Position numbers and translations under genes: made by a program. This document shows, in pieces, positions 1-64,000 of a stretch of 64,000 bases of DNA. The notes below the pieces were generated by a model that searched no databases, was not told where the DNA came from, and was given only the letters and a program-made list of their open reading frames with translations. Source of the DNA: Edaphobacter paludis (GTDB lineage: Bacteria; Acidobacteriota; Terriglobia; Terriglobales; Acidobacteriaceae); NCBI RefSeq assembly GCF_039993895.1, contig NZ_CP121194.1:2232001-2296000 (forward strand), given 5' to 3'. Each line of letters begins with the position of its first letter. The first letter of the stretch is position 1.

Positions 1-446
1 TCGACAGCGCTCTGTCGCTTTACCAAACCAGAATCGTTCAAGCGGAGATTGCCGTGGCGAGACGCAGCCGCCTATCTCCCCTTATCAACTGCTTGGATGG
101 GGAAATCCGACAGGTTTTGAGTAATCTGGTCGGGAACGCGGTCGATGCCATGATGACGCAGGGCGGACGCCTCCTGGTTCGCAGTCGATCAGCGACACAC
201 TGGACCACGGGCAAGCGCGGAGTGCTTGTAACCGTGGCGGATACGGGACCTGGAATATCTCAACAACATTTATCCAAGATTTTCGAACCGTTCTTCTCAA
301 CAAAAGGAGAGCAAGGAACGGGTTTGGGACTATGGATCAGCAAGGAGATCATCGAGCGACACCGGGGCATCCTTAAGGTCAGAAGCAGAGCAGGAAGCAG
401 CAACTCTGGTTCGGTCTTCACGCTCTTTTTGCCGTGCGAGTGGTAG
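1..446 (+). CDS. Sensor histidine kinase, C-terminal part (cut by the left edge)
   Basis: This is the ATP-binding half of a two-component sensor kinase. The reading frame is open to the first base of the window (frame starting at base 3), so the GTG at 54 is not the real start. The N box (EIRQVLSNLVGNAVDAM), the G1 box (DTGPGI), the F box (FEPFFSTK) and the G2 box (GTGLGLWISKEIIERH) appear in the usual order, ending about 40 residues before the stop, which is normal for the HATPase_c domain. The DHp helix with the phosphorylated histidine and any sensor or PAS domain lie outside the window. No response regulator is visible downstream, so it is an orphan here. The family is certain; the signal sensed is unknown. 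Confidence 0.9.
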   Translation, partial: DSALSLYQTRIVQAEIAVARRSRLSPLINCLDGEIRQVLSNLVGNAVDAMMTQGGRLLVRSRSATHWTTGKRGVLVTVADTGPGISQQHLSKIFEPFFSTKGEQGTGLGLWISKEIIERHRGILKVRSRAGSSNSGSVFTLFLPCEW

Positions 447-548
447 TCGCGTGATCGTGCCAAGCTAATTTGTCCACGATAGGACGGAGTATTGCTGAAC
501 GCGGCGCAAGTGTTCGTGATAGAACCTGACGCTCTTCGTCGAGACTCT

Positions 549-917
549 TCAGCGTGGCGCGCGAACTTTATGGAGCACCCGTTGCCCGATCATTTCCGGA
601 GCGCCTACGGTCTCTCCGAAATCGGCAAGGTGATCCAGCATGGCCTGGATCTGAGGTCGCATCACCTCGGTGAAGTCGTACTCGACATGCCGAACCGACC
701 CGCCTAGGTCTCTTCGAACCACCAAGCCGGCATCCTCCAACTCTCGCAGGTTCTCGGTCAGAACCTTCTTGGAAGCATGTCTCAGTTCACGTCGAAGTTG
801 GCCGAGCCGAACCGGGCCAGAACGGATGGCACACAGGATGTGTATCTTCCATTTGCCCTGAACGAGGTGAACGGTGTCGGTACACGAGCGGCAGTAATCC
901 TCTGAAGTGTGGCTCAT
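549..917 (-). CDS. HxlR-family winged-helix transcriptional regulator
   Basis: A 122-residue single-domain regulator with HxlR hallmarks: an N-terminal Cys pair (YCRSC, residues 8-12), the GKWKIHILCAI helix at about 22-32, and the recognition-helix and wing segment KVLTENLRELEDAGLV at about 51-66. Members bind as dimers to promoters of redox, aldehyde or drug-response genes and often regulate a neighbour. The start at 917 has a GAGGG Shine-Dalgarno 7 bases upstream. Just upstream lies an 18 bp tandem repeat (950-985) that could be its operator. The nearby cysteines are compatible with redox sensing, but that is inference. The target is unknown because the upstream stretch holds no recognisable gene. 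Confidence 0.85.
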   Translation of the reverse strand: MSHTSEDYCRSCTDTVHLVQGKWKIHILCAIRSGPVRLGQLRRELRHASKKVLTENLRELEDAGLVVRRDLGGSVRHVEYDFTEVMRPQIQAMLDHLADFGETVGAPEMIGQRVLHKVRAPR

Positions 918-1651
918 GCTGTGGCCCTCAGCGTACGACCCTATCTGATAGGTGTCGTCGCCCTTTTAGGTGTCGTCGCCCTTTGTTGCCAAACAAGTCT
1001 CAGTGGCAAGAGACGAACCTGTAGATCCGTTGCCGTAAAGAGAAGGATGTCTCCGTGGCAGCCTTTGGTTGCAACGTATTAGAAGTTCGCAAGCTTCAAT
1101 ACCGCCCTTCTTCGATAAAGCAAACGCGTCCTGAGTGAAGGTTTAGTGGGACGCAACGGAGACCGAAGCTGACGGAAGAGCCGAAACACTGAGTAGATAT
1201 AGCCTCCTAAGGGCGCTCCCAGTCGAAACAGGCAATCGCGACCGATTGCCAAGTCGAAAGAGATGTTCGATGATGGAGTCGGGATGGTGACGCGCCGTCC
1301 TGGGGTGTGGAAACCCCTTCAAACCGAACGTGTGCCGTATGGCACACGATGCTTCCCTACGCCTTTGCGGTCGGGGAGCCTGTGACGAATGTCCAGGCCC
1401 CCAAAGCTAAAGGTCACAGGAACCGCTCGGTTTGACGGTTTTCCAACTCCCCGATCACGGGTTTATAGGGCAGTTTGCGGGGGCGCACCGCAGACGTTTC
1501 TTCCCTGAACGAGTTGGATGGGCCTCCGTTGACAGCGGAACATGTACAGGCGAAACTCGAACGATTCGCGATGTTCCGGAATTTCGGTTTTCTGGCACGA
1601 GCGACATCCTCTTCCGATACGCTGTAACGCGGACGGTTACGAGGCTTGAGA
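918..1651. other. 734 bp noncoding stretch with several hairpins
   Basis: No convincing gene. Besides the tandem repeat at 950-985, it holds three inverted repeats close together: GGGGT/ACCCC (1302-1317), a perfect 8 bp stem CGTGTGCC-GTAT-GGCACACG (1329-1348), and CCTGTGAC/GTCACAGG (1379-1420). The clustering suggests a folded RNA or the remains of a ribozyme-type intron, but I could not match it to a named family. Confidence 0.4.
950..985. repeat. Two tandem 18 bp repeats upstream of the HxlR gene
   Basis: The unit AGGTGTCGTCGCCCTTT(T/G) occurs twice head to tail (950-967 and 968-985) with one difference at the last base. It starts 33 bp upstream of the HxlR start codon, a plausible operator or promoter position. 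It could also be a recent duplication without function. Confidence 0.7.
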
Positions 1652-2716
1652 ATGGGATGTAACTACCTCCTCAATTTCCATCAGAACGAAGAAGGAAAGC
1701 TCCTTCTCCCCCTTAAATGCCTAGTGTCCATAGACTGCTATGACTCGACGGAGGTGCGGGACGCCGTCGCCGCCAGCATCGAGCAGTCGCTTTACGCGCT
1801 TGCCCTATCAGGCACGGACTTGCGCGCCCTCGATGGCGTCACCGTTTCCAGCGACGCTCGAAAAGCGGCTTGCATACTTCAAAGTCTTCCGGATGGAGCG
1901 GTTCCGCTGGAGATGAGCGATCAACCGGAGACGATGGAACTTGCTCGGACGGTGGCTGTGCGTCGGGAAAGCGAGCTCCGGTTTCACATCGTACTGAGAG
2001 CTGGGCTTGGCCTGATGACGCTTTCTGCAAAACCAGAGGAGCAAGCATTAGCGTGCGGTTGTCTCGCCCATGAAGCGGCGCACGTCGAACATGAAGGACA
2101 TCTCTACAAAACCTTTCCCGATATCTATGGTCGTACGCTTGACTGCGGGGATCGCTCCCGGCAAACCTTTATCAAGGCACTTGATGTCTGGAGTGAATAT
2201 GCAGCCTGTCGATCTTCCGCCGAGTATCGTCCGGAAGCACTGGGAGATTTCGAGAGCGCTTTTTGCCTCGCGCTCGATGGAAGCCGTTCAGCATCCCGAA
2301 GGTGGATCGAAAGTTTCCGAGACGGCGGAAGAGCGACAGATACGTTCCGAGAAATCCAACAAGCCTTCGGTGACGCGTTTATCTGTGCCGGCTATCTGTT
2401 CGGCCATCTCCACGGATTGGAACTGCATGAACCCCAAGAAGGAACTGCCGCGAGACAGCTTCTCTCGGAGAATCCTTCAGTAGCGGCGGTAATTGACCGA
2501 TTGGGACGGGTGCTGCACGAGCTCTGGCTCTCCGAATTCGCCTGGAAGTCCATCGACGTGTTCGCGCCAATCTACGATCTGATATGCGAGATGATGGCGT
2601 TGTACGGCATGGCTTTCGCACGGCACGGAGACGAGTGGCGGATCGTGATGAGCGACGAAGCGTCCGGGACGCCGGCGCTGCGAGACTTCCTCTTCTCCAA
2701 AGCCAAGGCGCAGTAA
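1652..2716 (+). CDS. Orphan protein with an HEAAH zinc-metallopeptidase-like motif
   Basis: A 354-residue cytosolic protein that I do not recognise by family. Residues 140-144 read HEAAH, the HExxH zinc motif of metallopeptidases, followed by VEHEGH and about 35 residues later by WSEYAAC, which could supply the third zinc ligand as in gluzincins. No signal peptide or membrane segment is visible. I chose the ATG at 1652, not the TTG at 1646, because GAGG at 1641-1644 is correctly spaced only for the ATG. It lies alone after a long noncoding stretch. HExxH proteins of this size on mobile DNA include ImmA/IrrE-type proteases that cleave repressors, but outside the motif I see no clear resemblance. 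Function open. Confidence 0.75.
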   Translation: MGCNYLLNFHQNEEGKLLLPLKCLVSIDCYDSTEVRDAVAASIEQSLYALALSGTDLRALDGVTVSSDARKAACILQSLPDGAVPLEMSDQPETMELARTVAVRRESELRFHIVLRAGLGLMTLSAKPEEQALACGCLAHEAAHVEHEGHLYKTFPDIYGRTLDCGDRSRQTFIKALDVWSEYAACRSSAEYRPEALGDFESAFCLALDGSRSASRRWIESFRDGGRATDTFREIQQAFGDAFICAGYLFGHLHGLELHEPQEGTAARQLLSENPSVAAVIDRLGRVLHELWLSEFAWKSIDVFAPIYDLICEMMALYGMAFARHGDEWRIVMSDEASGTPALRDFLFSKAKAQ

Positions 2717-2881
2717 GAAACCCAACGATCAATCAGTAAGCTTGCTGCCGGTAAGTGCTGAGGTCCACGGGACACTATCTTGTACGCCGCCTTTACTCCT
2801 GTGTCTATGATGTAGCGGCCTCCCTCGGCGACAGATAAAGCTAATCGACGCCCAACACAATGAGCTAATTGGAGTACACGG

Positions 2882-3169
2882 TCACGGCGGGCTGTCTTCT
2901 TCCGATCCGCCCTCGTAGGTGGGCACGACCCGCTGCGGGAATAGGCTTTCATGCCTTCGGAGCAGTTCGTGCATTACGCGAATGCTTATGCGAGCCGCGA
3001 AGCTGACTTCCTTATCCAGGTCCACGTCTACGTCTGAGAACTGTGCGTCCGCCGACGATCTTGCGACCCATTTGGCAGTGCGGATTGCGACGATTAAGGC
3101 CGTAGCGATGATGATGGACGGGCCAAGTTTCGGCCAGTCTGGGCGGCGCTCGTTTCCGACAACTTTCAT
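2882..3169 (-). CDS. Small hypothetical protein with one N-terminal membrane segment
   Basis: A 95-residue protein from an internal ATG at 3169. A short basic N-terminus (MKVVGNERRPDWPK) precedes one hydrophobic helix (about 18-30, GPSIIIATALIVAIR), then an acidic and amphipathic cytosolic part ending EEDSPP. Composition and codon use look genuine, and the frame is better than the overlapping plus-strand frame. No clear Shine-Dalgarno is seen, so an ATG further upstream (3208) cannot be excluded. The family is not recognised. It is divergent from the next gene with only about 40 bp between them. Confidence 0.5.
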   Translation of the reverse strand: MKVVGNERRPDWPKLGPSIIIATALIVAIRTAKWVARSSADAQFSDVDVDLDKEVSFAARISIRVMHELLRRHESLFPQRVVPTYEGGSEEDSPP

Positions 3170-3207
3170 TGGTAGAGTATAGGCGAAGAATAGGCGAATA
3201 TGCCACA

Positions 3208-3471
3208 ATGAGTTATCCGCTGCGCGGCGGGCATGGAGGCGTGTTGGCCCACAAAGCGATATCGCGGGAAGATCCCCTCATCCAGGTTTTCTCACCCTGC
3301 GATGGTGGGACGCGTCTCCTTGAAGAATTCGCTCGGGCACGTCCTGCGGACTACACTTTTCTCGAACCGAAGGACTTTAGCGATCTCCGCAATTCAGCGT
3401 TTGGCGGTATCGCCGAGTGGGATAGTTTTGCGGAACACGTCCTCGGCTGCGCTCGTTGTGGTGAGGTTTAG
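3208..3471 (+). CDS. Small hypothetical protein directly upstream of the SRAP gene
   Basis: An 87-residue protein from ATG 3208, starting MSYPLRGGHGG and ending in a short Cys-containing tail (GCARCGEV, a CxxC pair that could bind metal). The acidic, aromatic middle (FLEPKDFSDLR) looks like a folded soluble domain. It ends 2 bp before the SRAP gene, so the two are probably co-transcribed. No family is recognised. The start codon is uncertain because an in-frame GTG/ATG also exists at 3169. Confidence 0.55.
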   Translation: MSYPLRGGHGGVLAHKAISREDPLIQVFSPCDGGTRLLEEFARARPADYTFLEPKDFSDLRNSAFGGIAEWDSFAEHVLGCARCGEV

Positions 3472-3473
3472 CT

Positions 3474-4193
3474 ATGTGTGGACGATACGTTAGACGAAGT
3501 GACAAACAAAAGATCGCTGAGCATTTCCACGCGAACCCGAGCCCGCGGGACTTGCCGATGCCTGCCGCAGACTACAACGTCGCGCCAACGACGCATCAAC
3601 CCATCATCCGCCAGAGCCGAGAAACGGGAGAGCGGGAACTCATCTTGGCTCGGTGGGGTCTCATCCCGTTCTTTACCAAAGACCTGAAAGAGATAAAGGG
3701 GCTCTCAACCATCAACGCTCGCGCGGAGACCATCGCTACCTCTCGCACCTGGCGCGAACCGATGAAGAAGCGACGTTGTTTGATTCCAGTGAACGCCTTT
3801 TACGAATGGCCCAAAGAGGGTAAGCCACCGAAACGGCCCTACGCATTCGAACTATCGAGTGGGAATCTCTTCGCATTCGCGGGGATATGGGATGCCTGGA
3901 AGGACGGGGAGGGCCACTGGCTCCAGTCCTACGCCATTGTGACGACGGACGCAAACGAGCTGATGGCGCGGATACATCCGCGTATGCCAGTCATCTTGCA
4001 TTCTCGGGACTATGACCGCTGGCTCAACAGGGAGGAGACAGAACAGCTACCGCTCGATCTGTTGCGACCATTCGAGTCGGAGGCTATGGAGATGCGTGAA
4101 GCGAACCCGAAGGTGAATAACGTTCGCAACACCGGGCCTGAGTTGCTGGAAAAAGCTGAGTCTGCAGCCGAGTCTGGACAGTTACCGTTATAA
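3474..4193 (+). CDS. yedK: SRAP-domain protein (YedK/HMCES family)
   Basis: This 239-residue protein belongs to the SOS-response-associated peptidase family, which forms a stable thiazolidine crosslink with abasic sites in single-stranded DNA and so protects them. The catalytic Cys2 is exposed once Met1 is removed (MCGRY). Other family landmarks are present: NYNVAPTT-type segment at 34-40, Asn81 in INARAET, Glu111 in FYEW and His168 in RIHPRMPVIL. The length matches the family. It starts 2 bp after the preceding small gene and has GAGG about 8 bases upstream. Such genes are frequent on phages and conjugative elements, where single-stranded DNA is exposed on entry; that role here is inferred. 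Confidence 0.93.
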   Translation: MCGRYVRRSDKQKIAEHFHANPSPRDLPMPAADYNVAPTTHQPIIRQSRETGERELILARWGLIPFFTKDLKEIKGLSTINARAETIATSRTWREPMKKRRCLIPVNAFYEWPKEGKPPKRPYAFELSSGNLFAFAGIWDAWKDGEGHWLQSYAIVTTDANELMARIHPRMPVILHSRDYDRWLNREETEQLPLDLLRPFESEAMEMREANPKVNNVRNTGPELLEKAESAAESGQLPL

Positions 4194-4206
4194 GGACACA
4201 TGCCCG

Positions 4207-4608
4207 CTAGCGGCTTACACCCTCGTTTTGAATGAGGTTGTAAACACGCGTTTTTACCTCGTCACGAATGACCCTTACCTCTTCCACAGGCAGCCCTTTC
4301 GGATCACGCAAGGGCCAATCATCACGACGAAGGCCCGGAACATACGGACATTTGTCCCCACAACCCATCGTGATGAGCAAAGAAGCGCCTTCGGCGAGTT
4401 CCTGCGTAAGCTTTTGAGGTTTGGCATCACTCAGGTCGATTCCGATTTCCTGCATTGCAGATAGAACTTCTGGGTGGACGCGAAGTCCCGGCTCTGTCCC
4501 AGCCGAAACCGCTTGCGCCTTGCTGTGATCGGCAAGTTGATTGAAGAAAGCTGCGGCCATTTGCGACCGGCCCGCATTGTGGACGCAAGCGAAAATGATC
4601 TTTTGCAT
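4207..4608 (-). CDS. arsC: Arsenate reductase, low-molecular-weight phosphatase type
   Basis: A 133-residue cytosolic enzyme that reduces arsenate to arsenite, which can then be exported or methylated. The P-loop CX5R is C8-VHNAG-R14, and the resolving cysteines C83 and C87 in MGCGDKCPYVPG match the thioredoxin-coupled (pI258 ArsC) type. Asp102 in the DPKG motif is the expected general acid. The start at 4608 has AAGGA in good position. It is last in the leftward arsM-arsC-arsC unit, 15 bp after the previous gene. The closely placed second ArsC-type protein differs in sequence, so this is not a recent duplication. Confidence 0.92.
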   Translation of the reverse strand: MQKIIFACVHNAGRSQMAAAFFNQLADHSKAQAVSAGTEPGLRVHPEVLSAMQEIGIDLSDAKPQKLTQELAEGASLLITMGCGDKCPYVPGLRRDDWPLRDPKGLPVEEVRVIRDEVKTRVYNLIQNEGVSR

Positions 4609-4623
4609 GGTTTCCTTTCGGGG

Positions 4624-5112
4624 CTATTGCTTACCGATCTTGTCGATCTCTTTCTGAATTGCGAAGCCGTCGAGGGTTCCAAGGGGGAGACTCAGGAAGA
4701 GACTGATACGCCGATCCAGCGCCTGGAACGCCTGACTGAACGCGCGGTCAATCTCGTTCGACGTTCCTTGAACGGTGGCGGGATCAGGAATACCCCAGTG
4801 TGCAGTCATCGGCTGACCCGGCCAGATAGGGCAAACCTCATTGGCTGCGTTATCGCACACCGTAAATACAAAGCTCAGATGGGGGGAATCCGGGGTGGAG
4901 AATTCATCCCAAGACTTGCTACGAGCACCTGTAGCGTCGAGTCCGGCCTTCTCCAGTTGACGAATAGCTTCCGGCCGAACGGTTCCGGCCGGATGGCTTC
5001 CTGCGCTGAATGCCGTAAAGTTACCACGCCCCTTGCGATTCATGATTGCCTCGGCCATGATCGAACGAGCCGAATTGCCAGTGCAGAGAAAGAGAACGTT
5101 GTAATGCGGCAT
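4624..5112 (-). CDS. arsC: Second ArsC-type protein (LMW phosphatase fold)
   Basis: 162 residues from ATG 5112, chosen because AGGAG lies 6 bases upstream; an in-frame start at 5175 would run into arsM. The P-loop is C10-TGNSA-R16 (LFLCTGNSARS), with redox cysteines C86 and C94 (FTVCDNAANEVCPIWPG) and the DP acid at 110-111. Proteins of this subtype are arsenate reductases encoded with acr3 and arsM. It lies between arsM (gap 40 bp) and the first arsC (gap 15 bp). Having two different ArsC proteins may allow use of two electron donors, thioredoxin and a mycothiol- or glutaredoxin-type system; that is inference. Confidence 0.9.
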   Translation of the reverse strand: MPHYNVLFLCTGNSARSIMAEAIMNRKGRGNFTAFSAGSHPAGTVRPEAIRQLEKAGLDATGARSKSWDEFSTPDSPHLSFVFTVCDNAANEVCPIWPGQPMTAHWGIPDPATVQGTSNEIDRAFSQAFQALDRRISLFLSLPLGTLDGFAIQKEIDKIGKQ

Positions 5113-5152
5113 AGATGCTCCTAGGAACGTAGTTCGATTGCGGGACGGAAGG

Positions 5153-6073
5153 CTATGCGCAGCACTCAGGGCCACAGCAGGCTTTTGAACTCGCGGTATG
5201 CGGCTTGACTGCGTATACCTTCACGCTGGCCGCCGCGGCATTGACGTCATACTGCGAGAGCAGAGCTGTGAGATCCTCGTGGAGTGAAGGCTCAGTCGGT
5301 GCCGGGGTGCACCAAGCTGCTTCAACGACTTGGAACGGATTTGACGTGTCCATCGCCGGCGAACAGCATCCCGCCTGGTTCTCCACCTTCGCGTAGGCAT
5401 TTAGGTCCGCACCACTATCTACGATCTCGACATGCTCGAATCCCGCTGCGACCAGACCGCTCTTGTAGTCCTCAATCTTGATGGCTCCGGCTATGCAACC
5501 CACATAAGCGGCCATGCTCTGCGCTACCGCTTCGGGAAGTTCATGTTTTAGCGCGATATCGCTGACGGCCACCCTTCCTCCGGGCTTTAGGACGCGAGAA
5601 ATCTCGCGGAAGACGGCAGGTTTATCTGGAGCAAGGTTTAGGACGCAGTTCGAGATCACGCAATCGACCGAGGCATCCGGGAGTGGAATTTGGTCGATCG
5701 TCGATTGATAGAACTCAACATTGGTGTAACCGCCACCCTGAGCATTCGCCCTAGCGCGTTCGATCATGGCCGTGGTCATGTCGATCCCAATGGCGCGGCC
5801 GGTTGGTCCGACCATCTTGGCCGCCAAGAACACATCGAGGCCTCCGCCTGAACCGAGATCGACGACCACTTCCCCAAGCCGGAGATGCGCAGTAGCGGTA
5901 GGATTGCCGCACGAAAGGCCCATGTTGGCCTCGGCGGGGATGGAGATCAGTTCCTCGGCGGTATAGCCGAAGGCCTCTGCGACAGCCTGCACACCCGCGT
6001 TGTTGTTGGACAAAGTGCTTTCCGCTACTGCCCCATACTTCGACTTGACCGAATCCAAAAGCTGCTCTGACAT
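5153..6073 (-). CDS. arsM: Arsenite S-adenosylmethionine methyltransferase
   Basis: A 306-residue class I methyltransferase that converts arsenite to methylated, partly volatile arsenicals. The SAM-binding motif I is [10 protein letters not shown] (71-80). The three arsenite-binding cysteines expected of ArsM are present: C55 (GLSCGNP), C143 (SNCVLNL) and C193 (YVGCIAGAI). Two further Cys-rich motifs, AGCCSP and the C-terminal CCGPECCA, may bind arsenic. The start at 6073 is fixed by a perfect AGGAGG five bases upstream; an upstream ATG at 6202 would overlap the arsR coding region. It is first in the leftward ars unit, under a consensus-like promoter that overlaps the arsR promoter. Confidence 0.94.
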
Positions 6074-6100
6074 ATTTCCTCCTTCACATCTGCTTAGGCG

Positions 6101-6129
6101 ACTATATGTCTTGCTTTCGCATTCGTCAA
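6101..6129 (-). promoter_or_regulatory. Predicted arsM promoter, overlapping the arsR promoter
   Basis: Read on the minus strand, TTGACG (6129-6124) and TATAGT (6106-6101) are separated by 17 bp, a near-consensus housekeeping promoter. It lies between the divergent arsM and arsR genes, so ArsR binding here could silence both directions. Confidence 0.7.
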
Positions 6130-6139
6130 GGCGTATACA
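6111..6139 (+). promoter_or_regulatory. Predicted arsR-acr3 promoter
   Basis: TTGCTT (6111-6116) and TATACA (6134-6139) are separated by 17 bp. The predicted start of transcription falls at or next to the arsR ATG at 6147, so the message would be leaderless or nearly so, consistent with no Shine-Dalgarno there. The -35 lies within the spacer of the opposing arsM promoter. Confidence 0.6.
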
Positions 6140-6146
6140 TTGAGAC

Positions 6147-6557
6147 ATGGCGAAACAATCATTCAATGTCGAGCGATTCTTCCAGGCCCTCGGCGACAAC
6201 ACACGGCTCCGCCTCCTGAACCTGATGGGCGATCAAGAAATTTGCGTCTGCTACTTCGTGGAGATCCTCGGCGGTCCCCAGCCGAAGGTTTCCAGACACC
6301 TCGCATACCTTCGCAGCGCGGGCATCGTCGCGGCACGGCGCGAAGGAAAGTGGATGCATTACCGGATCGTGATGCCACCACACATCGGTGCCGCGCAAAT
6401 CCTGAAGCAAACCTTGGGCTGGCTCAAGGAGGATAAGGCAATGCAGGCTGATCGAACACGCCTCTCGAAGGCTTGCTGTTCGCCTTCTAAGTACGCATTG
6501 CTCGACGGCGCACCCCTTCCAACCACGATCCAAGAATCATCTTGCGAGGCCTGCTGA
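6147..6557 (+). CDS. arsR: ArsR-family arsenite-responsive repressor
   Basis: A 136-residue winged-helix repressor of the SmtB/ArsR family. The arsenic-sensing Cys pair is C33/C35 in [11 protein letters not shown], at the start of the alpha-3 helix, and the DNA-recognition region is [16 protein letters not shown] (46-61). A Cys-rich tail (C110, C111, C133, C136) is additional and could add metal-binding sites. It presumably represses both the arsR-acr3 and arsM promoters until arsenite binds. Its stop overlaps the acr3 start by one base (TGATG), so translation is coupled. Confidence 0.93.
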
Positions 6558-7678
6558 TGTCCACCGCTCCTTTTACTCAAGGGCAGATTTGTGCTCCTGC
6601 AGCCCGCAAGAAGCTCTCTTTTCTTGATCGCTTCCTGACATTGTGGATCTTCCTCGCGATGGCGATTGGTGTCGCGATTGGGCACTTCGTTCCCTCCACT
6701 GCCGGATTCGTCAACCGATTCCAGACCGGCACAACGAACATCCCGATTGCCATTGGTCTCATCATTATGATGTTCCCGCCATTGGCAAAGGTTCGATACG
6801 AGAAGCTGGGCGAGGTATTCCGCAACAAGCGAGTCCTCGGTTTGTCATTGGTGCAGAACTGGCTCATCGGTCCGGTGCTGATGTTCCTGCTGGCCATCGT
6901 CTTTCTCCGGGGCGAGCCGGCTTACATGCGCGGCCTGATCTTGATCGGGATTGCCCGCTGTATCGCGATGGTACTGGTTTGGAACGAACTGGCGGAAGGC
7001 GACACGGACTATGTGGCTGGGCTGGTCGCCATCAATAGCGTCTTTCAGGTTCTCTTCTACAGTCTCTATGCCTGGGCGTTCCTAACAGTGCTTCCAAAAT
7101 GGTTTGGTCTGGAAGGTAGCATTGTCCAGATCGGCATCGGCCAGATTGCCAAGAGCGTTGGGATCTATCTTGGTGTCCCGTTCGCAGCCGGGTTTATCAC
7201 GCGTTTTGTCTTGATTCGGATGAAGTCCGAGGAATGGTATCGGACCCGCTTCATTCCACGAATCAGCCCGCTTACGCTTATCGCTCTACTCTTTACCATC
7301 CTCGTCATGTTCTCACTGAAGGGCGATCTCATCGTCCGTCTGCCGCTCGACGTGGTGAAGATCGCTATCCCGCTCGTCATCTACTTTCTCATCATGTTCC
7401 TGGTGAGCTTTTGGATGGGCAAGAAGCTGGGCGCTAACTACGCACAGTCCGCGACCCTCTCATTCACAGCCGCCGGAAATAATTTCGAGTTGGCGATCGC
7501 CGTCGCCGTTGCCGTCTTCGGGCTGAACTCGGGCGAGGCGTTCGTGGGCGTAGTCGGTCCGTTGATCGAAGTGCCCGCTTTGATCGGGTTAGTCAACGTC
7601 GCTTTTCGGATAAGGCGGCGCTATTTCAATTCGGGGTCAACCGGATACTCCGTCCATCCCGTCGAAGATACGCCTTAG
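6557..7678 (+). CDS. acr3: ACR3-family arsenite efflux permease
   Basis: A 373-residue inner-membrane carrier with about ten hydrophobic helices that exports arsenite using the proton gradient. The signature Cys of the family is C135 in [17 protein letters not shown], and the conserved glutamate near helix 9 is in [18 protein letters not shown]. The ATG at 6557 overlaps the arsR stop; upstream ATG 6542 is inside arsR and less likely. It works with the two ArsC enzymes, which supply arsenite from arsenate. No arsA or arsD is present, so export is driven by the carrier alone. Confidence 0.95.
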
Positions 7679-7737
7679 GGGAACGAAGATGCGTACCTGA
7701 GCTGGCTTGAAGGTGCTATCGTCACCGAGAGGCCTTT

Positions 7738-7932
7738 ATGCACGACGGTGTTGACTGGAAAGCCGCTCCGAAAATCGCTCAGTGGTGGGCCGTGGACGCT
7801 GACGGGAAAGCTCATTGGTTCAAGGCACCCAACGTCGCAGCGTTCACTGATTTCTGGTTTTCGGAGAGTGAGCAAGCACCCCTGTTTGGCTACTCGGGCG
7901 ACTGGCGCGAGAGCCTTACCAGGAGGCCGTGA
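7738..7932 (+). CDS. Small hypothetical protein (64 residues)
   Basis: A short frame with a well-placed GAGAGG about 6 bases before ATG 7738. The product is rich in Trp and Phe (QWWAVDADGKAHWF, FTDFWFSES), unusual for a random frame. No signal peptide or membrane helix. It follows acr3 by 60 bp and faces the convergent nuclease-like pair. Family and function unknown; the call rests on composition and the ribosome binding site only. Confidence 0.4.
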   Translation: MHDGVDWKAAPKIAQWWAVDADGKAHWFKAPNVAAFTDFWFSESEQAPLFGYSGDWRESLTRRP

Positions 7933-7988
7933 GCAGCCGTGACATCGCTCGATTGAGGCCGAGATACTGTTTACAGTTAGGCACATCC

Positions 7989-8789
7989 TCAACGTTGTTT
8001 ATCGACATCGAGTGACCTACGGCGTTCACCAACAAAGGCCAACGTCTGATGGCTTTCAGAGAATTCGTACCACGCATCCATCTCGCCCCTAAATAGGTCG
8101 GGCGGCAGCTTCTTCGATGCGACCGCGTTCTCCCACACGGTGATACCTGTCTCTCTCGCTTCGATGTCATCCGGGAGACCTGCGGTGCCGTTGTAGATTT
8201 CTTGTATCCGCTCCTGTTTGGGTCCGCCGTCATCGGTGTGCATGTACTTCCTCATGGCGAGGTGCCACACGGCGAACTCTTGGATCGAGATCAGTGCGGC
8301 GATTCTGGTGTTCTGGAGTCGCGAAGGTCTTACCATCTTGCCTTTGCCGATCAGAAACTCCGATGTCACTTCCGCGTCAGCTGAGCGGCGTCCTTCGGGA
8401 TCAAATGGAACGCGAAATCCGAGATCGCCATACATCGCGCCTAACATGTAGTTCGGATCATTAAGTTGAACGAAGCTGCCCGGAGGAGCGGCCAGGACCA
8501 AGCCACAAACATAATTCGCTGTCGATTTGAACTTCCGTGTGCCTTCTTCGATATGCTCCCGAATTGGCTTGTATGGATCGAACGTGCTGAACCCTAACGG
8601 AGGCATAGAATTCACGATGTCTTTTACTTCGAGCAGAATCTTGCCGTGTGTCGGATGGTGGATCACAAAGTCTATGAGCTGGGCGACGCCGGGCAGCTGT
8701 GGCTCACGCTCGAACGCAACACCATTCGCCGTGAGATAGGCCGCGAGAACGTCCTCGCCGTACGTCGATTTGTTCTTGCCTTTCGCCAT
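7989..8789 (-). CDS. PD-(D/E)XK nuclease-like protein, second gene of a coupled pair
   Basis: 266 residues from ATG 8789. The N-terminal third has a nuclease-like core: Glu13 in a first helix (YGEDVLAAYL), Asp40 in QLIDFVIHH, then E54-V-K56 in ILLEVKDIV. This is the spacing of the PD-(D/E)XK fold found in restriction and repair nucleases. The remainder is a helical region not recognised. The start overlaps the stop of the upstream gene by one base (TGATG), so both are made from one message and probably act together. It could be a restriction-type effector or an uncharacterised DNA-damage enzyme; no methyltransferase is next to it. The fold is likely, the function unknown. Confidence 0.65.
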   Translation of the reverse strand: MAKGKNKSTYGEDVLAAYLTANGVAFEREPQLPGVAQLIDFVIHHPTHGKILLEVKDIVNSMPPLGFSTFDPYKPIREHIEEGTRKFKSTANYVCGLVLAAPPGSFVQLNDPNYMLGAMYGDLGFRVPFDPEGRRSADAEVTSEFLIGKGKMVRPSRLQNTRIAALISIQEFAVWHLAMRKYMHTDDGGPKQERIQEIYNGTAGLPDDIEARETGITVWENAVASKKLPPDLFRGEMDAWYEFSESHQTLAFVGERRRSLDVDKQR

Positions 8790-9652
8790 CAACGTACAGA
8801 CCGATGGGGGAAGCCCGCGACCCGATGCGTTTCTTCGGTCTGTATCCATTCCGTGTCGATGTTGGTGTGGGAGAACACCCCGGCGAACTTCACAAACGGA
8901 ACCATCGGAAGCCACTTCGGATTGAAGGGATTTGCAGCGTCGGGATGCAACAGGCCAACAATGCGCGACTCACGGTGATCGACCGCCATGAGGAGAATCG
9001 CACCTACACTCCGAAGAGCAGGCTTAATGATCGGCGTTCCCGTTGCGTCAAGCAGGCCGGTCGGACGCTGGAACACCGAATTCTTCAGGTCGGTGCTCAT
9101 GTACTCCCTTCCGCCACCGATAGGAACATTGATCTGGGGCGCGGAGGTCATCAGGTACTCGGCGGCAAGGGTATCCATCAGGATGCTCGCAAACGCATGA
9201 TCGGACGTGATGGCAAGGACGGTGGGCATGCCCTGTCCCGATAGCTGTTTGGCTTTGCCCTGTATCTTCGCCTTTAGCTTTTCGGTAATGAGAGCAAACG
9301 ACCCGCCGCCAGCTCCTGTGATTTCTGCCGCGAGGCCGGAACGCTCCGCCACCATCTCCGAATCCAGAGATGTGGCTTCGACGAGAAAATGATCTAGCTT
9401 CGCGTGCGTGGCGCAAAAGTCTGGACCTCCAGTGCCAGCGTCTTCGAAGAGGCGCGGCTCCAGTTTCTCAGCACGGAGCCAAGAGAACACGACTGCCTCC
9501 GCCCGGGCGGCCGCAGGGTCGCTCCTCTCGCGCTTCAAGAATTGGGTGCAGTGATTCGCAAGGTCGCGGTTACGCCCAAGATAGCTTCGATAGGAATCGT
9601 GGACATCCCGCAGTGTGTCGCCCGTGTTGTGTGGTGCCTGAGAGTGCCGCAT
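8789..9652 (-). CDS. Hypothetical protein with a degenerate nuclease-like motif, first gene of a coupled pair
   Basis: 287 residues. An N-terminal segment resembles a PD-(D/E)XK core: Glu52 in the first helix (ARAEAVVFSWL), PD at 77-78 in GTGGPDFC, and VEAT at 91-94, where the usual catalytic Lys is replaced by Thr. Together with its 3' partner, which has an intact E-V-K, this looks like a catalytic and regulatory nuclease pair. The C-terminal half (ILLMAVDHRESRIVG) is not recognised. A GAGG lies about 10 bases before the ATG. The nuclease assignment is inference from motif spacing; an unrelated fold is possible. Confidence 0.55.
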   Translation of the reverse strand: MRHSQAPHNTGDTLRDVHDSYRSYLGRNRDLANHCTQFLKRERSDPAAARAEAVVFSWLRAEKLEPRLFEDAGTGGPDFCATHAKLDHFLVEATSLDSEMVAERSGLAAEITGAGGGSFALITEKLKAKIQGKAKQLSGQGMPTVLAITSDHAFASILMDTLAAEYLMTSAPQINVPIGGGREYMSTDLKNSVFQRPTGLLDATGTPIIKPALRSVGAILLMAVDHRESRIVGLLHPDAANPFNPKWLPMVPFVKFAGVFSHTNIDTEWIQTEETHRVAGFPHRSVR

Positions 9653-9879
9653 CTTGCGCGCCTCTTCTCATTTTATCGGGTCAAAGAGCGGCATGTTATC
9701 TCTGGATTGGCTGCAACGAGGGAGGCCGAAGGCAGCAAAGGGGGATGGTGCAGGAAGGGGGAACGTCGTCCTGCCGCGCAGCCGGCGAGCGGGGGCCGGC
9801 AACCGGGCGGGATGAGGGTCCGGGAGAAACCGAAGGGGTGTCTCCCGGCGCGATTTGGGCGGCATTCAAGAGACAAAGC

Positions 9880-9901
9880 GGCCCCGGACGAATCCGGGGC
9901 C
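9880..9901. terminator. Strong GC hairpin at the 3' end of the parB transcript
   Basis: Perfect 9 bp stem GGCCCCGGA-CGAA-TCCGGGGCC, a probable terminator for the leftward ardC-parB operon, though the following T-run on the minus strand is weak. It lies 14 bp past the stop codon reached if parB is read in the shifted frame, supporting that longer C-terminus. A further 8 bp inverted repeat (CCGGGAGA/TCTCCCGG, 9820-9848) lies beyond it. Confidence 0.6.
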
Positions 9902-9972
9902 ACAGGTGGTCAATTTAGGCCGCTTTCTTCTTGGTCGTCTCTTTCTTTGCCGAAGCCTTGGCCGCTGCTGGC

Positions 9973-11601
9973 TTAGGTTTGCTCAGGCCGTCTCCCTTGG
10001 CTTTGACAGCCTTGGGCTTCTTTGGCGCGAACACCTGCTCGGCCTCTTGTCAGCAATTCCGGCTGGCTCTCTTGAGGAATGCCGATGTGGTCAGAGAGGA
10101 CGAGGCGCAGGGCGAAGCTGGTTAGCTTCTCATCTGCCGTGCCGTCCAATGCGGCCAGCACAATTTCATCATCCGACTGTTGGGAGTTCTCGTCTCCGTT
10201 GGCGAAGTGAGACGCCACCTCCTCAAGGAAGCTGTAGTCCAAATGGATGACCAAGCGAAGGAAGACGCGCAGTTGCGCGGGGCTGAATGACGCGGGAGCC
10301 TCTTCGATGATCCGCTCGAGGGTGGTGACTCTCGCCTTGCGCTGTTTGTCGCGGTGCGCTTGCTCGGTCTCGTACTCCTTCTGCTGACGTTCGAATTCGG
10401 CTTTGCTCTCCTCCTCTTTGCGCTCCTGTTCGACCTTGTACTCGGCCATGCGTTGTTCGTGGTTGGCCTCGCGTTGCGCGGCCTCCTCCTCCGTCTCAAT
10501 CTCGGGCGCGGGCGCCATCGTTGGGATGGGATGGGCTGCTGCTTCGGCTGCTGCCTGTGGGTCATGCACCGGGCAATGCTTGTCCGTGCAAACGGTGAGC
10601 TTGCGACCGAGCTGCTTGCCGTAAACGACGATTGCGGTCTTGGCTGCGCCGCACGGCATCACTGGCTCCGCGTCGGGATTGTCGGTCGCGGTCGGAATCT
10701 CCCGAACGTGGCCGCGCTGCACGGCTCCCGGTCGCTGCTCTTTGGGATTGCGCCAGCCGTTCTCGATCTGGACGAGGCCGGGGTGTGCGGCAATCTCTCG
10801 GTCTAGGAATGCCTCTATCTTGCCGTGGTAGCAGCTTGAATCGAGGCACTGGTCGGAAACCACGTCGGCAAAAAGTGCGGTGTTGTATCCGCTGCGGCGG
10901 GGGCAGGTGACGCAAGCTCCGGCTGTGGGATTGAGGGTGGGGTCTTCGCGGTCGAAGGGCGCATCCGCGAGAGACAGATAGAGGTTGGCCTGTATCCAGG
11001 CGGCAACGTGCTTGGCGGGTAGCAGGTGCGGCTCTTTGTCCTGCCAGTCCTTGCGCCAGCACTGCTCGAAGGCTTCGGCCTGGCTCTCCTGCGGGAGACG
11101 GGCGATAAGGTTGGCGTGGCTTGCGGTGATGCGCTCCTGGGTGAACGCCTCCGCCACAGTGGGGATGAGTTGCAATAGGGAGAGACGTGCGTAGACATGG
11201 CTTGCGCTCTTGCCTGACTTCTCGACCAAGGCGGCAACGTCATAGCCGGGGATGTCGAGCAATCGTTGGAAGCCCTGCGCTTCTTCATAAGGATGCACGT
11301 CGACCCGCTGGCTGTTCTCCACTAGCTGCCATTCGAGCGCCTTGGCGTCGTCGATCTCGACGATACGGGCGGGAACGGAAAACAACTCGGCAAGTTGGGC
11401 AGCGCGGTAGCGTCTGGCTCCCGCGACGATCTCGAAGCCTTGGTTATTCGGTCTTACCGTGATGGGCTGAATCAGGCCGTTGTGCTTGATGGAGTCGGCA
11501 AGTTCGTACAGCTTGGCTTCATCAAAGGTGCGGCGGGGGTTGGTGGTGGATTCGTGGATGGTGTCGATGGCGAGTATCTGGAAGGCGGAAGAATCCTGCA
11601 T
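9973..11601 (-). CDS. parB: ParB/RepB-type partition protein, C-terminus apparently frameshifted
   Basis: 542 residues from ATG 11601, which has AAGGAGA 6 bases upstream. The N-terminal ParB nuclease/CTPase-like domain has the NPRR motif (21-24) and GARRYRAAQL (about 61-70), followed by a KorB-like helix-turn-helix region (KSASHVYARL). The middle has several Cys pairs (CVTCPRR, CLDSSCYHGK, CTDKHCPVHD) that could hold zinc, then a long charged coiled coil (about 380-435). After about residue 519 the frame enters an odd Arg-rich tail. The alternative frame encodes a Lys/Ala-rich tail (APKKPKAVKAKG...) ending at 9915, next to the terminator, so a single-base insertion near 10047-10055 is likely. 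No ParA is nearby; a transcriptional or plasmid-maintenance role is possible. Confidence 0.85.
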   Translation of the reverse strand: MQDSSAFQILAIDTIHESTTNPRRTFDEAKLYELADSIKHNGLIQPITVRPNNQGFEIVAGARRYRAAQLAELFSVPARIVEIDDAKALEWQLVENSQRVDVHPYEEAQGFQRLLDIPGYDVAALVEKSGKSASHVYARLSLLQLIPTVAEAFTQERITASHANLIARLPQESQAEAFEQCWRKDWQDKEPHLLPAKHVAAWIQANLYLSLADAPFDREDPTLNPTAGACVTCPRRSGYNTALFADVVSDQCLDSSCYHGKIEAFLDREIAAHPGLVQIENGWRNPKEQRPGAVQRGHVREIPTATDNPDAEPVMPCGAAKTAIVVYGKQLGRKLTVCTDKHCPVHDPQAAAEAAAHPIPTMAPAPEIETEEEAAQREANHEQRMAEYKVEQERKEEESKAEFERQQKEYETEQAHRDKQRKARVTTLERIIEEAPASFSPAQLRVFLRLVIHLDYSFLEEVASHFANGDENSQQSDDEIVLAALDGTADEKLTSFALRLVLSDHIGIPQESQPELLTRGRAGVRAKEAQGCQSQGRRPEQT

Positions 11602-11682
11602 GGCTGCTCTCCTTGAGCGGTTGCACTGCACTAAGTTGTGGAGCGGACGCGCTTGCCCATCCGCTCCGGGGCGGGAAAGGGT

Positions 11683-12102
11683 TTAGGCGCGTGGGGTCTG
11701 CTGTTGCTGCTCGAAGACTTCGGCGAAGCCCTGCAATCTCAGGTTGTTGTCCCACACCTTGGCGAATCGCTCGTGCTGCTGATGCAAGCTGGCGAGGTAA
11801 ACGTAGTTGTCGCGGACGATGGTGCGGCTCCACTGCTCCACGCCGACATAGTCGTTTCGGTAGTAAAAGGCGCTCAGATGTGGCCCGTCGATGAATCCAA
11901 GCTCGAAACACACCTCCGGGTCGCGCATGAGGTCGCCGTTCTGTTCGCCGTAGTGCGCGACAGAGATAGAGGGCAAACCGCACGGGCCTGATTCGTCGGT
12001 CGCCTCAATGACCAAAGCCATATACGGCGGGTTCTCGATCTTGAGGTACAGTCCGTGGTGCCAACCTCCGGCCTGTTTGAGAATGCGAAGAATGGTCTGC
12101 AT
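11683..12102 (-). CDS. DUF6908-like small protein of mobile elements
   Basis: A 139-residue soluble protein (MQTILRILKQAGGWHHGLYLKIENPPYMALVIE) of a kind common beside ArdC and ParB on plasmids and integrative elements; I recall it as DUF6908, not verified. It is acidic, with a conserved-looking aromatic core (ISVAHYGEQNGDLMRDPEVCFEL) and a Gln-rich end. Its ATG overlaps the ardC stop by one base (TAATG), so translation is coupled. Function unknown; the placement suggests a role in establishment of incoming DNA. Confidence 0.75.
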   Translation of the reverse strand: MQTILRILKQAGGWHHGLYLKIENPPYMALVIEATDESGPCGLPSISVAHYGEQNGDLMRDPEVCFELGFIDGPHLSAFYYRNDYVGVEQWSRTIVRDNYVYLASLHQQHERFAKVWDNNLRLQGFAEVFEQQQQTPRA

Positions 12103-13016
12103 TACGCCACCTTCGCCAATTCTGCATCGGGCATCTCTGCCTCTGCTGCGGTGGGCGGCTGCAAGGCGGCAAGGATGACTGCGGATGCTTGCTGGATGAC
12201 TTCCAAGCTCTCAATCAAGAGTGAGGCGTTGCCATGATAAAGATTGATGTAGTCGGCGCTTGCCGTTCCGGTTTCGAGGTCTACGGCCTTGCCGATCACA
12301 AAGGCGATGGCCTCCGCTTCCGTCTCCCGCACTACCTTGGTCGTGGTGGTCCTGCGCTCGGCCTTGTGCAACATCTCGTGCGCGAGTTCATGGACAAGGG
12401 TGCTGAACTCCTCGGCCTCGGACTGGCCGGGAAGGATGGCAATCTTGCCGCCGTAACTCATGCCCAAAGCGGGGGCAATCTTTTCGGTAAACGCAAGCTC
12501 GATGCCCTGGGCTTCAATGAACGAAACGAGACGGTCGCGGTTCTCGCCTACCGTTCCGGTCATCTCCCGTAGGGTGGGAAGCTCTGCGCCTTCGGTTTGC
12601 TCGACGTCAAAGACGTAAGCGTTGCGGAACCCAACTAAAACCCGGGTGTTCTGCTTGGTGATGTCCTTGTTGGCTTCTTCGTCTTTCTTGCGCTTGATGC
12701 CGACGATGGGCGCGAGAATCCGAATCCCTTTCTCACCTTTCTTCACCTTCCGGCCTAGCTGGTTCCATGCGTACAGCCCTGCAACGCGCGTTGCGGACGG
12801 CCTCTGCCGGGCAATCTCCAGAATGTTTCCAAAGCTGTAGTTGTGGAATCTGCTCATCGCGTCGAGGTAGGCGGTGAGGGCGTCGGAGTGTCCGGCCTCT
12901 AGCTGCTCAATGAGGCTTTTCACGTTGGCGGCGATGATGTCTTTGGCGGTCTGCCGTTGCTGCGGCTGTTTGGGGGCTTCGCTGATGGGGGTGATGGTGC
13001 TTGCGGTGGTGTTCAT
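12102..13016 (-). CDS. ardC: ArdC-family antirestriction protein
   Basis: 304 residues from ATG 13016, preceded by AAGGAGG. The N-terminal domain (about 23-140; IIAANVKSLIEQLEAG, YSFGNILEIARQ, WNQLGRKVKKGEKGIRILAP) is the ssDNA-binding ArdC-N domain, and the C-terminal domain holds the zinc metallopeptidase motif HELAHEMLH (209-217). ArdC proteins protect incoming single-stranded DNA from restriction during conjugation. First of a three-gene leftward operon with the DUF6908-like gene and parB. An upstream frame reaching to 13271 is unlikely to be translated because the internal start has the strong ribosome site. Two overlapping palindromes (13052-13080) lie just upstream and may control it. 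Confidence 0.9.
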   Translation of the reverse strand: MNTTASTITPISEAPKQPQQRQTAKDIIAANVKSLIEQLEAGHSDALTAYLDAMSRFHNYSFGNILEIARQRPSATRVAGLYAWNQLGRKVKKGEKGIRILAPIVGIKRKKDEEANKDITKQNTRVLVGFRNAYVFDVEQTEGAELPTLREMTGTVGENRDRLVSFIEAQGIELAFTEKIAPALGMSYGGKIAILPGQSEAEEFSTLVHELAHEMLHKAERRTTTTKVVRETEAEAIAFVIGKAVDLETGTASADYINLYHGNASLLIESLEVIQQASAVILAALQPPTAAEAEMPDAELAKVA

Positions 13017-13469
13017 GGGTGCTTCCTCCTTGGGTGTTGGCCTTTGCACGTCCGCGTTGAAACGCGGCATGTACATGCCGAACGCCACCTGGCGAAGGCG
13101 GGGGTAGCAAGGCGCAAGGGGAGGGGTCTCCCCACCCTTGAAGAGGAAGCGGAACGCTGGAACGGAAAGGGCGAAGCGCAGCGGAGGTCTGCACAAGCGA
13201 AGCGCGGAAGATTGGGGATACCCTTGCGCCGCGCGATCGGGGCAGAGCCCCTTAGCGCTCGGTCCGTTCACCGTTCTTGATCGCGAAGCGGACGGATATG
13301 GGGTGGGCGTTGCGGGCGGGAAAGGCCCGCAGAGGTGGGGCGTGGAAGACGCCAGAGCGGCTGCAACGTGGGGAGGAAGCTTCCTACCCTTCTGCTACGG
13401 GTTTAGAATCACGAAACACGGAAATGACGACCGCACACTGGTTGCTATAGACGTGCCACAGGAGACATC
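13017..13469. other. 453 bp GC-rich intergenic region with two overlapping palindromes
   Basis: No supported gene between divergent ardC and the DGQHR gene. CCGCGTT-GA-AACGCGG (13052-13067) and the perfect 16 bp palindrome CGGCATGTACATGCCG (13065-13080) overlap by three bases, 36 to 64 bp upstream of ardC. The rest is GC-rich with no clear promoter by eye. It separates the antirestriction/partition module from the nine-gene island. Confidence 0.6.
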
Positions 13470-14450
13470 TTGACGAAGACGAAGCAGCAGAATGAGATTG
13501 CAGCACCAGCCTTATTACTCCAACACAATCCCTTCGTTTACGTGGTCGTGCTTCCTGGCAAGTGGCTTTTGACCCATACGACACCCTCATGGAGGCTTCA
13601 AGACCCTATTGCCGGATTCCAAAGGATCGTCAATGAGGCGCGATCCCGTGCCATCGCAAGAACAGTGCTGGACAACGAACGGACTTTCCCGAACGCAATC
13701 ACCCTTGCCTCAAATGTCAAGACCTTGAACTTCGATGGACGTAATCTCACTCTGCCAGATAAGACCAAGTTTCTCGTCGTTGATGGGCAGCATCGACTGT
13801 GGGCTCAGAATTTCTCGAACAAAGAGGCGAACTACGCCTGCATCGTCCATTTAGACAAGTCCGAGAAAGAGATGGCCGAACTTTTTCTAGAGATAAATGA
13901 CAATCAGAAAAGAGTTCCCTCGTCTTTGCGTTGGGATCTTGTCCGATTGGTTCAGCCGAACGGCGACGAATCAGCAATCATGGCTTCTGAGTTGGTCTTT
14001 GAACTGGTCGAAAGGAAAGACAGTCCCTTCTACTATGCTATCGACCTCACTGGCGAGCAGAAGGACGTCAGCATAAAGCAGGGGTCATTAGCGCCTGAGA
14101 TCAAGACGCTCATCACCAAGACGAAGAAAGCTCACTCTGATCTCGGTTTCGAAGCTTATGCTGGACTGCTGATTCGATTTTTTACGGCGGTGAAATCATT
14201 AGACACAAAGGGATGGGGAGACACAGACAGTACGTTCTACAAGGCACGGATTCTGCGAGCTCTACTGCGGGTTCTCACCGAGCTGATTCTAAAGAGTCCA
14301 GCGCCCGCGATGATATCGACGCCGGAATTTTTGGCTACGCTCAGGAAGATTGACCCCCTTACCCTCACGCCTGAAGTAGTGCGGGCAGCTCAAGGGACAG
14401 CCGGGGTCACCGATCTCTTTCAGGCCATGCTGAAGCAGGTTGTTGCCTAA
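13470..14450 (+). CDS. DGQHR-domain protein (ParB/DndB-like superfamily)
   Basis: 326 residues. The defining motif DGQHR is at 105-109 (FLVVDGQHRLWAQN), followed by the usual acidic and ND-rich segment (ELFLEINDNQKRVPSSLRWDL). DGQHR proteins include DndB of phosphorothioation systems and DpdB of 7-deazaguanine systems, where they regulate or assist DNA modification. The start codon at 13470 is a TTG; ATG is absent near the N-terminus, and AGGAG about 8 bases upstream supports it. It is coupled by a one-base overlap to the next gene. First gene on the left flank of the island; its partner on the right flank of the leftward operon (18479-19501) is a second, divergent DGQHR protein. Confidence 0.85.
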   Translation: MTKTKQQNEIAAPALLLQHNPFVYVVVLPGKWLLTHTTPSWRLQDPIAGFQRIVNEARSRAIARTVLDNERTFPNAITLASNVKTLNFDGRNLTLPDKTKFLVVDGQHRLWAQNFSNKEANYACIVHLDKSEKEMAELFLEINDNQKRVPSSLRWDLVRLVQPNGDESAIMASELVFELVERKDSPFYYAIDLTGEQKDVSIKQGSLAPEIKTLITKTKKAHSDLGFEAYAGLLIRFFTAVKSLDTKGWGDTDSTFYKARILRALLRVLTELILKSPAPAMISTPEFLATLRKIDPLTLTPEVVRAAQGTAGVTDLFQAMLKQVVA

Positions 14451-15280
14451 TGCGACTGTTCGATTACACTCAGGCTCAGCATTTTTGCGCACCACTACCT
14501 GCTTATCAGCAAGGCGTCGGGCAGTCACTTCCGACCCTTTACAGGGGCTCGGCTTCCAAGACTGTACGCGAAGGCTCGCAAAACTTTACTATCCATCGGA
14601 TCAGTCTACTCAACAATGTTGAGCGCGGAATCCTCTTCGGGGTGAGCCAATATCGGCGCGCTTTAGAGATGTTCACTCCAAGCAACGCTGCATGGTCGCA
14701 GGTATCTCTCTATTACGCATCGTTCTTTGCAGCGAATGCAATCCTTGGCATGTATGGAGTGTGGGTCGGACAAGGCTATTCAGCCGATGTGGAGTCAGGG
14801 ATACCGAATCATCAGGCGTTTCAGATTCATAAGAAAAATCTGAAAGGGCCGAGCGGCTATCGTGGAAGCCACGAAGTGTTCTGGGATCTCTATTACGAGG
14901 GATGCACGTCCTTTGCGCCATGGGTTCCGACTATCCTCACCGAGGCGATCGAGCCCGTGAACAATAACCGGACGTGGCAGATTACTTCGCGTAACGGTGT
15001 CAACTACGACATGGCACAAGCCTTTGACGCATCCGTTCTCTTGAAGTCAAATCCTCGCCCAAAAGACTTGAGTGAATACGGCGGGTCGCTTGGCCAACAG
15101 CGTGAGGTAACGGAGCATATTCTTAAACTCGCAGTTCACTTTGCTAAAGAGTTCAAGGTAAGCAGCTTTCCTTATGAGGGCCTTTTGGCCGGAGATCGGC
15201 CAAAGGTCATTCGCTCCCTCGTAACCGCGCCGCCGCCAAATCTTGTAACACAATCCATTTTGCAGCAATTGTTTGTGTAG
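14450..15280 (+). CDS. Hypothetical protein coupled to the DGQHR gene, HEPN-like motif
   Basis: 276 residues, start ATG overlapping the stop of the upstream gene (TAATG). The segment AAWSQVSLYYASFFAANAILGM (about 84-105) resembles the helical core of HEPN and MNT-partner proteins (YYAxFFAA), but the catalytic RxxxxH of HEPN ribonucleases is not evident, so the resemblance is weak. No membrane segment. The tight coupling means it probably works with the DGQHR protein. It ends 43 bp before the convergent ATPase gene. Family not recognised. Confidence 0.7.
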   Translation: MRLFDYTQAQHFCAPLPAYQQGVGQSLPTLYRGSASKTVREGSQNFTIHRISLLNNVERGILFGVSQYRRALEMFTPSNAAWSQVSLYYASFFAANAILGMYGVWVGQGYSADVESGIPNHQAFQIHKKNLKGPSGYRGSHEVFWDLYYEGCTSFAPWVPTILTEAIEPVNNNRTWQITSRNGVNYDMAQAFDASVLLKSNPRPKDLSEYGGSLGQQREVTEHILKLAVHFAKEFKVSSFPYEGLLAGDRPKVIRSLVTAPPPNLVTQSILQQLFV

Positions 15281-15322
15281 ACGTCGTACGTACATTCAGA
15301 AGAGAACGTCAATGCGGTCTTT

Positions 15323-16888
15323 TCACTTTTGCTTCCGTCGATGGCTGCGCAACTTGGAAAGAATCTTGCCGACCAGCCTATCTGCGACATCTGACTGGCC
15401 CTCCGCAAGATAGATAGTCTCAATAACGTCCTTGATTATGTGGCGTTGTGCGGGTGGAAAATCTTGCAATGCATCGGCAGTATCCGGGTCATCGGGAAGA
15501 GCCTTTAGTTTGCTCGTAATCTTTTTGATCCTTAGTTCGAACCGGTCCCCCTCAGAATCGCTAAATAGCCCACGTTGAGAGGTCTTTGCCAGCGTGGAAA
15601 GGCACGATTCAACTTCCTCTTTTAAAGAAGCTACAACGAAAGCTGGAGTCCGGGGCTTTGACGCAATGGCAATGCTTTCCTCGCATTTAGCGAGGTCAGC
15701 TTCGTGCTTCTGAAGCGCATTTCTGCTGATCGAGCTGACCCGGCAACGGTGTGCGATGTCCTTTGCAGTGGGAGTAAGACGGGTCAGCAAATCAGAGAAA
15801 TGGGCGCTGTGCTCATAGTTGTCTCTGCGCCCATTCGGAATAATCTTTTTGCTGAGGACGTGTGTTTCAGCGATCGTCCATCCATTAAAGCGGCTCTCCG
15901 GGAAGAGCTCTTCTAAAATGTCGTTTCCGCCAACCTGCACATCCCCAGACCGCAATCGCCAGCCATTTATCATTGTGCTTTTAGGCAAAGTACCTAGATA
16001 CTCGTGATGCAAAACCCAACTGACTGCGGAGCACTCCCCCTCTCTATCTAGGGTCGTGAACATTTCAGGAGCAAGCAGCTTGAGTCTCTTACCTCCCAGC
16101 GCAATCTCGTTGCGATGGGGTCTAAAAACGGGCCCCTCACCCTCGATCTCAACGGACAAAGGTGTGTAGCTTACACCGTTATCTTTGAGATAGTTGGTAA
16201 TCTCTTCTCCAAAGCTGAACTCCGGGTGAAACGCGACGGGTGCGACCTGCCCCAGGTATTGAGATACGTCGAGCGTATTTAATAGCCTGTCGTCTCGGTG
16301 GCGCACAACATTCCGCAGCTCTACTTCAAAAAAGTGGTCTGGATAGCCGCTAGCTGGAATTGTTCGGGATTCGATGCTCTCTGCAATGATCCCTGCGAGG
16401 TCGAGTTGGGTATCAGAAGAGCGCAAAAGCGTCCGAACTTTGCGAGAATCCCACCGCAGCTCATAGACAGAGTCTTTGCCCGCCGGGCGAGTGCGGAAGA
16501 TGAGTTCTTGGCAGTATGCTAATCCTGCCAATCGCCCTACACCTCGGAAGCCTCGCGCGTTTGTACCGCGCTTCGCACTTCCACCGATCGACGTCAGTCG
16601 CTTACGGAACTCGCGTTCGCTGAGGCCGAGGCCGTCGTCCGATATCAGGATGCTGCGTTCTTGCCGATTGATTTTTATACGAACGGAACCAGAACGATTT
16701 GTGTTGCGAGTAGTCGCGTCTGCATCATGCGCATCGGCTGCGTTTTGAATGTACTCTCGGTACATTGTAAGCGGATCGACGTACATAGAAGTGCTTAAGA
16801 GTTCAAGGATGTCTTTGCCAATGAATATCTGATCTGTTGGCTTGGACCATTGCGGTTGTTTCACTTGTAGGCTTACGAGTCCTGACAT
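15323..16888 (-). CDS. GHKL (HSP90/MORC-like) ATPase
   Basis: 521 residues. The N-terminal GHKL ATP-binding domain shows the N box (YREYIQNAADAHD, Asn49), the G1 motif (DDGLGLS, 84-90) and the glycine loop GFRGVGRLAG (113-122), as in HSP90, MutL and MORC. The middle is an HSP90-like or S5-like transducer, and the C-terminal third (about 395-521) is helical and charged, suitable for dimerisation. ATPases of this kind occur in several antiphage systems as ATP-gated clamps. The ATG overlaps the radical SAM stop by one base (TGATG), so it is translated with it. It is not a housekeeping HtpG: the length and C-terminus differ. Confidence 0.85.
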   Translation of the reverse strand: MSGLVSLQVKQPQWSKPTDQIFIGKDILELLSTSMYVDPLTMYREYIQNAADAHDADATTRNTNRSGSVRIKINRQERSILISDDGLGLSEREFRKRLTSIGGSAKRGTNARGFRGVGRLAGLAYCQELIFRTRPAGKDSVYELRWDSRKVRTLLRSSDTQLDLAGIIAESIESRTIPASGYPDHFFEVELRNVVRHRDDRLLNTLDVSQYLGQVAPVAFHPEFSFGEEITNYLKDNGVSYTPLSVEIEGEGPVFRPHRNEIALGGKRLKLLAPEMFTTLDREGECSAVSWVLHHEYLGTLPKSTMINGWRLRSGDVQVGGNDILEELFPESRFNGWTIAETHVLSKKIIPNGRRDNYEHSAHFSDLLTRLTPTAKDIAHRCRVSSISRNALQKHEADLAKCEESIAIASKPRTPAFVVASLKEEVESCLSTLAKTSQRGLFSDSEGDRFELRIKKITSKLKALPDDPDTADALQDFPPAQRHIIKDVIETIYLAEGQSDVADRLVGKILSKLRSHRRKQK

Positions 16889-18486
16889 CAGGCGGTGATC
16901 TCCACGTAATCAGAGGCTGCTAGTGTTGAAGCCCGGTCAGCATCATCGTTTAGCCCTGCATCTTCTACTCTCTCCTCGTCGGGGACGGCAGCAGCAGGCC
17001 TTGGAGCATTCCAGATCAAGGCTTCTTGCTCCTTGTCCATAGGAATATAGAACTGAAGAATCCTGCGGACGGCTGAACTCTCAGCAATCGTGGGCAACAG
17101 CTCAAAATTCCTCGCATCGGTTGACGAAACGAGGCCGAGCAGTTCGTCGCGATCACTATCAGCAAGGCGCGCAAAGTCCGATTGAAATTGATCCAATTCA
17201 GCCTTTCCCTCGCCTTTCTCAAACCATTGACGGTTGAAGATGAAGTGGTGTGGCATAAGAAGGATCTTCTCGAAGTCCTGATACGTGTCGCCGAAGGCAT
17301 GACGAAAGAAGTCGGGCGCACCACTGACAACGCCGTGTGTGGCTTGGAGGATCAGCTGCATGGAACGCAACTGATAGCGCGACCATTTAGCTCCAATGTG
17401 CGACCGGTTAGGCAGGTCCGTCGGTTGGAACCGCATAGGAAAGGACCAGATTCGTATTTTCAACTCTTCGTTAAGCGTCACATTCACGCGCATTCTTTCG
17501 AACAAATCGCGTGGTGAATCTTTGAAGTTGTACAGCATGTAATTAGAGAGTTCGGTCAATCCGAACTCTGTTGCATAGCGAACGGCTTGAGAATAGGGCT
17601 CTATAAGGCCCAGATGATCAAAGGCGATCCGGAGCGGTCTCAAACAGATCGTCGAAAGTTCCCGCAGGTACATCTTGTCCTTGCAGAGAATCCGCGCATC
17701 CACGCCCTGATTGAAATCCACTCGCCGTTGCACAGAGACACGCCCGCGCTTCAGCTTCGCGCCAGGAGTAAATCCAAGATCGCGGATCTCTGCGATAATC
17801 TCTCTAAATTTGCCTGATGCGACCACATTGTTGTCCATCAGGGTCAAGTCCTTCTTGGCTCCATAAAATTTTTCTACCCCGCGGACTATGGCCGAGATTG
17901 ATTCGGTATCTCTCTGATCTCCTTCGAGCTTTGGAACGCCACAGAAGCTGCATTTTCTGATGCAACCACGAGACCCGTATGTGAAATAGGCATCACTCAC
18001 GGGATACTTGTATTCGATCTGATCCAAGATGCTGTAGTCAGGAATGAGATCTTCAATGGGCGTGCCGCTGGTATCATCCGCGTAGAGCTCATCAGAGAAG
18101 TCATCGAGCTGCAATGACGTCGCTGGAGCGGTATTGAGTAGACCCTTTATAACTCGGATGCCCTGCCAGCGGCGTTCCTCCAGAAAGCGTTCGTGCATGA
18201 GCGATGCGGCAATACCGCCAACGAACACCTTGTCCCGACTACCTCCGGCAACTCTGAGGGCAAAGTCGATGGTCTCAGCTATTTTGGGGTACTCAAATGA
18301 AAAGAGGGTCGTCACATAAATCCGATCCCAAGCTTGCCCAAGGACAGATTTGTCTTCACCCTTGATAAACGTGACGTGATCGCGTTTACCTCGTGGGCCA
18401 TGGTACTGCGCGATCTTCATCAAGCCAAGTGGCGGATATTTGTTCTTGTATCCGGGCTCAATAAGCAGGATTCGATTGTTAGCCAC
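16888..18486 (-). CDS. Radical SAM enzyme with a B12-binding-like N-terminal region
   Basis: 532 residues. The cluster-binding motif is C175-IRK-C179-SF-C182 (GSRGCIRKCSFCG), the CX3CX2C of radical SAM enzymes. The N-terminus (RILLIEPGYKNKYPPLGLM, about 5-23) and the following Rossmann-like part resemble cobalamin-binding domains of methylthiotransferase-type enzymes, though no DxHxxG cobalamin histidine is visible, so B12 may not bind. An acidic tail follows residue 495. The reaction is unknown; radical methylation or thiolation of DNA or of a nucleotide is conceivable given the DGQHR and ParB-like neighbours. Its start overlaps the upstream gene by 8 bp and its stop the ATPase start by 1 bp. 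Confidence 0.88.
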   Translation of the reverse strand: MANNRILLIEPGYKNKYPPLGLMKIAQYHGPRGKRDHVTFIKGEDKSVLGQAWDRIYVTTLFSFEYPKIAETIDFALRVAGGSRDKVFVGGIAASLMHERFLEERRWQGIRVIKGLLNTAPATSLQLDDFSDELYADDTSGTPIEDLIPDYSILDQIEYKYPVSDAYFTYGSRGCIRKCSFCGVPKLEGDQRDTESISAIVRGVEKFYGAKKDLTLMDNNVVASGKFREIIAEIRDLGFTPGAKLKRGRVSVQRRVDFNQGVDARILCKDKMYLRELSTICLRPLRIAFDHLGLIEPYSQAVRYATEFGLTELSNYMLYNFKDSPRDLFERMRVNVTLNEELKIRIWSFPMRFQPTDLPNRSHIGAKWSRYQLRSMQLILQATHGVVSGAPDFFRHAFGDTYQDFEKILLMPHHFIFNRQWFEKGEGKAELDQFQSDFARLADSDRDELLGLVSSTDARNFELLPTIAESSAVRRILQFYIPMDKEQEALIWNAPRPAAAVPDEERVEDAGLNDDADRASTLAASDYVEITA

Positions 18487-19501
18487 GATTGACCATCCTT
18501 AAAGGGCTAACGCCTCTACTCTGTCGAATGCTTGCAACCACCTTACCCACGCCACCTTCTCCGCCAAAACCTTGGAAAGGCCCTTGCCTGCTCCAATCGA
18601 TATCGCCTAGGAACTCTGAAAGCTTCATAACGAAATACCTCTTGTCACAAATTTGCCCTTTCGCCTCCGTATAAAGATCGGCGGCGATGATCATCAGCGC
18701 ATAAACACCAACACCTTTGTTGATCAAGTACGCTCTTGGCGCATTCCACAAGTCTTGAAGGACGACAGATACGGCGGACCAAAACGCGATCACGATCTCA
18801 GCAGCTGCTTCCGCCGATTCGGACTTTATAATTTGCGTTTGGCTTAGGAACTTTTTGACTGCTTTCTGCATCGTTCGTAGAGACGCTCGACGCATCATGC
18901 CAGACGTAGCTACGCCACCCAAATCTAGCTGTTTGCTCCAAGGGGAATCTGGATGAATGTTGAGCTGCAATGCGATATAAAGCTCTGGTTTTTCGCGGGC
19001 TAGATCCCCAGCAAGCGATGCCTCATGGAAGTCCAGCAGGCTGTTGCTTAGTCCTCTCGCTTTGCTATTGATCACGCTGAAGATTTCCATCTCTTCGGCC
19101 TGATCAAGGCCGATGAAAGTCATAAATGGGAGGGTGACGTCGACATCGCTCAGGTACCCAAGTCGGTGCTGACAGTCAACTTGGACCATGACCTTCTCCG
19201 CGCCTTCGCGAACTTCGAGCACGGAGAGACCGCTCACGGCTTCCGTAAGGCGCCACGCCTCTGTTCCACTCGGGCGAAGATTGAACGTTAGCGGAATGGT
19301 CGAGCTTTGCGCGCCTTGAATGTAGCGGCGAAAATCCAAGCTGTGTTTCGCGTTGAAGCGGCGCTGGTATCCGCGTCCCGTCTCCTCGACGAGAACATCA
19401 GCAAAGCTCAACGCTGCCAATAGGCGAGCAGGAGCGAAGCCCATTGCGACTTTACGCCCTGCAGAAAAGCCGATCTGGCATGGAATTTTGTGGATAGACA
19501 C
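18479..19501 (-). CDS. Divergent DGQHR-family protein with DCQHR motif
   Basis: 340 residues. The motif reads D109-C-Q-H-R113 (MVQVDCQHRLGYL), with cysteine in place of the usual glycine, followed by the family-typical FSVINSKARGLSNSLLDFHE. The N-terminus (FAPARLLAALSFADVLVEETGRGYQR) fits the ParB-like fold of DndB relatives. In the ParB/sulfiredoxin superfamily a cysteine at the active loop can be catalytic, so this change may be functional. It heads the three-gene leftward operon with the radical SAM and ATPase genes and is divergent from the ParB-like gene at 19694. Confidence 0.8.
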   Translation of the reverse strand: MSIHKIPCQIGFSAGRKVAMGFAPARLLAALSFADVLVEETGRGYQRRFNAKHSLDFRRYIQGAQSSTIPLTFNLRPSGTEAWRLTEAVSGLSVLEVREGAEKVMVQVDCQHRLGYLSDVDVTLPFMTFIGLDQAEEMEIFSVINSKARGLSNSLLDFHEASLAGDLAREKPELYIALQLNIHPDSPWSKQLDLGGVATSGMMRRASLRTMQKAVKKFLSQTQIIKSESAEAAAEIVIAFWSAVSVVLQDLWNAPRAYLINKGVGVYALMIIAADLYTEAKGQICDKRYFVMKLSEFLGDIDWSRQGPFQGFGGEGGVGKVVASIRQSRGVSPLRMVNRG

Positions 19502-19693
19502 GATCGCTCCTTGCAGCGTTCTACTGCAATTGTGCCACAGTTCAAGTGCACAATGGGGGTCTGATCACTGCAATGAGAGTTGTGCGAACATTTTGCTAAG
19601 TCCTACACTCTGAGCGGTTTGTAGTCAAGGCAGGCCTAAAACAGAGGGAAGGATTACCGAAGGGTCTAATTCGTTGATTCTAAAGGAAATGCC
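19502..19693. promoter_or_regulatory. Divergent control region of the island with an inverted repeat
   Basis: A 192 bp gap between the outward-reading halves of the island. It holds ATTGTGC (19529-19535) and GCACAAT (19548-19554), a perfect 7 bp inverted repeat with a 12 bp spacer, and a third related half-site TTGTGC about 30 bp further on. This is the likely operator for both operons; no regulator gene is recognisable within the island itself. Confidence 0.5.
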
Positions 19694-20710
19694 ATGAACG
19701 TTTCGCCTCCCGGCGTCGGCAAGCTCCAGCTCGTACCGATCAATGAGATCGCGTTGGACCGTGACAACCCGCGTATCCGCAAATTTCTTGAGATGTACGG
19801 AGAGAATCCGACTGCCGAGCAGTTTTACTTGGCACTGGGAGCCGCTGGGGATGATGAAGGTGATCACAGCGCGACTTTCGAGAAGCTCAAAAACTCAATC
19901 CAGACAAACCAAGGAATTATTCAACCTGTCATCCTTACTAGGCGGGCCGGCCAATTCGTTTGCATCGAAGGAAACACCCGCGTTGCACTGTATAAGAAAT
20001 TCCTCGCCGAAAAGATACCCGGCCCATGGACGGAGATCATGGGGATGGTGTACGAGGAGATGGGCGACCTCCAGGTTGATTCCATACGCCTTCAGGTTCA
20101 TCTCGTCGGAACTAGGCCGTGGGACCCTTACTCGAAAGCAAAATATCTGCATCATCTTCGCAATGAGAAGAACATGCCGTTAGCCCTTCTTGTCGAGTTC
20201 TGCGGCGGGAAAGAGAAAGAGGTCGTCGAGGCAATCAACGCCTTTGCCGACATGGAGAGCTACTACCGTCCTATCGTTCAGGAAGGTAGTTTTGATACGA
20301 GCCGCTTTAGCGGCTTTGTAGAGTTGCAGAAGTCGAACATAAAGCAAGCGATAGCAGAAGCCGGATTCCAGTTGAGCGACTTCGCAGCTTGGGTGCGCGA
20401 CGAAAAGATATACCCGTTGAACACCGTTCGGCTATTACCGAGGATTTTGAAGCACAAGAAAGCAAAGGAAGAGTTCATAAAGCATGATGCTCGACGGGCC
20501 GCTGAATTTCTAGAACAACCTACCGTGACAAAGGCACTAGAAGACGCCAGCCTCGCTCAGCTTGCACATGCGCTCACTCAAAAAATCTACAACGTCTCTT
20601 GGCACGAAAAGGACAAGCTCTGCAAAGACCCTAACGGCGAGACGATGCAGGTCTTGAACGAAGCGGCGGACGCGCTGGAGCAAATGCTCGGTACCGAAGG
20701 CGCAAGCTGA
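19694..20710 (+). CDS. ParB-like domain protein, first in the rightward operon
   Basis: 338 residues. The N-terminus follows the ParB nuclease-domain pattern: LVPINEIALDRDNPRIR (about 13-29), SIQTNQGIIQPVIL, and FVCIEGNTRVALYKKF, the GxTRxxA-type substitute of the GERR motif. No helix-turn-helix of the partition type is evident; the C-terminal half is helical. Such stand-alone ParB-like proteins are found with DNA-modification systems. AAAGGA lies about 6 bases before the ATG. It is followed one base later by the nuclease gene. Confidence 0.8.
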   Translation: MNVSPPGVGKLQLVPINEIALDRDNPRIRKFLEMYGENPTAEQFYLALGAAGDDEGDHSATFEKLKNSIQTNQGIIQPVILTRRAGQFVCIEGNTRVALYKKFLAEKIPGPWTEIMGMVYEEMGDLQVDSIRLQVHLVGTRPWDPYSKAKYLHHLRNEKNMPLALLVEFCGGKEKEVVEAINAFADMESYYRPIVQEGSFDTSRFSGFVELQKSNIKQAIAEAGFQLSDFAAWVRDEKIYPLNTVRLLPRILKHKKAKEEFIKHDARRAAEFLEQPTVTKALEDASLAQLAHALTQKIYNVSWHEKDKLCKDPNGETMQVLNEAADALEQMLGTEGAS

Positions 20711-20711
20711 G

Positions 20712-21128
20712 GTGGGTGAGTCAGCTAAGCACATTGCGCTTCTAACAAAGTTGCTCCAATACGTCCGGGGTTCAATGGAGGACAGCCAGCACCTCTCCGT
20801 TTTGCACGATCTGCCCGGTCTAATTGGCTGCGACAAACCCCCAAGGCTCGGCGCCTTCCGGCCTGATTTATATGCTGCTAACGCGCCGACAACGGCGGTC
20901 ATCGTTGGGGAGGCAAAAACAGCTGCGGATTTAGAGACCAGCCATTCAAGGCAGCAGCTATTGGCCTTTCTCAAACATTTGGCTCTCTACCCAGGATCAA
21001 CACTTGTCTTAGCAGTTCCGTGGTCCTCAAGGGTTCGAGCAAAGCAGATGCTAATCAACCTCAGCAAAGAGAGCGGTTCCACGCAGACCTACCTTATCGT
21101 GATTGACGACGTTCAGGAGATTTCGTGA
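20712..21128 (+). CDS. Small PD-(D/E)XK nuclease
   Basis: A 138-residue single-domain protein with a complete nuclease core: Asp52 in FRPDLYA, E67-A-K69 in VIVGEAKTAADLET, and the following Gln-rich helix SRQQLLAFLKHL (about 79-90), as in Holliday-junction resolvase and VRR-like nucleases. The start is GTG at 20712; AAGG lies 11 bases upstream. Its stop overlaps the helicase GTG start by 4 bp (GTGA). It presumably supplies the cleavage activity of the SNF2 helicase, as in type I-like restriction assemblies, but carried on a separate chain. Confidence 0.75.
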   Translation: MGESAKHIALLTKLLQYVRGSMEDSQHLSVLHDLPGLIGCDKPPRLGAFRPDLYAANAPTTAVIVGEAKTAADLETSHSRQQLLAFLKHLALYPGSTLVLAVPWSSRVRAKQMLINLSKESGSTQTYLIVIDDVQEIS

Positions 21129-22618
21129 CGATCAGGGCACCGAGAGAACCAGACCTGTCAGCGAAGCACCAGGGTTTTCCCTATCAAGCTCAAGCCTTGG
21201 CCGCGACCAAAGATCTTCCATATGCAGCCATTTTCCATGAGCAAGGACTTGGAAAGACCAAGATAGGGATAGATCTAGCGCTTTACTGGATCTCTACTGG
21301 GGTGATCGACTCCGTCCTCATTGTTACAAAACGCGGGCTCATTCAGAATTGGATCGAGGAGCTGAGGTCACATACTTATGTGGAGCCGCGCGTCATCTCG
21401 CAGGACCGACGTGCCAACTTCCTTGCCTTCAATAGCCCTGCCCGCATCTACTTGGCCCATTATGAGGTAATGAAATCCGAACAGGCCCGATTGGACCTGT
21501 TTCTAAAGACCCGCAAGGTAGCGATTGTCTTGGATGAAGCTCACAAGATCAAAAACCCCGAATCAACAATCGCACAGGCCTTATTCAAGCTTTCTCTCGG
21601 CTTCGCACGTCGAGTTATTATGACCGGAACGCCGGTCGCAAATAGACCATATGACCTCTGGGCTCAAATCTTCTTTCTCGACCAGGGAGCCGCTTTGGGC
21701 ACCGATTTCGACGAGTTCCGGAAGACTCTCGACCTTACCAACGACATGTACGACGACTCAATCAAAACAGACCTTTTTGAAGGGGCATTAACCAGTGTCT
21801 TTGAGAAGATACGACCCTTCTCCATACGTGAAACAAAGCAAGGCGCAGATATTCAGCTGCCGCAAAAGCACATTTCCATTGTTAAAGTCGGGCTGGAGAG
21901 CCGACAGGAAGACCTGTACGACCGCTACAAGAAGGAGTTTGCTTCGATACTCGTCAAGTTGGGACAGCCGGTACTTGACGAGGCAGAGGATACTCTAAAG
22001 CGATTGCTCAGGCTTATTCAAGTCGCGTCTAATCCACGCTTGATCGATGATTCGTACCATGGGGTTCCAGGTAAGTTTCCCGTCCTGAGTGATCTCGTAA
22101 GCGATATTGTCTCTCGCGATGAAAAAGTCATCATCTGGACTACATTCACCCAGAATGTTGATTGGTTAGCTAAGGAATTTAAGAGCTACAACGCCGTTCG
22201 CATCCACGGGAGGCTGGCCCATGAGCAACGTGAGCGCTCTGTACGCCTATTCAAAACAGATCCAGATTGCAAGGTTTTAGTAGCCACTCCTTCTTCTGCA
22301 AAAGAAGGTTTGACGCTGACATCAGCTAATAACGCCATCTTCTACGATCGCTCTTTTAGCTTGGACGATTATCTTCAGGCGCAGGACCGCATTCACCGGA
22401 TCTCCCAGAAAAAAGACTGTTCTGTCATTAATTTAATAGCCGAATCGACTATCGATGAATGGGTCGAAAAGCTTTTGTCCGCAAAGCATCTAGCAGCACA
22501 GCTTGCGCAAGGTGATATCAACCGAGCCCACTATCACAAGAGCGCAGACTACTCCTTTGGAGACATGATCAAAGACATATTAGGTATCCGGAGGGACGAA
22601 CATGAAGCAAAAGGCTGA
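21125..22618 (+). CDS. SNF2-family DNA helicase/translocase
   Basis: 497 residues, close to a minimal SNF2 core. Motif I is EQGLGKTK (39-46), motif II DEAHKIKN (137-144), motif III MTGTPVANRP, and motif VI QAQDRIHRISQ near residue 430; the order and the QxxxRxxRxxQ ending are diagnostic of SNF2. Such enzymes translocate on double-stranded DNA without strand separation and appear in DISARM, Dpd and related systems. Start GTG at 21125. Gene overlaps: 4 bp with the nuclease upstream and 17 bp with the ParB-like gene downstream, showing one operon. Confidence 0.92.
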   Translation: MTIRAPREPDLSAKHQGFPYQAQALAATKDLPYAAIFHEQGLGKTKIGIDLALYWISTGVIDSVLIVTKRGLIQNWIEELRSHTYVEPRVISQDRRANFLAFNSPARIYLAHYEVMKSEQARLDLFLKTRKVAIVLDEAHKIKNPESTIAQALFKLSLGFARRVIMTGTPVANRPYDLWAQIFFLDQGAALGTDFDEFRKTLDLTNDMYDDSIKTDLFEGALTSVFEKIRPFSIRETKQGADIQLPQKHISIVKVGLESRQEDLYDRYKKEFASILVKLGQPVLDEAEDTLKRLLRLIQVASNPRLIDDSYHGVPGKFPVLSDLVSDIVSRDEKVIIWTTFTQNVDWLAKEFKSYNAVRIHGRLAHEQRERSVRLFKTDPDCKVLVATPSSAKEGLTLTSANNAIFYDRSFSLDDYLQAQDRIHRISQKKDCSVINLIAESTIDEWVEKLLSAKHLAAQLAQGDINRAHYHKSADYSFGDMIKDILGIRRDEHEAKG

Positions 22619-23600
22619 GTCAGAGACGACAGGTTCGCTGCGCATTAGCGGGAAAGATGTCCCAGTCACAACGAGGCTGCTGGAGCAATCTAAACTCCTC
22701 TTTTTCGCGGAGAACCCTCGCGTTTACTCCGTCCTCCATGGAGCCGGGAAGGCACCTGCCCAGGAAGATATACAGGCGCGCCTGCAAGACATGGAGCACG
22801 TTCGCACCCTAATAGTGGAGATTCGTCAGAACGATGGCCTCCTTGAACCTCTGATCGTGAAGGACAAGACGTTTGAGGTCTTAGAGGGCAACAGCAGGCT
22901 TGCTGCCTATCGTTTTCTGGCGAAGAATGCACCTGTCAAGTGGGGGATGGTGAAGTGCACGATTCTCCCAGCCGACATCGATGAATCTCTTGTGTTTGCT
23001 CTTCTCGGTATGTTTCACATTAAGGGCAAGAAGGATTGGGCACCATACGAGCAAGCTGGTTTTCTATCGAGACGGTATAACAAGCACAACCAAGATCTCA
23101 AGAAGCTTGCGACCGAGATCGGCATTAGCTCACAAAAAGTCAAACATTTAATCGACGTGTACGACTTCATGGTTAAGTACGACGAAGGCGTAAACCGTTG
23201 GAGCTACTTCGACGAGTATCTGAAGTCCACAAAAATAGGCAAAGCGCGTGAGAAGTACCCGCAGATGGACGATCTTGTGGTCGAGAAGATCCGATCTAAG
23301 GAGATTAAGAAGGCTATGGATTTGAGGGCTTATCTCCCTGTGATTGCAACTACGCCGCGAGCGTTGACCAAGTTCGTTTCGAAAGCACAAACTTTCGAGA
23401 AGGCATACGAATCTGCGGTTACTCAGGGCGGCGATAACGCTCACCTCAACACCACGAAGCGTTTCCGGCAGTTTGTTATTCGAAAAGAAGTCGAGGAAAG
23501 CCTTCTAGAAATGGAAGGAAGCGCTAGATCAACAGTGATTGACGAGCTTAAAAAGATTGAGCTCAAGATTCATCACCTTCTTAAAAAGTTGCAGTCCTGA
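22602..23600 (+). CDS. Second ParB-like protein, last in the rightward operon
   Basis: 332 residues. ParB-domain landmarks: NPRVYSVL (about 39-46), IRQNDGLLEPLIVKDKTF, and VLEGNSRLAAYRFL (GNSRL in the GERR position), followed by a probable KorB-like HTH (LKKLATEIGISSQKVKHLID). It differs from the first ParB-like protein of the operon in having this HTH, so it may provide sequence-specific binding. It starts 17 bp inside the helicase gene. The C-terminus is a Lys-rich helix. The island ends here. Confidence 0.8.
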   Translation: MKQKAESETTGSLRISGKDVPVTTRLLEQSKLLFFAENPRVYSVLHGAGKAPAQEDIQARLQDMEHVRTLIVEIRQNDGLLEPLIVKDKTFEVLEGNSRLAAYRFLAKNAPVKWGMVKCTILPADIDESLVFALLGMFHIKGKKDWAPYEQAGFLSRRYNKHNQDLKKLATEIGISSQKVKHLIDVYDFMVKYDEGVNRWSYFDEYLKSTKIGKAREKYPQMDDLVVEKIRSKEIKKAMDLRAYLPVIATTPRALTKFVSKAQTFEKAYESAVTQGGDNAHLNTTKRFRQFVIRKEVEESLLEMEGSARSTVIDELKKIELKIHHLLKKLQS

Positions 23601-24010
23601 ACCCTCTCTAACGGATTGTCATCGTTGCTCGCAGCTTGTGAGTTCGTGTCAAAAGTTTCCTGTTTTCTACGCTCGTCGTTGGACCGGGCTGCGTCCGTGC
23701 CTGACGATTGTGTTGAGGCTGTGCATACCCCCGACGTTTGTCTCTCTCAAGGTGTAGCTTGCCCAACATCGGGAGATTGCCGTTTTGTTCAGTACATCGG
23801 GCCGATAAAGTTCACCTTCATTTCGGACAGCGAAGTCGTCTTGCTGAGACGTTTCTCAAGTACAGGTATCTTTCGAAGCATGCCAGGATGCCCTCGTCTT
23901 TATGGGCGCGCTGATAGACAAAGCCGGTTTAGGGTGCGGGCCGTCCAAGACAAGGCAGCAGTTCAAAGTTCAAAACCACTCACCGACGCATTTTCAGAAT
24001 GTATCCGCTG
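23601..24010. other. 410 bp without a supported gene
   Basis: Lies between the convergent end of the nine-gene island and the relaxase. A 139-codon plus-strand frame (23616-24035) runs through it but lacks a ribosome site and overlaps the relaxase; I see no repeat or terminator of note. It marks the joint between cargo and conjugation genes. Confidence 0.5.
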
Positions 24011-26782
24011 TTACAGTCCAAGTCCAAAATCATGAGATCGCGAAACATCTGACGAGCGGTCCGTACGATCACGTTGCGGGGTGATCCGCTGTAAGTCCTC
24101 GCGGTCGATGGCACTCGTTTTTATGCTATCGAGATCCAACCTGTGCCCAAGGGAGTGAGCGTCGTTGGTGTAGATACGAGCGTCTTCAGATGCTCGCGAA
24201 ACGGATACGTACGCGAGTCGATTGTTGATAAGCCCGGGTGATAAATTGGTGTCGATTTGTACGAGCACGCGGCCCGCTGTGAGTCCCTGCGAACTGTGTG
24301 AGGTTAGCGCGTAACCATGATCAAACTGACGAAAAACCGCCGTGTTGAAGGTCACGTTCCGATTGAACTTTCCGTCTAGCCGCACTGTCATGCTGCCGTC
24401 TTCGATGCCCACGACCGTTCCGAGATCACGATTTGCGACGCCCAGGTCCTTGTTCGGGACAGTGAATTGAAGTCGGTCTCCTGTGGCGAATTCACGTTCG
24501 GCTTCGCGGAAAACATTGACTCCCCTCAAGCGTCGAGGGTCATACGTCACGGTCGAACCATCGTTAACTTCGACCGTCAGCAGATTAGCCTGCGGGTCAA
24601 CCTTGCGGACAGTCGCGAAACTGCCTCGCTCAATGCCTTCCGCTTTGCTGCCGGTGACGTATTGGAGAACGTCGTCCTTACTGTATCGAGCCGCCCAGGA
24701 GCGATCCGCTCCTGTCATGTCCGAGCGGTGAGTCAGCGTTCGGAATATCTGGCCGTCGTCCGCAATTAGGCCCGCTTTCCTCAGTTCGACTCTAACGGCG
24801 TCATTGATCTGCTGACGACTGCGATTATCCGGCGACACAATGATCGTGTTTTCCCGTTGTGCGGCATAATCCTGAGCGATGGCGGTGATACGATCACGTC
24901 CGTTCTGGATCTCGGTAATGCGTCCCTGTTCCGCCAGCATGGCGATACCCTGCACAGTCTCGTTCTTTGCAAGATGCCCAACTGCCTTGAGCAATTCCGG
25001 GTCCTTCTGGCGCATGATCCTGTCGAGCTGCGATGTCTGCATTCCGGCCTCCTGCATCTGCTGAAAGGGTCGGCCTGCATCGACCCCCTGATGTTGCCGA
25101 GTGTCCCCGATGACGAGCACACGGTCATTCGGTGTAAGTCTGCTGAGAAAGGACCGCATCTGATTTGTGCTGGCGAGGCTAGACTCGTCCAGCATGTAGA
25201 GATGACGAGCACTAGGCTCCGCACCCAAGAAATTTCGACCTCGTGCGAGAAAACTTTGAAGTGTGGTGGCGTCAATTCCAGACTCACGGAGCTGACCTGC
25301 CGCCTTGGAAGTGGGAGCGAACCCTTCGACCACGTAGCCGCTTGCCTCGGCACCTTCGCGAATCGTCTGAAGGGTCGTGGTTTTCCCCGTTCCCGCAAGT
25401 CCTTGAAGACCATGAACCCGGTCCGACGAATTTAAGACCTGCTCGATCACTCCACGCTGAGAGTCGTTCAAGAGGGATCGCGTATTCGCTTGTTCCCGCG
25501 CGTTTGCGGCGGTCATAATCGGCTCGATAGTGTTCCGCCCCTCCAGAACAAATCGGACATTGGCACGTTCGGCGGCAATAGTTTCAGGAGTTGTGAAGCT
25601 GCGACCGGAGTCGTGTTTCATTCCTTGGACAGAGCGAAACTGTCCCGCTCCGCGCCGTTCGTCGAACTCAGCTCGGATGTCGCGGTATGAGGTCTCGCCC
25701 ATGCCGCGCCTGAGCGCGTCTCGGAGGATGGCGCGCTCGTCTGCCACAGCCTCCCTCTCAAAGATGCTGTCGCGGGCGAAGGTGACCGCCTCTTTGGCGC
25801 GACTGATCTGTTGAGGCTCTCGTTCCTGTTGCTGAGCCCGGGCTCGGGCGGTAGCGACAACCTGCTGAGCCTGATTCCCAAAGCTGGCCGCCATCTCTTT
25901 ATGGGCGCTGAGGACTTCTTCGGCCGTGAACGGCTGCTTCCTGTCTCGGGTTGAGTGCGCTGCGATCTGGGCTGCCTCTGGCCCGCTGTATCCAAGTTTT
26001 TCAAGCTGTTCTCTGATCTGGCGTGAGCGCGGACTGGAGGCATCGAGATAGTCCTGCGTGTATCCTTTGATCTCAGGAGCTCCGCTTCTCCCAGGCTCGA
26101 TTTCGTATCCAAGCTGCGACAGCCGGAGAGTCAGCTCAGACTGATAAACGGCTGTCGCAAAGTTTTGGCTGTCGAACAATCCCTGCGGCTGGATGGCGCG
26201 CGTGCTGCCGTCCGCGCGTTCGGTGACGTTGAAGATCACAGCATGAGTGTGGAGCTGCGGTGCGGCATATCCGTCTACCGGACGCGCGGTGTCGTGCTCA
26301 AACTTTGCCGAGATGAACTTACCTGTAGCCTCCGCCGGATTATTGCCGCCGATCCGGGCTTGGGTATAACGCTCCAACTCCTCCAAAGCAGTCGTGACAG
26401 CCGCGCGGTGCGCCTCCCGCACACGGTCGTCGCCGCCCACAAGGGCGGTAAGAGAAACGGACTTGGGAGCCGAAAAAGTGGCATCCCATCCGGCACGATG
26501 CTCGACTGAGTTGGTGGTGCCGCCGTCGGCGTTCTTGTATTTCATCGCTGTTCGGTGCCTCACCAGCTGCTCGTCGGTAGAGGGGTTCTTGCCGTCCGCG
26601 AGCCGCGAGAATTCTAATGGCGATACCTCCCCGGATAAGCCAAGGCGAGCGGCGAGCTGGCCTTGCCATTCGCCTCGGACAGCATCGCCCTGCTTGTAGT
26701 AGTTCTGCGTCGCCGAGGTGAATTCCAGCTTGTGATAACTCTGCGCCTGGCGGGAACTGAGGGGTTTGGATATGGTTAGCAT
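24011..26782 (-). CDS. MobF-family conjugative relaxase-helicase, element 1
   Basis: 923 residues, TrwC/TraI-like. The N-terminal relaxase domain has the tyrosines Y28/Y29 (TQNYYKQG), the GWDATFSAPKSVS block (98-110) and the metal-binding His triad H163, H178, H180 (KFEHDT...LHTHAVIFN). The C-terminal RecD-like helicase has Walker A GLAGTGKT (461-468) and downstream SF1 motifs (FAPTSKAAGQL; MLDESS; GYALTSHSSQG; AYVSVSRA). It nicks oriT, stays on the 5' end and unwinds the strand to be exported. Last of three mobility genes after the accessory gene and coupling protein, 3 bp from the latter. The element 2 homologue starts at 61083. Confidence 0.93.
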   Translation of the reverse strand: MLTISKPLSSRQAQSYHKLEFTSATQNYYKQGDAVRGEWQGQLAARLGLSGEVSPLEFSRLADGKNPSTDEQLVRHRTAMKYKNADGGTTNSVEHRAGWDATFSAPKSVSLTALVGGDDRVREAHRAAVTTALEELERYTQARIGGNNPAEATGKFISAKFEHDTARPVDGYAAPQLHTHAVIFNVTERADGSTRAIQPQGLFDSQNFATAVYQSELTLRLSQLGYEIEPGRSGAPEIKGYTQDYLDASSPRSRQIREQLEKLGYSGPEAAQIAAHSTRDRKQPFTAEEVLSAHKEMAASFGNQAQQVVATARARAQQQEREPQQISRAKEAVTFARDSIFEREAVADERAILRDALRRGMGETSYRDIRAEFDERRGAGQFRSVQGMKHDSGRSFTTPETIAAERANVRFVLEGRNTIEPIMTAANAREQANTRSLLNDSQRGVIEQVLNSSDRVHGLQGLAGTGKTTTLQTIREGAEASGYVVEGFAPTSKAAGQLRESGIDATTLQSFLARGRNFLGAEPSARHLYMLDESSLASTNQMRSFLSRLTPNDRVLVIGDTRQHQGVDAGRPFQQMQEAGMQTSQLDRIMRQKDPELLKAVGHLAKNETVQGIAMLAEQGRITEIQNGRDRITAIAQDYAAQRENTIIVSPDNRSRQQINDAVRVELRKAGLIADDGQIFRTLTHRSDMTGADRSWAARYSKDDVLQYVTGSKAEGIERGSFATVRKVDPQANLLTVEVNDGSTVTYDPRRLRGVNVFREAEREFATGDRLQFTVPNKDLGVANRDLGTVVGIEDGSMTVRLDGKFNRNVTFNTAVFRQFDHGYALTSHSSQGLTAGRVLVQIDTNLSPGLINNRLAYVSVSRASEDARIYTNDAHSLGHRLDLDSIKTSAIDREDLQRITPQRDRTDRSSDVSRSHDFGLGL

Positions 26783-26785
26783 GGT

Positions 26786-28879
26786 TTAGAAGATCCCCGG
26801 ATGAACCCCGTGCTCAAGCTCATCCAGCGGCGTTTCTAAAGCGTGATGATGTGGACCATGAGGCAGCCTGACAATCTCGGGGCCGTCGGGGGCGAGCGTC
26901 ACTTCCGAAGCGACGCCAGCGGCTTGTTCGATCTGCGATCCAGACGCTGTTTGTTTTTCGATTTTGTGGGCCAGCGGAGCGCCGTCACCCGACGCCACTT
27001 CCGACTGTGCTGGAGGTCGAGCTATCTCAGTTCTACGCGGTTTCAAAGTGTCAGGGTCGAAGCTCATCTCGCCGTCCGCAGAACGCCTCTGTAAAAAGCC
27101 AGGTGTCGGAGTGGGCAAGTCCAGATAATCGAAGTCAAACCGGGCCACATCGTTTCCGAGCTTGAGGTAGGCATGCCGGTCGTCCAGCCCGCCGATCTCT
27201 GAACCCATTACCAGAGGCTCAATCTGCCGGTCAACGGTAAAGTTTTTGCCAGAACGTGAGCCGTCAAATTTGGTTTCCTTCAGCCTCTCAATCTCGACTT
27301 TACCGATAGCTTCGGAGATCCATTCCGCCGCCTTGGGCTCGGCTGTTTTCATGAAGATTTTGGTAGCGGGCTGGGACAACATGACCTCCGCTAGATGTCC
27401 GTATGTCACTTCAAGCTGGGACTTCCCCTGGAAGCCGAGCACGATCGGATTTTTGCTTTTTCGGTTTTCGGTTATGGCGGTGTGGAGCTGCGGGAGCTTC
27501 TGCAAACTAGCCAACTCGTCAATCACAAACCACACCGGCTTTTGTCCGGGCTGCGGGGCAGTGAGCAGACGCATGACGAGCAAATCGATCCACAGTGAAT
27601 GGAGAGGACGGAGCGTTTCGCGCTCTGGCGGACGTGAAGTAATGAAGATCCAACCTTTCCTCTCCCTGGCCCATGTCCGGGCGTTCCACGTCTGATCGGT
27701 CTGGGTTTTGTCGGGCAGGAGACGAAAGCATTTCGCGACTAAACCAAGCGACGCGAGTACGCCGGCACGCTGCGGACCGGCCTTACGGTCGATGTAAAAG
27801 GACATTTCCGTGCCGGCGACCAACTGCTCCAACGTTTCGCTGTTTGCCATCCACTCTGCGAGTTGATGCGGCGTGGGTCCCTTCCTTAATAGGTGGGCGA
27901 AGATCTGTGCCGGGGTCTGGTGAAAGAACTCGTCCTTGGCATCGGTGGCGGGTTGATAGAGAGATGCGGCGATAGCATCCGCCTCGGCGTTAGAGGCCAT
28001 CTCCTGCGCCGGGCCCCAGTACGGGCATCGTTCGTCCAATGGGTTTAGAACGATGTCGCCGCGATCCTTGTCGAAGAATCGCTGGATGTATTCGCAGGCC
28101 GGATCGTAGACGATGGCGGAGTCGCCGCGCTCGCGAATCTGGCGCAGGATTTGCATGATGAGTTGGGTTTTCCCGACCCCGGTGTCGCCCATGATCTGGA
28201 AGTGCTGGGCTTCCTTCCGAGCTGGTATTCGCATCATCTTGCCCAACTCAGTCGTCTTGAAACCGATTCCGTCACCCTTCTGCTGCCGGTTGAACTCCTG
28301 CGGCGAAAGGAGCTGAGGGCCGCGCAGAATGCGTCCATACTTCATTTGCTTGAAGCGGCGGATATCATACGGAACGGCGAGCGAGAGCATCAGAGCGAGG
28401 CAAAGCCCACCCTCGATGAAGCTGACGACGAAGAGCTCGAAGACGCCTTTGTCTTCGTAAACCGTGAGGCGGAGCCAACGGTTCAGCGAGAGGTCCGCGA
28501 ACTTCTGTTCCGGTCCGCGATAGAACGAGCGATATCCCTGCGCGACCGCCAGGTCCGAGAGCGCGGCGGAGACGATCTTCCCTCCTGGAAGAATGGTCTG
28601 CCCTTCGACGAAATCGACTGGAAAGGCAAGGCGCGGCTTTGCCTGGCCGCCTCCGAGATACAGAAGCCGATAGGATTCGTGAGCTTTGAAAGTGCTGCCT
28701 ACGCCAGAGCGGATGTACTCGGCGATGTAGCTCTTCTGGAGCGGCTCCAGTGAAAAGGCGAGCCTCTGCCAGACAAAAACGCAGGTGAAGAGGATTGCAG
28801 TTGCAATAGCCGTATAGCTCAGGATCGGCACATGCGGAGGCCAGATGATTGTTTCTTTTCGTCCCCATTGGGTGCCCAT
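26786..28879 (-). CDS. virD4: Type IV coupling protein (VirD4/TraG-like), element 1
   Basis: 697 residues. Two N-terminal membrane helices (about 17-39 and 148-170) anchor the hexamer; Walker A is GDTGVGKT (231-238) and the Walker B is in VWFVIDELASLQ (near 450). It links the relaxosome at oriT to the secretion channel and pumps DNA. The His-rich C-terminal tail (LPHGPHHHALE) is probably a substrate-recognition region. The element 2 protein (58999-61074) is closely similar over its whole length, including ENRKSKNP and SQPATKIF. It starts 2 bp after the accessory gene. Confidence 0.93.
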   Translation of the reverse strand: MGTQWGRKETIIWPPHVPILSYTAIATAILFTCVFVWQRLAFSLEPLQKSYIAEYIRSGVGSTFKAHESYRLLYLGGGQAKPRLAFPVDFVEGQTILPGGKIVSAALSDLAVAQGYRSFYRGPEQKFADLSLNRWLRLTVYEDKGVFELFVVSFIEGGLCLALMLSLAVPYDIRRFKQMKYGRILRGPQLLSPQEFNRQQKGDGIGFKTTELGKMMRIPARKEAQHFQIMGDTGVGKTQLIMQILRQIRERGDSAIVYDPACEYIQRFFDKDRGDIVLNPLDERCPYWGPAQEMASNAEADAIAASLYQPATDAKDEFFHQTPAQIFAHLLRKGPTPHQLAEWMANSETLEQLVAGTEMSFYIDRKAGPQRAGVLASLGLVAKCFRLLPDKTQTDQTWNARTWARERKGWIFITSRPPERETLRPLHSLWIDLLVMRLLTAPQPGQKPVWFVIDELASLQKLPQLHTAITENRKSKNPIVLGFQGKSQLEVTYGHLAEVMLSQPATKIFMKTAEPKAAEWISEAIGKVEIERLKETKFDGSRSGKNFTVDRQIEPLVMGSEIGGLDDRHAYLKLGNDVARFDFDYLDLPTPTPGFLQRRSADGEMSFDPDTLKPRRTEIARPPAQSEVASGDGAPLAHKIEKQTASGSQIEQAAGVASEVTLAPDGPEIVRLPHGPHHHALETPLDELEHGVHPGIF

Positions 28880-28881
28880 GA

Positions 28882-29259
28882 TTAGAACTCCTTCGATGAA
28901 GCGGTGGTGTACTGCTGCTGAATTTCTTGGGCGACCTTGCGCTTGTCGGAACGCACGGTCGCGCTGATACGCATGAAGTCCTCGGGCGTGACCACTTGGC
29001 CCATCGCCAGAGGCTTCAAGAGGTTGAGCAGGATCATCCGCGTGGCGATGAGTTCGGTGAACATCGGGTCATCTGCGCGGCGGGCTTCCCGCAAGAGAGC
29101 TTCCCGAGCCCATTCGCGAACCTTCATTCCATCCTTTGCAGCGGCTCGTGAGAGGACTGTCAGTTCACTTCTTGTAAAGCGGGTAGCGAAGCTTTCGCTT
29201 CGGGAGTCACGTCCGTTTCGGGAGGCGATCGTGGTCGGATCATCAGGAGTCAACTTCAT
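28882..29259 (-). CDS. Relaxosome accessory protein (MobC/TrwA-type), element 1
   Basis: 125 residues from ATG 29259, chosen for AGGTGA five bases upstream and because the element 2 homologue is also exactly 125 residues. It is a small DNA-binding protein with an N-terminal ribbon-helix-helix-like segment (SFATRFTRSELTVLSRAAAKDGMKVREWAREALL) and a helical C-terminus. Proteins at this place next to oriT bind DNA beside the nick site and recruit the relaxase. It lies between oriT (29379-29430) and the coupling protein. An alternative start at 29382 would place the large inverted repeat inside the gene. Confidence 0.8.
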   Translation of the reverse strand: MKLTPDDPTTIASRNGRDSRSESFATRFTRSELTVLSRAAAKDGMKVREWAREALLREARRADDPMFTELIATRMILLNLLKPLAMGQVVTPEDFMRISATVRSDKRKVAQEIQQQYTTASSKEF

Positions 29260-29280
29260 GGAATTCACCTGTGAAGAGTG

Positions 29281-29317
29281 GGTTCCAGATGCAACCGGCA
29301 TGGTTGCATCTGGAACC
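29281..29317. repeat. Perfect 16 bp inverted repeat beside oriT of element 1
   Basis: Arms GGTTCCAGATGCAACC (29281-29296) and GGTTGCATCTGGAACC (29302-29317) are exact reverse complements with a 5 bp loop (GGCAT). It lies 22 bp upstream of the accessory gene and 62 bp from the putative nick region. Likely an accessory-protein binding site or autoregulatory operator; element 2 has a different, smaller repeat in the same place (58509-58536). Confidence 0.75.
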
Positions 29318-29378
29318 GGGGCCCTCATTAAGTTGTTCTTGCTCAGCATGTTCCCCGTTGGAACCATTTCGCTGCTTT

Positions 29379-29430
29379 GCACGACCCTCGAAGGGGTGGA
29401 GTGTCAACATTCTTCCGGTGCGCAGCACCG
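29379..29430 (-). other. oriT: Putative origin of transfer (oriT), element 1
   Basis: About 52 bp nearly identical to 58461-58512 of element 2, in the same orientation relative to the mobility genes, and noncoding in both. It contains the 6 bp stem CGGTGC-GCA-GCACCG (29416-29430) followed, on the minus strand, by TTGACACTCCACCCC and a conserved GAGGGTCGTGC. A hairpin next to a conserved single-strand stretch is the layout of a MobF nick site. The exact nick base cannot be told from sequence. Confidence 0.7.
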
Positions 29431-29461
29431 CAGTGCCTTTGCCCCGGAATGAAATGGAGGA

Positions 29462-29776
29462 TCAAGCGCTTTTCGCCTGGGCTACGGGAGCGGCAACAGA
29501 TGTCGGAAGAGGCTTCTGAGCAGTCGGCTCAGATGCCTCGGCGGCCGGGACCTTCCGTATCCGCAACGTCGATGTAACCTTCCGGGCTTCCGGGGTCTTG
29601 AGGAAGTCCTGGAAGTCGCGGTCTTTGCTGAAGACATAGGCGAGGGCTTGTTCGACTACATCATCGGCGCAAGCGCGGATGAAGGCGGCGTACTGATCGA
29701 CCTGGGTGGCGGTTGAGTCAGTGAGCCGGATGGATGCGCTGATCTGACGGGTTTGGACGACTTCAAGCAATGGCAT
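29462..29776 (-). CDS. Conserved small protein beside oriT, element 1
   Basis: 104 residues from ATG 29776 (AGGAG upstream). It is homologous to 58107-58427 of element 2: both start M(P/A)LLEV and share VDQYA/TDQYALFI and ALAYVFSKDRDF/ALEYVFSKDKDF. Helical and acidic N-terminal domain, then a Pro/Ala-rich tail. It overlaps the primase gene by 14 bp in element 1 and follows virB11 in element 2, so it is bound to the oriT side and not to one operon. Function unknown; a nucleic-acid or relaxosome partner is plausible. Confidence 0.75.
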   Translation of the reverse strand: MPLLEVVQTRQISASIRLTDSTATQVDQYAAFIRACADDVVEQALAYVFSKDRDFQDFLKTPEARKVTSTLRIRKVPAAEASEPTAQKPLPTSVAAPVAQAKSA

Positions 29777-30752
29777 GGTGGTTCTCCTTTGGGTGATGAA
29801 TTGAGGCAAACTTTGTGCGCGAAAGCATCCGCTTTGCTGTGGTCGCAATCTCCCGCGCACGGGAGGAGCAAAGCGAAGCTGGAAACTCGGCGGAACGACG
29901 GCGTTCCAGCATGGCGATTACGTCTTCAATCGCCACACCTTCGAGCAGCGAGAGCCGAGCGGAAGCCATGTCGATTGTGCGCTGGGCGTAGTAGAGAGGA
30001 TTGGGCTTATCCGAGCGCCGGGAAGCGAGCATCAGTGTTAGCTTCCCGGCATCTTCACCGAGCGAAAGCTGCTGGACAATCCACGCCCAATCTTGCTCGG
30101 AGTGGGTATTCTTGTTCGCGGGATACATCCGTGCGAAGCCGTAAGGCGGTATCACGGCATTCAGCAATGCATCATCCAAGCGGAAGTCTTCAGGACGATA
30201 GGTAGAGTCGCTGGGGTACTCGACCGTGACCGGGTGAGCGGGATCGTATTTGCAATTGCGGAATCCCGGGACTCGGAGAACGCGGTTGCGGTCGGTACAA
30301 GCGGAGTCGCCGCCGAAGGCGATGGCGAGCAACTTCAGCGTGTTCTCCTGATGGTCGAAGTCGAAGCCTTCGACCCTCCATAGCACCTGATACTTGTCCG
30401 GCGATGTCGAGAGAATCACGGTCGGAACAGGCACGGCCTCCGACTCCATGAGCGTAGCGATTCTGTTGTCGCCGTCTTCGTCGATGTCGAGGTATAGGTG
30501 GCGAACTTCCGCGATGCAGTCCTTCGTCCGCTTGCGGCTGCCAGAGCGAAGCGGATTGGCAGCGACATAGACGTTCGCGCCGTTGTGGTTCTCATAGCGC
30601 AGCCACGCGATATAGCGGGACGCGGTGGCCTGCTCCAGCGTCACGATGCGCTGCGTCGTAGACGCCGGACTCTCCTTGCGAAGCAAGAGGGCAACTGTCT
30701 CTCCTGGGTGGAAGCATCGGGTTAGGAATTCTTGTGCCGTCTGCGTGTTCAT
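29763..30752 (-). CDS. RepB-type primase (archaeo-eukaryotic primase fold), element 1 only
   Basis: 329 residues. The catalytic acids are in RHLYLDIDEDGD (D89-x-D91), and DRNRVLRVPGFRNCKY later matches the RepB/AEP plasmid primase family. It would make primers on the transferred single strand after entry, replacing host priming. Element 2 has no copy. Between ssb (upstream, 69 bp) and the conserved small protein (14 bp overlap), so SSB, primase and this protein form one leading-region unit. ATG 30752 chosen as the first start in frame. Confidence 0.83.
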   Translation of the reverse strand: MNTQTAQEFLTRCFHPGETVALLLRKESPASTTQRIVTLEQATASRYIAWLRYENHNGANVYVAANPLRSGSRKRTKDCIAEVRHLYLDIDEDGDNRIATLMESEAVPVPTVILSTSPDKYQVLWRVEGFDFDHQENTLKLLAIAFGGDSACTDRNRVLRVPGFRNCKYDPAHPVTVEYPSDSTYRPEDFRLDDALLNAVIPPYGFARMYPANKNTHSEQDWAWIVQQLSLGEDAGKLTLMLASRRSDKPNPLYYAQRTIDMASARLSLLEGVAIEDVIAMLERRRSAEFPASLCSSRAREIATTAKRMLSRTKFASIHHPKENHHAIA

Positions 30753-30776
30753 TGCGGGTATCTCACAGAGTTTGGA

Positions 30777-30796
30777 AGCCCGGCATTTACCGGGCT
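30777..30796 (-). terminator. Hairpin downstream of ssb, element 1
   Basis: AGCCCGG-CATTTA-CCGGGCT, a 7 bp stem, 25 bp after the ssb stop. A homologous hairpin with a partly changed stem follows ssb in element 2 (57011-57035). Because the primase is transcribed beyond it, it may attenuate or protect the message and not end it completely. Confidence 0.55.
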
Positions 30797-30821
30797 CCCG
30801 AGTTGATGGAAGGAAAGCGGC

Positions 30822-31229
30822 TTATGCGGCCGCTTCCTCCGGTGTAAGGTCTACGACTTCCTGCTCGTCATCCTGCGCTTCTGGGCTGGCCTTCTCCGCC
30901 CGGTCCAGCTTGAGAATCGAGTTCACCCGGATCTCCCAGATGGTCTTCTTCTGGGCTGGCTTCTTGCCGACCTTCTTGGGCTCGTACTCCCGGCTGCGTA
31001 GCTCGCCTTCCACCTGCAGATGAGCGCCCTTCTTCAGAGTGCCGGCGAACTCACTGAGCTTGCCGAAGACAACGCAACGGTGCCATTCGGTATGCGAGAT
31101 GTACTTGCCGTCCTTCTTGTAGGAGCTCTTGGTTGCCAGCGAGAGGGTTGTGAAGCTGCGGTTGTCGTTGGTGCGAACTTCTGCGTCGTTGCCGGTGAAG
31201 CCGATGAGGGTGACTTTGTTCTGGTACAT
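30822..31229 (-). CDS. ssb: Single-stranded DNA-binding protein, element 1
   Basis: 135 residues from ATG 31229. An OB-fold of SSB type: MYQNKVTLIGFTGNDAEVR, FTTLSLATKSSY, EWHRCVVFGKLSEFA, and LQVEGELRSREYE. The acidic C-terminal end (DDEQEVVDLTPEEAAA) differs from the chromosomal DDDIPF tail, so it may not bind host repair proteins in the usual way. It coats the incoming strand. Preceded by a 210 bp leader shared with element 2 and followed by the primase gene. The element 2 SSB (56596-56988) is about 80 percent alike by eye in the OB-fold. Confidence 0.94.
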   Translation of the reverse strand: MYQNKVTLIGFTGNDAEVRTNDNRSFTTLSLATKSSYKKDGKYISHTEWHRCVVFGKLSEFAGTLKKGAHLQVEGELRSREYEPKKVGKKPAQKKTIWEIRVNSILKLDRAEKASPEAQDDEQEVVDLTPEEAAA

Positions 31230-31450
31230 GATGGTGATCTCCGTTTGAGTTGAATTTCCCGATCTTGCTCGGGTCACTAAATAGCGAAGTGGGCCCGGCT
31301 CCCAAGTGCCAAGCTCTGCATTTGCGGAGGGTCCGGCGAAGCTGGAAACCGTAACCCAAAGGGCGACGCAGTCGAAGCAGAAGAGCGCCGAGCCGCAGGG
31401 CGCCGGTTAAGCCCCGAAGCAGTGACCGTGCATAGGCGGGATACGAGACG
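31230..31450 (-). promoter_or_regulatory. Conserved ssb leader, element 1 (possible single-strand promoter)
   Basis: About 210 bp directly upstream of ssb is near-identical to 56386-56595 of element 2, although the flanking genes differ (virB11 here, virB8 there). Near the gene is a conserved hairpin CCCGA...TCGGG (31258-31273); other parts can fold (GGCGCCCTGCGG..., CGGACCCTCCG). Folded noncoding DNA conserved upstream of ssb resembles the Frpo/ssi single-strand promoters of F-like plasmids. From 31451 to the virB11 stop at 31707 I see no gene or repeat. Confidence 0.6.
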
Positions 31451-31706
31451 GATGAATCCCTCTGGACCGAAGTCACTTTCTCGCTTCTCGGCTGCGGAAG
31501 CTCGCCTAAACCGCAGCGAACTTCGCTGGCTAGAGCGCATCGAACGGACGGCCTCTCGTCACTGCCGTTACGTTCTTCGCAACTCTGAAGCGGCCCGCTG
31601 AAGGAGCTTAGAGACAGATGGGGCTGTGCCGCCGAAATGGAAGCATGATGGTGCATCGGTAAGGACCTCGGTTACGGGTTGGGTCTTCTAGCGTTTGGAC
31701 TGTTAG

Positions 31707-32675
31707 TTAGGCTGCGGAGGCGCGGTAGACCTCCTCGGTCTGGAAGCTCTGGTCTGCATGGCTGTAGCCGCGCACTATAATCAATTCGCGCACACGACGC
31801 CGGCCTGTATGGTCGCGCTCGCAATAGAGCACGAAGTCGATGGCTTCTGCCGTCTCAGACCGCATGAATGCGTGATTGAGATTCGGCCTCGCACTGAGAG
31901 CTAGATTTGAGAGACGGTTCAAAGCATCCCACGCGGACTTCGCGTGGATCGTAGACAGCGTTCCGCCGTGACCCGTGTTCATTGCCTGGAGCAAGTCATA
32001 GCCGCATTCGTTGCGAATCTCGCCCATGATGATGCGGTCGGGACGATGCCGGAGAGCCGCTGCCAATAGCTCGCTTGGCGTGATGGCAACTTGCCCCGGA
32101 ATCTCCTCCACTGCCTCCCAACGAACTGCGTTCTTGTGGGCGACCTTCAACTCCGCCGGTTGCTCGATAATGAGCAGCCGTTCGGTCTCCGGGATGTGGT
32201 CAAGGAATGCCTTCATCAGGGTCGTCTTCCCTGACCCTGTTCCGCCGCTGATGATGCCATTCTTCTTCTTGCCGATCAGCTCTACCACCGTGTCCCGGAC
32301 TTGCTGGGGCATAGTGCCTGCTTCGATCAGCTCATCGGACGTGTACCAGCGGTTGAACTTGCGAATGGTTAGCGTCGGTCCATTGATGGACGATGGCGCA
32401 CCCACAACGGCGACACGGGAGCCGTCCGGCAGACGGGTATTCAAGATCGGATTCTGGGTCGTCAAGTCCTGGCCCAAAATTCGTGCCACACGCTCAATAG
32501 CCGCCTGTAGCCGGTCGTTGGTGTATGGCTCGGACAGCGGAATGTGCTGCACGACCCCGGCTCGATCCGCATACACGCCGGTCGTCCCATTAATCATCAA
32601 GTCCGAGATGGATGGGTCGAGCAACAGCGCTCGCAATTCCTCGGGAAAGAACGGAAGAATGAGGTGGTAGCTCAT
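31707..32675 (-). CDS. virB11: VirB11-type secretion ATPase, element 1
   Basis: 322 residues; Walker A GGTGSGKT (144-151), Asp box in TERLLIIEQPAEL, Walker B DRIIMGEIRNE, and His box GHGGTLSTIHAKSA. A hexameric cytosolic ATPase that powers pilus assembly and DNA export. Overlaps the virB8 stop by 4 bp (ATGA). Last of the virB operon in element 1. The element 2 homologue lies downstream of ssb instead. Glu in the EQPAE motif matches the usual EDTxE position only partly. Confidence 0.93.
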   Translation of the reverse strand: MSYHLILPFFPEELRALLLDPSISDLMINGTTGVYADRAGVVQHIPLSEPYTNDRLQAAIERVARILGQDLTTQNPILNTRLPDGSRVAVVGAPSSINGPTLTIRKFNRWYTSDELIEAGTMPQQVRDTVVELIGKKKNGIISGGTGSGKTTLMKAFLDHIPETERLLIIEQPAELKVAHKNAVRWEAVEEIPGQVAITPSELLAAALRHRPDRIIMGEIRNECGYDLLQAMNTGHGGTLSTIHAKSAWDALNRLSNLALSARPNLNHAFMRSETAEAIDFVLYCERDHTGRRRVRELIIVRGYSHADQSFQTEEVYRASAA

Positions 32676-33478
32676 CGCGCTCCCTCCGTAGCTTTGGATG
32701 TCGCCGCCACAGGAGCGACGGCGTTCGCTCCGACCGCGATGGGATCGACGGACATGCGATTTTCGTGGAATTCCGTGATGGTCAATCCCAGCGGATTGAT
32801 CGTCTCGAACTGCGGGAAGACTCTAGCCTGGTCACTTACCTGCTTGGGGTTCAAATAGTAGGTGACACTCAGCAACCAGTGTTCCGTCCTCGGCTCCCGA
32901 GAGTTCCGCTGTGAGTAGAGCTTGTCGATGGTGACCAACGCAGTCCCTCGGGCGATCGTCGCATTCTGAACAGTCTCCTCCGACATGGTCGTGATGGTGA
33001 CGTTCTTGACTTCCACATCGCTCTGCTCAATCTGGCCTCCGACCACCTGCGAGACGAGGTGATTCTGATTGTCCTGGCCCATCAACTGCGAAGCCAAGTT
33101 CTGGGACAGAAAGTAGTAGTTGAGCGGATACTTCTTGGCGATGGTGTCGCGGCTGACGGTATACCGATAGTTGGCCCAATCGGTCAGATACGTCCTCACT
33201 TCGCCTTCGCGCGGGCTGTAGTTAAGGTCGGTGTACGCGATGGCCTGAGCGCGGCCCATCTCGTCAATGCGGATGTAACGATTCGCAATGGGACGATGGG
33301 CCAGAGAGAAGATCAGACCGAACGCCCCAAGTAGGATAACTGTCTCGGTCCCAATGACGAACCGGCTTAGTTTCCGCTCGGCATAGTGGGAGGCATAGAC
33401 CTCGTTTCCAATCTCGTCGGTCAACAAAGAATGCTGAGGTGTAAGTCGGCTCTCATTGGGAAGAGTGGTGCTGTACAT
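32672..33478 (-). CDS. virB8: VirB8/TrbF-type channel protein, element 1
   Basis: 268 residues from ATG 33478 (GGAGGG six bases upstream). A short cytosolic N-terminus, one membrane helix (about 41-60), then a periplasmic NTF2-like domain (GRAQAIAYTDLNYSPREGEVR, DVEVKNVTITTM, NPLGLTITEFHENR). It nucleates the inner-membrane complex. The ending NPLGLTI/DPLGLTI is shared with the element 2 protein (55449-56138). The Ala-rich C-terminus is extra. Overlaps virB11 by 4 bp and the small membrane gene by 26 bp. Confidence 0.85.
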   Translation of the reverse strand: MYSTTLPNESRLTPQHSLLTDEIGNEVYASHYAERKLSRFVIGTETVILLGAFGLIFSLAHRPIANRYIRIDEMGRAQAIAYTDLNYSPREGEVRTYLTDWANYRYTVSRDTIAKKYPLNYYFLSQNLASQLMGQDNQNHLVSQVVGGQIEQSDVEVKNVTITTMSEETVQNATIARGTALVTIDKLYSQRNSREPRTEHWLLSVTYYLNPKQVSDQARVFPQFETINPLGLTITEFHENRMSVDPIAVGANAVAPVAATSKATEGAR

Positions 33479-33638
33479 GGTGGCCCTCCGGCGTTGAACG
33501 GACTGCATTGAACATGGCGATTGCGTAGATGAAGCCAACGACTACGCAAGCCATCAAGATGATCAGGAGTGCGGCTCGCATATAGCGCCAACCGCCCGTT
33601 GCTCGACCTACAAGAAAAGCTGCAAATAAGGACCACAT
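33453..33638 (-). CDS. Small membrane protein between virB6 and virB8, element 1
   Basis: 61 residues from ATG 33638, AGGAGG six bases upstream. Starts MWSLFAAFLVGRATGG, then one long hydrophobic helix (about 23-44, ALLIILMACVVVGFIYAIAM) and a His/Ser tail. It is 3 bp from virB6 and overlaps virB8 by 26 bp, so it belongs to the operon. Not seen in element 2. Could be a VirB7-like or exclusion accessory, but it has no lipobox. Confidence 0.65.
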   Translation of the reverse strand: MWSLFAAFLVGRATGGWRYMRAALLIILMACVVVGFIYAIAMFNAVRSTPEGHHVQHHSSQ

Positions 33639-33640
33639 GT

Positions 33641-34564
33641 CTAGCCTCCTGCTCCTTTGATGGCGGCTCCTCCGACAACGGCTCCTACCGTGTTCACTGC
33701 GGAAGACGTGAGTCCAGCCGCCCCGCCAAAGATGGCCTGCGTCATACTCGGAATGAAGAGCATGTTGATGATGAAAGCGATGAAAACCATGACGCAAGGG
33801 ATAAGATTTGCGAGCCACATCTCCATCGAATAATTGCCGTTGAACGTCTGCTGGATGAAGGCGTTCATGAACCCCGACCACACGAAAATGAAGGCGGCGG
33901 CAACGGCCCGAATCATCGCGAATCCAATCAGCACATCAAGAAAGTGAAAGAACTTAGATCGGAAGCTTTTCGTCATTAGCAAAGGGACGAAGATCGGTCC
34001 GAAAAGCGCTGTGACACCGTAGAGGATGAAGGCGCTGCAATTGATGAGGAACAGGATCGCAGAAGCCAATCCCAAAAGAATCTGCACAAGGAAGTAGCAG
34101 AGGATCTGAACCGGTGCAGTGAACGACGGCATCTGCGTCTGATCGCCAGCCGTCTTCAACAAGTTCAAGAGTGAATCCAGAGAACTCTGATCAAAGGCCG
34201 CAACCATCGCCTGGGCGATGTAGGAAAAGAAGTGGTTGATGCCGAAGCTCGCGCCGGGGAACGGATTGACCCAATAGGTCTCCAAGAGACAGCAGATGAT
34301 TAGCTGGAGCAGAAACTTCGTCAGGTCGCCCGCTTGAATCGGGTGATGATGCAGACGGAACGTCATCGTAGAGGTCTGCCAGTTCACAACCATGCTGACG
34401 AGCATGAAGAATGAAATGCAGGCTAATTCGGTCATCCCGAGCTGAGTGAGAGCCCCGCCATTCTGTGTCGTCAGGTTGGTCAGATTGTTGGTGAACTGAT
34501 ACAGCCAGTCGACGCCGGAACTCGCGCTGGGAAGGGCCTGGGCTAATACAACAATGGAAGACAT
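33641..34564 (-). CDS. virB6: VirB6/TrbL-type polytopic channel protein, element 1
   Basis: 307 residues with about six to eight hydrophobic helices (for example 40-60, 82-95, 150-200, 215-240, 255-275) typical of VirB6/TrbL. The segment ALFGPIFVPLLM is the usual GP-containing turn of the family and is matched in element 2 (GLLGPVFIPFLV). The ending is Gly/Ala-rich (AVVGGAAIKGAGG). It forms part of the inner-membrane channel. Preceded by the small coiled-coil protein 46 bp upstream. Confidence 0.85.
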   Translation of the reverse strand: MSSIVVLAQALPSASSGVDWLYQFTNNLTNLTTQNGGALTQLGMTELACISFFMLVSMVVNWQTSTMTFRLHHHPIQAGDLTKFLLQLIICCLLETYWVNPFPGASFGINHFFSYIAQAMVAAFDQSSLDSLLNLLKTAGDQTQMPSFTAPVQILCYFLVQILLGLASAILFLINCSAFILYGVTALFGPIFVPLLMTKSFRSKFFHFLDVLIGFAMIRAVAAAFIFVWSGFMNAFIQQTFNGNYSMEMWLANLIPCVMVFIAFIINMLFIPSMTQAIFGGAAGLTSSAVNTVGAVVGGAAIKGAGG

Positions 34565-34609
34565 GGCGGATGCTCTCTCAGGGTTATCGGACTGGGCTTC
34601 AGTCCGGGA

Positions 34610-34879
34610 TTAGGGGATGTAGGTTTTCCAGGTCTTGCCTTCGTGCGCGGCGGCTGAGCTGTGCTGTTTCTTGTCCGCCTCGACCTGCTTACGAAGGGCC
34701 TCGTTTTCCTGCTTCAGGTAGTCGTTGTCGTCCTTCTGTATCTGAAGAAGTTGGGCTGCTTTCACCGCGGCTGCGGCCGTCTTCGCTGCCTGGTCGCGTT
34801 GATAAATGGCGGCACCGCCTATGACGGTCAGTGCCGCAAGGATTGCAAGGAGAATCTTCGTATTGATTGCTGTCAGCAT
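34610..34879 (-). CDS. Small membrane-anchored coiled-coil protein sharing its tail with VirB5, element 1
   Basis: 89 residues, GGAG upstream. One N-terminal membrane helix (8-26, KILLAILAALTVIGGAAIY), then a continuous coiled coil (about 29-73, DDNDYLKQENEALRKQVEADKK), ending EGKTWKTYIP at the stop. The next gene upstream, the VirB5-like protein, ends EGSTWTTYLP in exactly the same place. The shared end suggests they compete for or join the same partner. No homologue is seen in element 2, where the lipoprotein plays the same trick with VirB5. Confidence 0.75.
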   Translation of the reverse strand: MLTAINTKILLAILAALTVIGGAAIYQRDQAAKTAAAAVKAAQLLQIQKDDNDYLKQENEALRKQVEADKKQHSSAAAHEGKTWKTYIP

Positions 34880-34891
34880 TTCTTCTCCGAA

Positions 34892-35680
34892 TCAAGGAAG
34901 GTAAGTCGTCCAGGTGCTGCCTTCATTGGCCGCGCTGGTGTCGTTCACGGTTCGTTGCTGTTGAACGGCCGCCGCCGTATTCAAGTCCTGTGCTGCGGCG
35001 TTCCGTTGCTGCATGTTGGCGACAGTCATCTGGGAAGCGAGGCAGACGTGCATCGCGGCCTGGGACTGCATCTCGGTCAACTGTTGGGCTTGAGCAGCGT
35101 TCAGAAGGTTCAGTTGCTGAACCTCACTGTTCGTCGCCGACGTGGTGTCGAACTGCTGCTGCGCGAGAGAACTGCTTGCGGCTCCGTTCTGGCTGCGCCC
35201 GGCCCGGTATTGGCCAACTGCCGTAAGGCAGTCCGGCGAGACCGAATCGGACATCTCGATCATGGCGAGTTGGGAGAGCTGGGCGCTGTTCCCGACCGTC
35301 TGCCCTTGCAGGTAGGTGGTCGTCCCGGTGCTGACCGGCACGGTTGCCGTCTTCCAAGCTGTGAGCGATGCACTCGGTGAATTGCTGTTCAGCGCGATGT
35401 TCACGCCTGCCGTCTCACCGAACATATTCGCCACGTTCGCGTTCTTGAGCGCACTGAGCGTCGTCTGCCATTGCTGCTTGAACGAAAAGTGGGTGACGTT
35501 GTTCTTGAGCATGTTGTACTGCGACTCAAGGGTGGTTAGCTGGGATACGAGACTCGCGTAGCTCGTGGGATCAAAGACGATGTCTCCGATTCCGAAGAGC
35601 GCGAAGCTCGGCGTCGCTGTTGCCAGAAGCAGCCCGCCCGCAAGCAGGTACTTCCGTCGTTTGTTTAGGTTGAACTTCAT
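34892..35680 (-). CDS. virB5: VirB5/TrbJ-like pilus-associated protein, element 1
   Basis: 262 residues from ATG 35680 (AGGAG seven bases upstream). Signal peptide MKFNLNKRRKYLLAGG...PSFA cleaved before LFGIGD near 27; the mature start IGDIVFDPT is matched by FGSGIVFDPT in element 2. Long helical, Gln-rich region (about 180-245) as in TrbJ, and the C-terminus EGSTWTTYLP shared with the small protein downstream. Secreted or periplasmic; VirB5 proteins sit at the pilus tip and affect recipient contact. Confidence 0.8.
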   Translation of the reverse strand: MKFNLNKRRKYLLAGGLLLATATPSFALFGIGDIVFDPTSYASLVSQLTTLESQYNMLKNNVTHFSFKQQWQTTLSALKNANVANMFGETAGVNIALNSNSPSASLTAWKTATVPVSTGTTTYLQGQTVGNSAQLSQLAMIEMSDSVSPDCLTAVGQYRAGRSQNGAASSSLAQQQFDTTSATNSEVQQLNLLNAAQAQQLTEMQSQAAMHVCLASQMTVANMQQRNAAAQDLNTAAAVQQQRTVNDTSAANEGSTWTTYLP

Positions 35681-35703
35681 AGAGGCTCCTGAAGGGTTGA
35701 GGG

Positions 35704-35916
35704 TTAGTTGCACTCAGAGCAGGTCGGGTTCATCCGCTCCGGAAGCATTTTGAAGTTGGTCACGACCTCGCTGAAGCGGTCGGGTACGTCGGCATAGAAC
35801 ACAACGCGGTCGATGACATCGCTTGCGTTGACCGTCCGCACAATATGAACTACGGTGTGGCTGGCAGGCACAGCTAAGGCCAGTGACAGAGCGATTTTGG
35901 GAATACGGACCTTCAT
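35704..35916 (-). CDS. Small exported protein between virB10 and virB5, element 1
   Basis: 70 residues, start 35916 with TGGAGG six bases upstream. N-terminal signal-like helix (IPKIALSLALAVPASHTVVHIV), then a short hydrophilic part ending MNPTCSECN with two cysteines in CxxC spacing. By position it corresponds to the VirB7 lipoprotein of element 2, but no lipobox Cys follows the signal. It probably assists the outer-membrane core complex. Function inferred from place only. Confidence 0.55.
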   Translation of the reverse strand: MKVRIPKIALSLALAVPASHTVVHIVRTVNASDVIDRVVFYADVPDRFSEVVTNFKMLPERMNPTCSECN

Positions 35917-35938
35917 CTATGCCTCCAGTACGCATGGG

Positions 35939-37276
35939 CTACAAGGTTGAATCGACGCGGTGTTCCGCGTAGGACGGGATCAGGATGTCCGTGCCGATGT
36001 AGACGCGGGCGCGCGAACCTTCCTTGAGCGTGATGATGGGAAGTCGATTGAGAAAGTGGTTGAGTACCTGTTCTCCCTCGGCTGCGGACTGCTCCGATAT
36101 GCCGTCACGGATCTGGGTCGAGGGCGAGAGGACACTCCCGCTGTTGCCGATCTGGGCGAGGCCGCCCAGACCGCCTACCGCCGCTGCTGCCGCGAACGCC
36201 TGCAAGTAGCCGTGGTCAACCTTGGTAGCCAGGCCGGTCGTGCCCAGTGGATCGAGTCCGACGTACTTATCGAGTTCCAAAGAGAACCCATCCGGGCAGA
36301 TCGCACGGTGAAAGGTAACAAACATCTTCCGCTGCTGGGCATTGCCAACACTCTGCACCGTTCCAATCAGGCGTGTACCTTGTGGCATGAGAAGCTGCTG
36401 GTGGTCGTGCGAGTAGTAGTCGGTAGTGAGCATGATGAGGATGGGCCCGTTCAGGCCACCGTCGATATGGTTCGTAACGACACCTTCCAGAACGGTTCCT
36501 TCAAATACCCGGTAAAGCTGACCCTGATAGGAATCGAAGTCATAGGGTGCCATCGGATTGCTCTTACCGGCGAACTTCGGCTGCTGATCCGAGACCGCCT
36601 GAGCGCCTCCGCCCCTCCTGGTTTCTCCCACCTCGGGAGTTGACCCTGCCATAGTTTCCGAAGCTGCCTTCGCCGTCATCTCCGCACGTTCGCCTAATAT
36701 GGCGGTGGATTGAGCTGCGGGCGAACCTGCTGCGGGGGCAGCGGTCGTCGGATGAGCGAAGTCGATGGCGACGGTATCGCTGTTCAGCGCTTCTTGATGC
36801 AGCTTCTCTTTCTCCAGTGCCTTCTGTTTCGCCTCGGCTTGTACTTGCGAGACATTGGATGTCTTGGCCGGTGCGTTCGGGCTTTCGCCATACATGGCGG
36901 AACGCTGGGCGGCGGTCATAGGTGGTGCTCCCGCTGATTCCGGCCCTGGCACATTTTGCGCGGCTTGGAGTTGCTGCATCTCGGCGGCAAGCTCCTGTCG
37001 CCGCTGCTGATCCTCGGAATCTCGCTTCGCCTCCGTCGCCTGCTGCGTCTCGAAGCTGGAGACCTGCTGAGGATTCGCGGTCGCGGGACGCATCGGCAGA
37101 GCGCTCTGCGGTGCGGTTCTCTTCTTGCCGCTCACAAGGCTCGATATGTTCGCAAGTCCAATGAGACCGACGATCACGACAAGCGCAATGATGACGGGCG
37201 TACTCTTCTTCACTGGCCCCACAGCTTCACGCTGCGCAGGAACAGTAGCGGGCGGGTTGGGATTCTGGTCGGTCAT
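35939..37276 (-). CDS. virB10: VirB10/TrbI-type core-complex protein, element 1
   Basis: 445 residues. Short Pro-rich cytosolic end, membrane helix at about 27-48 (PVIIALVVIVGLIGLANISS), a Gln/Ala-rich periplasmic linker, and the C-terminal beta-barrel domain from about 250 (YRVFEGTVLEGVVTNHIDGGLNGPILIM) with the SHDHQQLLMPQGTRLIG motif and the C-terminal TLKEGSRARVYIGTDILIP. It spans both membranes and senses ATP hydrolysis. Homologous to 52140-53423. Adjacent to virB9 (2 bp). Confidence 0.93.
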   Translation of the reverse strand: MTDQNPNPPATVPAQREAVGPVKKSTPVIIALVVIVGLIGLANISSLVSGKKRTAPQSALPMRPATANPQQVSSFETQQATEAKRDSEDQQRRQELAAEMQQLQAAQNVPGPESAGAPPMTAAQRSAMYGESPNAPAKTSNVSQVQAEAKQKALEKEKLHQEALNSDTVAIDFAHPTTAAPAAGSPAAQSTAILGERAEMTAKAASETMAGSTPEVGETRRGGGAQAVSDQQPKFAGKSNPMAPYDFDSYQGQLYRVFEGTVLEGVVTNHIDGGLNGPILIMLTTDYYSHDHQQLLMPQGTRLIGTVQSVGNAQQRKMFVTFHRAICPDGFSLELDKYVGLDPLGTTGLATKVDHGYLQAFAAAAAVGGLGGLAQIGNSGSVLSPSTQIRDGISEQSAAEGEQVLNHFLNRLPIITLKEGSRARVYIGTDILIPSYAEHRVDSTL

Positions 37277-37278
37277 GG

Positions 37279-38130
37279 CTAGTTTTTCTCCCCTGTTCCG
37301 TTGGAACTGCGGTGGAAGTCCACACGCTTCTTGCCGATCGCCAGATAGCCCGTCTCCAATTGCTTCGGTACGGTGTACAGGCCGGCGTTGTAGTCGAAGT
37401 TAATGAGCGATCCCTTACCGTCTTTCAGTTCATACAGCGCAGGCGTCTCCTGAAACTGGCCGCGCAGGTAGGTGAACTTATCGTCGTGCCATATCTGCTG
37501 AAGGCCAAGCTGCTTACCCTTCTTCTCGTCCCAGCTGAAATCGAAGTGCAGACTACCCGGATACTGACTGCGATAGGTCTCCGCTTTGGCCTCTTCCGAC
37601 TTCAACTCGGCAGCTTGCGCGGCCTTGGCTGCGGCGGCTTCCTGCTTGGCTTTATCCAACTCGGCAGCGGGTACAAAGACAGGCATGTCGGTAAGCCTGT
37701 CCTTGGCTGACTTGTCGCCAGGCACGATGAACACCTTGGAATCGAAGTGCGTGTCCGCGTCCTCCGAGATCTCCTGAAGCTGTAATGTGTATTCGTTGCC
37801 GTGGTCGGACACGATGTGAATGTCAGTGGTCGTGTTCGCGAGCTTTGGCTTGACGCTGATGAAGCGGCTGGCTACATGGCCGCCATCGAAGACCCAGTCC
37901 ACCGTGTCTCCACCGAAGACGGTCGCAATTTTCTCCTCGGCGGGTAGAAGAATAAGGGTGGACTGCAGCAGCCCGGTCCGTATGATGGGCGGCGTCTGCG
38001 CCTCGGATACGGTGACGGAACGTGGAGCGTTCGGCTCAAGGCGATGCGGCGGAGTCGCAGGCGATGCCTGAGCAACGCCACAGGCAAGGGAGAGAAGAGA
38101 CGTGACGGTTAGGATCATCGGCGGTTTCAT
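37279..38130 (-). CDS. virB9: VirB9/TrbG-type core-complex protein, element 1
   Basis: 283 residues. Signal peptide (MKPPMILTVTSLLSLACGVAQA), N-terminal domain with ILLPAEEKIATVFGGDTVDW and TDIHIVSDHGNEYTLQL, a coiled linker (about 155-185, KQEAAAAKAAQAAELK), and the C-terminal beta domain (QIWHDDKFTYLRG; GKKRVDFHR). It forms the outer-membrane ring with VirB10. The element 2 homologue shares IYHDDKFTYIK and GKKHMDF. Ordinary length. Confidence 0.9.
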   Translation of the reverse strand: MKPPMILTVTSLLSLACGVAQASPATPPHRLEPNAPRSVTVSEAQTPPIIRTGLLQSTLILLPAEEKIATVFGGDTVDWVFDGGHVASRFISVKPKLANTTTDIHIVSDHGNEYTLQLQEISEDADTHFDSKVFIVPGDKSAKDRLTDMPVFVPAAELDKAKQEAAAAKAAQAAELKSEEAKAETYRSQYPGSLHFDFSWDEKKGKQLGLQQIWHDDKFTYLRGQFQETPALYELKDGKGSLINFDYNAGLYTVPKQLETGYLAIGKKRVDFHRSSNGTGEKN

Positions 38131-38163
38131 AGGGGCCCTTTGGTTGTGAAGTGGTGATGCGGG

Positions 38164-40533
38164 TTACACAGCCTCGCCCTGGGCAAAGCGGGAGATGCCC
38201 TCAGAGAGTCCGTACTTTTCGATTAGCTTCGTCCGGCGTACACGGTCCTTCGGCTTCGTAGAAAATGTTGCATAGCTGCGGCTATCGAGATTTAGGGTGA
38301 CGACCTTCGTCAACCCATCGCGCCGCATGTAAAGTCCTTCGCGGTCCTGCAAACTCTCGAAGAGAGCGAGCTGCTGCTCGTTCATCTTGAAGAGTTCGGC
38401 GTACCGCTTCCGGTTGAAGGTCGCATCCTTCAGGAATAGGAAGGATGTGCAGGAGTTCACAATGCTGTCTGCGTTAGCGCCGAGGTCGTCGGCGGACTGG
38501 CCGATCATGGTGACGCCGCCAAGGTTCTTGCGGACAGTCTTGATGGAAGCGAGAGCGCCATCCAAGAGCTGCTTGTTCTTCATCGAAGAGAAGATCTCTT
38601 CGATGAGGATGTGCTTTGGTACTCCAAGATTGGCGGGGCTGTAGAGCACATCGTTAATCCGCCTCAGCAGCCACACCATAAGCGGCTCGATCAGGTCGGC
38701 ATACTGCTCGTTGTTAACACCCTGGAAGTCGAAGCATTGGAGCCGCGAAAGCGATAGGCTGTCTTCGATGTTGTCGAAGACGGCGTTATAGATGCCCTTG
38801 CCAACCCACTTCGCCAAATACCTGTCGAGCTTTTTCGGAAGGAACAGATTGGACAGCCTGCGATTCGCCGCGTCGAGCAGATACATATCCTGCACGGCCT
38901 TGTGGATCACGTCGTCATCTTCCGGCTCCAACTCCGCGCCGCCGTTTGTAAGCAGTAGCTTCACGAACGAGTAGAGGAACTTGATATTGCTCTCGGTCGG
39001 CTCCAGTGCGAAGGGATTGACTCGTGGGCCGTCCTTACCGACGCGGTCTACTTTGCCGCCATACAGCTCAACGACACTCTCATAGCTGCCACCGATGTCG
39101 AAGATGTAAGTGAATCCGCCATATTTTTGCTCAAGCGAGATGATTTGGTTGCCGTGGACCGACTTTCCGGTTCCAGTAGGCCCGATGATGAGCATGACCC
39201 GGACGCCGTCCACATATACGTCCTGGAAGAACGGCGTCCGTGTACGTGTCTCGAAGATGTTCAGATACTCCGAATCGAGATCTTCAGAATGAGGATGTCC
39301 GATATGAGGCGCAAACACAGAGGAGAGACGAGCGTGATGGTCCTCGGCCAGCCACAACGGGAAGACATTGAACTTGTGATTGCCGGGGAACATGGCATAG
39401 AACGCGGAAAGATTGCCCAGCGTCTCCTCCATCACTTGAGCCCTGGCATCGACGAAGATCCGATGCACATTGGGCACGGTGTCGCGTAGCTGCTCCGGGC
39501 TTTGGGCAGCCAAGAGCAAGCGAAGTGAGAACTCACCCTGAGCTTTCTTATCGAGCGACCGGATTACGTCGCTCAAGTCATCTACGCTGTTGTTCGCAGC
39601 CTTCGCTCCAGCTCCTGTTTCGAGCGAGGCGGTATCACGACCGCTCATCACGCGGCTCAACACCCCGACTTTGAAGAACGAGATGAACTTCTCCTGGGCA
39701 TCGATCTCGCTGCGAGCCGCTGATGTTGATTTCACCCGCCATGTCGAGCAAACGACACTGTCGCAATCCAATGTGAGCAGCTCGGAAAACAGGCACGGCC
39801 GCGACGCCTCCGGGGTCATCTTCAACGAGAACATCTGAACGTGCCGCTTGCCGATCTGCACATGATCGCTATGCCAGGCAACCGGGCTTTTGACGATCTG
39901 GCGGTCAACACCTGTATCTGCGCGAAGCTGATCGCGGCCTGACCATTCCTCCAGATTGAACAAGTAGCTGAAGAACTGGAAGGCCTCGGCCTTGCCCAGC
40001 AATGTGAGACCGAGGGAATTGCCGAGGTGACCTTCTAGCAAGGTTGCCGTCTTCTCAAGATCGGAGAGCATCCTTGATGTGTCGGCGGTATTCTCGTCTG
40101 GCTTGCGCTGGAAGGCCTTCGCCTGGGAGGGCTCTAGCGTCACGCACCAGTGAAGGTCGATACGGCGAAACGAGGCCGTCTTGTCGAGATGGGCGAGACG
40201 GTCGCTCGCGAACGTCTCCGTCACCTCGTTGCCGTATTGCTTCTGACGGGGTAGATCGAACCCGGACATCACTCGCGTGTACTGATAGAGGCACGATCCC
40301 TCAGGCAGTCCGCGCAACGCTCCCTCGACCTGCCGGACACGCGCCTCAAGTTCTAGATCGGTGAGTGCCTCTTCATCCAAGCCGGTGAGAGAGAAGAGGC
40401 ACCCGTAGCCTCCGCCCTTCAGCGCGAAGATGTTCGGGCCGACGAACCGAGAGATCGGGACGATGCTGCACGCCGCTCCAGCCTTCGCGAACCACGGGGT
40501 ATGTTTGATCTGTTCAGTATTTGCGCGGGTCAT
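38164..40533 (-). CDS. virB4: VirB4/TrbE-type secretion ATPase, element 1
   Basis: 789 residues. Walker A GPTGTGKS (451-458), then the usual GGFTYIFDIGGSYESVVELYGG; later Walker B-type ILIEEIFSSMKNK and the GQSADDLG motif. The largest and most conserved ATPase of the apparatus, driving pilus biogenesis. Homologous to element 2 virB4 but clearly diverged (IFDIGGS is common to both). Starts 20 bp inside virB3. CagE/TrbE N-terminal domain in residues 1-400. Confidence 0.94.
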   Translation of the reverse strand: MTRANTEQIKHTPWFAKAGAACSIVPISRFVGPNIFALKGGGYGCLFSLTGLDEEALTDLELEARVRQVEGALRGLPEGSCLYQYTRVMSGFDLPRQKQYGNEVTETFASDRLAHLDKTASFRRIDLHWCVTLEPSQAKAFQRKPDENTADTSRMLSDLEKTATLLEGHLGNSLGLTLLGKAEAFQFFSYLFNLEEWSGRDQLRADTGVDRQIVKSPVAWHSDHVQIGKRHVQMFSLKMTPEASRPCLFSELLTLDCDSVVCSTWRVKSTSAARSEIDAQEKFISFFKVGVLSRVMSGRDTASLETGAGAKAANNSVDDLSDVIRSLDKKAQGEFSLRLLLAAQSPEQLRDTVPNVHRIFVDARAQVMEETLGNLSAFYAMFPGNHKFNVFPLWLAEDHHARLSSVFAPHIGHPHSEDLDSEYLNIFETRTRTPFFQDVYVDGVRVMLIIGPTGTGKSVHGNQIISLEQKYGGFTYIFDIGGSYESVVELYGGKVDRVGKDGPRVNPFALEPTESNIKFLYSFVKLLLTNGGAELEPEDDDVIHKAVQDMYLLDAANRRLSNLFLPKKLDRYLAKWVGKGIYNAVFDNIEDSLSLSRLQCFDFQGVNNEQYADLIEPLMVWLLRRINDVLYSPANLGVPKHILIEEIFSSMKNKQLLDGALASIKTVRKNLGGVTMIGQSADDLGANADSIVNSCTSFLFLKDATFNRKRYAELFKMNEQQLALFESLQDREGLYMRRDGLTKVVTLNLDSRSYATFSTKPKDRVRRTKLIEKYGLSEGISRFAQGEAV

Positions 40534-40783
40534 AGTAGCTCTTCTGGCCGAGGCTGAGGCCCCACAGTTGAAACATCTTTGGGTGTTTACGGACGATCAA
40601 CCATGCGCCGCCCGCCAGTGTTGGAAAGCTAAGGATTGCCAGCATTCGGAAACCGACGAGGAAAACCGTCACGCAGACAAACACGATGGCCATCCATGCC
40701 GAGAGGTCAAGCCCTAGCTTGGCTCTCGGCCTGTTCAATGCCTGATTAATCGCTGACGGTTCTCCCCGTTTGGTCGTGTGCAT
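40514..40783 (-). CDS. virB3: VirB3/TrbD-type inner-membrane protein, element 1
   Basis: 89 residues from ATG 40783 (AGGAG upstream). Hydrophilic N-terminus containing SAINQALNRPRAKLGLDLS, then two membrane helices (about 30-50 and 52-68), and the ending HPKMFQLWGLSLGQKSYYDPRKY. The length and the N-R-P-K motif before the helices are VirB3-like. Lies 8 bp after virB2 and overlaps virB4 by 20 bp. Confidence 0.85.
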   Translation of the reverse strand: MHTTKRGEPSAINQALNRPRAKLGLDLSAWMAIVFVCVTVFLVGFRMLAILSFPTLAGGAWLIVRKHPKMFQLWGLSLGQKSYYDPRKY

Positions 40784-40791
40784 GGCAGCTC

Positions 40792-41130
40792 CTACATCGA
40801 CTGCCCAGTGAGAGACCCAATCCAGCCCGCGCCCCATCCGAGAACGCCAGCGCCAAACAGCGCACCGAATAGACCTGGAATGGCGTCCTGAAAGCGACCG
40901 CTCATCATCCGAATGCCGGCAAAGATCAAACCGCCAAAACAGATGACCGCGCCGGCATAGACGGCGAAGGTTTTGAACGTCCCCATAAGCGTTTGAGCGC
41001 CGGAGAAATCCATCGTTCCTTGGGCATGAGCAACACTCGCGAAAGCGAGCACGAAGAGCGACGGCATCATTACACGAAATGCTTGGGTAAGCTTCCGGCT
41101 CAGTAGTTTGAGATTGTGACGAAGTGACAT
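40792..41130 (-). CDS. virB2: VirB2/TrbC-type pilin, element 1
   Basis: 112 residues. Long N-region and signal peptide ending AHA-QGTMDF (cleavage near 36/37), then two membrane helices separated by a short basic loop (IRMMSGRFQDA), the form of pre-pilin VirB2. AGGAG lies well before the ATG. First gene of the leftward virB operon; the promoter must lie in the 116 bp between it and the LysR gene. Confidence 0.85.
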   Translation of the reverse strand: MSLRHNLKLLSRKLTQAFRVMMPSLFVLAFASVAHAQGTMDFSGAQTLMGTFKTFAVYAGAVICFGGLIFAGIRMMSGRFQDAIPGLFGALFGAGVLGWGAGWIGSLTGQSM

Positions 41131-41246
41131 CCTGGTTTCTCCTGATGGCGTGTAGTGATTGCCATGTCAGGAAACTAGGTCACTTGGTGCCGCTGAGTCC
41201 AAGTCTTCTTTTTTAGATCAAGCAAAGTTTCGCTTATAGAAGAGGG

Positions 41247-42200
41247 CTATCCGAGAAGTTCCAACTGCTTCGGTAAGGGGCGTACTCCACGGGGTCGTTT
41301 CCGCTGAACAGTAAGACCTTCCTGTCGCAGAAATCTTTGAACAAATGGGAGCGCAATGTGTTGGCTATTCTTGCTGGCAACAAAGGCTGTCTGGGCCGAC
41401 CAGTTCACCCCCGCAATCGGCCGAGTCGTCAACCCAGATTCGAGAGGCAACGCTTGATCAACAAGGGCGAGCCCATACTTCTCTTTGACCATCCATTGGA
41501 TGTCCGCAGGATTCGTCACAGAGTTTGCAAGGCTGATTGGGATGCCAACCTCGGCGAACAGATTGACCAGATGCGCATGGGCAGATGGGTGAAGTTCCGG
41601 ATCACGAAAGACTCTGATCCGTGGTGCAACTTCGTGGATATCGAGCTGCATGTGTAAAGCCAGTGGGTCATCGGTTCTCATGCACACGACAAGTTGAGAA
41701 TGTGCGACCGTGATCACGTCCAGCGTCTTGCTGTCAATGGGGCAAGGCAGGATTCCGCAATCGAGCGCATTCGATTCAAGCCGCTGCACAATGAGAGCTG
41801 AATCACCGCCTGAGAATACGACTTCACACTTGGGAAAGAGATCGGAATAGCACTGTCGGAATGTCGTCAGGAGTGTTGGGTTCACAAAGGACGAAAAGCC
41901 GAGCCTCAGCGTCGGGACTTCGCCCTTATGGATCGCTCGGGCGATCGCGAAGACTTCGCGCCGTTCTTCCAGGACTGTTCGAGCCCAACTCAAAACAAGT
42001 TCGCCGGCAGGAGTCGGCGTGACGCCATCTCGGCCTTGCCTCAGAAAGATGGGGAATCCGATGTCGCTCTCAAGCCCACGTATCTGCTGACTGATGGCTG
42101 GCTGCGAGCGGTACATCTTCTCAGCCGCCCTCGTGAAGTTTTTACCTTCGTTGATGGCGACCAAATATTCGAGATGGCGAAACTCTACCGGTTCTGACAT
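41247..42200 (-). CDS. LysR-type transcriptional regulator next to the virB operon
   Basis: 317 residues from ATG 42200. N-terminal HTH (RHLEYLVAINEGKNFTRAAEKMYRSQPAISQQIRGLE, about 6-42), then a periplasmic-binding-like effector domain (LRLGFSSFVNPTLL..., about 95-290) and an Arg/Pro-rich end. LysR proteins usually respond to a small molecule and often act on divergent neighbours. It is the only regulator beside element 1's transfer genes, so it may control them or the xis-int operon that diverges from it, but the ligand is unknown. Confidence 0.9.
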   Translation of the reverse strand: MSEPVEFRHLEYLVAINEGKNFTRAAEKMYRSQPAISQQIRGLESDIGFPIFLRQGRDGVTPTPAGELVLSWARTVLEERREVFAIARAIHKGEVPTLRLGFSSFVNPTLLTTFRQCYSDLFPKCEVVFSGGDSALIVQRLESNALDCGILPCPIDSKTLDVITVAHSQLVVCMRTDDPLALHMQLDIHEVAPRIRVFRDPELHPSAHAHLVNLFAEVGIPISLANSVTNPADIQWMVKEKYGLALVDQALPLESGLTTRPIAGVNWSAQTAFVASKNSQHIALPFVQRFLRQEGLTVQRKRPRGVRPLPKQLELLG

Positions 42201-42471
42201 GGCCCTGTACTCCGCTGGTGTGGGCCTTGCACTCCACACCGATCTGTGGAAAAGACATACTTAATACTTGGCTGTGGGTATCAACACTGTCAACGGGGCA
42301 CCTCAAGGTGCCCGGTTACTTAAAGGTGCTCCCTCGGCTTCGGATATCGGCACTCTTATAAGTTTTGCCATGGGTGGCATAGATAGGAAGTATTGGACTG
42401 TTTTGGAGCCGCGGGGCACGCTGAGTAATCGTCTCCTTCGAGACGAAGCAGAGATCAATCAAGGAGGCACA
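42201..42471. promoter_or_regulatory. Divergent control region between lysR and xis, with hairpins
   Basis: Holds GGGCACCT-CA-AGGTGCCC (42296-42313, 8 bp stem) and CGTCTC-CTTC-GAGACG (42430-42445, 6 bp stem, tetraloop) just before the xis ribosome site AAGGAGG (42461-42467). The second hairpin could control xis translation; the first may be an operator or excisionase site. Confidence 0.5.
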
Positions 42472-42720
42472 ATGCTGCCTTTGTCGTCCCGTCATCAACA
42501 AGAGTCTGAAGCTATTCCGAAAAAGCCTCCTGCCTCAGCCGATGTTCATCCGGAACCATTGCTGGACTCGGACGAAGCAGCGGCGATCATGCGCATTCAC
42601 CCCAAGACGCTACAGCGGTACGCCAGGCAAGGAATCGTGAGGGGACTGCAGCTCGGGTCCATGTGGCGATTCCGCGCAAGCGACATCGACCGATGGATAT
42701 CCGAGCGCCTCGCCGGATAA
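42472..42720 (+). CDS. xis: Excisionase-type MerR/HTH_17 protein
   Basis: 82 residues from ATG 42472, with AAGGAGG four bases upstream. The C-terminal half is a winged helix of the excisionase type: LLDSDEAAAIMRIHPKTLQRYARQGIVRGLQLGSMWRFRASDIDRWI (about 31-76). It precedes the integrase by 77 bp on the same strand. Likely a recombination directionality factor bending DNA at the att sites. A longer frame (from 42268) lacks a ribosome site. Confidence 0.85.
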   Translation: MLPLSSRHQQESEAIPKKPPASADVHPEPLLDSDEAAAIMRIHPKTLQRYARQGIVRGLQLGSMWRFRASDIDRWISERLAG

Positions 42721-42797
42721 GAAGATTTTTCAACAAAACCTCTGCCCGGCGTGCGATAGGCTTATTTCAAGCCATCCGCTACGCCTACAGGAGAATC

Positions 42798-43997
42798 ATG
42801 CCAAGGCGGACACGGTATCAGCAAGGAAGCGTGCAGTGCGAAAAACGGCGGAGTGGACCAGATGTTTGGGTCTTCCGCTGGTGGCAGTCAACATCTGATG
42901 GCGGAACGAAGCGTCGGAAAGCAATCGTCGGCACCATCGCGGCCTTGCCAACCGAAGCAGCAGCACTCAGAGCCGCTCAAGCATTGCGCATCGACGCAAA
43001 CCAGGAAACCCCGCAGACTGAAGGCGGGCCAAGCACGATCGCAGAACTGATCGCTCATTACCGGCTAAAGGAACTCGCCGGTGAAGATCAGGGACGCAAA
43101 GCGTTCTCAACGCGCGCTGCTTACGAATGCTATCTGAGGGGTTGGGTTCTGCCTCGTTGGGGAACACATCGTCTGGATCAGATCAAGCCAGTCGCAGTAG
43201 AAGAGTGGCTGGGTGGCATCAAGCGTTCGAGGGGAACGAAGGCAAAGATTCGGAACCTTATGAGTGCTCTCTTCCATCACGCGATGCGCTACGAGTGGAT
43301 CGAACGAAATCCGATCAAACTCGTGCGCCAAAGCGCGAAGCGAGAGAAAATTCCTGACGTTCTGGAATTGCATGAACTCCAACTTCTCCTCAGCAAGCTG
43401 GCGGTCCGAGAGCGCACGTTGGCGCTTCTCGATGCCGCGACCGGGTTGAGGGTCAGCGAACTCCTGGCACTCCGTTGGGACGATGTTGACTTCAAGAACT
43501 TGGAGATTCGGGTCACCGAATCGATCTGGCATCAGGTCGTCGGCGTCTGCAAGACCGAAGCCTCAGCCAAGCCCGTCCCGATGGACGAGTACATGGCTGA
43601 AGATCTTCGTCGCTGGCGGCGCAACAGCCCGTACCCGATGGATGGTGATTGGGTCTTTGCAAGTCCGCGCATGAAGGGGAAACAACCTTACTGGCCGGAC
43701 AATCTTATGAAGCGGTACATCAGGCCGGTGGCACGTCAAGCCGGCATCACCAAGAACATCGGCTGGCACACCTTCCGTCACTCCTTCGGCACACTGCTGA
43801 AGGCAAACGGGGAAGATGTGAAGACGGTACAGGAGCTCTTGAGGCACGCGAACAGCAGGATCACGCTCGACGTATATACGCAGGCCGTGAACTCGCATAA
43901 ACGAGCGGCACAGAGCAAGGTTGTAAGGATGATGGTGCCCAACGTGGGTCAGAGAGAGGTTGAAACTGACTCGCTTCTGGTACCCCGGCGGGCGTAA
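42798..43997 (+). CDS. int: Tyrosine recombinase (integrase) of element 1
   Basis: 399 residues from ATG 42798 (CAGGAGA upstream). All catalytic residues are visible: R218 (TGLRVSE), K258 (SAKPVPM), H324 and R327 (WHTFRHSF), H350 (LLRHANSR) and Y360 (LDVYTQAV). The N-terminal part (81-180) is the core-binding SAM-like domain. It inserts and excises the element at the adjacent tRNA-Asp 3' end, 70 bp downstream of its stop. No frameshift or loss of a key residue, so it is presumably active. Confidence 0.95.
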   Translation: MPRRTRYQQGSVQCEKRRSGPDVWVFRWWQSTSDGGTKRRKAIVGTIAALPTEAAALRAAQALRIDANQETPQTEGGPSTIAELIAHYRLKELAGEDQGRKAFSTRAAYECYLRGWVLPRWGTHRLDQIKPVAVEEWLGGIKRSRGTKAKIRNLMSALFHHAMRYEWIERNPIKLVRQSAKREKIPDVLELHELQLLLSKLAVRERTLALLDAATGLRVSELLALRWDDVDFKNLEIRVTESIWHQVVGVCKTEASAKPVPMDEYMAEDLRRWRRNSPYPMDGDWVFASPRMKGKQPYWPDNLMKRYIRPVARQAGITKNIGWHTFRHSFGTLLKANGEDVKTVQELLRHANSRITLDVYTQAVNSHKRAAQSKVVRMMVPNVGQREVETDSLLVPRRA

Positions 43998-44067
43998 TGG
44001 ACCCTAATCGGACCCTGATTCGCTTGTCACATTAGGTCCCATACGAAGCTAAGTGCTTTGCTTTGTA

Positions 44068-44112
44068 TGGCGGGGACGACGGGGCTCGAACCCGCGACCT
44101 CTGCCGTGACAG
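44068..44112 (-). other. att site: 3' half of a tRNA-Asp(GTC) gene
   Basis: Read on the minus strand, this is the anticodon stem-loop (CTGTCACGG, anticodon GTC), variable region, T-arm (CGCGGGTTCGAGCCCCG) and CCA end of tRNA-Asp. The 5' half (acceptor strand, D-arm) is missing beyond 44112, so it is not a functional tRNA but the copied target sequence left by an integrase. It marks the right end of element 1 and the left end of element 2. Confidence 0.8.
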
Positions 44113-44472
44113 TTACGCTAACTGGTTGTATCTAAATGATTTCATGGGCGTTGATGGCTAATCAAAGCACCCAAAGGCACTCAAAAACACTGGGAAATAC
44201 ATCAGTTTCAAATTTCAGCACCCTCACCGACACCCTCGCAATTTCAGGATTCAGCGTCAAAATCGCGCTCAGACCTCTGCCGTGCCACGGCATTTCGTCT
44301 GAAAATCGCTTTTGACCCCTGCCTTGTAGCAGCAGAGGTTTTGCCTCAAAACGTGCAAATCGCAGCTTTCCACATTTTCCCGTCGAGGGTGCTGGAGAGG
44401 GTGCTGAACGCAAAAAGCGAAGGCGCACAATTTCGTTCCAACCTGCGTCTGCCTTGAACGGCAGAGGTCGCG
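44093..44472. repeat. att-core-like repeats, possible integrase arm sites
   Basis: Pieces of the att core recur: CGCGACCTCTGCCG (44093-44106) appears inverted at 44459-44472 without mismatch, and GACCTCTGCCGTG (44096-44108) appears directly at 44272-44284. No gene is supported between 44113 and 44637. A long minus-strand frame there lacks coding character. Confidence 0.5.
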
Positions 44473-44525
44473 CCCACCCAAAAGGCCGATCACCAGGTTC
44501 GATAGAACTAAACATCAAAACGTAG

Positions 44526-44550
44526 AAAAGCCCCTGAGTCAGGGGCTTTT
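44526..44550. terminator. Strong bidirectional terminator
   Basis: AAAAGCCCCTG-AGT-CAGGGGCTTTT, an 11 bp perfect stem with A and T runs on each side, typical rho-independent terminator for both strands. It ends the leftward abiE operon and isolates the att region. Confidence 0.85.
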
Positions 44551-44637
44551 CAGAAGGGAAAGGGACTTGTGCTCCAGAGGAGGACGTGTCCCGTATATGT
44601 TTAGGGTATCTCACACCAGAACTAAATTTGGGGTCTC

Positions 44638-45498
44638 TCATCGAGAGAGAATGGGTGCGAAAAACAGACGCAGTTCTTCCACTACTTCGGAGAGCTTGGC
44701 GGGCGCTTCCGTGAGCCTGGACCGCTTTACGAATGCACTCCACTGCATCTGCTTCGCAGGATCATTGCCGAAAGCCGATGACAGTCCAATCGGATCGAGG
44801 TCGAGCTCCATCCCTCGGTTTGCAAACGTCCGCTTGATCGCTTCGACCAGAACTTCCCTGCTCAACTCCGGTTGACGGGTCAGCAGCCAAAGGTCGAAGT
44901 AGTCCTTCACCCGTGTGTTCAGCATTCGGAGCTGGACGAGTGCCTGTAGCTTTTCGGCCACCACAGTTTCTCGGCTATAGCCAGAGAGTGTTGGAGCGGG
45001 AAAGTCGAGTATCGTCGGATATGTCAGCGTCTCCGGTCCTGGTGTCATCACATCCCCGAATCCGATGTCGATTTGCATGTGGACTCGCGCGCTATCAACG
45101 CGCCCGACAAAGGTCGTGCGGACACCCGCATAGTCGGCATCCTCTCGAATGACTTCGCCGGCGAAGGACGACGGATCGAAGACGATTCCGTCGTCTGTGA
45201 CTTCCGCTTGCGAGATCTCGCGCATGAGCGCGATGATCGCGTCTACAGCGTTGTCCGTTCGGCCATGAAGATCGATGTCCATCGTTGGCCGGGAGATGGG
45301 CGCTTGCCAGGCGGTGAGCAGCAAGGCACCCTTCAAGGTAAAGGCTTCGACGTGCGGAGACATCGAAAGACGGTAAAGGAACCGCTCCATCGCGTAATAT
45401 TGCAATACCTCAGCGAAGGGCCTGCCGTTGGCCTTCGCATAATTGAGCAGTCGTTGCCGCACGGAAGCGCCCATATTCTTCACAACATCGACGGTCAT
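44638..45498 (-). CDS. abiEii: AbiEii-type nucleotidyltransferase toxin
   Basis: 286 residues from ATG 45498. Nucleotidyltransferase-like core: FTLKGALLLTAW (about 57-68) and RPTMDIDLHGR with the DxD pair (about 75-85), then YSRETVVAEKLQALV and KDYFDLWLL, the standard AbiEii/DUF1814 motifs. This is the toxin half of type IV toxin-antitoxin systems that give phage abortive infection. Overlaps the antitoxin stop by 4 bp (ATGA). Confidence 0.9.
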   Translation of the reverse strand: MTVDVVKNMGASVRQRLLNYAKANGRPFAEVLQYYAMERFLYRLSMSPHVEAFTLKGALLLTAWQAPISRPTMDIDLHGRTDNAVDAIIALMREISQAEVTDDGIVFDPSSFAGEVIREDADYAGVRTTFVGRVDSARVHMQIDIGFGDVMTPGPETLTYPTILDFPAPTLSGYSRETVVAEKLQALVQLRMLNTRVKDYFDLWLLTRQPELSREVLVEAIKRTFANRGMELDLDPIGLSSAFGNDPAKQMQWSAFVKRSRLTEAPAKLSEVVEELRLFFAPILSR

Positions 45499-46112
45499 AG
45501 AATGGCCTCCATGTAGGGCCTCATCACCCGTTCGATGCGGCACAGCTTGGCATAGTGTTCCAGCTTATCGAGCTGCATTCGTCCCCGACGCCGGTACAGA
45601 TTCAGCGCCTCGACACACACATCAATTCCAATCTTGTTGCGGTACTTGAAACAATCCGCCAGAGTCCTTTCCATCGAGTAGATGCGGACCTTCGTGCCGT
45701 CGAGTACAACCGCTTCTACCCCATCCTCAAACCCGGCCTTTGAATACCAGAACAGCCGGAGGGGAGGATAACGAAGCGCTGGGGCCTGATCGCTCGCCTC
45801 AATCGCTAGGTATACGGCATGGGGAACCTGCGCCGTCATGCGATGAAACGCGAGTGCCGAGATCAGGCATATAACTCCCTTTGGAACCTTGAGGGCCACC
45901 GTAACGAGATCAGGGTTTTCGAGCGGCTTTCCATCGGCAATCCGGTAGAGGCCACGATCCAGACGTTCCAGCCGCTCAGCGTCTCGAAGCGCATAAAGCG
46001 TTCTTGGGTGTATTCCCAGCTCTATTGCACTCTTTGTCTTGAGCACGCCACCGTGCGCTCTAAAAATGCTCAGAGCGTGCTCTGCGGTCGGCGATGGAAC
46101 TGAAACAGACAT
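45495..46112 (-). CDS. abiEi: AbiEi-type antitoxin/transcriptional regulator
   Basis: 205 residues. N-terminal winged helix (ALSIFRAHGGVLKTKSAIELGIHPRTLYALRDAERLERLDRGLYRI, about 13-58), then the AbiEi_4 C-terminal domain (YSMERTLADCFKYRNKIGIDVCVEAL). The antitoxin both represses the operon and neutralises AbiEii activity. GAGGAA lies eight bases before the ATG. The pair forms the cargo nearest the left end of element 2. Confidence 0.9.
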   Translation of the reverse strand: MSVSVPSPTAEHALSIFRAHGGVLKTKSAIELGIHPRTLYALRDAERLERLDRGLYRIADGKPLENPDLVTVALKVPKGVICLISALAFHRMTAQVPHAVYLAIEASDQAPALRYPPLRLFWYSKAGFEDGVEAVVLDGTKVRIYSMERTLADCFKYRNKIGIDVCVEALNLYRRRGRMQLDKLEHYAKLCRIERVMRPYMEAIL

Positions 46113-46204
46113 GGGATACGTTCCTCGGATAATGATATTTCTTTCCGAGGATTTTATCCATACGCCCTAAATCAATCGCAGATGGACTTTGCACGCCTGT
46201 CGGC

Positions 46205-46426
46205 TCACGGGAAGTTTGCAAACAGCTCTCGCGGCGGCACTGAGAGTGCCCGAGCTAGCTTGATGATGTTCTCAAGGGCTACGTTCCGCTCCCCTCGCTC
46301 CACCCCACCCACGTAATTCCGGTGCAGCCCCGCCCGTTCGGCCAATTCCTCTTGCGAGTATCCGCGTTCGTCGCGGAGCTTTCGCAATGAGGAGCCAAAT
46401 CGAGCTTTTACGGAGGGAGAAGTCAC
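46205..46426 (-). CDS. Small XRE-family HTH regulator
   Basis: 73 residues from GTG 46426. A single Cro/C1 HTH: RKLRDERGYSQEELAERAGLHRNYVGGVERGERNVALENIIKLARAL (about 15-60). Such short regulators commonly control transfer or toxin operons of integrative elements. A nested inverted repeat (46520-46558) lies upstream and could be its operator. Lies 92 bp from abiEi, same strand. Confidence 0.88.
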   Translation of the reverse strand: MTSPSVKARFGSSLRKLRDERGYSQEELAERAGLHRNYVGGVERGERNVALENIIKLARALSVPPRELFANFP

Positions 46427-46735
46427 TCATCCATACTTGGATTGTGACCACTATGAGTCTACACACGATGAGTGTGATATTCATTGATTGGCGCAAGCGC
46501 TTGGTCTCGCAGCGCAGTAGGCAAACGATAGAAACTGCCAAAATGGCAGCCGTTTGCCAACAAATCGCTTGCACTTCTCTCTGCAACTCAAGGATGATTA
46601 CCTCGTCTTTTACTTGTAGAAAACCTGCGGTGGTTTCCGCTGAGCTTGACCAGTTGCAGATCGCCCGAGTTCGGGCGCGGCCCTTGCAGAAATTGCATTT
46701 GAACGGCCATTCCGCTTCGTGTGAGGTCAGCAGTC
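46427..46735. promoter_or_regulatory. Intergenic region with a nested inverted repeat
   Basis: About 309 bp between the XRE gene and the small plus-strand gene. Contains GGCAAACG (46520-46527) and CGTTTGCC (46551-46558) enclosing CTGCCA-AAA-TGGCAG (46535-46549), a compound stem loop. Position suggests a binding site for the XRE regulator or a small RNA structure. No gene seen. Confidence 0.55.
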
Positions 46736-46954
46736 ATGTCGGACGACTACATTGAGTGTCCCCAGGTATCGGGAAAGACCATCAAGGCTCTGCGTATCTA
46801 TAAGGACACTGGAGACGGAACCGAAGTCTTGATCGACCTGACGGACGGTACGAGCTTCACGTTTTCCCTCTCCATTAAGCCCACCTTGGAAGCAGCGGTC
46901 ATCCGGCCGGGCGTAGGTGAACCCGAGATCCTTCATCGTTACGATCTGGAGTGA
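46736..46954 (+). CDS. Small hypothetical protein
   Basis: 72 residues from ATG 46736 (MSDDYIECPQVSGKTIKALRIYKDTGDG). A compact acidic beta-rich domain with VLIDLTDGTSFTFSL in the middle; no signal or membrane segment. Ribosome site GAGG about 10 bases upstream. Composition and length fit a genuine small gene of unknown function. Isolated on the plus strand between minus-strand genes. Confidence 0.55.
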   Translation: MSDDYIECPQVSGKTIKALRIYKDTGDGTEVLIDLTDGTSFTFSLSIKPTLEAAVIRPGVGEPEILHRYDLE

Positions 46955-47162
46955 ATCTCCCAGACACATGTCATCAGTCTGCAGATCATAAGCAACTTTC
47001 AGGTTTGATAACGGCTCGAGCATACGGAGCTTTCAACATGCAGGAAGCTCACCGAGTGCATCGGCGACTTCGCACTCATCCAGATCACAAATGACGAGAA
47101 GGGCGTTTATGAGGACTAACGTCCATATCCGCGATGCACTCAATTAGCGAAACCGCGCTAGC

Positions 47163-47879
47163 TTAGATGCTGCCGTGCTCCGAGAGAGAATCCGCTGGCT
47201 TCAGTAGCTGAATAACAGCGATAAGAGCGCCCCAGCCTCCGAGCAAAATGACCCAGAAGACCACCGTAGGCCAGCTATGACGATTTTGGGCATATAGATT
47301 CCAGTAAGCGTTCTGATCTTGGTGAACACTATTCTGTTGACTTGTGAAGTCACCCGCAGTGTTCGTATCCGAAGTCTGGATGGACTGATCGCGCGTATCA
47401 AATACGAAGTTTTTAACGTGATCAGTACCTTGTGGCTGAAACTGCGACTTGCTGTCCAAATAGGTGCCAACGAAACGCCCATCGTGGAACTCTAGGTCAA
47501 TGATTCCACGAACGTAGCCACGCCCGACCCATGGAACATCCGTGGTCACTCCCGGTGCACGAACATAGCCGGAGTAAGTGTTCAGACTGCCTACTACGTA
47601 GCCGTTCGGGAGAGTGACGTAGGGGTCAGGGCTGTAGCCGACGCTTTGATGAGCGATGTGATTCGAGATGAAAGCGTGCAATATCAGTGCCGCGACCAAC
47701 CATCCTAGCGCTAGAAATGGCGCGGCAGCATTGAGTATGCGATAACGTTTGGCAGCATAGGTTGACGTTGGGAAAGAGCGTTTTGCAAACTTAAACAGGA
47801 TGATCGAAAGAACGATGCTGACGATCGTGAGAATGAATCCCCACGTTAGGAATGTCATCACAACTGCGAATCCGGCCAT
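47163..47879 (-). CDS. Hypothetical membrane protein upstream of the element 2 virB operon
   Basis: 238 residues with two N-terminal helices (about 8-30 and 50-70), a large external domain (about 75-200, with PYVTLPNGYVVGSLN and WVGRGYVRGIIDLEFHDGRFVGTYLD), and a third helix near 205-225. Orientation puts the middle domain outside. Such a protein next to a conjugation operon could mediate entry exclusion or mating contact, but there is no motif to prove it. Divergent from virB2 by about 290 bp, which must hold the virB promoter. Confidence 0.65.
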   Translation of the reverse strand: MAGFAVVMTFLTWGFILTIVSIVLSIILFKFAKRSFPTSTYAAKRYRILNAAAPFLALGWLVAALILHAFISNHIAHQSVGYSPDPYVTLPNGYVVGSLNTYSGYVRAPGVTTDVPWVGRGYVRGIIDLEFHDGRFVGTYLDSKSQFQPQGTDHVKNFVFDTRDQSIQTSDTNTAGDFTSQQNSVHQDQNAYWNLYAQNRHSWPTVVFWVILLGGWGALIAVIQLLKPADSLSEHGSI

Positions 47880-48168
47880 GGAGGCATTCTACTTCTTGTA
47901 TCCACGCTGGCTACGCAGGCAGACGTTCTCAACATAAGTAACGTGAAGTCGGCATAGCGGAAGTAATCCGGTCTGGCGGTTCTCAAAGTACGCTAATAGG
48001 CCAATGCGCTAATCGAGAACCCTTCCAACCAGCCCAGTACCTGATTCGACCTCGCATGTATTCCAACTTGGAATAGTCCTCCGCCAAAAAGTCATTGGAC
48101 TTGCTGCGATAGCCACCCGTAGGTTTGCGCCATACCCGACACGATTCAAGTCGGATGGAGGTGCAAAT

Positions 48169-48495
48169 ATGAAGACGCTTCATCGTGCAGCCCGAGTTGA
48201 GAGGCCGAGTCTTCGGCCTTCCTTCTCGGGTTTTTTACTGCTCACCCTTCTCCTGTTTCCACTGGCAGCTCACGCGCAAACCGGGAGTTCGCCTTTTGAC
48301 ACAGGTCTCACATCCATTCAGACGCTCTTCACCGGAACGATTGCCAAGGTGAGCAGCCTGATTGCGATTGTGTTGGGCGGGTATGCGTTCGCCCACGGAG
48401 AACCCGGCGCGAAGAAGACTCTCGCCGGAGTTGCGGCTGGCACCGGAATCGCGGTGATGGCCACCAACATCCTGACTTGGCTGTGGGGTTCGTAG
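48169..48495 (+). CDS. virB2: VirB2/TrbC-type pilin, element 2
   Basis: 108 residues. GGAGGT seven bases before the ATG. Signal peptide with cleavage after LAAHA near 36 (QTGSSPFDTG follows), then two hydrophobic helices (about 60-78 and 88-104) separated by the GEPGAKK loop, the usual pilin form. First gene of the rightward virB operon of element 2. Only weakly similar to the element 1 pilin, as expected for a surface protein under diversifying selection. Confidence 0.85.
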   Translation: MKTLHRAARVERPSLRPSFSGFLLLTLLLFPLAAHAQTGSSPFDTGLTSIQTLFTGTIAKVSSLIAIVLGGYAFAHGEPGAKKTLAGVAAGTGIAVMATNILTWLWGS

Positions 48496-48546
48496 CCCCT
48501 TGGTCTCGTCCTTCCGCTCACGCTTCACTCACCCGCGAGGGGCTCT

Positions 48547-48843
48547 ATGACAGAACTCACACCAAGACGCCGAAATCGGGTCTACAAGGCTCTGCATAAG
48601 CCCCTCACGTATCTCGGGGTCGAGCGCACCGTCTTCTACTTCGTTTGTGTTGGAGCAGTCGGCGCTTTCAACCTCCTCAACTCGCTCCTTGCCGGAGCCG
48701 CAGTTTTCATCGGCGGCTACATCTTCGGTCGTTGGATCACGACCACCGACCCGGCATTTCTCAAGATCATGGGCAAGTCCGAACGCTTCAAGTTGCGCTA
48801 CGACGCTGCCAAGCAACAAGTCCCGAACGTGGAGATACGCTGA
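48547..48843 (+). CDS. virB3: VirB3/TrbD-type inner-membrane protein, element 2
   Basis: 98 residues with GAGGGG before ATG 48547. N-terminal RRRNRVYKALHKPLTYLGVERT, two membrane helices (about 31-47 and 48-62) and a basic cytosolic tail (KIMGKSERFKLRYDAAKQQ). It is paired with virB4 by a TGATG overlap, as VirB3 is in most systems. No unusual features. Confidence 0.85.
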   Translation: MTELTPRRRNRVYKALHKPLTYLGVERTVFYFVCVGAVGAFNLLNSLLAGAAVFIGGYIFGRWITTTDPAFLKIMGKSERFKLRYDAAKQQVPNVEIR

Positions 48844-51362
48844 TGCTGCGACTCGCCAAGATCATCAAGCCGTGGACTGAGGCCAGTTCGCTGAACGCGA
48901 ACATCAACCTCTATGGATTCTGGGATGAGACGACTTTCCTGACCAAGAGCGGCGACCTCGGCATGATCCTCAAGGTCTGCGGAGTAGACTTCGAGAGCCT
49001 TGACCAGGCGGGACAGGAGTTCGCGGTCAAGCGGCTGGAAGCGGCCCTCAAATCTTTCGGGCCAGGATTTCATGTCTATCAGTATCTCTTCAAGACGAAT
49101 CGGCCAGAGATGCCATTCGCTCGCTATGGCGACCCGCTGATCGACGCGGCCATCGACCAGCGCCGTGAATTCTTCGAGTCGAAGCGCGACCATCTCTACG
49201 AGATAGAGATTTACTACGCGGTGGTGCTTGAGGGAGCAAGGTCCAAGACCGGCATCATGGCCGCGTTGGGACGACTCCCAAGCGATCCAGAGGGCGCGGT
49301 TCGAGAGCTCAAAGCGCAGTTCACCAGCAACGTCATGAAGGTGTTGCTCCGCTCTCAGATACAGCGCGATCATCTTCGGCTCAAGCAGCGTGTCGAGGCG
49401 TTTGAGCAGCAGCTCCGAGATCAGGTCGATATCGAGATACTTTCGTCCGACGACCAGTTCCACTTCTTTCGCCGTCTGCTCAACTTCGATGCGTGGCGTA
49501 TCGCCGGCAAGCCGCAGACCTCGCAGTATCTCGACTTCCAGGTGGTGAACTCGGACATCGAAGCGGAGCGCGACCACCTCCGTATCGGCGATCACTTCGT
49601 TCGCCTGCTGACGATGCGCGAGTCCATCACAGAGACGCGCCCGCTGGTGCTCGACAAGCTGCTCAAGATCGAGGCGAATTTCTACGCCGTTACCGAATGG
49701 ACTCAACTTGCTACCGACGCGGCCAAGAAGGAAGTTGTGAAACGGCGGCGTCACGCCAATATGTCAAAGGCCGGACTCATCTCTTCCATGAAGGATGAGA
49801 GCAAGGTCAATCAGCGTGACGTGCTGATCGACGAAGGCAAACAGGCGGACATCGAGGTCCTTGGCGACTGCCTGCGGGCACTCAGCGACGGACAGACCCT
49901 TGGCGATCTATCGCTGACCATCGTTCTGTATGGCAAGGACAAGGCCATCATCGACCGCGAGATTGCCGACTTCGCTACTGTCTTCACGAACGCAGACGGC
50001 TCGCTCTTCGCGGAGACCTACAACCAGCTCAATGCGCTCTTCGCCGTGGTCCCCGGCAACTACGCGCAGAACCTCCGCAAAATGTACATGCTGTTGAGTA
50101 ACTACGCCGATCTATCTTTCTTCTTCACCATCCTGCAAGGCGAGAAATACAACCCGCATCTGGGAACTGAGTACATGGCCGTGATGGAGACGGACAATGC
50201 CACGCCCTATTACCTCAACCTGCATAACGGCGAGGTGGCGCACACGCTCATTCTCGGAATGACCGGCTCAGGCAAAAGTTTCCTATGTAATTTCTTGCTC
50301 ACGAATGCCCAGAAGTACAAGCCACTCAGCTACATCTTCGACATCGGCGGTTCATTTCAGTCGCTCACCGAGATCTTCGGCGGGAGCTATTTGAACGTCG
50401 GCCAGGAGTCGCGTGACTTCCGTATTAATCCGTTCTCTCTTGAGCCCACCAAGGAAAACCTGCAATTTCTGTTTTCCTTCTTCCGTGTCTTGATCGAGGG
50501 CACCGGCCAGCGGTATCACCTCGACTTCAAGGAGGAGCGGAAGCTGTGGGCGGCCATCGAGAATATGTACGTCATCGAGCCAGCGCAGCGAACGCTCTCG
50601 ACTTTCGCCGAGATTATCGGCGAGTTGAAGGAGCGGCTGCATCGGTGGACGGCTGACGGGCAGTATGGCTTCCTCTTCGACAACAGCGAAGACACGCTCA
50701 CGTTCTCCAGCTTCCAGACCTTCAACTTCGGCGGTTGGGGCGATGCGCCGGACGTGCTGGAGCCATTGCTCTTCTATGTCCTGCATCGGGCCTCGCTTGA
50801 AATCGGCAATCCACAACGGCTCTCTACCTTCAAGCTCTTCCTGCTGGACGAGGCTTGGCTCTTCATCAAAAACGAGACGATACGGAACTATGTCGTTACC
50901 GCTCAGAAAACCTGGCGCAAGCACAACGCCGCGATGATCCTCGCCACGCAGTCCATCAAGGAGCTTGAGGAGTCGGGGATGTTGCAGATCGTCTCCGAGA
51001 GTTGCCCGACCAAAATCTTCCTTGCCAACCCGGAGATGAACCGGGAGGTATACCGCGAGGCATTTCACCTCAACGATACGGAACTCGAAATCATCTCCGA
51101 CCTTACACGCGGACAGATGCTCATCCGTAAAGCCCAGACCTCCAAGAAAGTCCGGCTCAACGTCGATTCGGTTTCGTACTGGATTGCGACGAACAACGCC
51201 AAAGACAACCAGCTTAAGCGCGATTACTTTGCCCGGTACGGCGTCGCCGAGGGCGTCCGCCGTCTGGCTGAAGATCACCCCTTTCCACCCAAGCAACACG
51301 CCACGGAGAAGAGACCCGCAGCGTCCACCGCAACCCCCAACCGCAAAGGAGCTGTCGCATGA
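48843..51362 (+). CDS. virB4: VirB4/TrbE-type secretion ATPase, element 2
   Basis: 839 residues from ATG 48843, which overlaps the virB3 stop by one base. Walker A MTGSGKS (about 473-480) followed by PLSYIFDIGGSFQSLTEIFGG; Walker B-type LFLLDEAWLF and the following MILATQSIKEL. N-terminal CagE/TrbE domain in 1-400. Drives pilus assembly and DNA export with VirB11 and the coupling protein. The C-terminal tail is basic and Pro/Thr-rich. Longer than the element 1 VirB4 by 50 residues. Confidence 0.95.
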   Translation: MLRLAKIIKPWTEASSLNANINLYGFWDETTFLTKSGDLGMILKVCGVDFESLDQAGQEFAVKRLEAALKSFGPGFHVYQYLFKTNRPEMPFARYGDPLIDAAIDQRREFFESKRDHLYEIEIYYAVVLEGARSKTGIMAALGRLPSDPEGAVRELKAQFTSNVMKVLLRSQIQRDHLRLKQRVEAFEQQLRDQVDIEILSSDDQFHFFRRLLNFDAWRIAGKPQTSQYLDFQVVNSDIEAERDHLRIGDHFVRLLTMRESITETRPLVLDKLLKIEANFYAVTEWTQLATDAAKKEVVKRRRHANMSKAGLISSMKDESKVNQRDVLIDEGKQADIEVLGDCLRALSDGQTLGDLSLTIVLYGKDKAIIDREIADFATVFTNADGSLFAETYNQLNALFAVVPGNYAQNLRKMYMLLSNYADLSFFFTILQGEKYNPHLGTEYMAVMETDNATPYYLNLHNGEVAHTLILGMTGSGKSFLCNFLLTNAQKYKPLSYIFDIGGSFQSLTEIFGGSYLNVGQESRDFRINPFSLEPTKENLQFLFSFFRVLIEGTGQRYHLDFKEERKLWAAIENMYVIEPAQRTLSTFAEIIGELKERLHRWTADGQYGFLFDNSEDTLTFSSFQTFNFGGWGDAPDVLEPLLFYVLHRASLEIGNPQRLSTFKLFLLDEAWLFIKNETIRNYVVTAQKTWRKHNAAMILATQSIKELEESGMLQIVSESCPTKIFLANPEMNREVYREAFHLNDTELEIISDLTRGQMLIRKAQTSKKVRLNVDSVSYWIATNNAKDNQLKRDYFARYGVAEGVRRLAEDHPFPPKQHATEKRPAASTATPNRKGAVA

Positions 51363-52135
51363 AGATCACCCTTCTCGCCCTCGCCCTAGCATCGGCCCTG
51401 TCTTCGACTACGGCCTTTGCCCAGGCCGCACCCGCTGCACCCGCCGAACAAGCCCGGACGGTGCAGTACCACTCGCAGGACATTGTGCCCATCCGCGCCA
51501 AGGTCAAGTACACGACCTTGATCGTGGTGCCTACTACCGAAAAGATCATGGAGGCCGCGACCGGCGACAAGGACTTCTGGATCGTCGATGTGGTGGGGAG
51601 TTTCTGCTTCGTTCACCCGGCCAAGCCGGGTATCAGCACCAACCTCAACTTGATTACCGACAAGGGCAACATCTACAGCTTCACCTTGCAGGACATCTCC
51701 GCCCAGGGCGGCGATCCCGACCTGAAGGTTATCGTCCAGCCCGCAGATCAGTCTTCCATCACAGCCTCGGCAGGACCGGCGCAGTACGTCCCAGCCGCAC
51801 AGCTAGACCAGGCCAAACAGCAGCTCGCTACTTTACAGAGCCATGTCACCCAGGCGGTAGACGAGTACAAGAGTGCGTATCCGCTGCAGCTCAAGTTCGA
51901 CTACACGTTCAAGAACGAAGACCCGTTCGCTGTCCAGTCGATCTACCACGACGACAAGTTCACCTACATCAAGACGACAGCCAGCGAGAAGTTCAGCGTG
52001 TACGAGATGAAGGACGGCAAGCCCGACCTCATCAACTATGACCTGCGCGACGGCACCTACATCATCCCAAAGATCGTGGACAAGGGATACATCGAGATCG
52101 GCAAGAAGCACATGGACTTCTCACGAAAGGGGTAA
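51359..52135 (+). CDS. virB9: VirB9/TrbG-type core-complex protein, element 2
   Basis: 258 residues, ATGA overlap with virB4. Signal peptide ending AFAQA near 23, a VirB9 N-domain (YTTLIVVPTTEKIMEAATGDKDFW), coiled linker at about 142-165, and the C-terminal beta domain with SIYHDDKFTYIKT and IEIGKKHMDFSRK, matching element 1. It is the outer-membrane ring partner of VirB10 and lipoprotein VirB7. Confidence 0.9.
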   Translation: MKITLLALALASALSSTTAFAQAAPAAPAEQARTVQYHSQDIVPIRAKVKYTTLIVVPTTEKIMEAATGDKDFWIVDVVGSFCFVHPAKPGISTNLNLITDKGNIYSFTLQDISAQGGDPDLKVIVQPADQSSITASAGPAQYVPAAQLDQAKQQLATLQSHVTQAVDEYKSAYPLQLKFDYTFKNEDPFAVQSIYHDDKFTYIKTTASEKFSVYEMKDGKPDLINYDLRDGTYIIPKIVDKGYIEIGKKHMDFSRKG

Positions 52136-52139
52136 TGTC

Positions 52140-53423
52140 ATGACGGATCAGACACCGCAGCTCTCGCAGAATGCCTCCGAGCCGAAGGGCGTGATACGCA
52201 AGAACATCAAGATGTTCGTCTATCTGGGTGCCATTCTTCTGCTCATCACGGCGAGCCTCTTCAGCTCCAAGAAGAAGACGCCGAACGGCACCCCAGCCAA
52301 GGGAACGCCTCCGCAGCCGTTCGTGCAGGACAACACCGCCAACAACATCGCCGACCTCCAGAACCAGCTTGCTGCTGAAAAGCAGAAGCAGCAGCAGGAC
52401 GCACAGCTTGCGGCGGCGATGGCGGCGTCGCAGACACCAGCACAACAACAGGCAGCGGCGATGTATGGCCCAAACGGCCAACCCAACATGCCGCCCGCGC
52501 AGGGTCAGCCGCAGAACAACGGCCAACCTCAGCTCACGCCCGAGCAGCAGCAACAACAGCAGCTCGCTAACAAGGAGCGAGAGTTGACCTTCGATTCTCG
52601 CTTCGCGTCGAATCTTGCCTACAGCCACAGCAAGGAGGAGGAGCAGCGTCAGAGCCAGCCGCAGAATTCGCCCCAGATGATGCCTGTCTCCGCTGCAAAT
52701 CCTTATGCCGCAGCGCTAGCGGGCGGCGAAGGTTCCAGCTTCGTTCCAGGCCGTGCGGCTGGAGAGCAACCCGCTCCAGAGGCCACCAAGAAAGCTCCTG
52801 AAGTGAACCTGAATTCAGCGGTTGGGCAGCCTTACGTCATTTTCGAGGGCGCGGTGCTCGACACGGTGCTGATGAACCGGCTTGACGGAGATGCCGTCGG
52901 CCCGGTCAAGGTGCTCGTCTCCAACCCTTTCTACTCGCACGACCACCAACACGTCCTCATCCCTGACGGGACGGTCGTGTTGGGCGAGGCCAAGAAGATC
53001 GGCACGGCAGGCTTCGGCCAGCAACGTCGGATGGCCGTCGTGTTTCACCGCCTCATCATGCCGGACGGCTACTCCGTGGACCTCGACCAGTTTCACGGTC
53101 TCGATCAGATCGGCGAGGAGGGACTGAAGGACAAGGTGAACAATCACTACCTGCAAATCTTCGGCACATCCATCGCGCTTGGCGTGATTGCCGGCGCGGG
53201 GGAGATTGAATCGGGCGGTGGCACGATCACCACGTCTGGCAGCCAGGCATTCACTAATGGCGCGGCGGCCAGCGTCTCGCAATCCTCCACCACCATCCTT
53301 GACCGGTTCATGCAGATACCGCCGACCATCACCATCCGCGAGGGGCATCGGGTAAAGATCTACTTCACCCAGGACATGCTCCTCCCGGCCTACACCAACC
53401 ACAACATACCTCAGACGTTCTAG
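52140..53423 (+). CDS. virB10: VirB10/TrbI-type core-complex protein, element 2
   Basis: 427 residues from ATG 52140, 4 bp after virB9. Membrane helix at 23-42 (IKMFVYLGAILLLITASLFS), a strongly Gln-rich periplasmic linker (about 75-175, long runs of Q), and the C-terminal VirB10 barrel from about 222 with YVIFEGAVLDTVLMNRLDGD and SHDHQHVLIPDGTVVLG. The Gln repeats are a low-complexity feature not seen to that extent in element 1. Otherwise ordinary. Confidence 0.93.
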   Translation: MTDQTPQLSQNASEPKGVIRKNIKMFVYLGAILLLITASLFSSKKKTPNGTPAKGTPPQPFVQDNTANNIADLQNQLAAEKQKQQQDAQLAAAMAASQTPAQQQAAAMYGPNGQPNMPPAQGQPQNNGQPQLTPEQQQQQQLANKERELTFDSRFASNLAYSHSKEEEQRQSQPQNSPQMMPVSAANPYAAALAGGEGSSFVPGRAAGEQPAPEATKKAPEVNLNSAVGQPYVIFEGAVLDTVLMNRLDGDAVGPVKVLVSNPFYSHDHQHVLIPDGTVVLGEAKKIGTAGFGQQRRMAVVFHRLIMPDGYSVDLDQFHGLDQIGEEGLKDKVNNHYLQIFGTSIALGVIAGAGEIESGGGTITTSGSQAFTNGAAASVSQSSTTILDRFMQIPPTITIREGHRVKIYFTQDMLLPAYTNHNIPQTF

Positions 53424-53431
53424 GAGAATCC

Positions 53432-53722
53432 ATGCGAACAGTTCGCTATGCCTCATTCGCGCTCGCTCTGCTCACGCTCGCAGGCTGCGCCGACAAGAAG
53501 TGTCTTCCCGGCGACTCCGCGACAACCTGCAAGGCTCTGACCGAGTGCTTTGACCGTAGGAATACAGCCAAGGCTTGCCGCCAGATCGAAAAGGACCAGG
53601 CGGAGTACGAGAAGAACTTCCAGAAGAACATTGCCCCCGCATACACCGGGGCCGGTTCGGCCCTGAGCTACGACCCCAACAAGGCGACTCAGAAGCCACC
53701 GGCCAAACCACAACCGAAATAG
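53432..53722 (+). CDS. virB7: VirB7-like lipoprotein sharing a C-terminal motif with VirB5, element 2
   Basis: 96 residues. Lipobox LTLAGC with Cys19 as the lipidation site, then four more cysteines (KKCLPGD, TTCKALTECFD, KACRQ). Position between virB10 and virB5 fits VirB7. Its segment NFQKNIAPAYTGAGSALSY matches the end of the following VirB5 protein, NFQTSVAPAYSGASSAMRY, which ends there. A Pro/Lys tail follows in the lipoprotein. GGAGA precedes the ATG. Confidence 0.8.
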   Translation: MRTVRYASFALALLTLAGCADKKCLPGDSATTCKALTECFDRRNTAKACRQIEKDQAEYEKNFQKNIAPAYTGAGSALSYDPNKATQKPPAKPQPK

Positions 53723-53751
53723 TGACCAACCCAGAGATAAGGAGACCGGCC

Positions 53752-54555
53752 ATGAAACGACTTGTCTTGCTTGCAGCACTCGCAATAACGTCCCTCGCAC
53801 CGACCGCGCACGCGCAGTTCGGCTCGGGGATCGTCTTCGACCCGACTCAATCGGGCCATGCCGTTCAGCAGCTCGTGCAGGAAACAGGTATCAGTGCGAA
53901 TACCTTGCAGGAAATGCAGACCGCCATTAAGGCCTACAACTTCACCCGCCAGATGATGACGGCTCCGCAGATGCTCTACCAGCCGTTCATCTCGCCGTAC
54001 ACATGGGAAGCGGCGATCAATACCTCCGCCAACACCTACAACAACACCTCGTCTTGGACGAACGCCGCGAACACCGGCAGCGGCGCGTCATTGGCGACGC
54101 AAGCCTATGTCCCCCGTACCGGATCGCAACTACCCGGATACGGGAGTCTGACGGCGCAATCGCAGCAGCAGATCGCCGCCCAGGGCGCGACAAGCGATCT
54201 GAACGACTCTGTGAACGCAACTACCCTGCAAACTCTCGGCACCATCCGGTCAAATGCACAACAGCGGGCGACCGATATCGCCAATCTGGAGGCCGCAAGT
54301 CACTCCATCGACCCAACCCAGCAAACCGAGTTGGCGACTCTCCAGCGGATCAATCAGGCACTCCTGCTCATGCTTCGCACTCAGCAGGAGACGAACTCCA
54401 TCGGCACCACGCAATCACTGCAACAGATGATGGCGGCCAAGCAGCAGCAGGACAGCCTCAAAGCCAGCTTCCAGAACGCCACCAGCTACCAGAACAACTT
54501 CCAGACATCCGTCGCACCGGCTTACTCCGGTGCATCGTCCGCAATGCGTTACTAA
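53752..54555 (+). CDS. virB5: VirB5/TrbJ-like pilus-associated protein, element 2
   Basis: 267 residues from ATG 53752 (AAGGAGA upstream). Signal peptide ends PTAHA near 21; mature start QFGSGIVFDPTQSGHAV is TrbJ-like. Two long helical regions (about 35-60 and 135-245). It ends NFQTSVAPAYSGASSAMRY, shared with the lipoprotein upstream. Periplasmic or at the pilus tip. Compared with element 1 the N-terminal FDPT motif is kept while the C-terminal peptide is entirely different. Confidence 0.8.
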   Translation: MKRLVLLAALAITSLAPTAHAQFGSGIVFDPTQSGHAVQQLVQETGISANTLQEMQTAIKAYNFTRQMMTAPQMLYQPFISPYTWEAAINTSANTYNNTSSWTNAANTGSGASLATQAYVPRTGSQLPGYGSLTAQSQQQIAAQGATSDLNDSVNATTLQTLGTIRSNAQQRATDIANLEAASHSIDPTQQTELATLQRINQALLLMLRTQQETNSIGTTQSLQQMMAAKQQQDSLKASFQNATSYQNNFQTSVAPAYSGASSAMRY

Positions 54556-54585
54556 CCGCCTCATCCACTACGCGGGGGTTGCAGT

Positions 54586-55437
54586 ATGGGACTACTGAAC
54601 TTCATCACTCAAGGGTGCGACTCTCTCTCGGCGACAGCCGCACCCTCCGTTACCGCAATGGGCCTGCGTATGTGCATCGCCCTCGCCACGATCATGCTCG
54701 TCTGGTTCGGAGTGCAGGAGGCGCTTGCATCCTCGCAGGGCGGACCGGGATTCAGCATGTCGCGCTTCCTCAGCTTCTTCATGCTCATCACCTTCGCCTA
54801 TGTCATGGTGAAGTATTACGACTCGTCCATTCCAGGACTGGGATCTTCGATCAAAGGCTACATCAACGGCGGCGCTCAGAACCTCGTTCAACTCATTGGG
54901 ACGGATAGCACAGACCAGATGATGAACACTCTGTCGCAAGCACAACAGAACGCTGGCCCCGGCATGGTGGCGAGCTTCGAGCAACCGTATCTTGTGCTGA
55001 TCTTCGCCATCACGCAGGTATTGCTTGGACTGCTGTCGGCACTCATTGCCGCCATCGTCGGATACGGTGCCATCGCCAGCACGGTTGTCGGACTCCTTGG
55101 CCCGGTGTTCATCCCATTTCTCGTCTTCGACAAACTGGACTTCCTCTTCTGGGGCTGGCTCAAGGCTTTCATCAGTTTCAGTTTCTATAAGGTTGTCGCC
55201 GCCGCTTGCCTCAGCGTCCTCAGCCATATCCTGACGGCGTATTACACCAACTTCATCAATGCGACCGACCCGGCGACGATGGTCAAGAACTTCCCACTGC
55301 TCCTGTTGCTCATCCTCGTTAACGTCTTCGTTCTGCTTAAGATTCCGGCTCTCACCGCTTCCATCTTCTCCGGTTCGAGCAGCGGGCATGACGGTGGCAT
55401 GGGCATGATTACCACCGCGATTATGGCACTTGGATAA
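54586..55437 (+). CDS. virB6: VirB6/TrbL-type polytopic channel protein, element 2
   Basis: 283 residues with about six hydrophobic helices (for example 25-47, 62-80, 135-180, 193-215, 235-258) and the conserved turn GLLGPVFIPFLVF. Ser/Gly-rich end (SGSSSGHDGGMGM). It forms part of the inner-membrane channel. No small membrane gene follows it, unlike in element 1; virB8 starts 11 bp downstream. Confidence 0.87.
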   Translation: MGLLNFITQGCDSLSATAAPSVTAMGLRMCIALATIMLVWFGVQEALASSQGGPGFSMSRFLSFFMLITFAYVMVKYYDSSIPGLGSSIKGYINGGAQNLVQLIGTDSTDQMMNTLSQAQQNAGPGMVASFEQPYLVLIFAITQVLLGLLSALIAAIVGYGAIASTVVGLLGPVFIPFLVFDKLDFLFWGWLKAFISFSFYKVVAAACLSVLSHILTAYYTNFINATDPATMVKNFPLLLLLILVNVFVLLKIPALTASIFSGSSSGHDGGMGMITTAIMALG

Positions 55438-55448
55438 GGAGACTCGTC

Positions 55449-56138
55449 ATGCAGGAATCTATGAAGTCTGAAGTCACTCCCGACATCAGCCGTGCGGCGG
55501 AGCGGTACTTGGAACAATATGGCGATCCACTGGTCACGAACACCTACCTCAAGATCGCCATGCTCTGCCTTGCTGGACTCTGCGTGATGCTTGGCTTGCT
55601 CGTATTCAAGAGCCAGAAGGCACTTGCCTCTGCGAAGCCGTTCATCATCCGCATCAGCGATGTTGGGCACGCCGAAGCGATCGACTATCGCAACTTCGAC
55701 TATCGGCCCCAGGAGGCGGAGAACAAGTATTACCTCACCCGCTGGGCGAACCTGTACTTTGGTCGCAATCGCTACACCATCGAGCGCGACCAGACACAGG
55801 CGCTTTACTTCCTCAATGCCGACGTACAGCGGGCCGTCATTGAGCAGGAGCAGAAGAACAACACCATCGCCAACTACGTCAAAGAGTCCACTCTGCCGTA
55901 TGTGGACATCGAGGTGAAGAACGTCATCCTCGATGACTTGCGCCAGTCGCCCTACTCGGCACGGATCGAGTTCGACAAGGTGTTCACCAACTCCGGCGAC
56001 CAAAGCGTCTTGAAGCGGGAGAAGTGGACAGCCACCGTCACCTACGTCTTCAACCCGCAGGTATCGAACGAGAAGACCACGGTTGATCCTCTCGGCTTGA
56101 CTATCATCCGTTTCCGCGTTGACCAGGCGTTCAGCTAG
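55449..56138 (+). CDS. virB8: VirB8/TrbF-type channel protein, element 2
   Basis: 229 residues. One membrane helix (about 36-56, IAMLCLAGLCVMLGLLVF) and a periplasmic NTF2-like domain with GHAEAIDYRNFDYRPQEAE, PYVDIEVKNVILDD and the ending DPLGLTIIRFRVDQAF. GGAGA lies before the ATG. Last gene of the first block of the element 2 transfer operon; the shared ssb leader follows. Confidence 0.88.
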   Translation: MQESMKSEVTPDISRAAERYLEQYGDPLVTNTYLKIAMLCLAGLCVMLGLLVFKSQKALASAKPFIIRISDVGHAEAIDYRNFDYRPQEAENKYYLTRWANLYFGRNRYTIERDQTQALYFLNADVQRAVIEQEQKNNTIANYVKESTLPYVDIEVKNVILDDLRQSPYSARIEFDKVFTNSGDQSVLKREKWTATVTYVFNPQVSNEKTTVDPLGLTIIRFRVDQAFS

Positions 56139-56595
56139 AGAACAGACTCACCCATCCCCACGAGGCTTTTCGATGTCCAGACTTGCTGCCAATCCGGCTG
56201 CTTCACCCCACTTGTGCCTGTGCAGGGTGTTCGCGGCGAACCGAGGCCAGAAGCCATGCAACGTCGTTGGCGAATGGTCATCCCTCATGGGAGTTCCCGG
56301 TCGCTCGAATGACGCTGCAGTTGGGGCAAACTTCCGCAGCCAAAGAGCAGATGAGAACTCAGTTCCGGCATGTGTCTGCCGTTTTGTATCCCGCCTTTTG
56401 CACGGTCACTGCTTCGGGGCCTATCCGGCGCCCTGCGGCAGCTCGCTCTTCTGCTTCGGCTACGCCGCCCTACGGGTTACGGTTTCCGTTCCGGACCCTC
56501 CGTAAATGCAGAGCTTCGGCACTTGGGAGCCGGGCCCACTTCGCTTAATAGTGACCCGAGCAAGTTCGGGAAATTCAACAAACGGAGACACGACC
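56139..56595 (+). promoter_or_regulatory. Conserved ssb leader, element 2, with preceding noncoding DNA
   Basis: From about 56386 to the ssb ATG at 56596 this is near-identical to the reverse complement of 31230-31450. Shared points include GCACGGTCACTGCTTCGGGG, GGGTTACGGTTTCC, GGACCCTCCG and the hairpin CCCGA...TCGGG (56555-56570). The frames crossing it differ between elements, so it is not coding. From 56139 to 56385 I see no gene; small frames there lack support. Confidence 0.6.
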
Positions 56596-56988
56596 ATGTA
56601 CCAGAACAAAGTAACCCTCATCGGCTTTCTCGGCAACGACGCAGAAGTTCGCACCAACAACGACCGCAGCTTCACAACCCTCTCGCTGGCAACCAAGTCC
56701 TCCTACAAGAAGGATGGCAAGTACATCTCGCACACCGAATGGCACCGTTGCATCGTCTTCGGCAAGCTCTCGGAGTTCGCCGGCACCCTCACCAAGGGCG
56801 CACATATCCAGGTGGAAGGCGAGTTGCGGAGCCGGGAGTACGACAGCAAGAAGACGGACACCAAGCAGCGCATCTGGGAGATCAAGGTGAAGTCCATCCT
56901 CAAGCTCGACCGCGCCGAACAGGACGCCGCAGAAGAAGCGGAATACGAAGAGCACGAGGAGATCGCAACCGAGGACGCGGTCGCATAG
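56596..56988 (+). CDS. ssb: Single-stranded DNA-binding protein, element 2
   Basis: 130 residues from ATG 56596 (ACGGAGA upstream). OB-fold with MYQNKVTLIGFLGNDAEVR and EWHRCIVFGKLSEFA; acidic tail EEAEYEEHEEIATEDAVA, again without the chromosomal DDDIPF end. Very similar to the element 1 SSB in the core. It is placed between virB8 and virB11, while element 1 has it after virB11, showing rearrangement of an ssb-leader cassette. Confidence 0.94.
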   Translation: MYQNKVTLIGFLGNDAEVRTNNDRSFTTLSLATKSSYKKDGKYISHTEWHRCIVFGKLSEFAGTLTKGAHIQVEGELRSREYDSKKTDTKQRIWEIKVKSILKLDRAEQDAAEEAEYEEHEEIATEDAVA

Positions 56989-57010
56989 GCCGCTTTCTCC
57001 TACCCAAGCG

Positions 57011-57035
57011 GGCAGCCCGGCATCTCTGGGCTGCC
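57011..57035 (+). terminator. Hairpin downstream of ssb, element 2
   Basis: Stem GGCAGCCC/GGGCTGCC (57011-57018 and 57028-57035), 8 bp with a 9-base loop, 22 bp after the ssb stop and 19 bp before virB11. Corresponds to the element 1 hairpin at 30777-30796, both built around AGCCCGG, with paired changes in the stem. Probably a partial terminator or RNA-stability element. Confidence 0.55.
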
Positions 57036-57053
57036 TACTTCTCTGAGGACGCT

Positions 57054-58094
57054 ATGAGCTTCGAGTTGATACTTCCGTTCCTTCGCCCCATCGAGTCGCT
57101 GCTCTTGGACGACACCGTGAGCGAGATCATGGGCAACCCCGACGGCGTGTGGTGGTACGAGCGCCGTGGCAAGCTCTACCCCGCACCCGAAGTCAAATTC
57201 GAGACGCGGCAGCTCTTGACAGGGCTTGATGTCATCGCCAACAAACTCGGTCGCAAGCTGGGAGCGGACAAGCCGCTTCTCAATGCTCAACTCCCGGACG
57301 GGAGCCGTCTTGCCGCCGTCATTCCTCCAGTCGTCCGTCCTCATCCCTCTGTCACGATTCGGAAGTTCGCCAGAACCCGCTACACGCTTCCGCTGCTCAT
57401 CCAGGAAGGTGCATTGGATGAGTCGCTTGGTGAGTTTCTGAGTGGCCTGATTGCTTCCGGCAAGACCGTTCTCATCAGCGGCGGAACTGGTAGTGGGAAG
57501 ACCACTTTGCTGAACGCACTCACCGATTTCATCCCGGAGTCGGAGCGAATCGTCGTCATCGAAGACACTTCCGAGCTTCGCATCGCCAAGCCGAACCTGC
57601 TACCCGCAGAATGCCAGACGGACGGACACACCGGCCAGGTGAGTTTCAACGACCTCTTGAAGGCCGCACTCCGCTGGCGTCCCGACCGGATCATCCTCGG
57701 AGAGGTTCGGGGAGATGAAGCCCGGACTCTACTCGATTCGTTCAACACCGGCCACGCCGGTTCGATGGCGACCATTCACGCCAGCTCCGCAGTGAAGGCA
57801 CTGCGTCGCTTTGGCGAGCTTGCGATGCGGTCGCATCAGCAAGCCAACCGCGACGACATCGCCGCAGAGATCGCGGACTCTGTGCAGTACGTCGTGCAGG
57901 TACAGCGGTACGCCAATGGCCGCAAGATCAGCGAAGTTGTCGAAGTTCTTGGCTATGACCGCACCGCCAAAGTCTTCGAGTTCGACACCAAGTTCAATCG
58001 CGCTGACCTCGCCGACTCTGCCCAGCTTGCACTCCCTGCGGAGTGGGCGCAGTTCGACAGGCCCACAGGTTCCATTGCACTCATACATCACTAA
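57054..58094 (+). CDS. virB11: VirB11-type secretion ATPase, element 2
   Basis: 346 residues from ATG 57054 (GAGGA five bases upstream). Walker A GGTGSGKT (143-150), EDTSELRI Asp box, Walker B DRIILGEVRGDE, and GHAGSMATIHASSA His box, all in canonical form. Starts MSFELILPFL, close to element 1 MSYHLILPFF. It runs into the conserved small protein 12 bp later. Confidence 0.94.
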   Translation: MSFELILPFLRPIESLLLDDTVSEIMGNPDGVWWYERRGKLYPAPEVKFETRQLLTGLDVIANKLGRKLGADKPLLNAQLPDGSRLAAVIPPVVRPHPSVTIRKFARTRYTLPLLIQEGALDESLGEFLSGLIASGKTVLISGGTGSGKTTLLNALTDFIPESERIVVIEDTSELRIAKPNLLPAECQTDGHTGQVSFNDLLKAALRWRPDRIILGEVRGDEARTLLDSFNTGHAGSMATIHASSAVKALRRFGELAMRSHQQANRDDIAAEIADSVQYVVQVQRYANGRKISEVVEVLGYDRTAKVFEFDTKFNRADLADSAQLALPAEWAQFDRPTGSIALIHH

Positions 58095-58106
58095 AGGAGA
58101 AACAGC

Positions 58107-58427
58107 ATGGCACTACTTGAAGTCCAAACCGTAAACAAAGTCACCGCCACCATCGCTCTTGACGAGTCGATTGCTCAACGGACCGACCAGTACGCACTCT
58201 TCATCAATGCACCTTCGGACGAGGTCGTCTCGAAGGCCCTGGAGTACGTGTTCTCCAAAGACAAGGACTTCCTTACTTTCGCTCAGACGGCGGATGGGAA
58301 GAAGCCCGAACATCCGCTCCGTATTCGCAGGCCGATGGAAGCTGCGGAGAGAGCCAAGCGCGGACGGCGCTCGCCTCCCCCGGCAACTACTCCCTCAACT
58401 CCAGTGGCAACTCAGGGGACGAAGTAG
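58107..58427 (+). CDS. Conserved small protein beside oriT, element 2
   Basis: 106 residues, AAAGGAGA before ATG 58107. Homologous to 29462-29776: starts MALLEV, shares TDQYALFI and ALEYVFSKDKDF, then LRIRRP and a Pro/Thr-rich tail. It lies directly between virB11 and oriT. Conservation next to oriT in both elements, despite a different upstream gene, links it to the relaxosome or to early DNA processing. No known family recognised. Confidence 0.75.
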   Translation: MALLEVQTVNKVTATIALDESIAQRTDQYALFINAPSDEVVSKALEYVFSKDKDFLTFAQTADGKKPEHPLRIRRPMEAAERAKRGRRSPPPATTPSTPVATQGTK

Positions 58428-58460
58428 TGGCTTCCCTGAGCAGTCTCGGCGGGGTGGAAA

Positions 58461-58512
58461 CGGTGCTACGCACCGGAAGCATATTGACACTCCACCCCTC
58501 CGAGGGTCGTGC
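58461..58512 (+). other. oriT: Putative origin of transfer (oriT), element 2
   Basis: About 52 bp nearly identical to the element 1 region 29379-29430 read on its minus strand, noncoding, and at the same distance from the accessory gene. Stem CGGTGC-TAC-GCACCG (58461-58475) is followed by TTGACACTCCACCCCTCCGA and GGGTCGTGC. The differences from element 1 lie in the loop and a few bases between the blocks. Confidence 0.7.
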
Positions 58513-58536
58513 AGGGTGCCGTACAGCAACCTGCAC
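58509..58536. repeat. Inverted repeat next to oriT, element 2
   Basis: GTGCAGG (58509-58515) and CCTGCAC (58530-58536), 7 bp arms with a 14 bp spacer, at the edge of the oriT core. A weaker repeat AAGTTGC/GCAACTT follows about 35 bp later. They occupy the place of the 16 bp repeat in element 1 but have different sequence, consistent with element-specific binding by the accessory protein. Confidence 0.55.
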
Positions 58537-58624
58537 GCGGACGTTCAGGATCAATGAGTTGCCCGAACTAAGTTGCCCTGCGATAACCCAGAGCAACTTG
58601 GAGTAACGCGAGAGGACACATCCA

Positions 58625-59002
58625 ATGGCGATCCTCGAAGATAGCGAAATCGCAATGAAAGCGGAGGAAAGAACCCGCTTTCGCCTGAAGAGCGCCGGAA
58701 CGAAACTCAATCAGCAGGAGCTTCGCAATCTCACTGCCTTGGCAAAACGCCGAGGAGTGAGACCTGGCGAGCTTATCCGCAAGCTCATCCTTGACGAGCT
58801 CGCCCGTGATGCCGGTGTGGTGGCGGCCAGCACGGAGCTTACGGAAATCATGGGCATCCGCCTCATGCTCACCAACCTCTTTCGCCCTCTTGCCACGGGA
58901 CAAAAGCTCACACCGGAAGCCTTCGACAACATGGTTGCCGAGGTCAAGAAACGCAAACGCAGCGTCGCCGAAGACGCGATGCAAGACCTGGAGCGTGCAT
59001 GA
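58625..59002 (+). CDS. Relaxosome accessory protein (MobC/TrwA-type), element 2
   Basis: 125 residues, the same length as the element 1 protein. Basic and helical N-terminal region (ERTRFRLKSAGTKLNQQEL, RRGVRPGELIRKLIL), and the shared block LTNLFRPLATGQKLTPEAFD, matching LLNLLKPLAMGQVVTPEDF. GAGAGGA before the ATG. It probably binds the inverted repeat near oriT and recruits the relaxase. Overlaps the coupling-protein start by 4 bp. Confidence 0.8.
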   Translation: MAILEDSEIAMKAEERTRFRLKSAGTKLNQQELRNLTALAKRRGVRPGELIRKLILDELARDAGVVAASTELTEIMGIRLMLTNLFRPLATGQKLTPEAFDNMVAEVKKRKRSVAEDAMQDLERA

Positions 59003-61074
59003 TGAACACCACACAATGGGGTCGCAAAGAGACCATCATCTTCCCACCGCACTCGCCCATATACAGCTACGGCGCGATCTTCTTTGCGCTGATTCTGACG
59101 AGCATCTTTGTCTACCTGCGCTTCAGCTACGGGCAGACGCCATTGCAACAGTTCTACACACCGATCTACGCAAAGAGTGCGGCAGGAGGATTCCTCAACC
59201 GGAAGGGCAAGTACCAGCTCCTCTACGTCGGAGACGGAGCGAAGTCAGCCCGACTCGCCACCGAGTCTGACGTGCAGGATGGCGTGACCGCCGCTCCGAA
59301 CGGTAAGCACATCCCGCTCGCCGTATCGGCCCAGGCTGCCGCCCAAGGGCTTCGCATTCTCTATCGCGGGCCGGAGCAGACATTCTTCGATGCGCCGCTC
59401 CATGCCTACCTCCGCACGGCGGTCTTCGGCGGCGATCAGCTCCGCAGCATCTACGCTCCGCCGCTCCTCTTCGGCTTCCTGTCACTGCTCGCGCAGCTCC
59501 CGTTTGCCATTCGGAAAGACATCCGCCGCCGCAAGGAATTGAAGTACGGACGGCGGCTCAAAGGCCCCGTCCTGCTCACGCCAAAAGAGTTCAATAAGAC
59601 CGTAAACGGCGATGGCATCGGCTTCGTAACAACCGAGGCCAAGGACATGATGCGTATCCCGTTGCAAGCCGAGGCGCAGCATATCGAACTCATGGGCGAC
59701 ACAGGGGCCGGCAAGACGACTTTGATTATGCAAGTGCTCCGGCAGATACAAAGTCGGGGTCATTCCGCCATCGTTTACGACCCGGCCTGCGAGTTCATCC
59801 AGAGATTCTACGATCAGAAGCGGGGCGACCTGGTCCTCAATCCTTTGGATGAACGGTGCCCGTATTGGGGACCGTCCGAGGAACTGCGTCGCAAGGCCGA
59901 AGCCAAGGCTATCGCCGCCTCGCTCTACCAGCCGACCAGTGACAAGAAAGGTGAGTTCTTCACCGAGACGCCCCAGAAAATCTTCGCTCACTTGTTGACC
60001 TACGGCCCCAATCCGCAGCAGCTTGTGGAGTGGCTTTCCAATCCTGCCGAGATCGACCAGCGCGTGCGCGGGACAGAGATGGAGGCCATGATCGCCAAGG
60101 GCGCACAGCAGCAGCGGAATGGCGTTCTGGCCTCACTGGGATTGGTGGCGGACAGCCTTCGGATGCTCCCGACCAAGGAACAGGCCAAGAACAAAACGTG
60201 GAGCGCGACCGAATGGGCCGTCGAGCGGAAGGGTTGGATCTTCATTACGTCGAGTGCCACGGAACGCGAGGCGTTGAGGCCTTTGCACAGCCTTTGGATC
60301 GACTTACTCGTCATGCGGCTCCTCACTGCACCGCAGCAGAACCAAACTCCCGTCTGGTTCGTCTTGGACGAACTCGCCAGCCTACAGCGTCTCCCGCAAC
60401 TCCATACGGCTATCACCGAAAACCGGAAATCCAAGAACCCTCTTGTTCTCGGATTCCAGGGCAAGGCTCAGTTGGAAGTCATCTACGGACATCTTGCCGA
60501 AGTGATGCTCTCGCAGCCCGCAACCAAGATATTCCTGAAAACGACGGAGCCGAAAGCAGCCGAATGGGTATCAAACGCCATCGGCAAAATCGAGATCGAG
60601 CGCATGAAGGAGACGCACTTCGACGGCTCCCGTTCTGGCAAGAACTTCACCATAGACCGTCAGGTTGAACCCCTCGTCATGGATTCGGAAATCTCCGGTT
60701 TGGAGAACCGCCATGCCTTCCTGAAGCTGGGCAACAACGTTGCCCGCTTCCACTTCGAGTACATGGACGTGGCACAAACCACACCCGGTTTTGTGCCGCG
60801 CAAGGTGGAGGACGACGAGCTGCCCTTCGACCCCAAGACGCTCGTACCGAAGGCGTCGGCACCCGTCGCGCCGAGTATCGACTTGGAGGCAGCTACACCC
60901 GCCCCAGCGCCAGTTCCATCCCCTTCGATTGCCGCGACGGAGGACGAAGACAACGCGGAACCTGAAGCGCCAACCGCAGAAGAGATCGCCTCCAGCGGAG
61001 CCAATCCCGACAGCCCGGACGACGATCAAGAAGAGGATGTACCGGTCGCAGTCGATGAAACGATCCGTGTCTGA
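58999..61074 (+). CDS. virD4: Type IV coupling protein (VirD4/TraG-like), element 2
   Basis: 691 residues. Two N-terminal membrane helices (about 20-40 and 150-168), Walker A GDTGAGKT (about 232-239), Walker B VWFVLDELASLQ, and C-terminal acidic Ala/Pro-rich tail (EDEDNAEPEAPTAEE). Similar to the element 1 protein throughout except for the tail, which would bind the relaxosome. ATG 58999 or 59002 are both possible. Starts within the accessory gene's end. Confidence 0.94.
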   Translation: MMNTTQWGRKETIIFPPHSPIYSYGAIFFALILTSIFVYLRFSYGQTPLQQFYTPIYAKSAAGGFLNRKGKYQLLYVGDGAKSARLATESDVQDGVTAAPNGKHIPLAVSAQAAAQGLRILYRGPEQTFFDAPLHAYLRTAVFGGDQLRSIYAPPLLFGFLSLLAQLPFAIRKDIRRRKELKYGRRLKGPVLLTPKEFNKTVNGDGIGFVTTEAKDMMRIPLQAEAQHIELMGDTGAGKTTLIMQVLRQIQSRGHSAIVYDPACEFIQRFYDQKRGDLVLNPLDERCPYWGPSEELRRKAEAKAIAASLYQPTSDKKGEFFTETPQKIFAHLLTYGPNPQQLVEWLSNPAEIDQRVRGTEMEAMIAKGAQQQRNGVLASLGLVADSLRMLPTKEQAKNKTWSATEWAVERKGWIFITSSATEREALRPLHSLWIDLLVMRLLTAPQQNQTPVWFVLDELASLQRLPQLHTAITENRKSKNPLVLGFQGKAQLEVIYGHLAEVMLSQPATKIFLKTTEPKAAEWVSNAIGKIEIERMKETHFDGSRSGKNFTIDRQVEPLVMDSEISGLENRHAFLKLGNNVARFHFEYMDVAQTTPGFVPRKVEDDELPFDPKTLVPKASAPVAPSIDLEAATPAPAPVPSPSIAATEDEDNAEPEAPTAEEIASSGANPDSPDDDQEEDVPVAVDETIRV

Positions 61075-61082
61075 GACCGCCC

Positions 61083-64000
61083 ATGCTCACTATTTCCAAA
61101 CCGCTCAGTTCCGGTCAGGCGCAGACCTACCACGCCAAGGAGTTCACGTCTGCGGAGCAGAACTATTGGAAGCAGGGCGATACCATCCTTGGCGAGTGGC
61201 AAGGACGACTGGCCGAGCAGTACGGCCTTGCCGGGGGCATCGACGCCCAACACTTCGCTCGCCTCAGTGAGGGGCAAAATCCCCTCACCGGCGAGCAGTT
61301 GGTTCGGCACCGTAACGGCCAGGAGTATACAACCGCCGATGGAACCACAGTGAAACCCGTCGAGCATCGGGCCGGTTGGGATGCCACGTTCTCAGCCCCA
61401 AAGTCTGTGTCGCTGACCGCCCTTGTTGGTGGAGATGACCGGGTGCGCGAGGCGCACCGGCAAGCCGTGACAACTGCGCTCACGGAGCTTGAGCGGTACA
61501 CCCAGGCACGAATCGGCGGGAACCACGCCGCCGAAACAACCGGGAAGTTTGTTGCCGCCAAGTTCGAGCATGACACCGCCCGTCCGGTCGATGGCTATGC
61601 CGCGCCCCAGCTCCATACCCACGCAGTCATCTTCAATATGACGGAGCGCGCGGACGGCTCCACTCGCGCCGTCCAGCCCCAAAGCTACTTCGACAGCCAG
61701 CAGTTTGCGACCGCCGTCTACCAGTCTGAGTTGATGTACCGGCTCTCCCAGTTGGGCTATGAGATCGTACCGGGAAGAAGCGGCGCACCCGAGATCAAGG
61801 GCTACACGCAGGAGTACCTTGACGCCTCCAGCCCCCGCAGCCAGCAGATTCGGGAGTACCTCGAAAAGAGTGGCTTTGCGGGGCCAGAGGCCGCACAGAT
61901 CGCCGCCCATACTACCCGCGACAAGAAGGAGATTCACACTCCGTCCGAGGTGCTGGCCGCTCACAGGCAGGTCGCCGCAGAGTTCGGCAATCAGGCAGAT
62001 CGAGTCGTGCAGGAGGCAAGAGATCGTCCGAACACCATAGAACGGACACCGCTTGCAGCCGCGTCGGAACGAGTTCAAGAAGCGGTGACCTTCGCCAAAA
62101 GCCGCAACTTCGAGCGCGAGGCCGTCACCGATGAACGAGACATCATGCGCGACGCGCTCCGGCGTGGCATGGGCGACCTGACCTACAGCCAGGTGCGCGG
62201 GCACTTCGAGCAGCGAGTGACCTCGGGCGAGTTCCAGATCACTCCCGGCCAGAAACATGAAACGGGCCGCCAGTTCACGACCCGCGAGGCGATTGCCGAG
62301 GAGCTTTCGACCATCAAGCAGATGCAACAGGGACGACAGACCGCCGAGCCGATCATGCGTCAAGAGGATGCCGCAGCTCATGCCCGCTCCCGTGAATTTC
62401 TGAATCCAGCGCAGCAAAGAGCCATTGAGGAGGTGCTTACCTCGCAAGACCGAATCCACGGGCTGCAGGGTTTGGCCGGTTCAGGCAAGACCTCTGCTCT
62501 ATCCAGTATCCGGGAGGGTGCGGAGCGAAACGGCTACGCCGTAGAGGGCTTTGCGCCGACCAGTCGCGCAGCCGGCCAACTCCGTGACGCTGGAATTCCA
62601 GCCGACGCATTGCAAGGCTTCCTTGCGCGTGGGGGCGTCGAGCGAAACGCGGGAGACCCGAACGCGCGGCACCTCTACATGCTCGACGAATCCAGTCTCG
62701 CCAGCACCCGCCAGATGCAATCCTTCCTCGAAAAGATCGGCCCGCAGGACCGGGTACTGCTTATCGGCGATACGCGACAGCACCAGGGCGTAGACGCCGG
62801 AAAGCCCTTCGAGCAGATGCAGGAAGCTGGAATGCGTACCTCCCAGCTTGACCAGATCGTTCGTCAGAAAGACCCGGAACTTCTCCGCGCCGTCGAGCAC
62901 CTATCGCGCAACGAGACCGCGACAGGCGTTCAGCTTCTCCAGCAGCAGGGGCGCATCAGTGAGATCCCCGACCGCCAGCAGCGGATCGAGGCCATCGCGA
63001 AAGACTACGTTGCGCGGCCCGAGAATACGCTCATTGTCTCGCCCGACAACGCCAGCCGCCGCGACATCAACGATGCCGTCCGCGCGGAGTTGCAGACCTC
63101 CGGTGCTCTCTCGAAAGAGAATCACCCGATGACCGTTCTCACGCAGCGTTCGGAGCTGACCAGTGCCGACCGGAATTGGGCTGCCCTATACCAGCCAGCC
63201 GACATTCTCTACTACACCCGAGGCAGCAAGGAACTCGGAATCGAGCGCGGCACCTATGCCACCGTCGTTTCCACGAACCCCAAAGACAACTTGCTTACGG
63301 TGGAACGGCAGGACGGCCAGCACGTCACCTATAACCCCGAAAGACTTCACGGCATCGCAGCCTACCGTGAGATCGTCCGCGAGTTCTCCGAAGGCGACCG
63401 GATTCAGTTCACGGTGAGCAAGCCGGATATGGACGTGAAGAACCGAGATTTAGGCACCCTCGAACGGATTGAAGGCACCAGCATAAGCGTTCGGATGGAC
63501 GGTGAAAAAGACCGAACTCTGACGTTCGATACATCGCAGATGCGGCACTTCGACCACGGCTACGCCGTCACGTCGCACAGCTCCCAAGGACTCACCACGG
63601 ATCGTGTCCTCGTCAACATGGACACCACAACGCACCCGGAACTCATAAACACGCGATTCGCCTATGTTTCCGTCTCTCGCGCGTCTCAGGACGCGCGAAT
63701 CTACACCAACGACGTTTCGACCCTTGCCGAACGGCTCAGCACCGACATCAGCAAAACCTCCGCCCTAGAAGTCTCCAGGCCCAACGGCGAGGCTCAAACC
63801 CAGCAACCCCAACCCAAGGAGCAGACGATGACCAACACAAGAGAGCAGACCCAGGAAGAGCAGCGGCGGCAGTTCCAGCACGAAGCTCAGAACCCGGCAA
63901 ACGATAAGGCGCAAGTCCAGACCGAGATCGACCTCCGCCACTATGCGCCCATCCAGACTGCGCTTCCAAATGAAGCCAGCAGCTACGAGTGGAAGCGCGA
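61083..64000 (+). CDS. MobF-family conjugative relaxase-helicase, element 2 (cut by the right edge)
   Basis: At least 972 residues, open at the window end. Starts MLTISKPLSSGQAQTYHAKE, close to element 1. Relaxase motifs NYWKQGD, GWDATFSAPKSVSLTAL and QLHTHAVIFNM are present, then the helicase Walker A GLAGSGKT near residue 463, LDESSLAS, and FDHGYAVTSHSSQGL. Y28 is followed by Trp where element 1 has a second Tyr. It continues past the point where the element 1 protein ends, with a Gln/Glu-rich extension. Starts 8 bp after the coupling-protein gene. Confidence 0.93.
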   Translation, partial: MLTISKPLSSGQAQTYHAKEFTSAEQNYWKQGDTILGEWQGRLAEQYGLAGGIDAQHFARLSEGQNPLTGEQLVRHRNGQEYTTADGTTVKPVEHRAGWDATFSAPKSVSLTALVGGDDRVREAHRQAVTTALTELERYTQARIGGNHAAETTGKFVAAKFEHDTARPVDGYAAPQLHTHAVIFNMTERADGSTRAVQPQSYFDSQQFATAVYQSELMYRLSQLGYEIVPGRSGAPEIKGYTQEYLDASSPRSQQIREYLEKSGFAGPEAAQIAAHTTRDKKEIHTPSEVLAAHRQVAAEFGNQADRVVQEARDRPNTIERTPLAAASERVQEAVTFAKSRNFEREAVTDERDIMRDALRRGMGDLTYSQVRGHFEQRVTSGEFQITPGQKHETGRQFTTREAIAEELSTIKQMQQGRQTAEPIMRQEDAAAHARSREFLNPAQQRAIEEVLTSQDRIHGLQGLAGSGKTSALSSIREGAERNGYAVEGFAPTSRAAGQLRDAGIPADALQGFLARGGVERNAGDPNARHLYMLDESSLASTRQMQSFLEKIGPQDRVLLIGDTRQHQGVDAGKPFEQMQEAGMRTSQLDQIVRQKDPELLRAVEHLSRNETATGVQLLQQQGRISEIPDRQQRIEAIAKDYVARPENTLIVSPDNASRRDINDAVRAELQTSGALSKENHPMTVLTQRSELTSADRNWAALYQPADILYYTRGSKELGIERGTYATVVSTNPKDNLLTVERQDGQHVTYNPERLHGIAAYREIVREFSEGDRIQFTVSKPDMDVKNRDLGTLERIEGTSISVRMDGEKDRTLTFDTSQMRHFDHGYAVTSHSSQGLTTDRVLVNMDTTTHPELINTRFAYVSVSRASQDARIYTNDVSTLAERLSTDISKTSALEVSRPNGEAQTQQPQPKEQTMTNTREQTQEEQRRQFQHEAQNPANDKAQVQTEIDLRHYAPIQTALPNEASSYEWKR

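Follow-up and report, generated by a model that had tools for sequence, protein, structure and literature searches.

A nine-gene mobile island of Edaphobacter paludis with a radical SAM and GHKL ATPase core and exchangeable modules: a candidate immune-type system

Introduction

Do nine tightly packed genes on a conjugative element of Edaphobacter paludis form one system, and what might that system do? The genes lie in a window of 64,000 nucleotides (positions 2,232,001 to 2,296,000 of contig NZ_CP121194.1), which a first-pass annotation had read as containing an undescribed DNA-modification or defence system or, alternatively, two separate systems sharing a control region. Most likely, the island belongs to an immune-type system of mobile elements that is based on marking or sensing. 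Its genes, their family-specific residues, their linkage, the exchange of modules and the scattered distribution are observed directly; from them we infer the defence function, DNA as the substrate, and the division of labour among the proteins.

Nine genes in three units

Direct reading of window positions 13470..23600 confirmed all nine open reading frames (Table 1), and the gene classes first assigned to them stand on this reading, on Pfam and NCBIfam matches, and on conserved motifs. The genes fall into three units: the core (g5-g4-g3), module B (g6-g9), and module E (g1-g2). The tight packing and single divergent region described earlier are also real: the overlaps measure 1 base (g1/g2), 1 base (g3/g4), 8 bases (g4/g5), 4 bases (g7/g8), and 17 bases (g8/g9), and one base lies between g6 and g7. 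Of the two proteins first called DGQHR, both g1 and g5 belong to the family, but the motif of g5 reads DCQHR. No Pfam family is matched by g2 or g7, and neither the g2 profile nor single-sequence searches with g5, g7, and g9 gave a usable match among solved structures.

Table 1. Genes and control region of the island, in window positions
Feature	Position	Strand	Assignment	Unit	Evidence
g1	13470-14450	+	DGQHR protein, DndB/ParB superfamily, motif DGQHR	Module E	Pfam DndB E 2.9e-10; TIGR03187 E 2.9e-31; hhalign probability 98.6 to DGQHR part of x3 fusion protein
g2	14450-15280	+	Predicted HEPN-fold protein, probable RNase	Module E	Structure model; invariant R181-N-x-x-N-Y186
g3	15323-16888	-	GHKL ATPase	Core	HATPase_c_3 E 4.3e-13
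g4	16888-18486	-	Radical SAM enzyme	Core	One CxxxCxxC motif; weak RimO/MiaB/B12-rSAM matches
g5	18479-19501	-	DGQHR-family protein (DndB/DGQHR), motif DCQHR	Core	TIGR03187 E 1.5e-35
g5/g6 gap	19502..19693 (192 bases)	.	Divergent control region	Core operon / module B	Direct read
g6	19694-20710	+	ParB-like protein a (ParBa), motif EGNTR	Module B	ParB_N E 0.0067, under cut-off
g7	20712-21128	+	Putative small PD-(D/E)XK nuclease	Module B	P51-D52, G66-E67-A68-K69, Q82
g8	21125-22618	+	SNF2 helicase/translocase	Module B	SNF2-rel_dom E 1.4e-27, plus Helicase_C
g9	22602-23600	+	ParB-like protein b (ParBb), motif EGNSR	Module B	TIGR00180 (NCBIfam parB_part) E 3.4e-4, under cut-off

The core

The g4 protein carries the CxxxCxxC cluster motif of the radical SAM superfamily, and its C175, C179, and C182 are kept in 40/40 aligned relatives, where no other Cys is invariant; the Pfam radical SAM score is 18.2 against a cut-off of 29.5, and a B12-binding match, likewise under the Pfam cut-off, suggests that the N-terminal region may be Rossmann-like. 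Among solved structures, its closest sequence relatives are RimO/MiaB-type enzymes, matched weakly over about 50-75 residues. Methylthiotransferases need a second cluster, and with only three invariant Cys g4 is unlikely to be one. The radical SAM search gave at least 7999 matches, and in the set of loci compared, from which five that were divergent or truncated had been omitted, pairwise identity is at least 51%.

The partner of g4 is a GHKL ATPase (g3) whose ATP-site residues E45, N49, D52, D84, G86, G113, G116, and G118 are conserved (window plus the best 45 of 93 relatives) and which weakly resembles Hsp90-type chaperones among solved structures. A GHKL gene lies downstream of the radical SAM gene in 79/80 genome loci, and g5 is detected in about half of them (39/80), both counts from the best 80 of 155 loci; the DCQHR motif is present in 44/45 g5 sequences scoring above 400 bits, and on plasmids the records with g5 are exactly the 12 with the radical SAM gene. 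Such fixed partners rule out that the radical SAM gene is a metabolic stray, a possibility that the first-pass annotation had allowed for.

Module B

By sequence, g7 has the PD...(D/E)xK active-site pattern of PD-(D/E)XK nucleases, as had been called by eye: PD...GEAK...Q is kept at 90% or more in 46 sequences (window plus the best 45 of 48 relatives). The EGNTR motif of g6 is conserved (window plus the best 45 of 61 relatives), as is EGNSR in the relatives of g9, a paralogue of g6 (hhalign probability 100).

That the ParB-like, nuclease, and SNF2 genes form one unit, as first proposed, is borne out in two collections. Specifically, i) among 72,556 plasmid records, the ParBa, SNF2 (E <= 1e-60), and ParBb queries each match the same seven, and all seven fall within the 12 core records; ii) among viral contigs, 8/8 close SNF2 loci have the order ParB-REase-SNF2-ParB, in seven of them alongside the orthologous radical SAM gene and a GHKL gene and in the eighth alongside a highly dissimilar radical SAM gene whose overlap with ParBa is 4 bases. 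Six of these eight viral contigs had also come up in the radical SAM scan. In 20 carrier genomes, ParBa is confined to the nine with a module B locus, and none occurs elsewhere in the other 11. For a Bradyrhizobium plasmid record, ParBa and ParBb have their top matches (25 and 29% identity) at one and the same place, with further places in that record. Counting against the favoured reading, no GHKL gene was found at locus L146, where module B stands with a radical SAM gene. A ParB relative in genome G026 (L140) was considered as a module B free of radical SAM and rejected, having no g7 match and a nearby SNF2 match of just 10.9 bits.

Two unrelated systems with merely a common promoter region would account for the 40/80 loci (best 80 of 155) in which the core stands without module B. 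We nonetheless regard this reading as very improbable, because no complete module B without a radical SAM gene was found in the plasmid (7/7 records) and close viral-contig (8/8 loci) sets, which are anchored on other genes.

Module exchange

Module B is the commonest of five exchangeable module types (30/55 fully flanked loci, from the best 80 of 155), which are ParB-REase-SNF2-ParB, PIN-GHKL, REase-DGQHR-HEPN, DGQHR-HEPN, and HerA-GHKL; elsewhere, a PIN protein with a second GHKL, a nuclease-DGQHR-HEPN fusion, or a HerA-like module substitutes for B and E. Four of the five have a nuclease-type domain: residues typical of nucleases are conserved in B, C, and D, and module E has the HEPN fold. 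At least one module is present in 55/55 fully flanked loci, or in 51/55 when F is disregarded, a module defined after inspecting loci lacking B to E; close relatives are over-represented in these counts, since they draw on the best 80 of 155 genome loci.

The first-pass annotation had called g2 HEPN-like by eye, and its predicted model indeed has the HEPN superfamily fold; the call rests on the model, as hhalign found no homology between g2 and the terminal HEPN part of the x3 fusion. RX4-6H is the HEPN catalytic motif, and the invariant motif of g2 has Tyr where this has His. Modules C and D contain PIN and HEPN RNase-type domains. The PIN match covers at least 80% in 6/12 core plasmid records and 34-37% in the other six, and is not specific, since one plasmid record without the core matches PIN like the latter group. 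A search for module C in 279 genomes gave no match and carries no weight, and the comparison of g3 with profile x2 is uninformative because that profile had drawn in g3 rows. PIN and HEPN are RNase folds, and an RNA target would fit them too.

Co-divergence is tighter in the core than in module B. Distance correlations with the radical SAM protein are 0.87 for GHKL and 0.71 for g5, versus 0.35-0.43 for SNF2, ParBa, and ParBb (the ParB distances may mix both paralogues) and 0.59 for g7; these are Mantel tests, in which shared ancestry remains. Loose coupling is not general to the modules, since D closely tracks the core (r 0.80). On a quick radical SAM tree with SH-aLRT support alone, from which five rows were dropped as divergent or truncated, modules B, C, and D change at least 20, 15, and 13 times, counts that exclude rows without a module and have no shuffled-label control. 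The window has modules B and E, whereas the related element L007 has F despite 91% identity. The genes do recur together across phyla, but as a core with modules, and among the loci scanned the window shares all nine with L010 only, which led us to reject nine equal genes as one unit.

These modules bear on two other readings. In an RNA-directed system, g4 would modify tRNA or another RNA, and the HEPN and PIN nucleases would cut unmodified RNA; the weak RimO/MiaB-type relatives of g4 and the RNase folds in C, D, and E point that way, but the commonest module, B, is a dsDNA-type set of SNF2, PD-(D/E)XK, and ParB, and a count of only three invariant Cys argues against a methylthiotransferase-type reaction, making this reading distinctly unlikely. 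The exchangeable modules, with PIN/HEPN RNase-type domains (C, D) and the HEPN fold (E) that suit suicide effectors, would also be consistent with an abortive system in which the radical SAM and GHKL proteins sense infection through a GHKL conformational switch, no DNA is marked, and the nucleases kill or arrest the cell. We think this unlikely too, if less so, as it offers no role for a radical SAM chemistry whose conservation shows in the three invariant Cys and the pairwise identity given above.

Distribution and mobile setting

The core occurs in eight named bacterial phyla (best 80 of 155 loci, many from metagenome-assembled genomes), a recurrence indicating that the gene grouping exceeds chance; the source genome is the sole carrier among 297 of its phylum. 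In a comparison of defence-gene content, PADLOC gave 51 families over 105 neighbouring ORFs (of 204 candidates) and 28 over 87 control ORFs; as CRISPR and AbiE genes also lay in the control stretches, the comparison points neither way.

In the window a conjugative element carries the island as cargo, between ArdC and a TrwC relaxase and with conjugation genes adjoining; L007 has the same core, and 7/12 core plasmid records are typed conjugative, although the 12 contain three likely duplicate pairs (strain AB2/73, N. aromaticivorans, and NZP2077). All this would also fit an addiction or exclusion device that maintains conjugative elements or serves their competition, rather than antiviral immunity. 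In many phyla, however, the core also lies on contigs that reach several megabases, and restriction-type systems can serve both purposes; we consider this explanation improbable.

Relation to known systems

The nine proteins have no equivalog-level PADLOC or NCBIfam match, in a comparison taken to E <= 0.1 (for g8, the best 25 of 28 matches), and we found no description of the core in the openly licensed PMC literature (CC0, CC BY, CC BY-SA). The earlier view that the island is none of Dnd, Dpd, or DISARM agrees with these profiles, and Zorya and BREX fit no better. Specifically, i) like Dpd, the island combines DGQHR/DpdB-like proteins (DpdB is termed a ParB-like ATPase in PMC12839542) with an SNF2 helicase (DpdE in Dpd) in one defence-type cluster, but the TGT-like enzyme DpdA is unmatched, the DpdB equivalog scores 40.9 and 56.1 bits against a cut-off of 300, and the enzyme core consists of radical SAM and GHKL proteins; ii) like Dnd/Ssp phosphorothioation, it has DndB-superfamily proteins and a putative modification core with varied nucleases (Dnd neighbourhoods contain varied nucleases including HEPN and PIN, according to PMC10853773), but DndA, C, D, E, F, G, and H are unmatched; iii) g8 is a DrmD-like SNF2-family helicase as in DISARM, but the DrmD equivalogs score 66 and 41 bits against cut-offs of 950 and 610, DrmA, DrmB, and the methyltransferase are unmatched, and g2 matches DrmC weakly (E 0.014); iv) a ZorD-related SNF2 helicase with a separate PD-(D/E)XK protein recalls Zorya type I, but the ZorD equivalog scores 71 bits against 1500 and ZorA, ZorB, and ZorC are unmatched; and v) the BREX proteins PglZ and BrxC are unmatched among the nine, and g8 matches the BrxHI helicase weakly, as do other SNF2 proteins.

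Phages carry stand-alone radical SAM proteins that are short (about 300 aa) compared with g4 and share with it RGCxxxC, CxxC-V, DNN, and VDF/V-F-G-D, with R and D invariant (7 aligned). Beside them, on the 25/27 viral contigs where their profile detects them, with flanks of <=5 kb, no profile match was found for GHKL (g3), DGQHR, ParB, PD-(D/E)XK, or PIN; on 6/25 the SNF2 profile matches a helicase.

Proposed mechanism and significance

On balance we lean toward a single immune-type (conflict) system of mobile elements, in which a stable marking or mark-reading core would be combined with effector modules that can be exchanged. The radical SAM enzyme and its GHKL partner, joined at about half of the loci by the DCQHR protein, would place a mark on a nucleic acid, with host DNA as the likeliest target, or would read a mark of this kind; the GHKL ATPase may be an ATP-driven clamp or switch, and the DGQHR-family core protein may bind DNA or regulate, as proposed for DndB/DpdB. 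Module B would be the DNA-restricting arm, its two ParB-like proteins and SNF2 translocase surveying DNA and g7 cutting DNA without the mark or with the wrong one; module E (DGQHR plus HEPN) may provide a second, backup arm, probably RNA-cutting. A more specific version, to which we give clearly less credence, is that the radical SAM and GHKL proteins write a new base or sugar modification as a self mark on host DNA, that at least five interchangeable modules police unmarked DNA, and that the short radical SAM proteins of phages write the same mark for evasion.

If true, this would add a new chemical class to modification-based immunity. The island as a whole leads to a testable prediction: a novel modified nucleoside or, alternatively, a novel sensor chemistry. 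The core is present in eight phyla, yet described by no PADLOC or NCBIfam model that our searches reached, and it offers a clear example of a constant set of enzymes into which nuclease modules are plugged.

Gene layout and mobile setting

Direct reading of the sequence bears out the nine island ORFs claimed by the first-pass annotation, arranged in three operons (see table), with a divergent gap of 192 bases between g5 and g6. Family scans assign g1 and g5 to DGQHR/DndB, g3 to the GHKL ATPases, and g8 to SNF2, with weak matches of g4 to radical SAM and B12-binding-like families and of g6 and g9 to ParB; Pfam gave zero family matches for g2 and g7, and in PADLOC, at E ≤ 0.1, neither g4 nor g7 has a match and g2 has a single weak one, to DrmC (E 0.014). 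The island is flanked by an ArdC anti-restriction gene on one side and a TrwC relaxase and coupling protein on the other, with a tyrosine recombinase, type IV secretion genes, and an AbiE pair farther along. Two conjugation gene sets lie in opposite orientation on either side of the recombinase and duplicate the VirB4-type ATPase, VirB11-type ATPase, and TrwB-type coupling protein (two of each); they may be two tandem elements, or one element with a duplicated transfer region. Elsewhere in the window, a trio of genes looks like an arsenic-resistance group of the arsC, ACR3, and arsM kind.

Coordinates of features in the window and on related contigs
Feature	Position	Strand	Content
Operon g1-g2	part of 13470-23600	+
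Operon g5-g4-g3	part of 13470-23600	-
Operon g6-g7-g8-g9	part of 13470-23600	+
Gene trio	4624-7678		low-molecular-weight phosphatase, SBF-family transporter, class I methyltransferase (Pfam families)
Conjugation gene set	24011-40533
Tyrosine recombinase	42663-43997
AbiEi/AbiEii	44638-46112		type IV toxin-antitoxin pair near recombinase
Conjugation gene set	48645-61074
Upstream of variant radical SAM gene	L146:4770-6341		523-residue protein, reverse transcriptase-like by eye; Pfam match none
Short g4 relative	L098:5974-6891		phage, stand-alone

A recurrent core with five modules

A protein search with g4, limited to scoring 8000 candidates, returned at least 7999 matches, and a scan of genome contigs located 155 encoding places, the best 80 of which were retrieved as our locus set: 53 from Pseudomonadota, 15 from Acidobacteriota, 3 each from Verrucomicrobiota and Chloroflexota, 2 from Gemmatimonadota, 1 each from Binatota, Nitrospirota, and Latescibacterota, and 1 unplaced. 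The radical SAM gene is followed by the GHKL gene in 79 of these 80, the sole exception (L058) being a contig that stops within the radical SAM gene; g5 was detected in 39. Carriage is sporadic: the E. paludis genome is the only carrier among 297 genomes of its phylum, and in the order to which a Rhizobium carrier belongs, 2 of 279 genomes are positive, the Rhizobium itself included.

Around the core of these 80 loci we find five modules: i) B, ParB-REase-SNF2-ParB, in 40 loci, 38 of which have the nuclease and SNF2 together with two or more ParBs; ii) C, a PIN_8 protein and a second GHKL, in 24; iii) D, a fusion protein (x3, roughly 770 residues) that begins with a restriction-nuclease-like part (by eye, D109 and E122-C-K/R), continues with DGQHR, and ends in HEPN_Swt1, the last under Pfam's cut-off and containing R736-x4-H741, in 16; iv) E, DGQHR plus HEPN, the g1-g2 of the window, in 4; and v) F, a GHKL with a 267-340-residue partner and in some cases a HerA-like ATPase, in 9, counted by partner. 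At least one module is present in all 55 loci flanked on each side by 7.5 kb or more, or in 51 of the 55 when module F, which was defined after inspection of the loci, is excluded; none of the 7 module-free loci has such flanks. The proposal of a nine-gene system stands in modified form: among the loci scanned the whole set recurs only in L010, but the core recurs with modules.

Plasmids and carrier genomes

So as not to count only what a radical SAM query retrieves, we also ran queries with other proteins. Against 72,556 plasmid records g4 matched 16, 12 of them at ≥80% length and 60-80% identity and the other 4 partially; g5 retrieved exactly these 12 core records, and g3 the same 12 plus one fragment. 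ParBa, SNF2 (E ≤ 1e-60), and ParBb each retrieved an identical 7 records, all within the 12 (hypergeometric estimate for 7 of 7 ~4e-28, near-duplicate records counted separately). The x3 query matched 35 records, and all 5 at ≥80% coverage are core records; the PIN query matched 18, including all 12 core records, half of which matched only partly. In 20 carrier genomes, ParBa was positive in the 9 with linked module B and found nowhere in the other 11. On one plasmid record (L005, Roseomonas mucosa p2-AD3) a distance of about 90 kb separates the PIN module gene from the core; modules can therefore act unlinked, or have come apart from it.

Core and module evolution

A quick tree built from 91 radical SAM proteins puts the minimum number of module changes at 20 for B, 15 for C, 13 for D, 4 for E, and 6 for F, and that for g5 at 6. 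Distances correlate with those of the radical SAM protein at 0.87 for GHKL and 0.71 for g5, as against 0.37 for ParBa, 0.35 for SNF2, 0.43 for ParBb, 0.59 for g7, and 0.32 for PIN; the x3 fusion tracks the core closely (0.80). The closest relative of the window core, in a Granulicella (L007; 72% core DNA identity), carries module F in place of B and E, and has an ArdC gene near the core, as in the window, though broken into pieces.

Viral contigs

Among viral contigs the SNF2 query found 8 close loci at 47-59% identity, followed by a drop to 29%. All 8 contain ParB-REase-SNF2-ParB and 7 a core-type radical SAM and GHKL gene; the 6 contigs found with ParBa all fall within the 8, and 6 of the 8 had also come up in the radical SAM scan. 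In the eighth (L146), the radical SAM protein beside module B has 452 residues and differs strongly from the core type, scoring 35 bits against its profile; its gene shares 4 bases with ParBa, and no GHKL gene was found there. In this case, then, module B stays linked to radical SAM chemistry even where the enzyme has been replaced. L206, with a relative of the L146 enzyme, lacks a B module.

Short stand-alone g4 relatives occur in phages, on 27 viral contigs (L102-L128) and on L098. The profile detects them on 25 of the 27, and there no core or module partners were found except an SNF2-profile helicase in 6. Helicases are the commonest named families among the phage neighbor ORFs (66 of 200 sampled), with 4 members each, while methyltransferase (DNA methyltransferases among them) and PAPS-reductase families have 2 or 3 each. 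Counter-defense is a possible role for these short relatives.

Relation to known systems and possible mechanism

Profile comparison (PADLOC/NCBIfam) agrees with the first-pass view that the island is none of Dnd, Dpd, or DISARM as known: judged by defining genes, the nine proteins fit none of these systems, nor Zorya or BREX. The plan is nevertheless similar to known ones, since published studies describe Dnd neighborhoods with varied nucleases, HEPN and PIN included (PMC10853773), and DpdB as a ParB-like ATPase (PMC12839542); the enzyme core differs, and no description of a radical SAM/GHKL core was found in a search of the openly licensed literature.

We wish to stress that genes, residues, linkage, module exchange, and scattered distribution are direct observations, and that mechanism is a further step. 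The PIN and HEPN domains in the modules leave room for RNA-directed or abortive models; DNA is favored because module B consists of SNF2, PD-(D/E)XK, and ParB proteins, because of the DndB-type proteins, and, weakly, because short g4 relatives occur in phages. The radical SAM/GHKL core would mark or sense a nucleic acid, with DNA the most likely one, and the exchangeable modules would act on whatever is without the mark.
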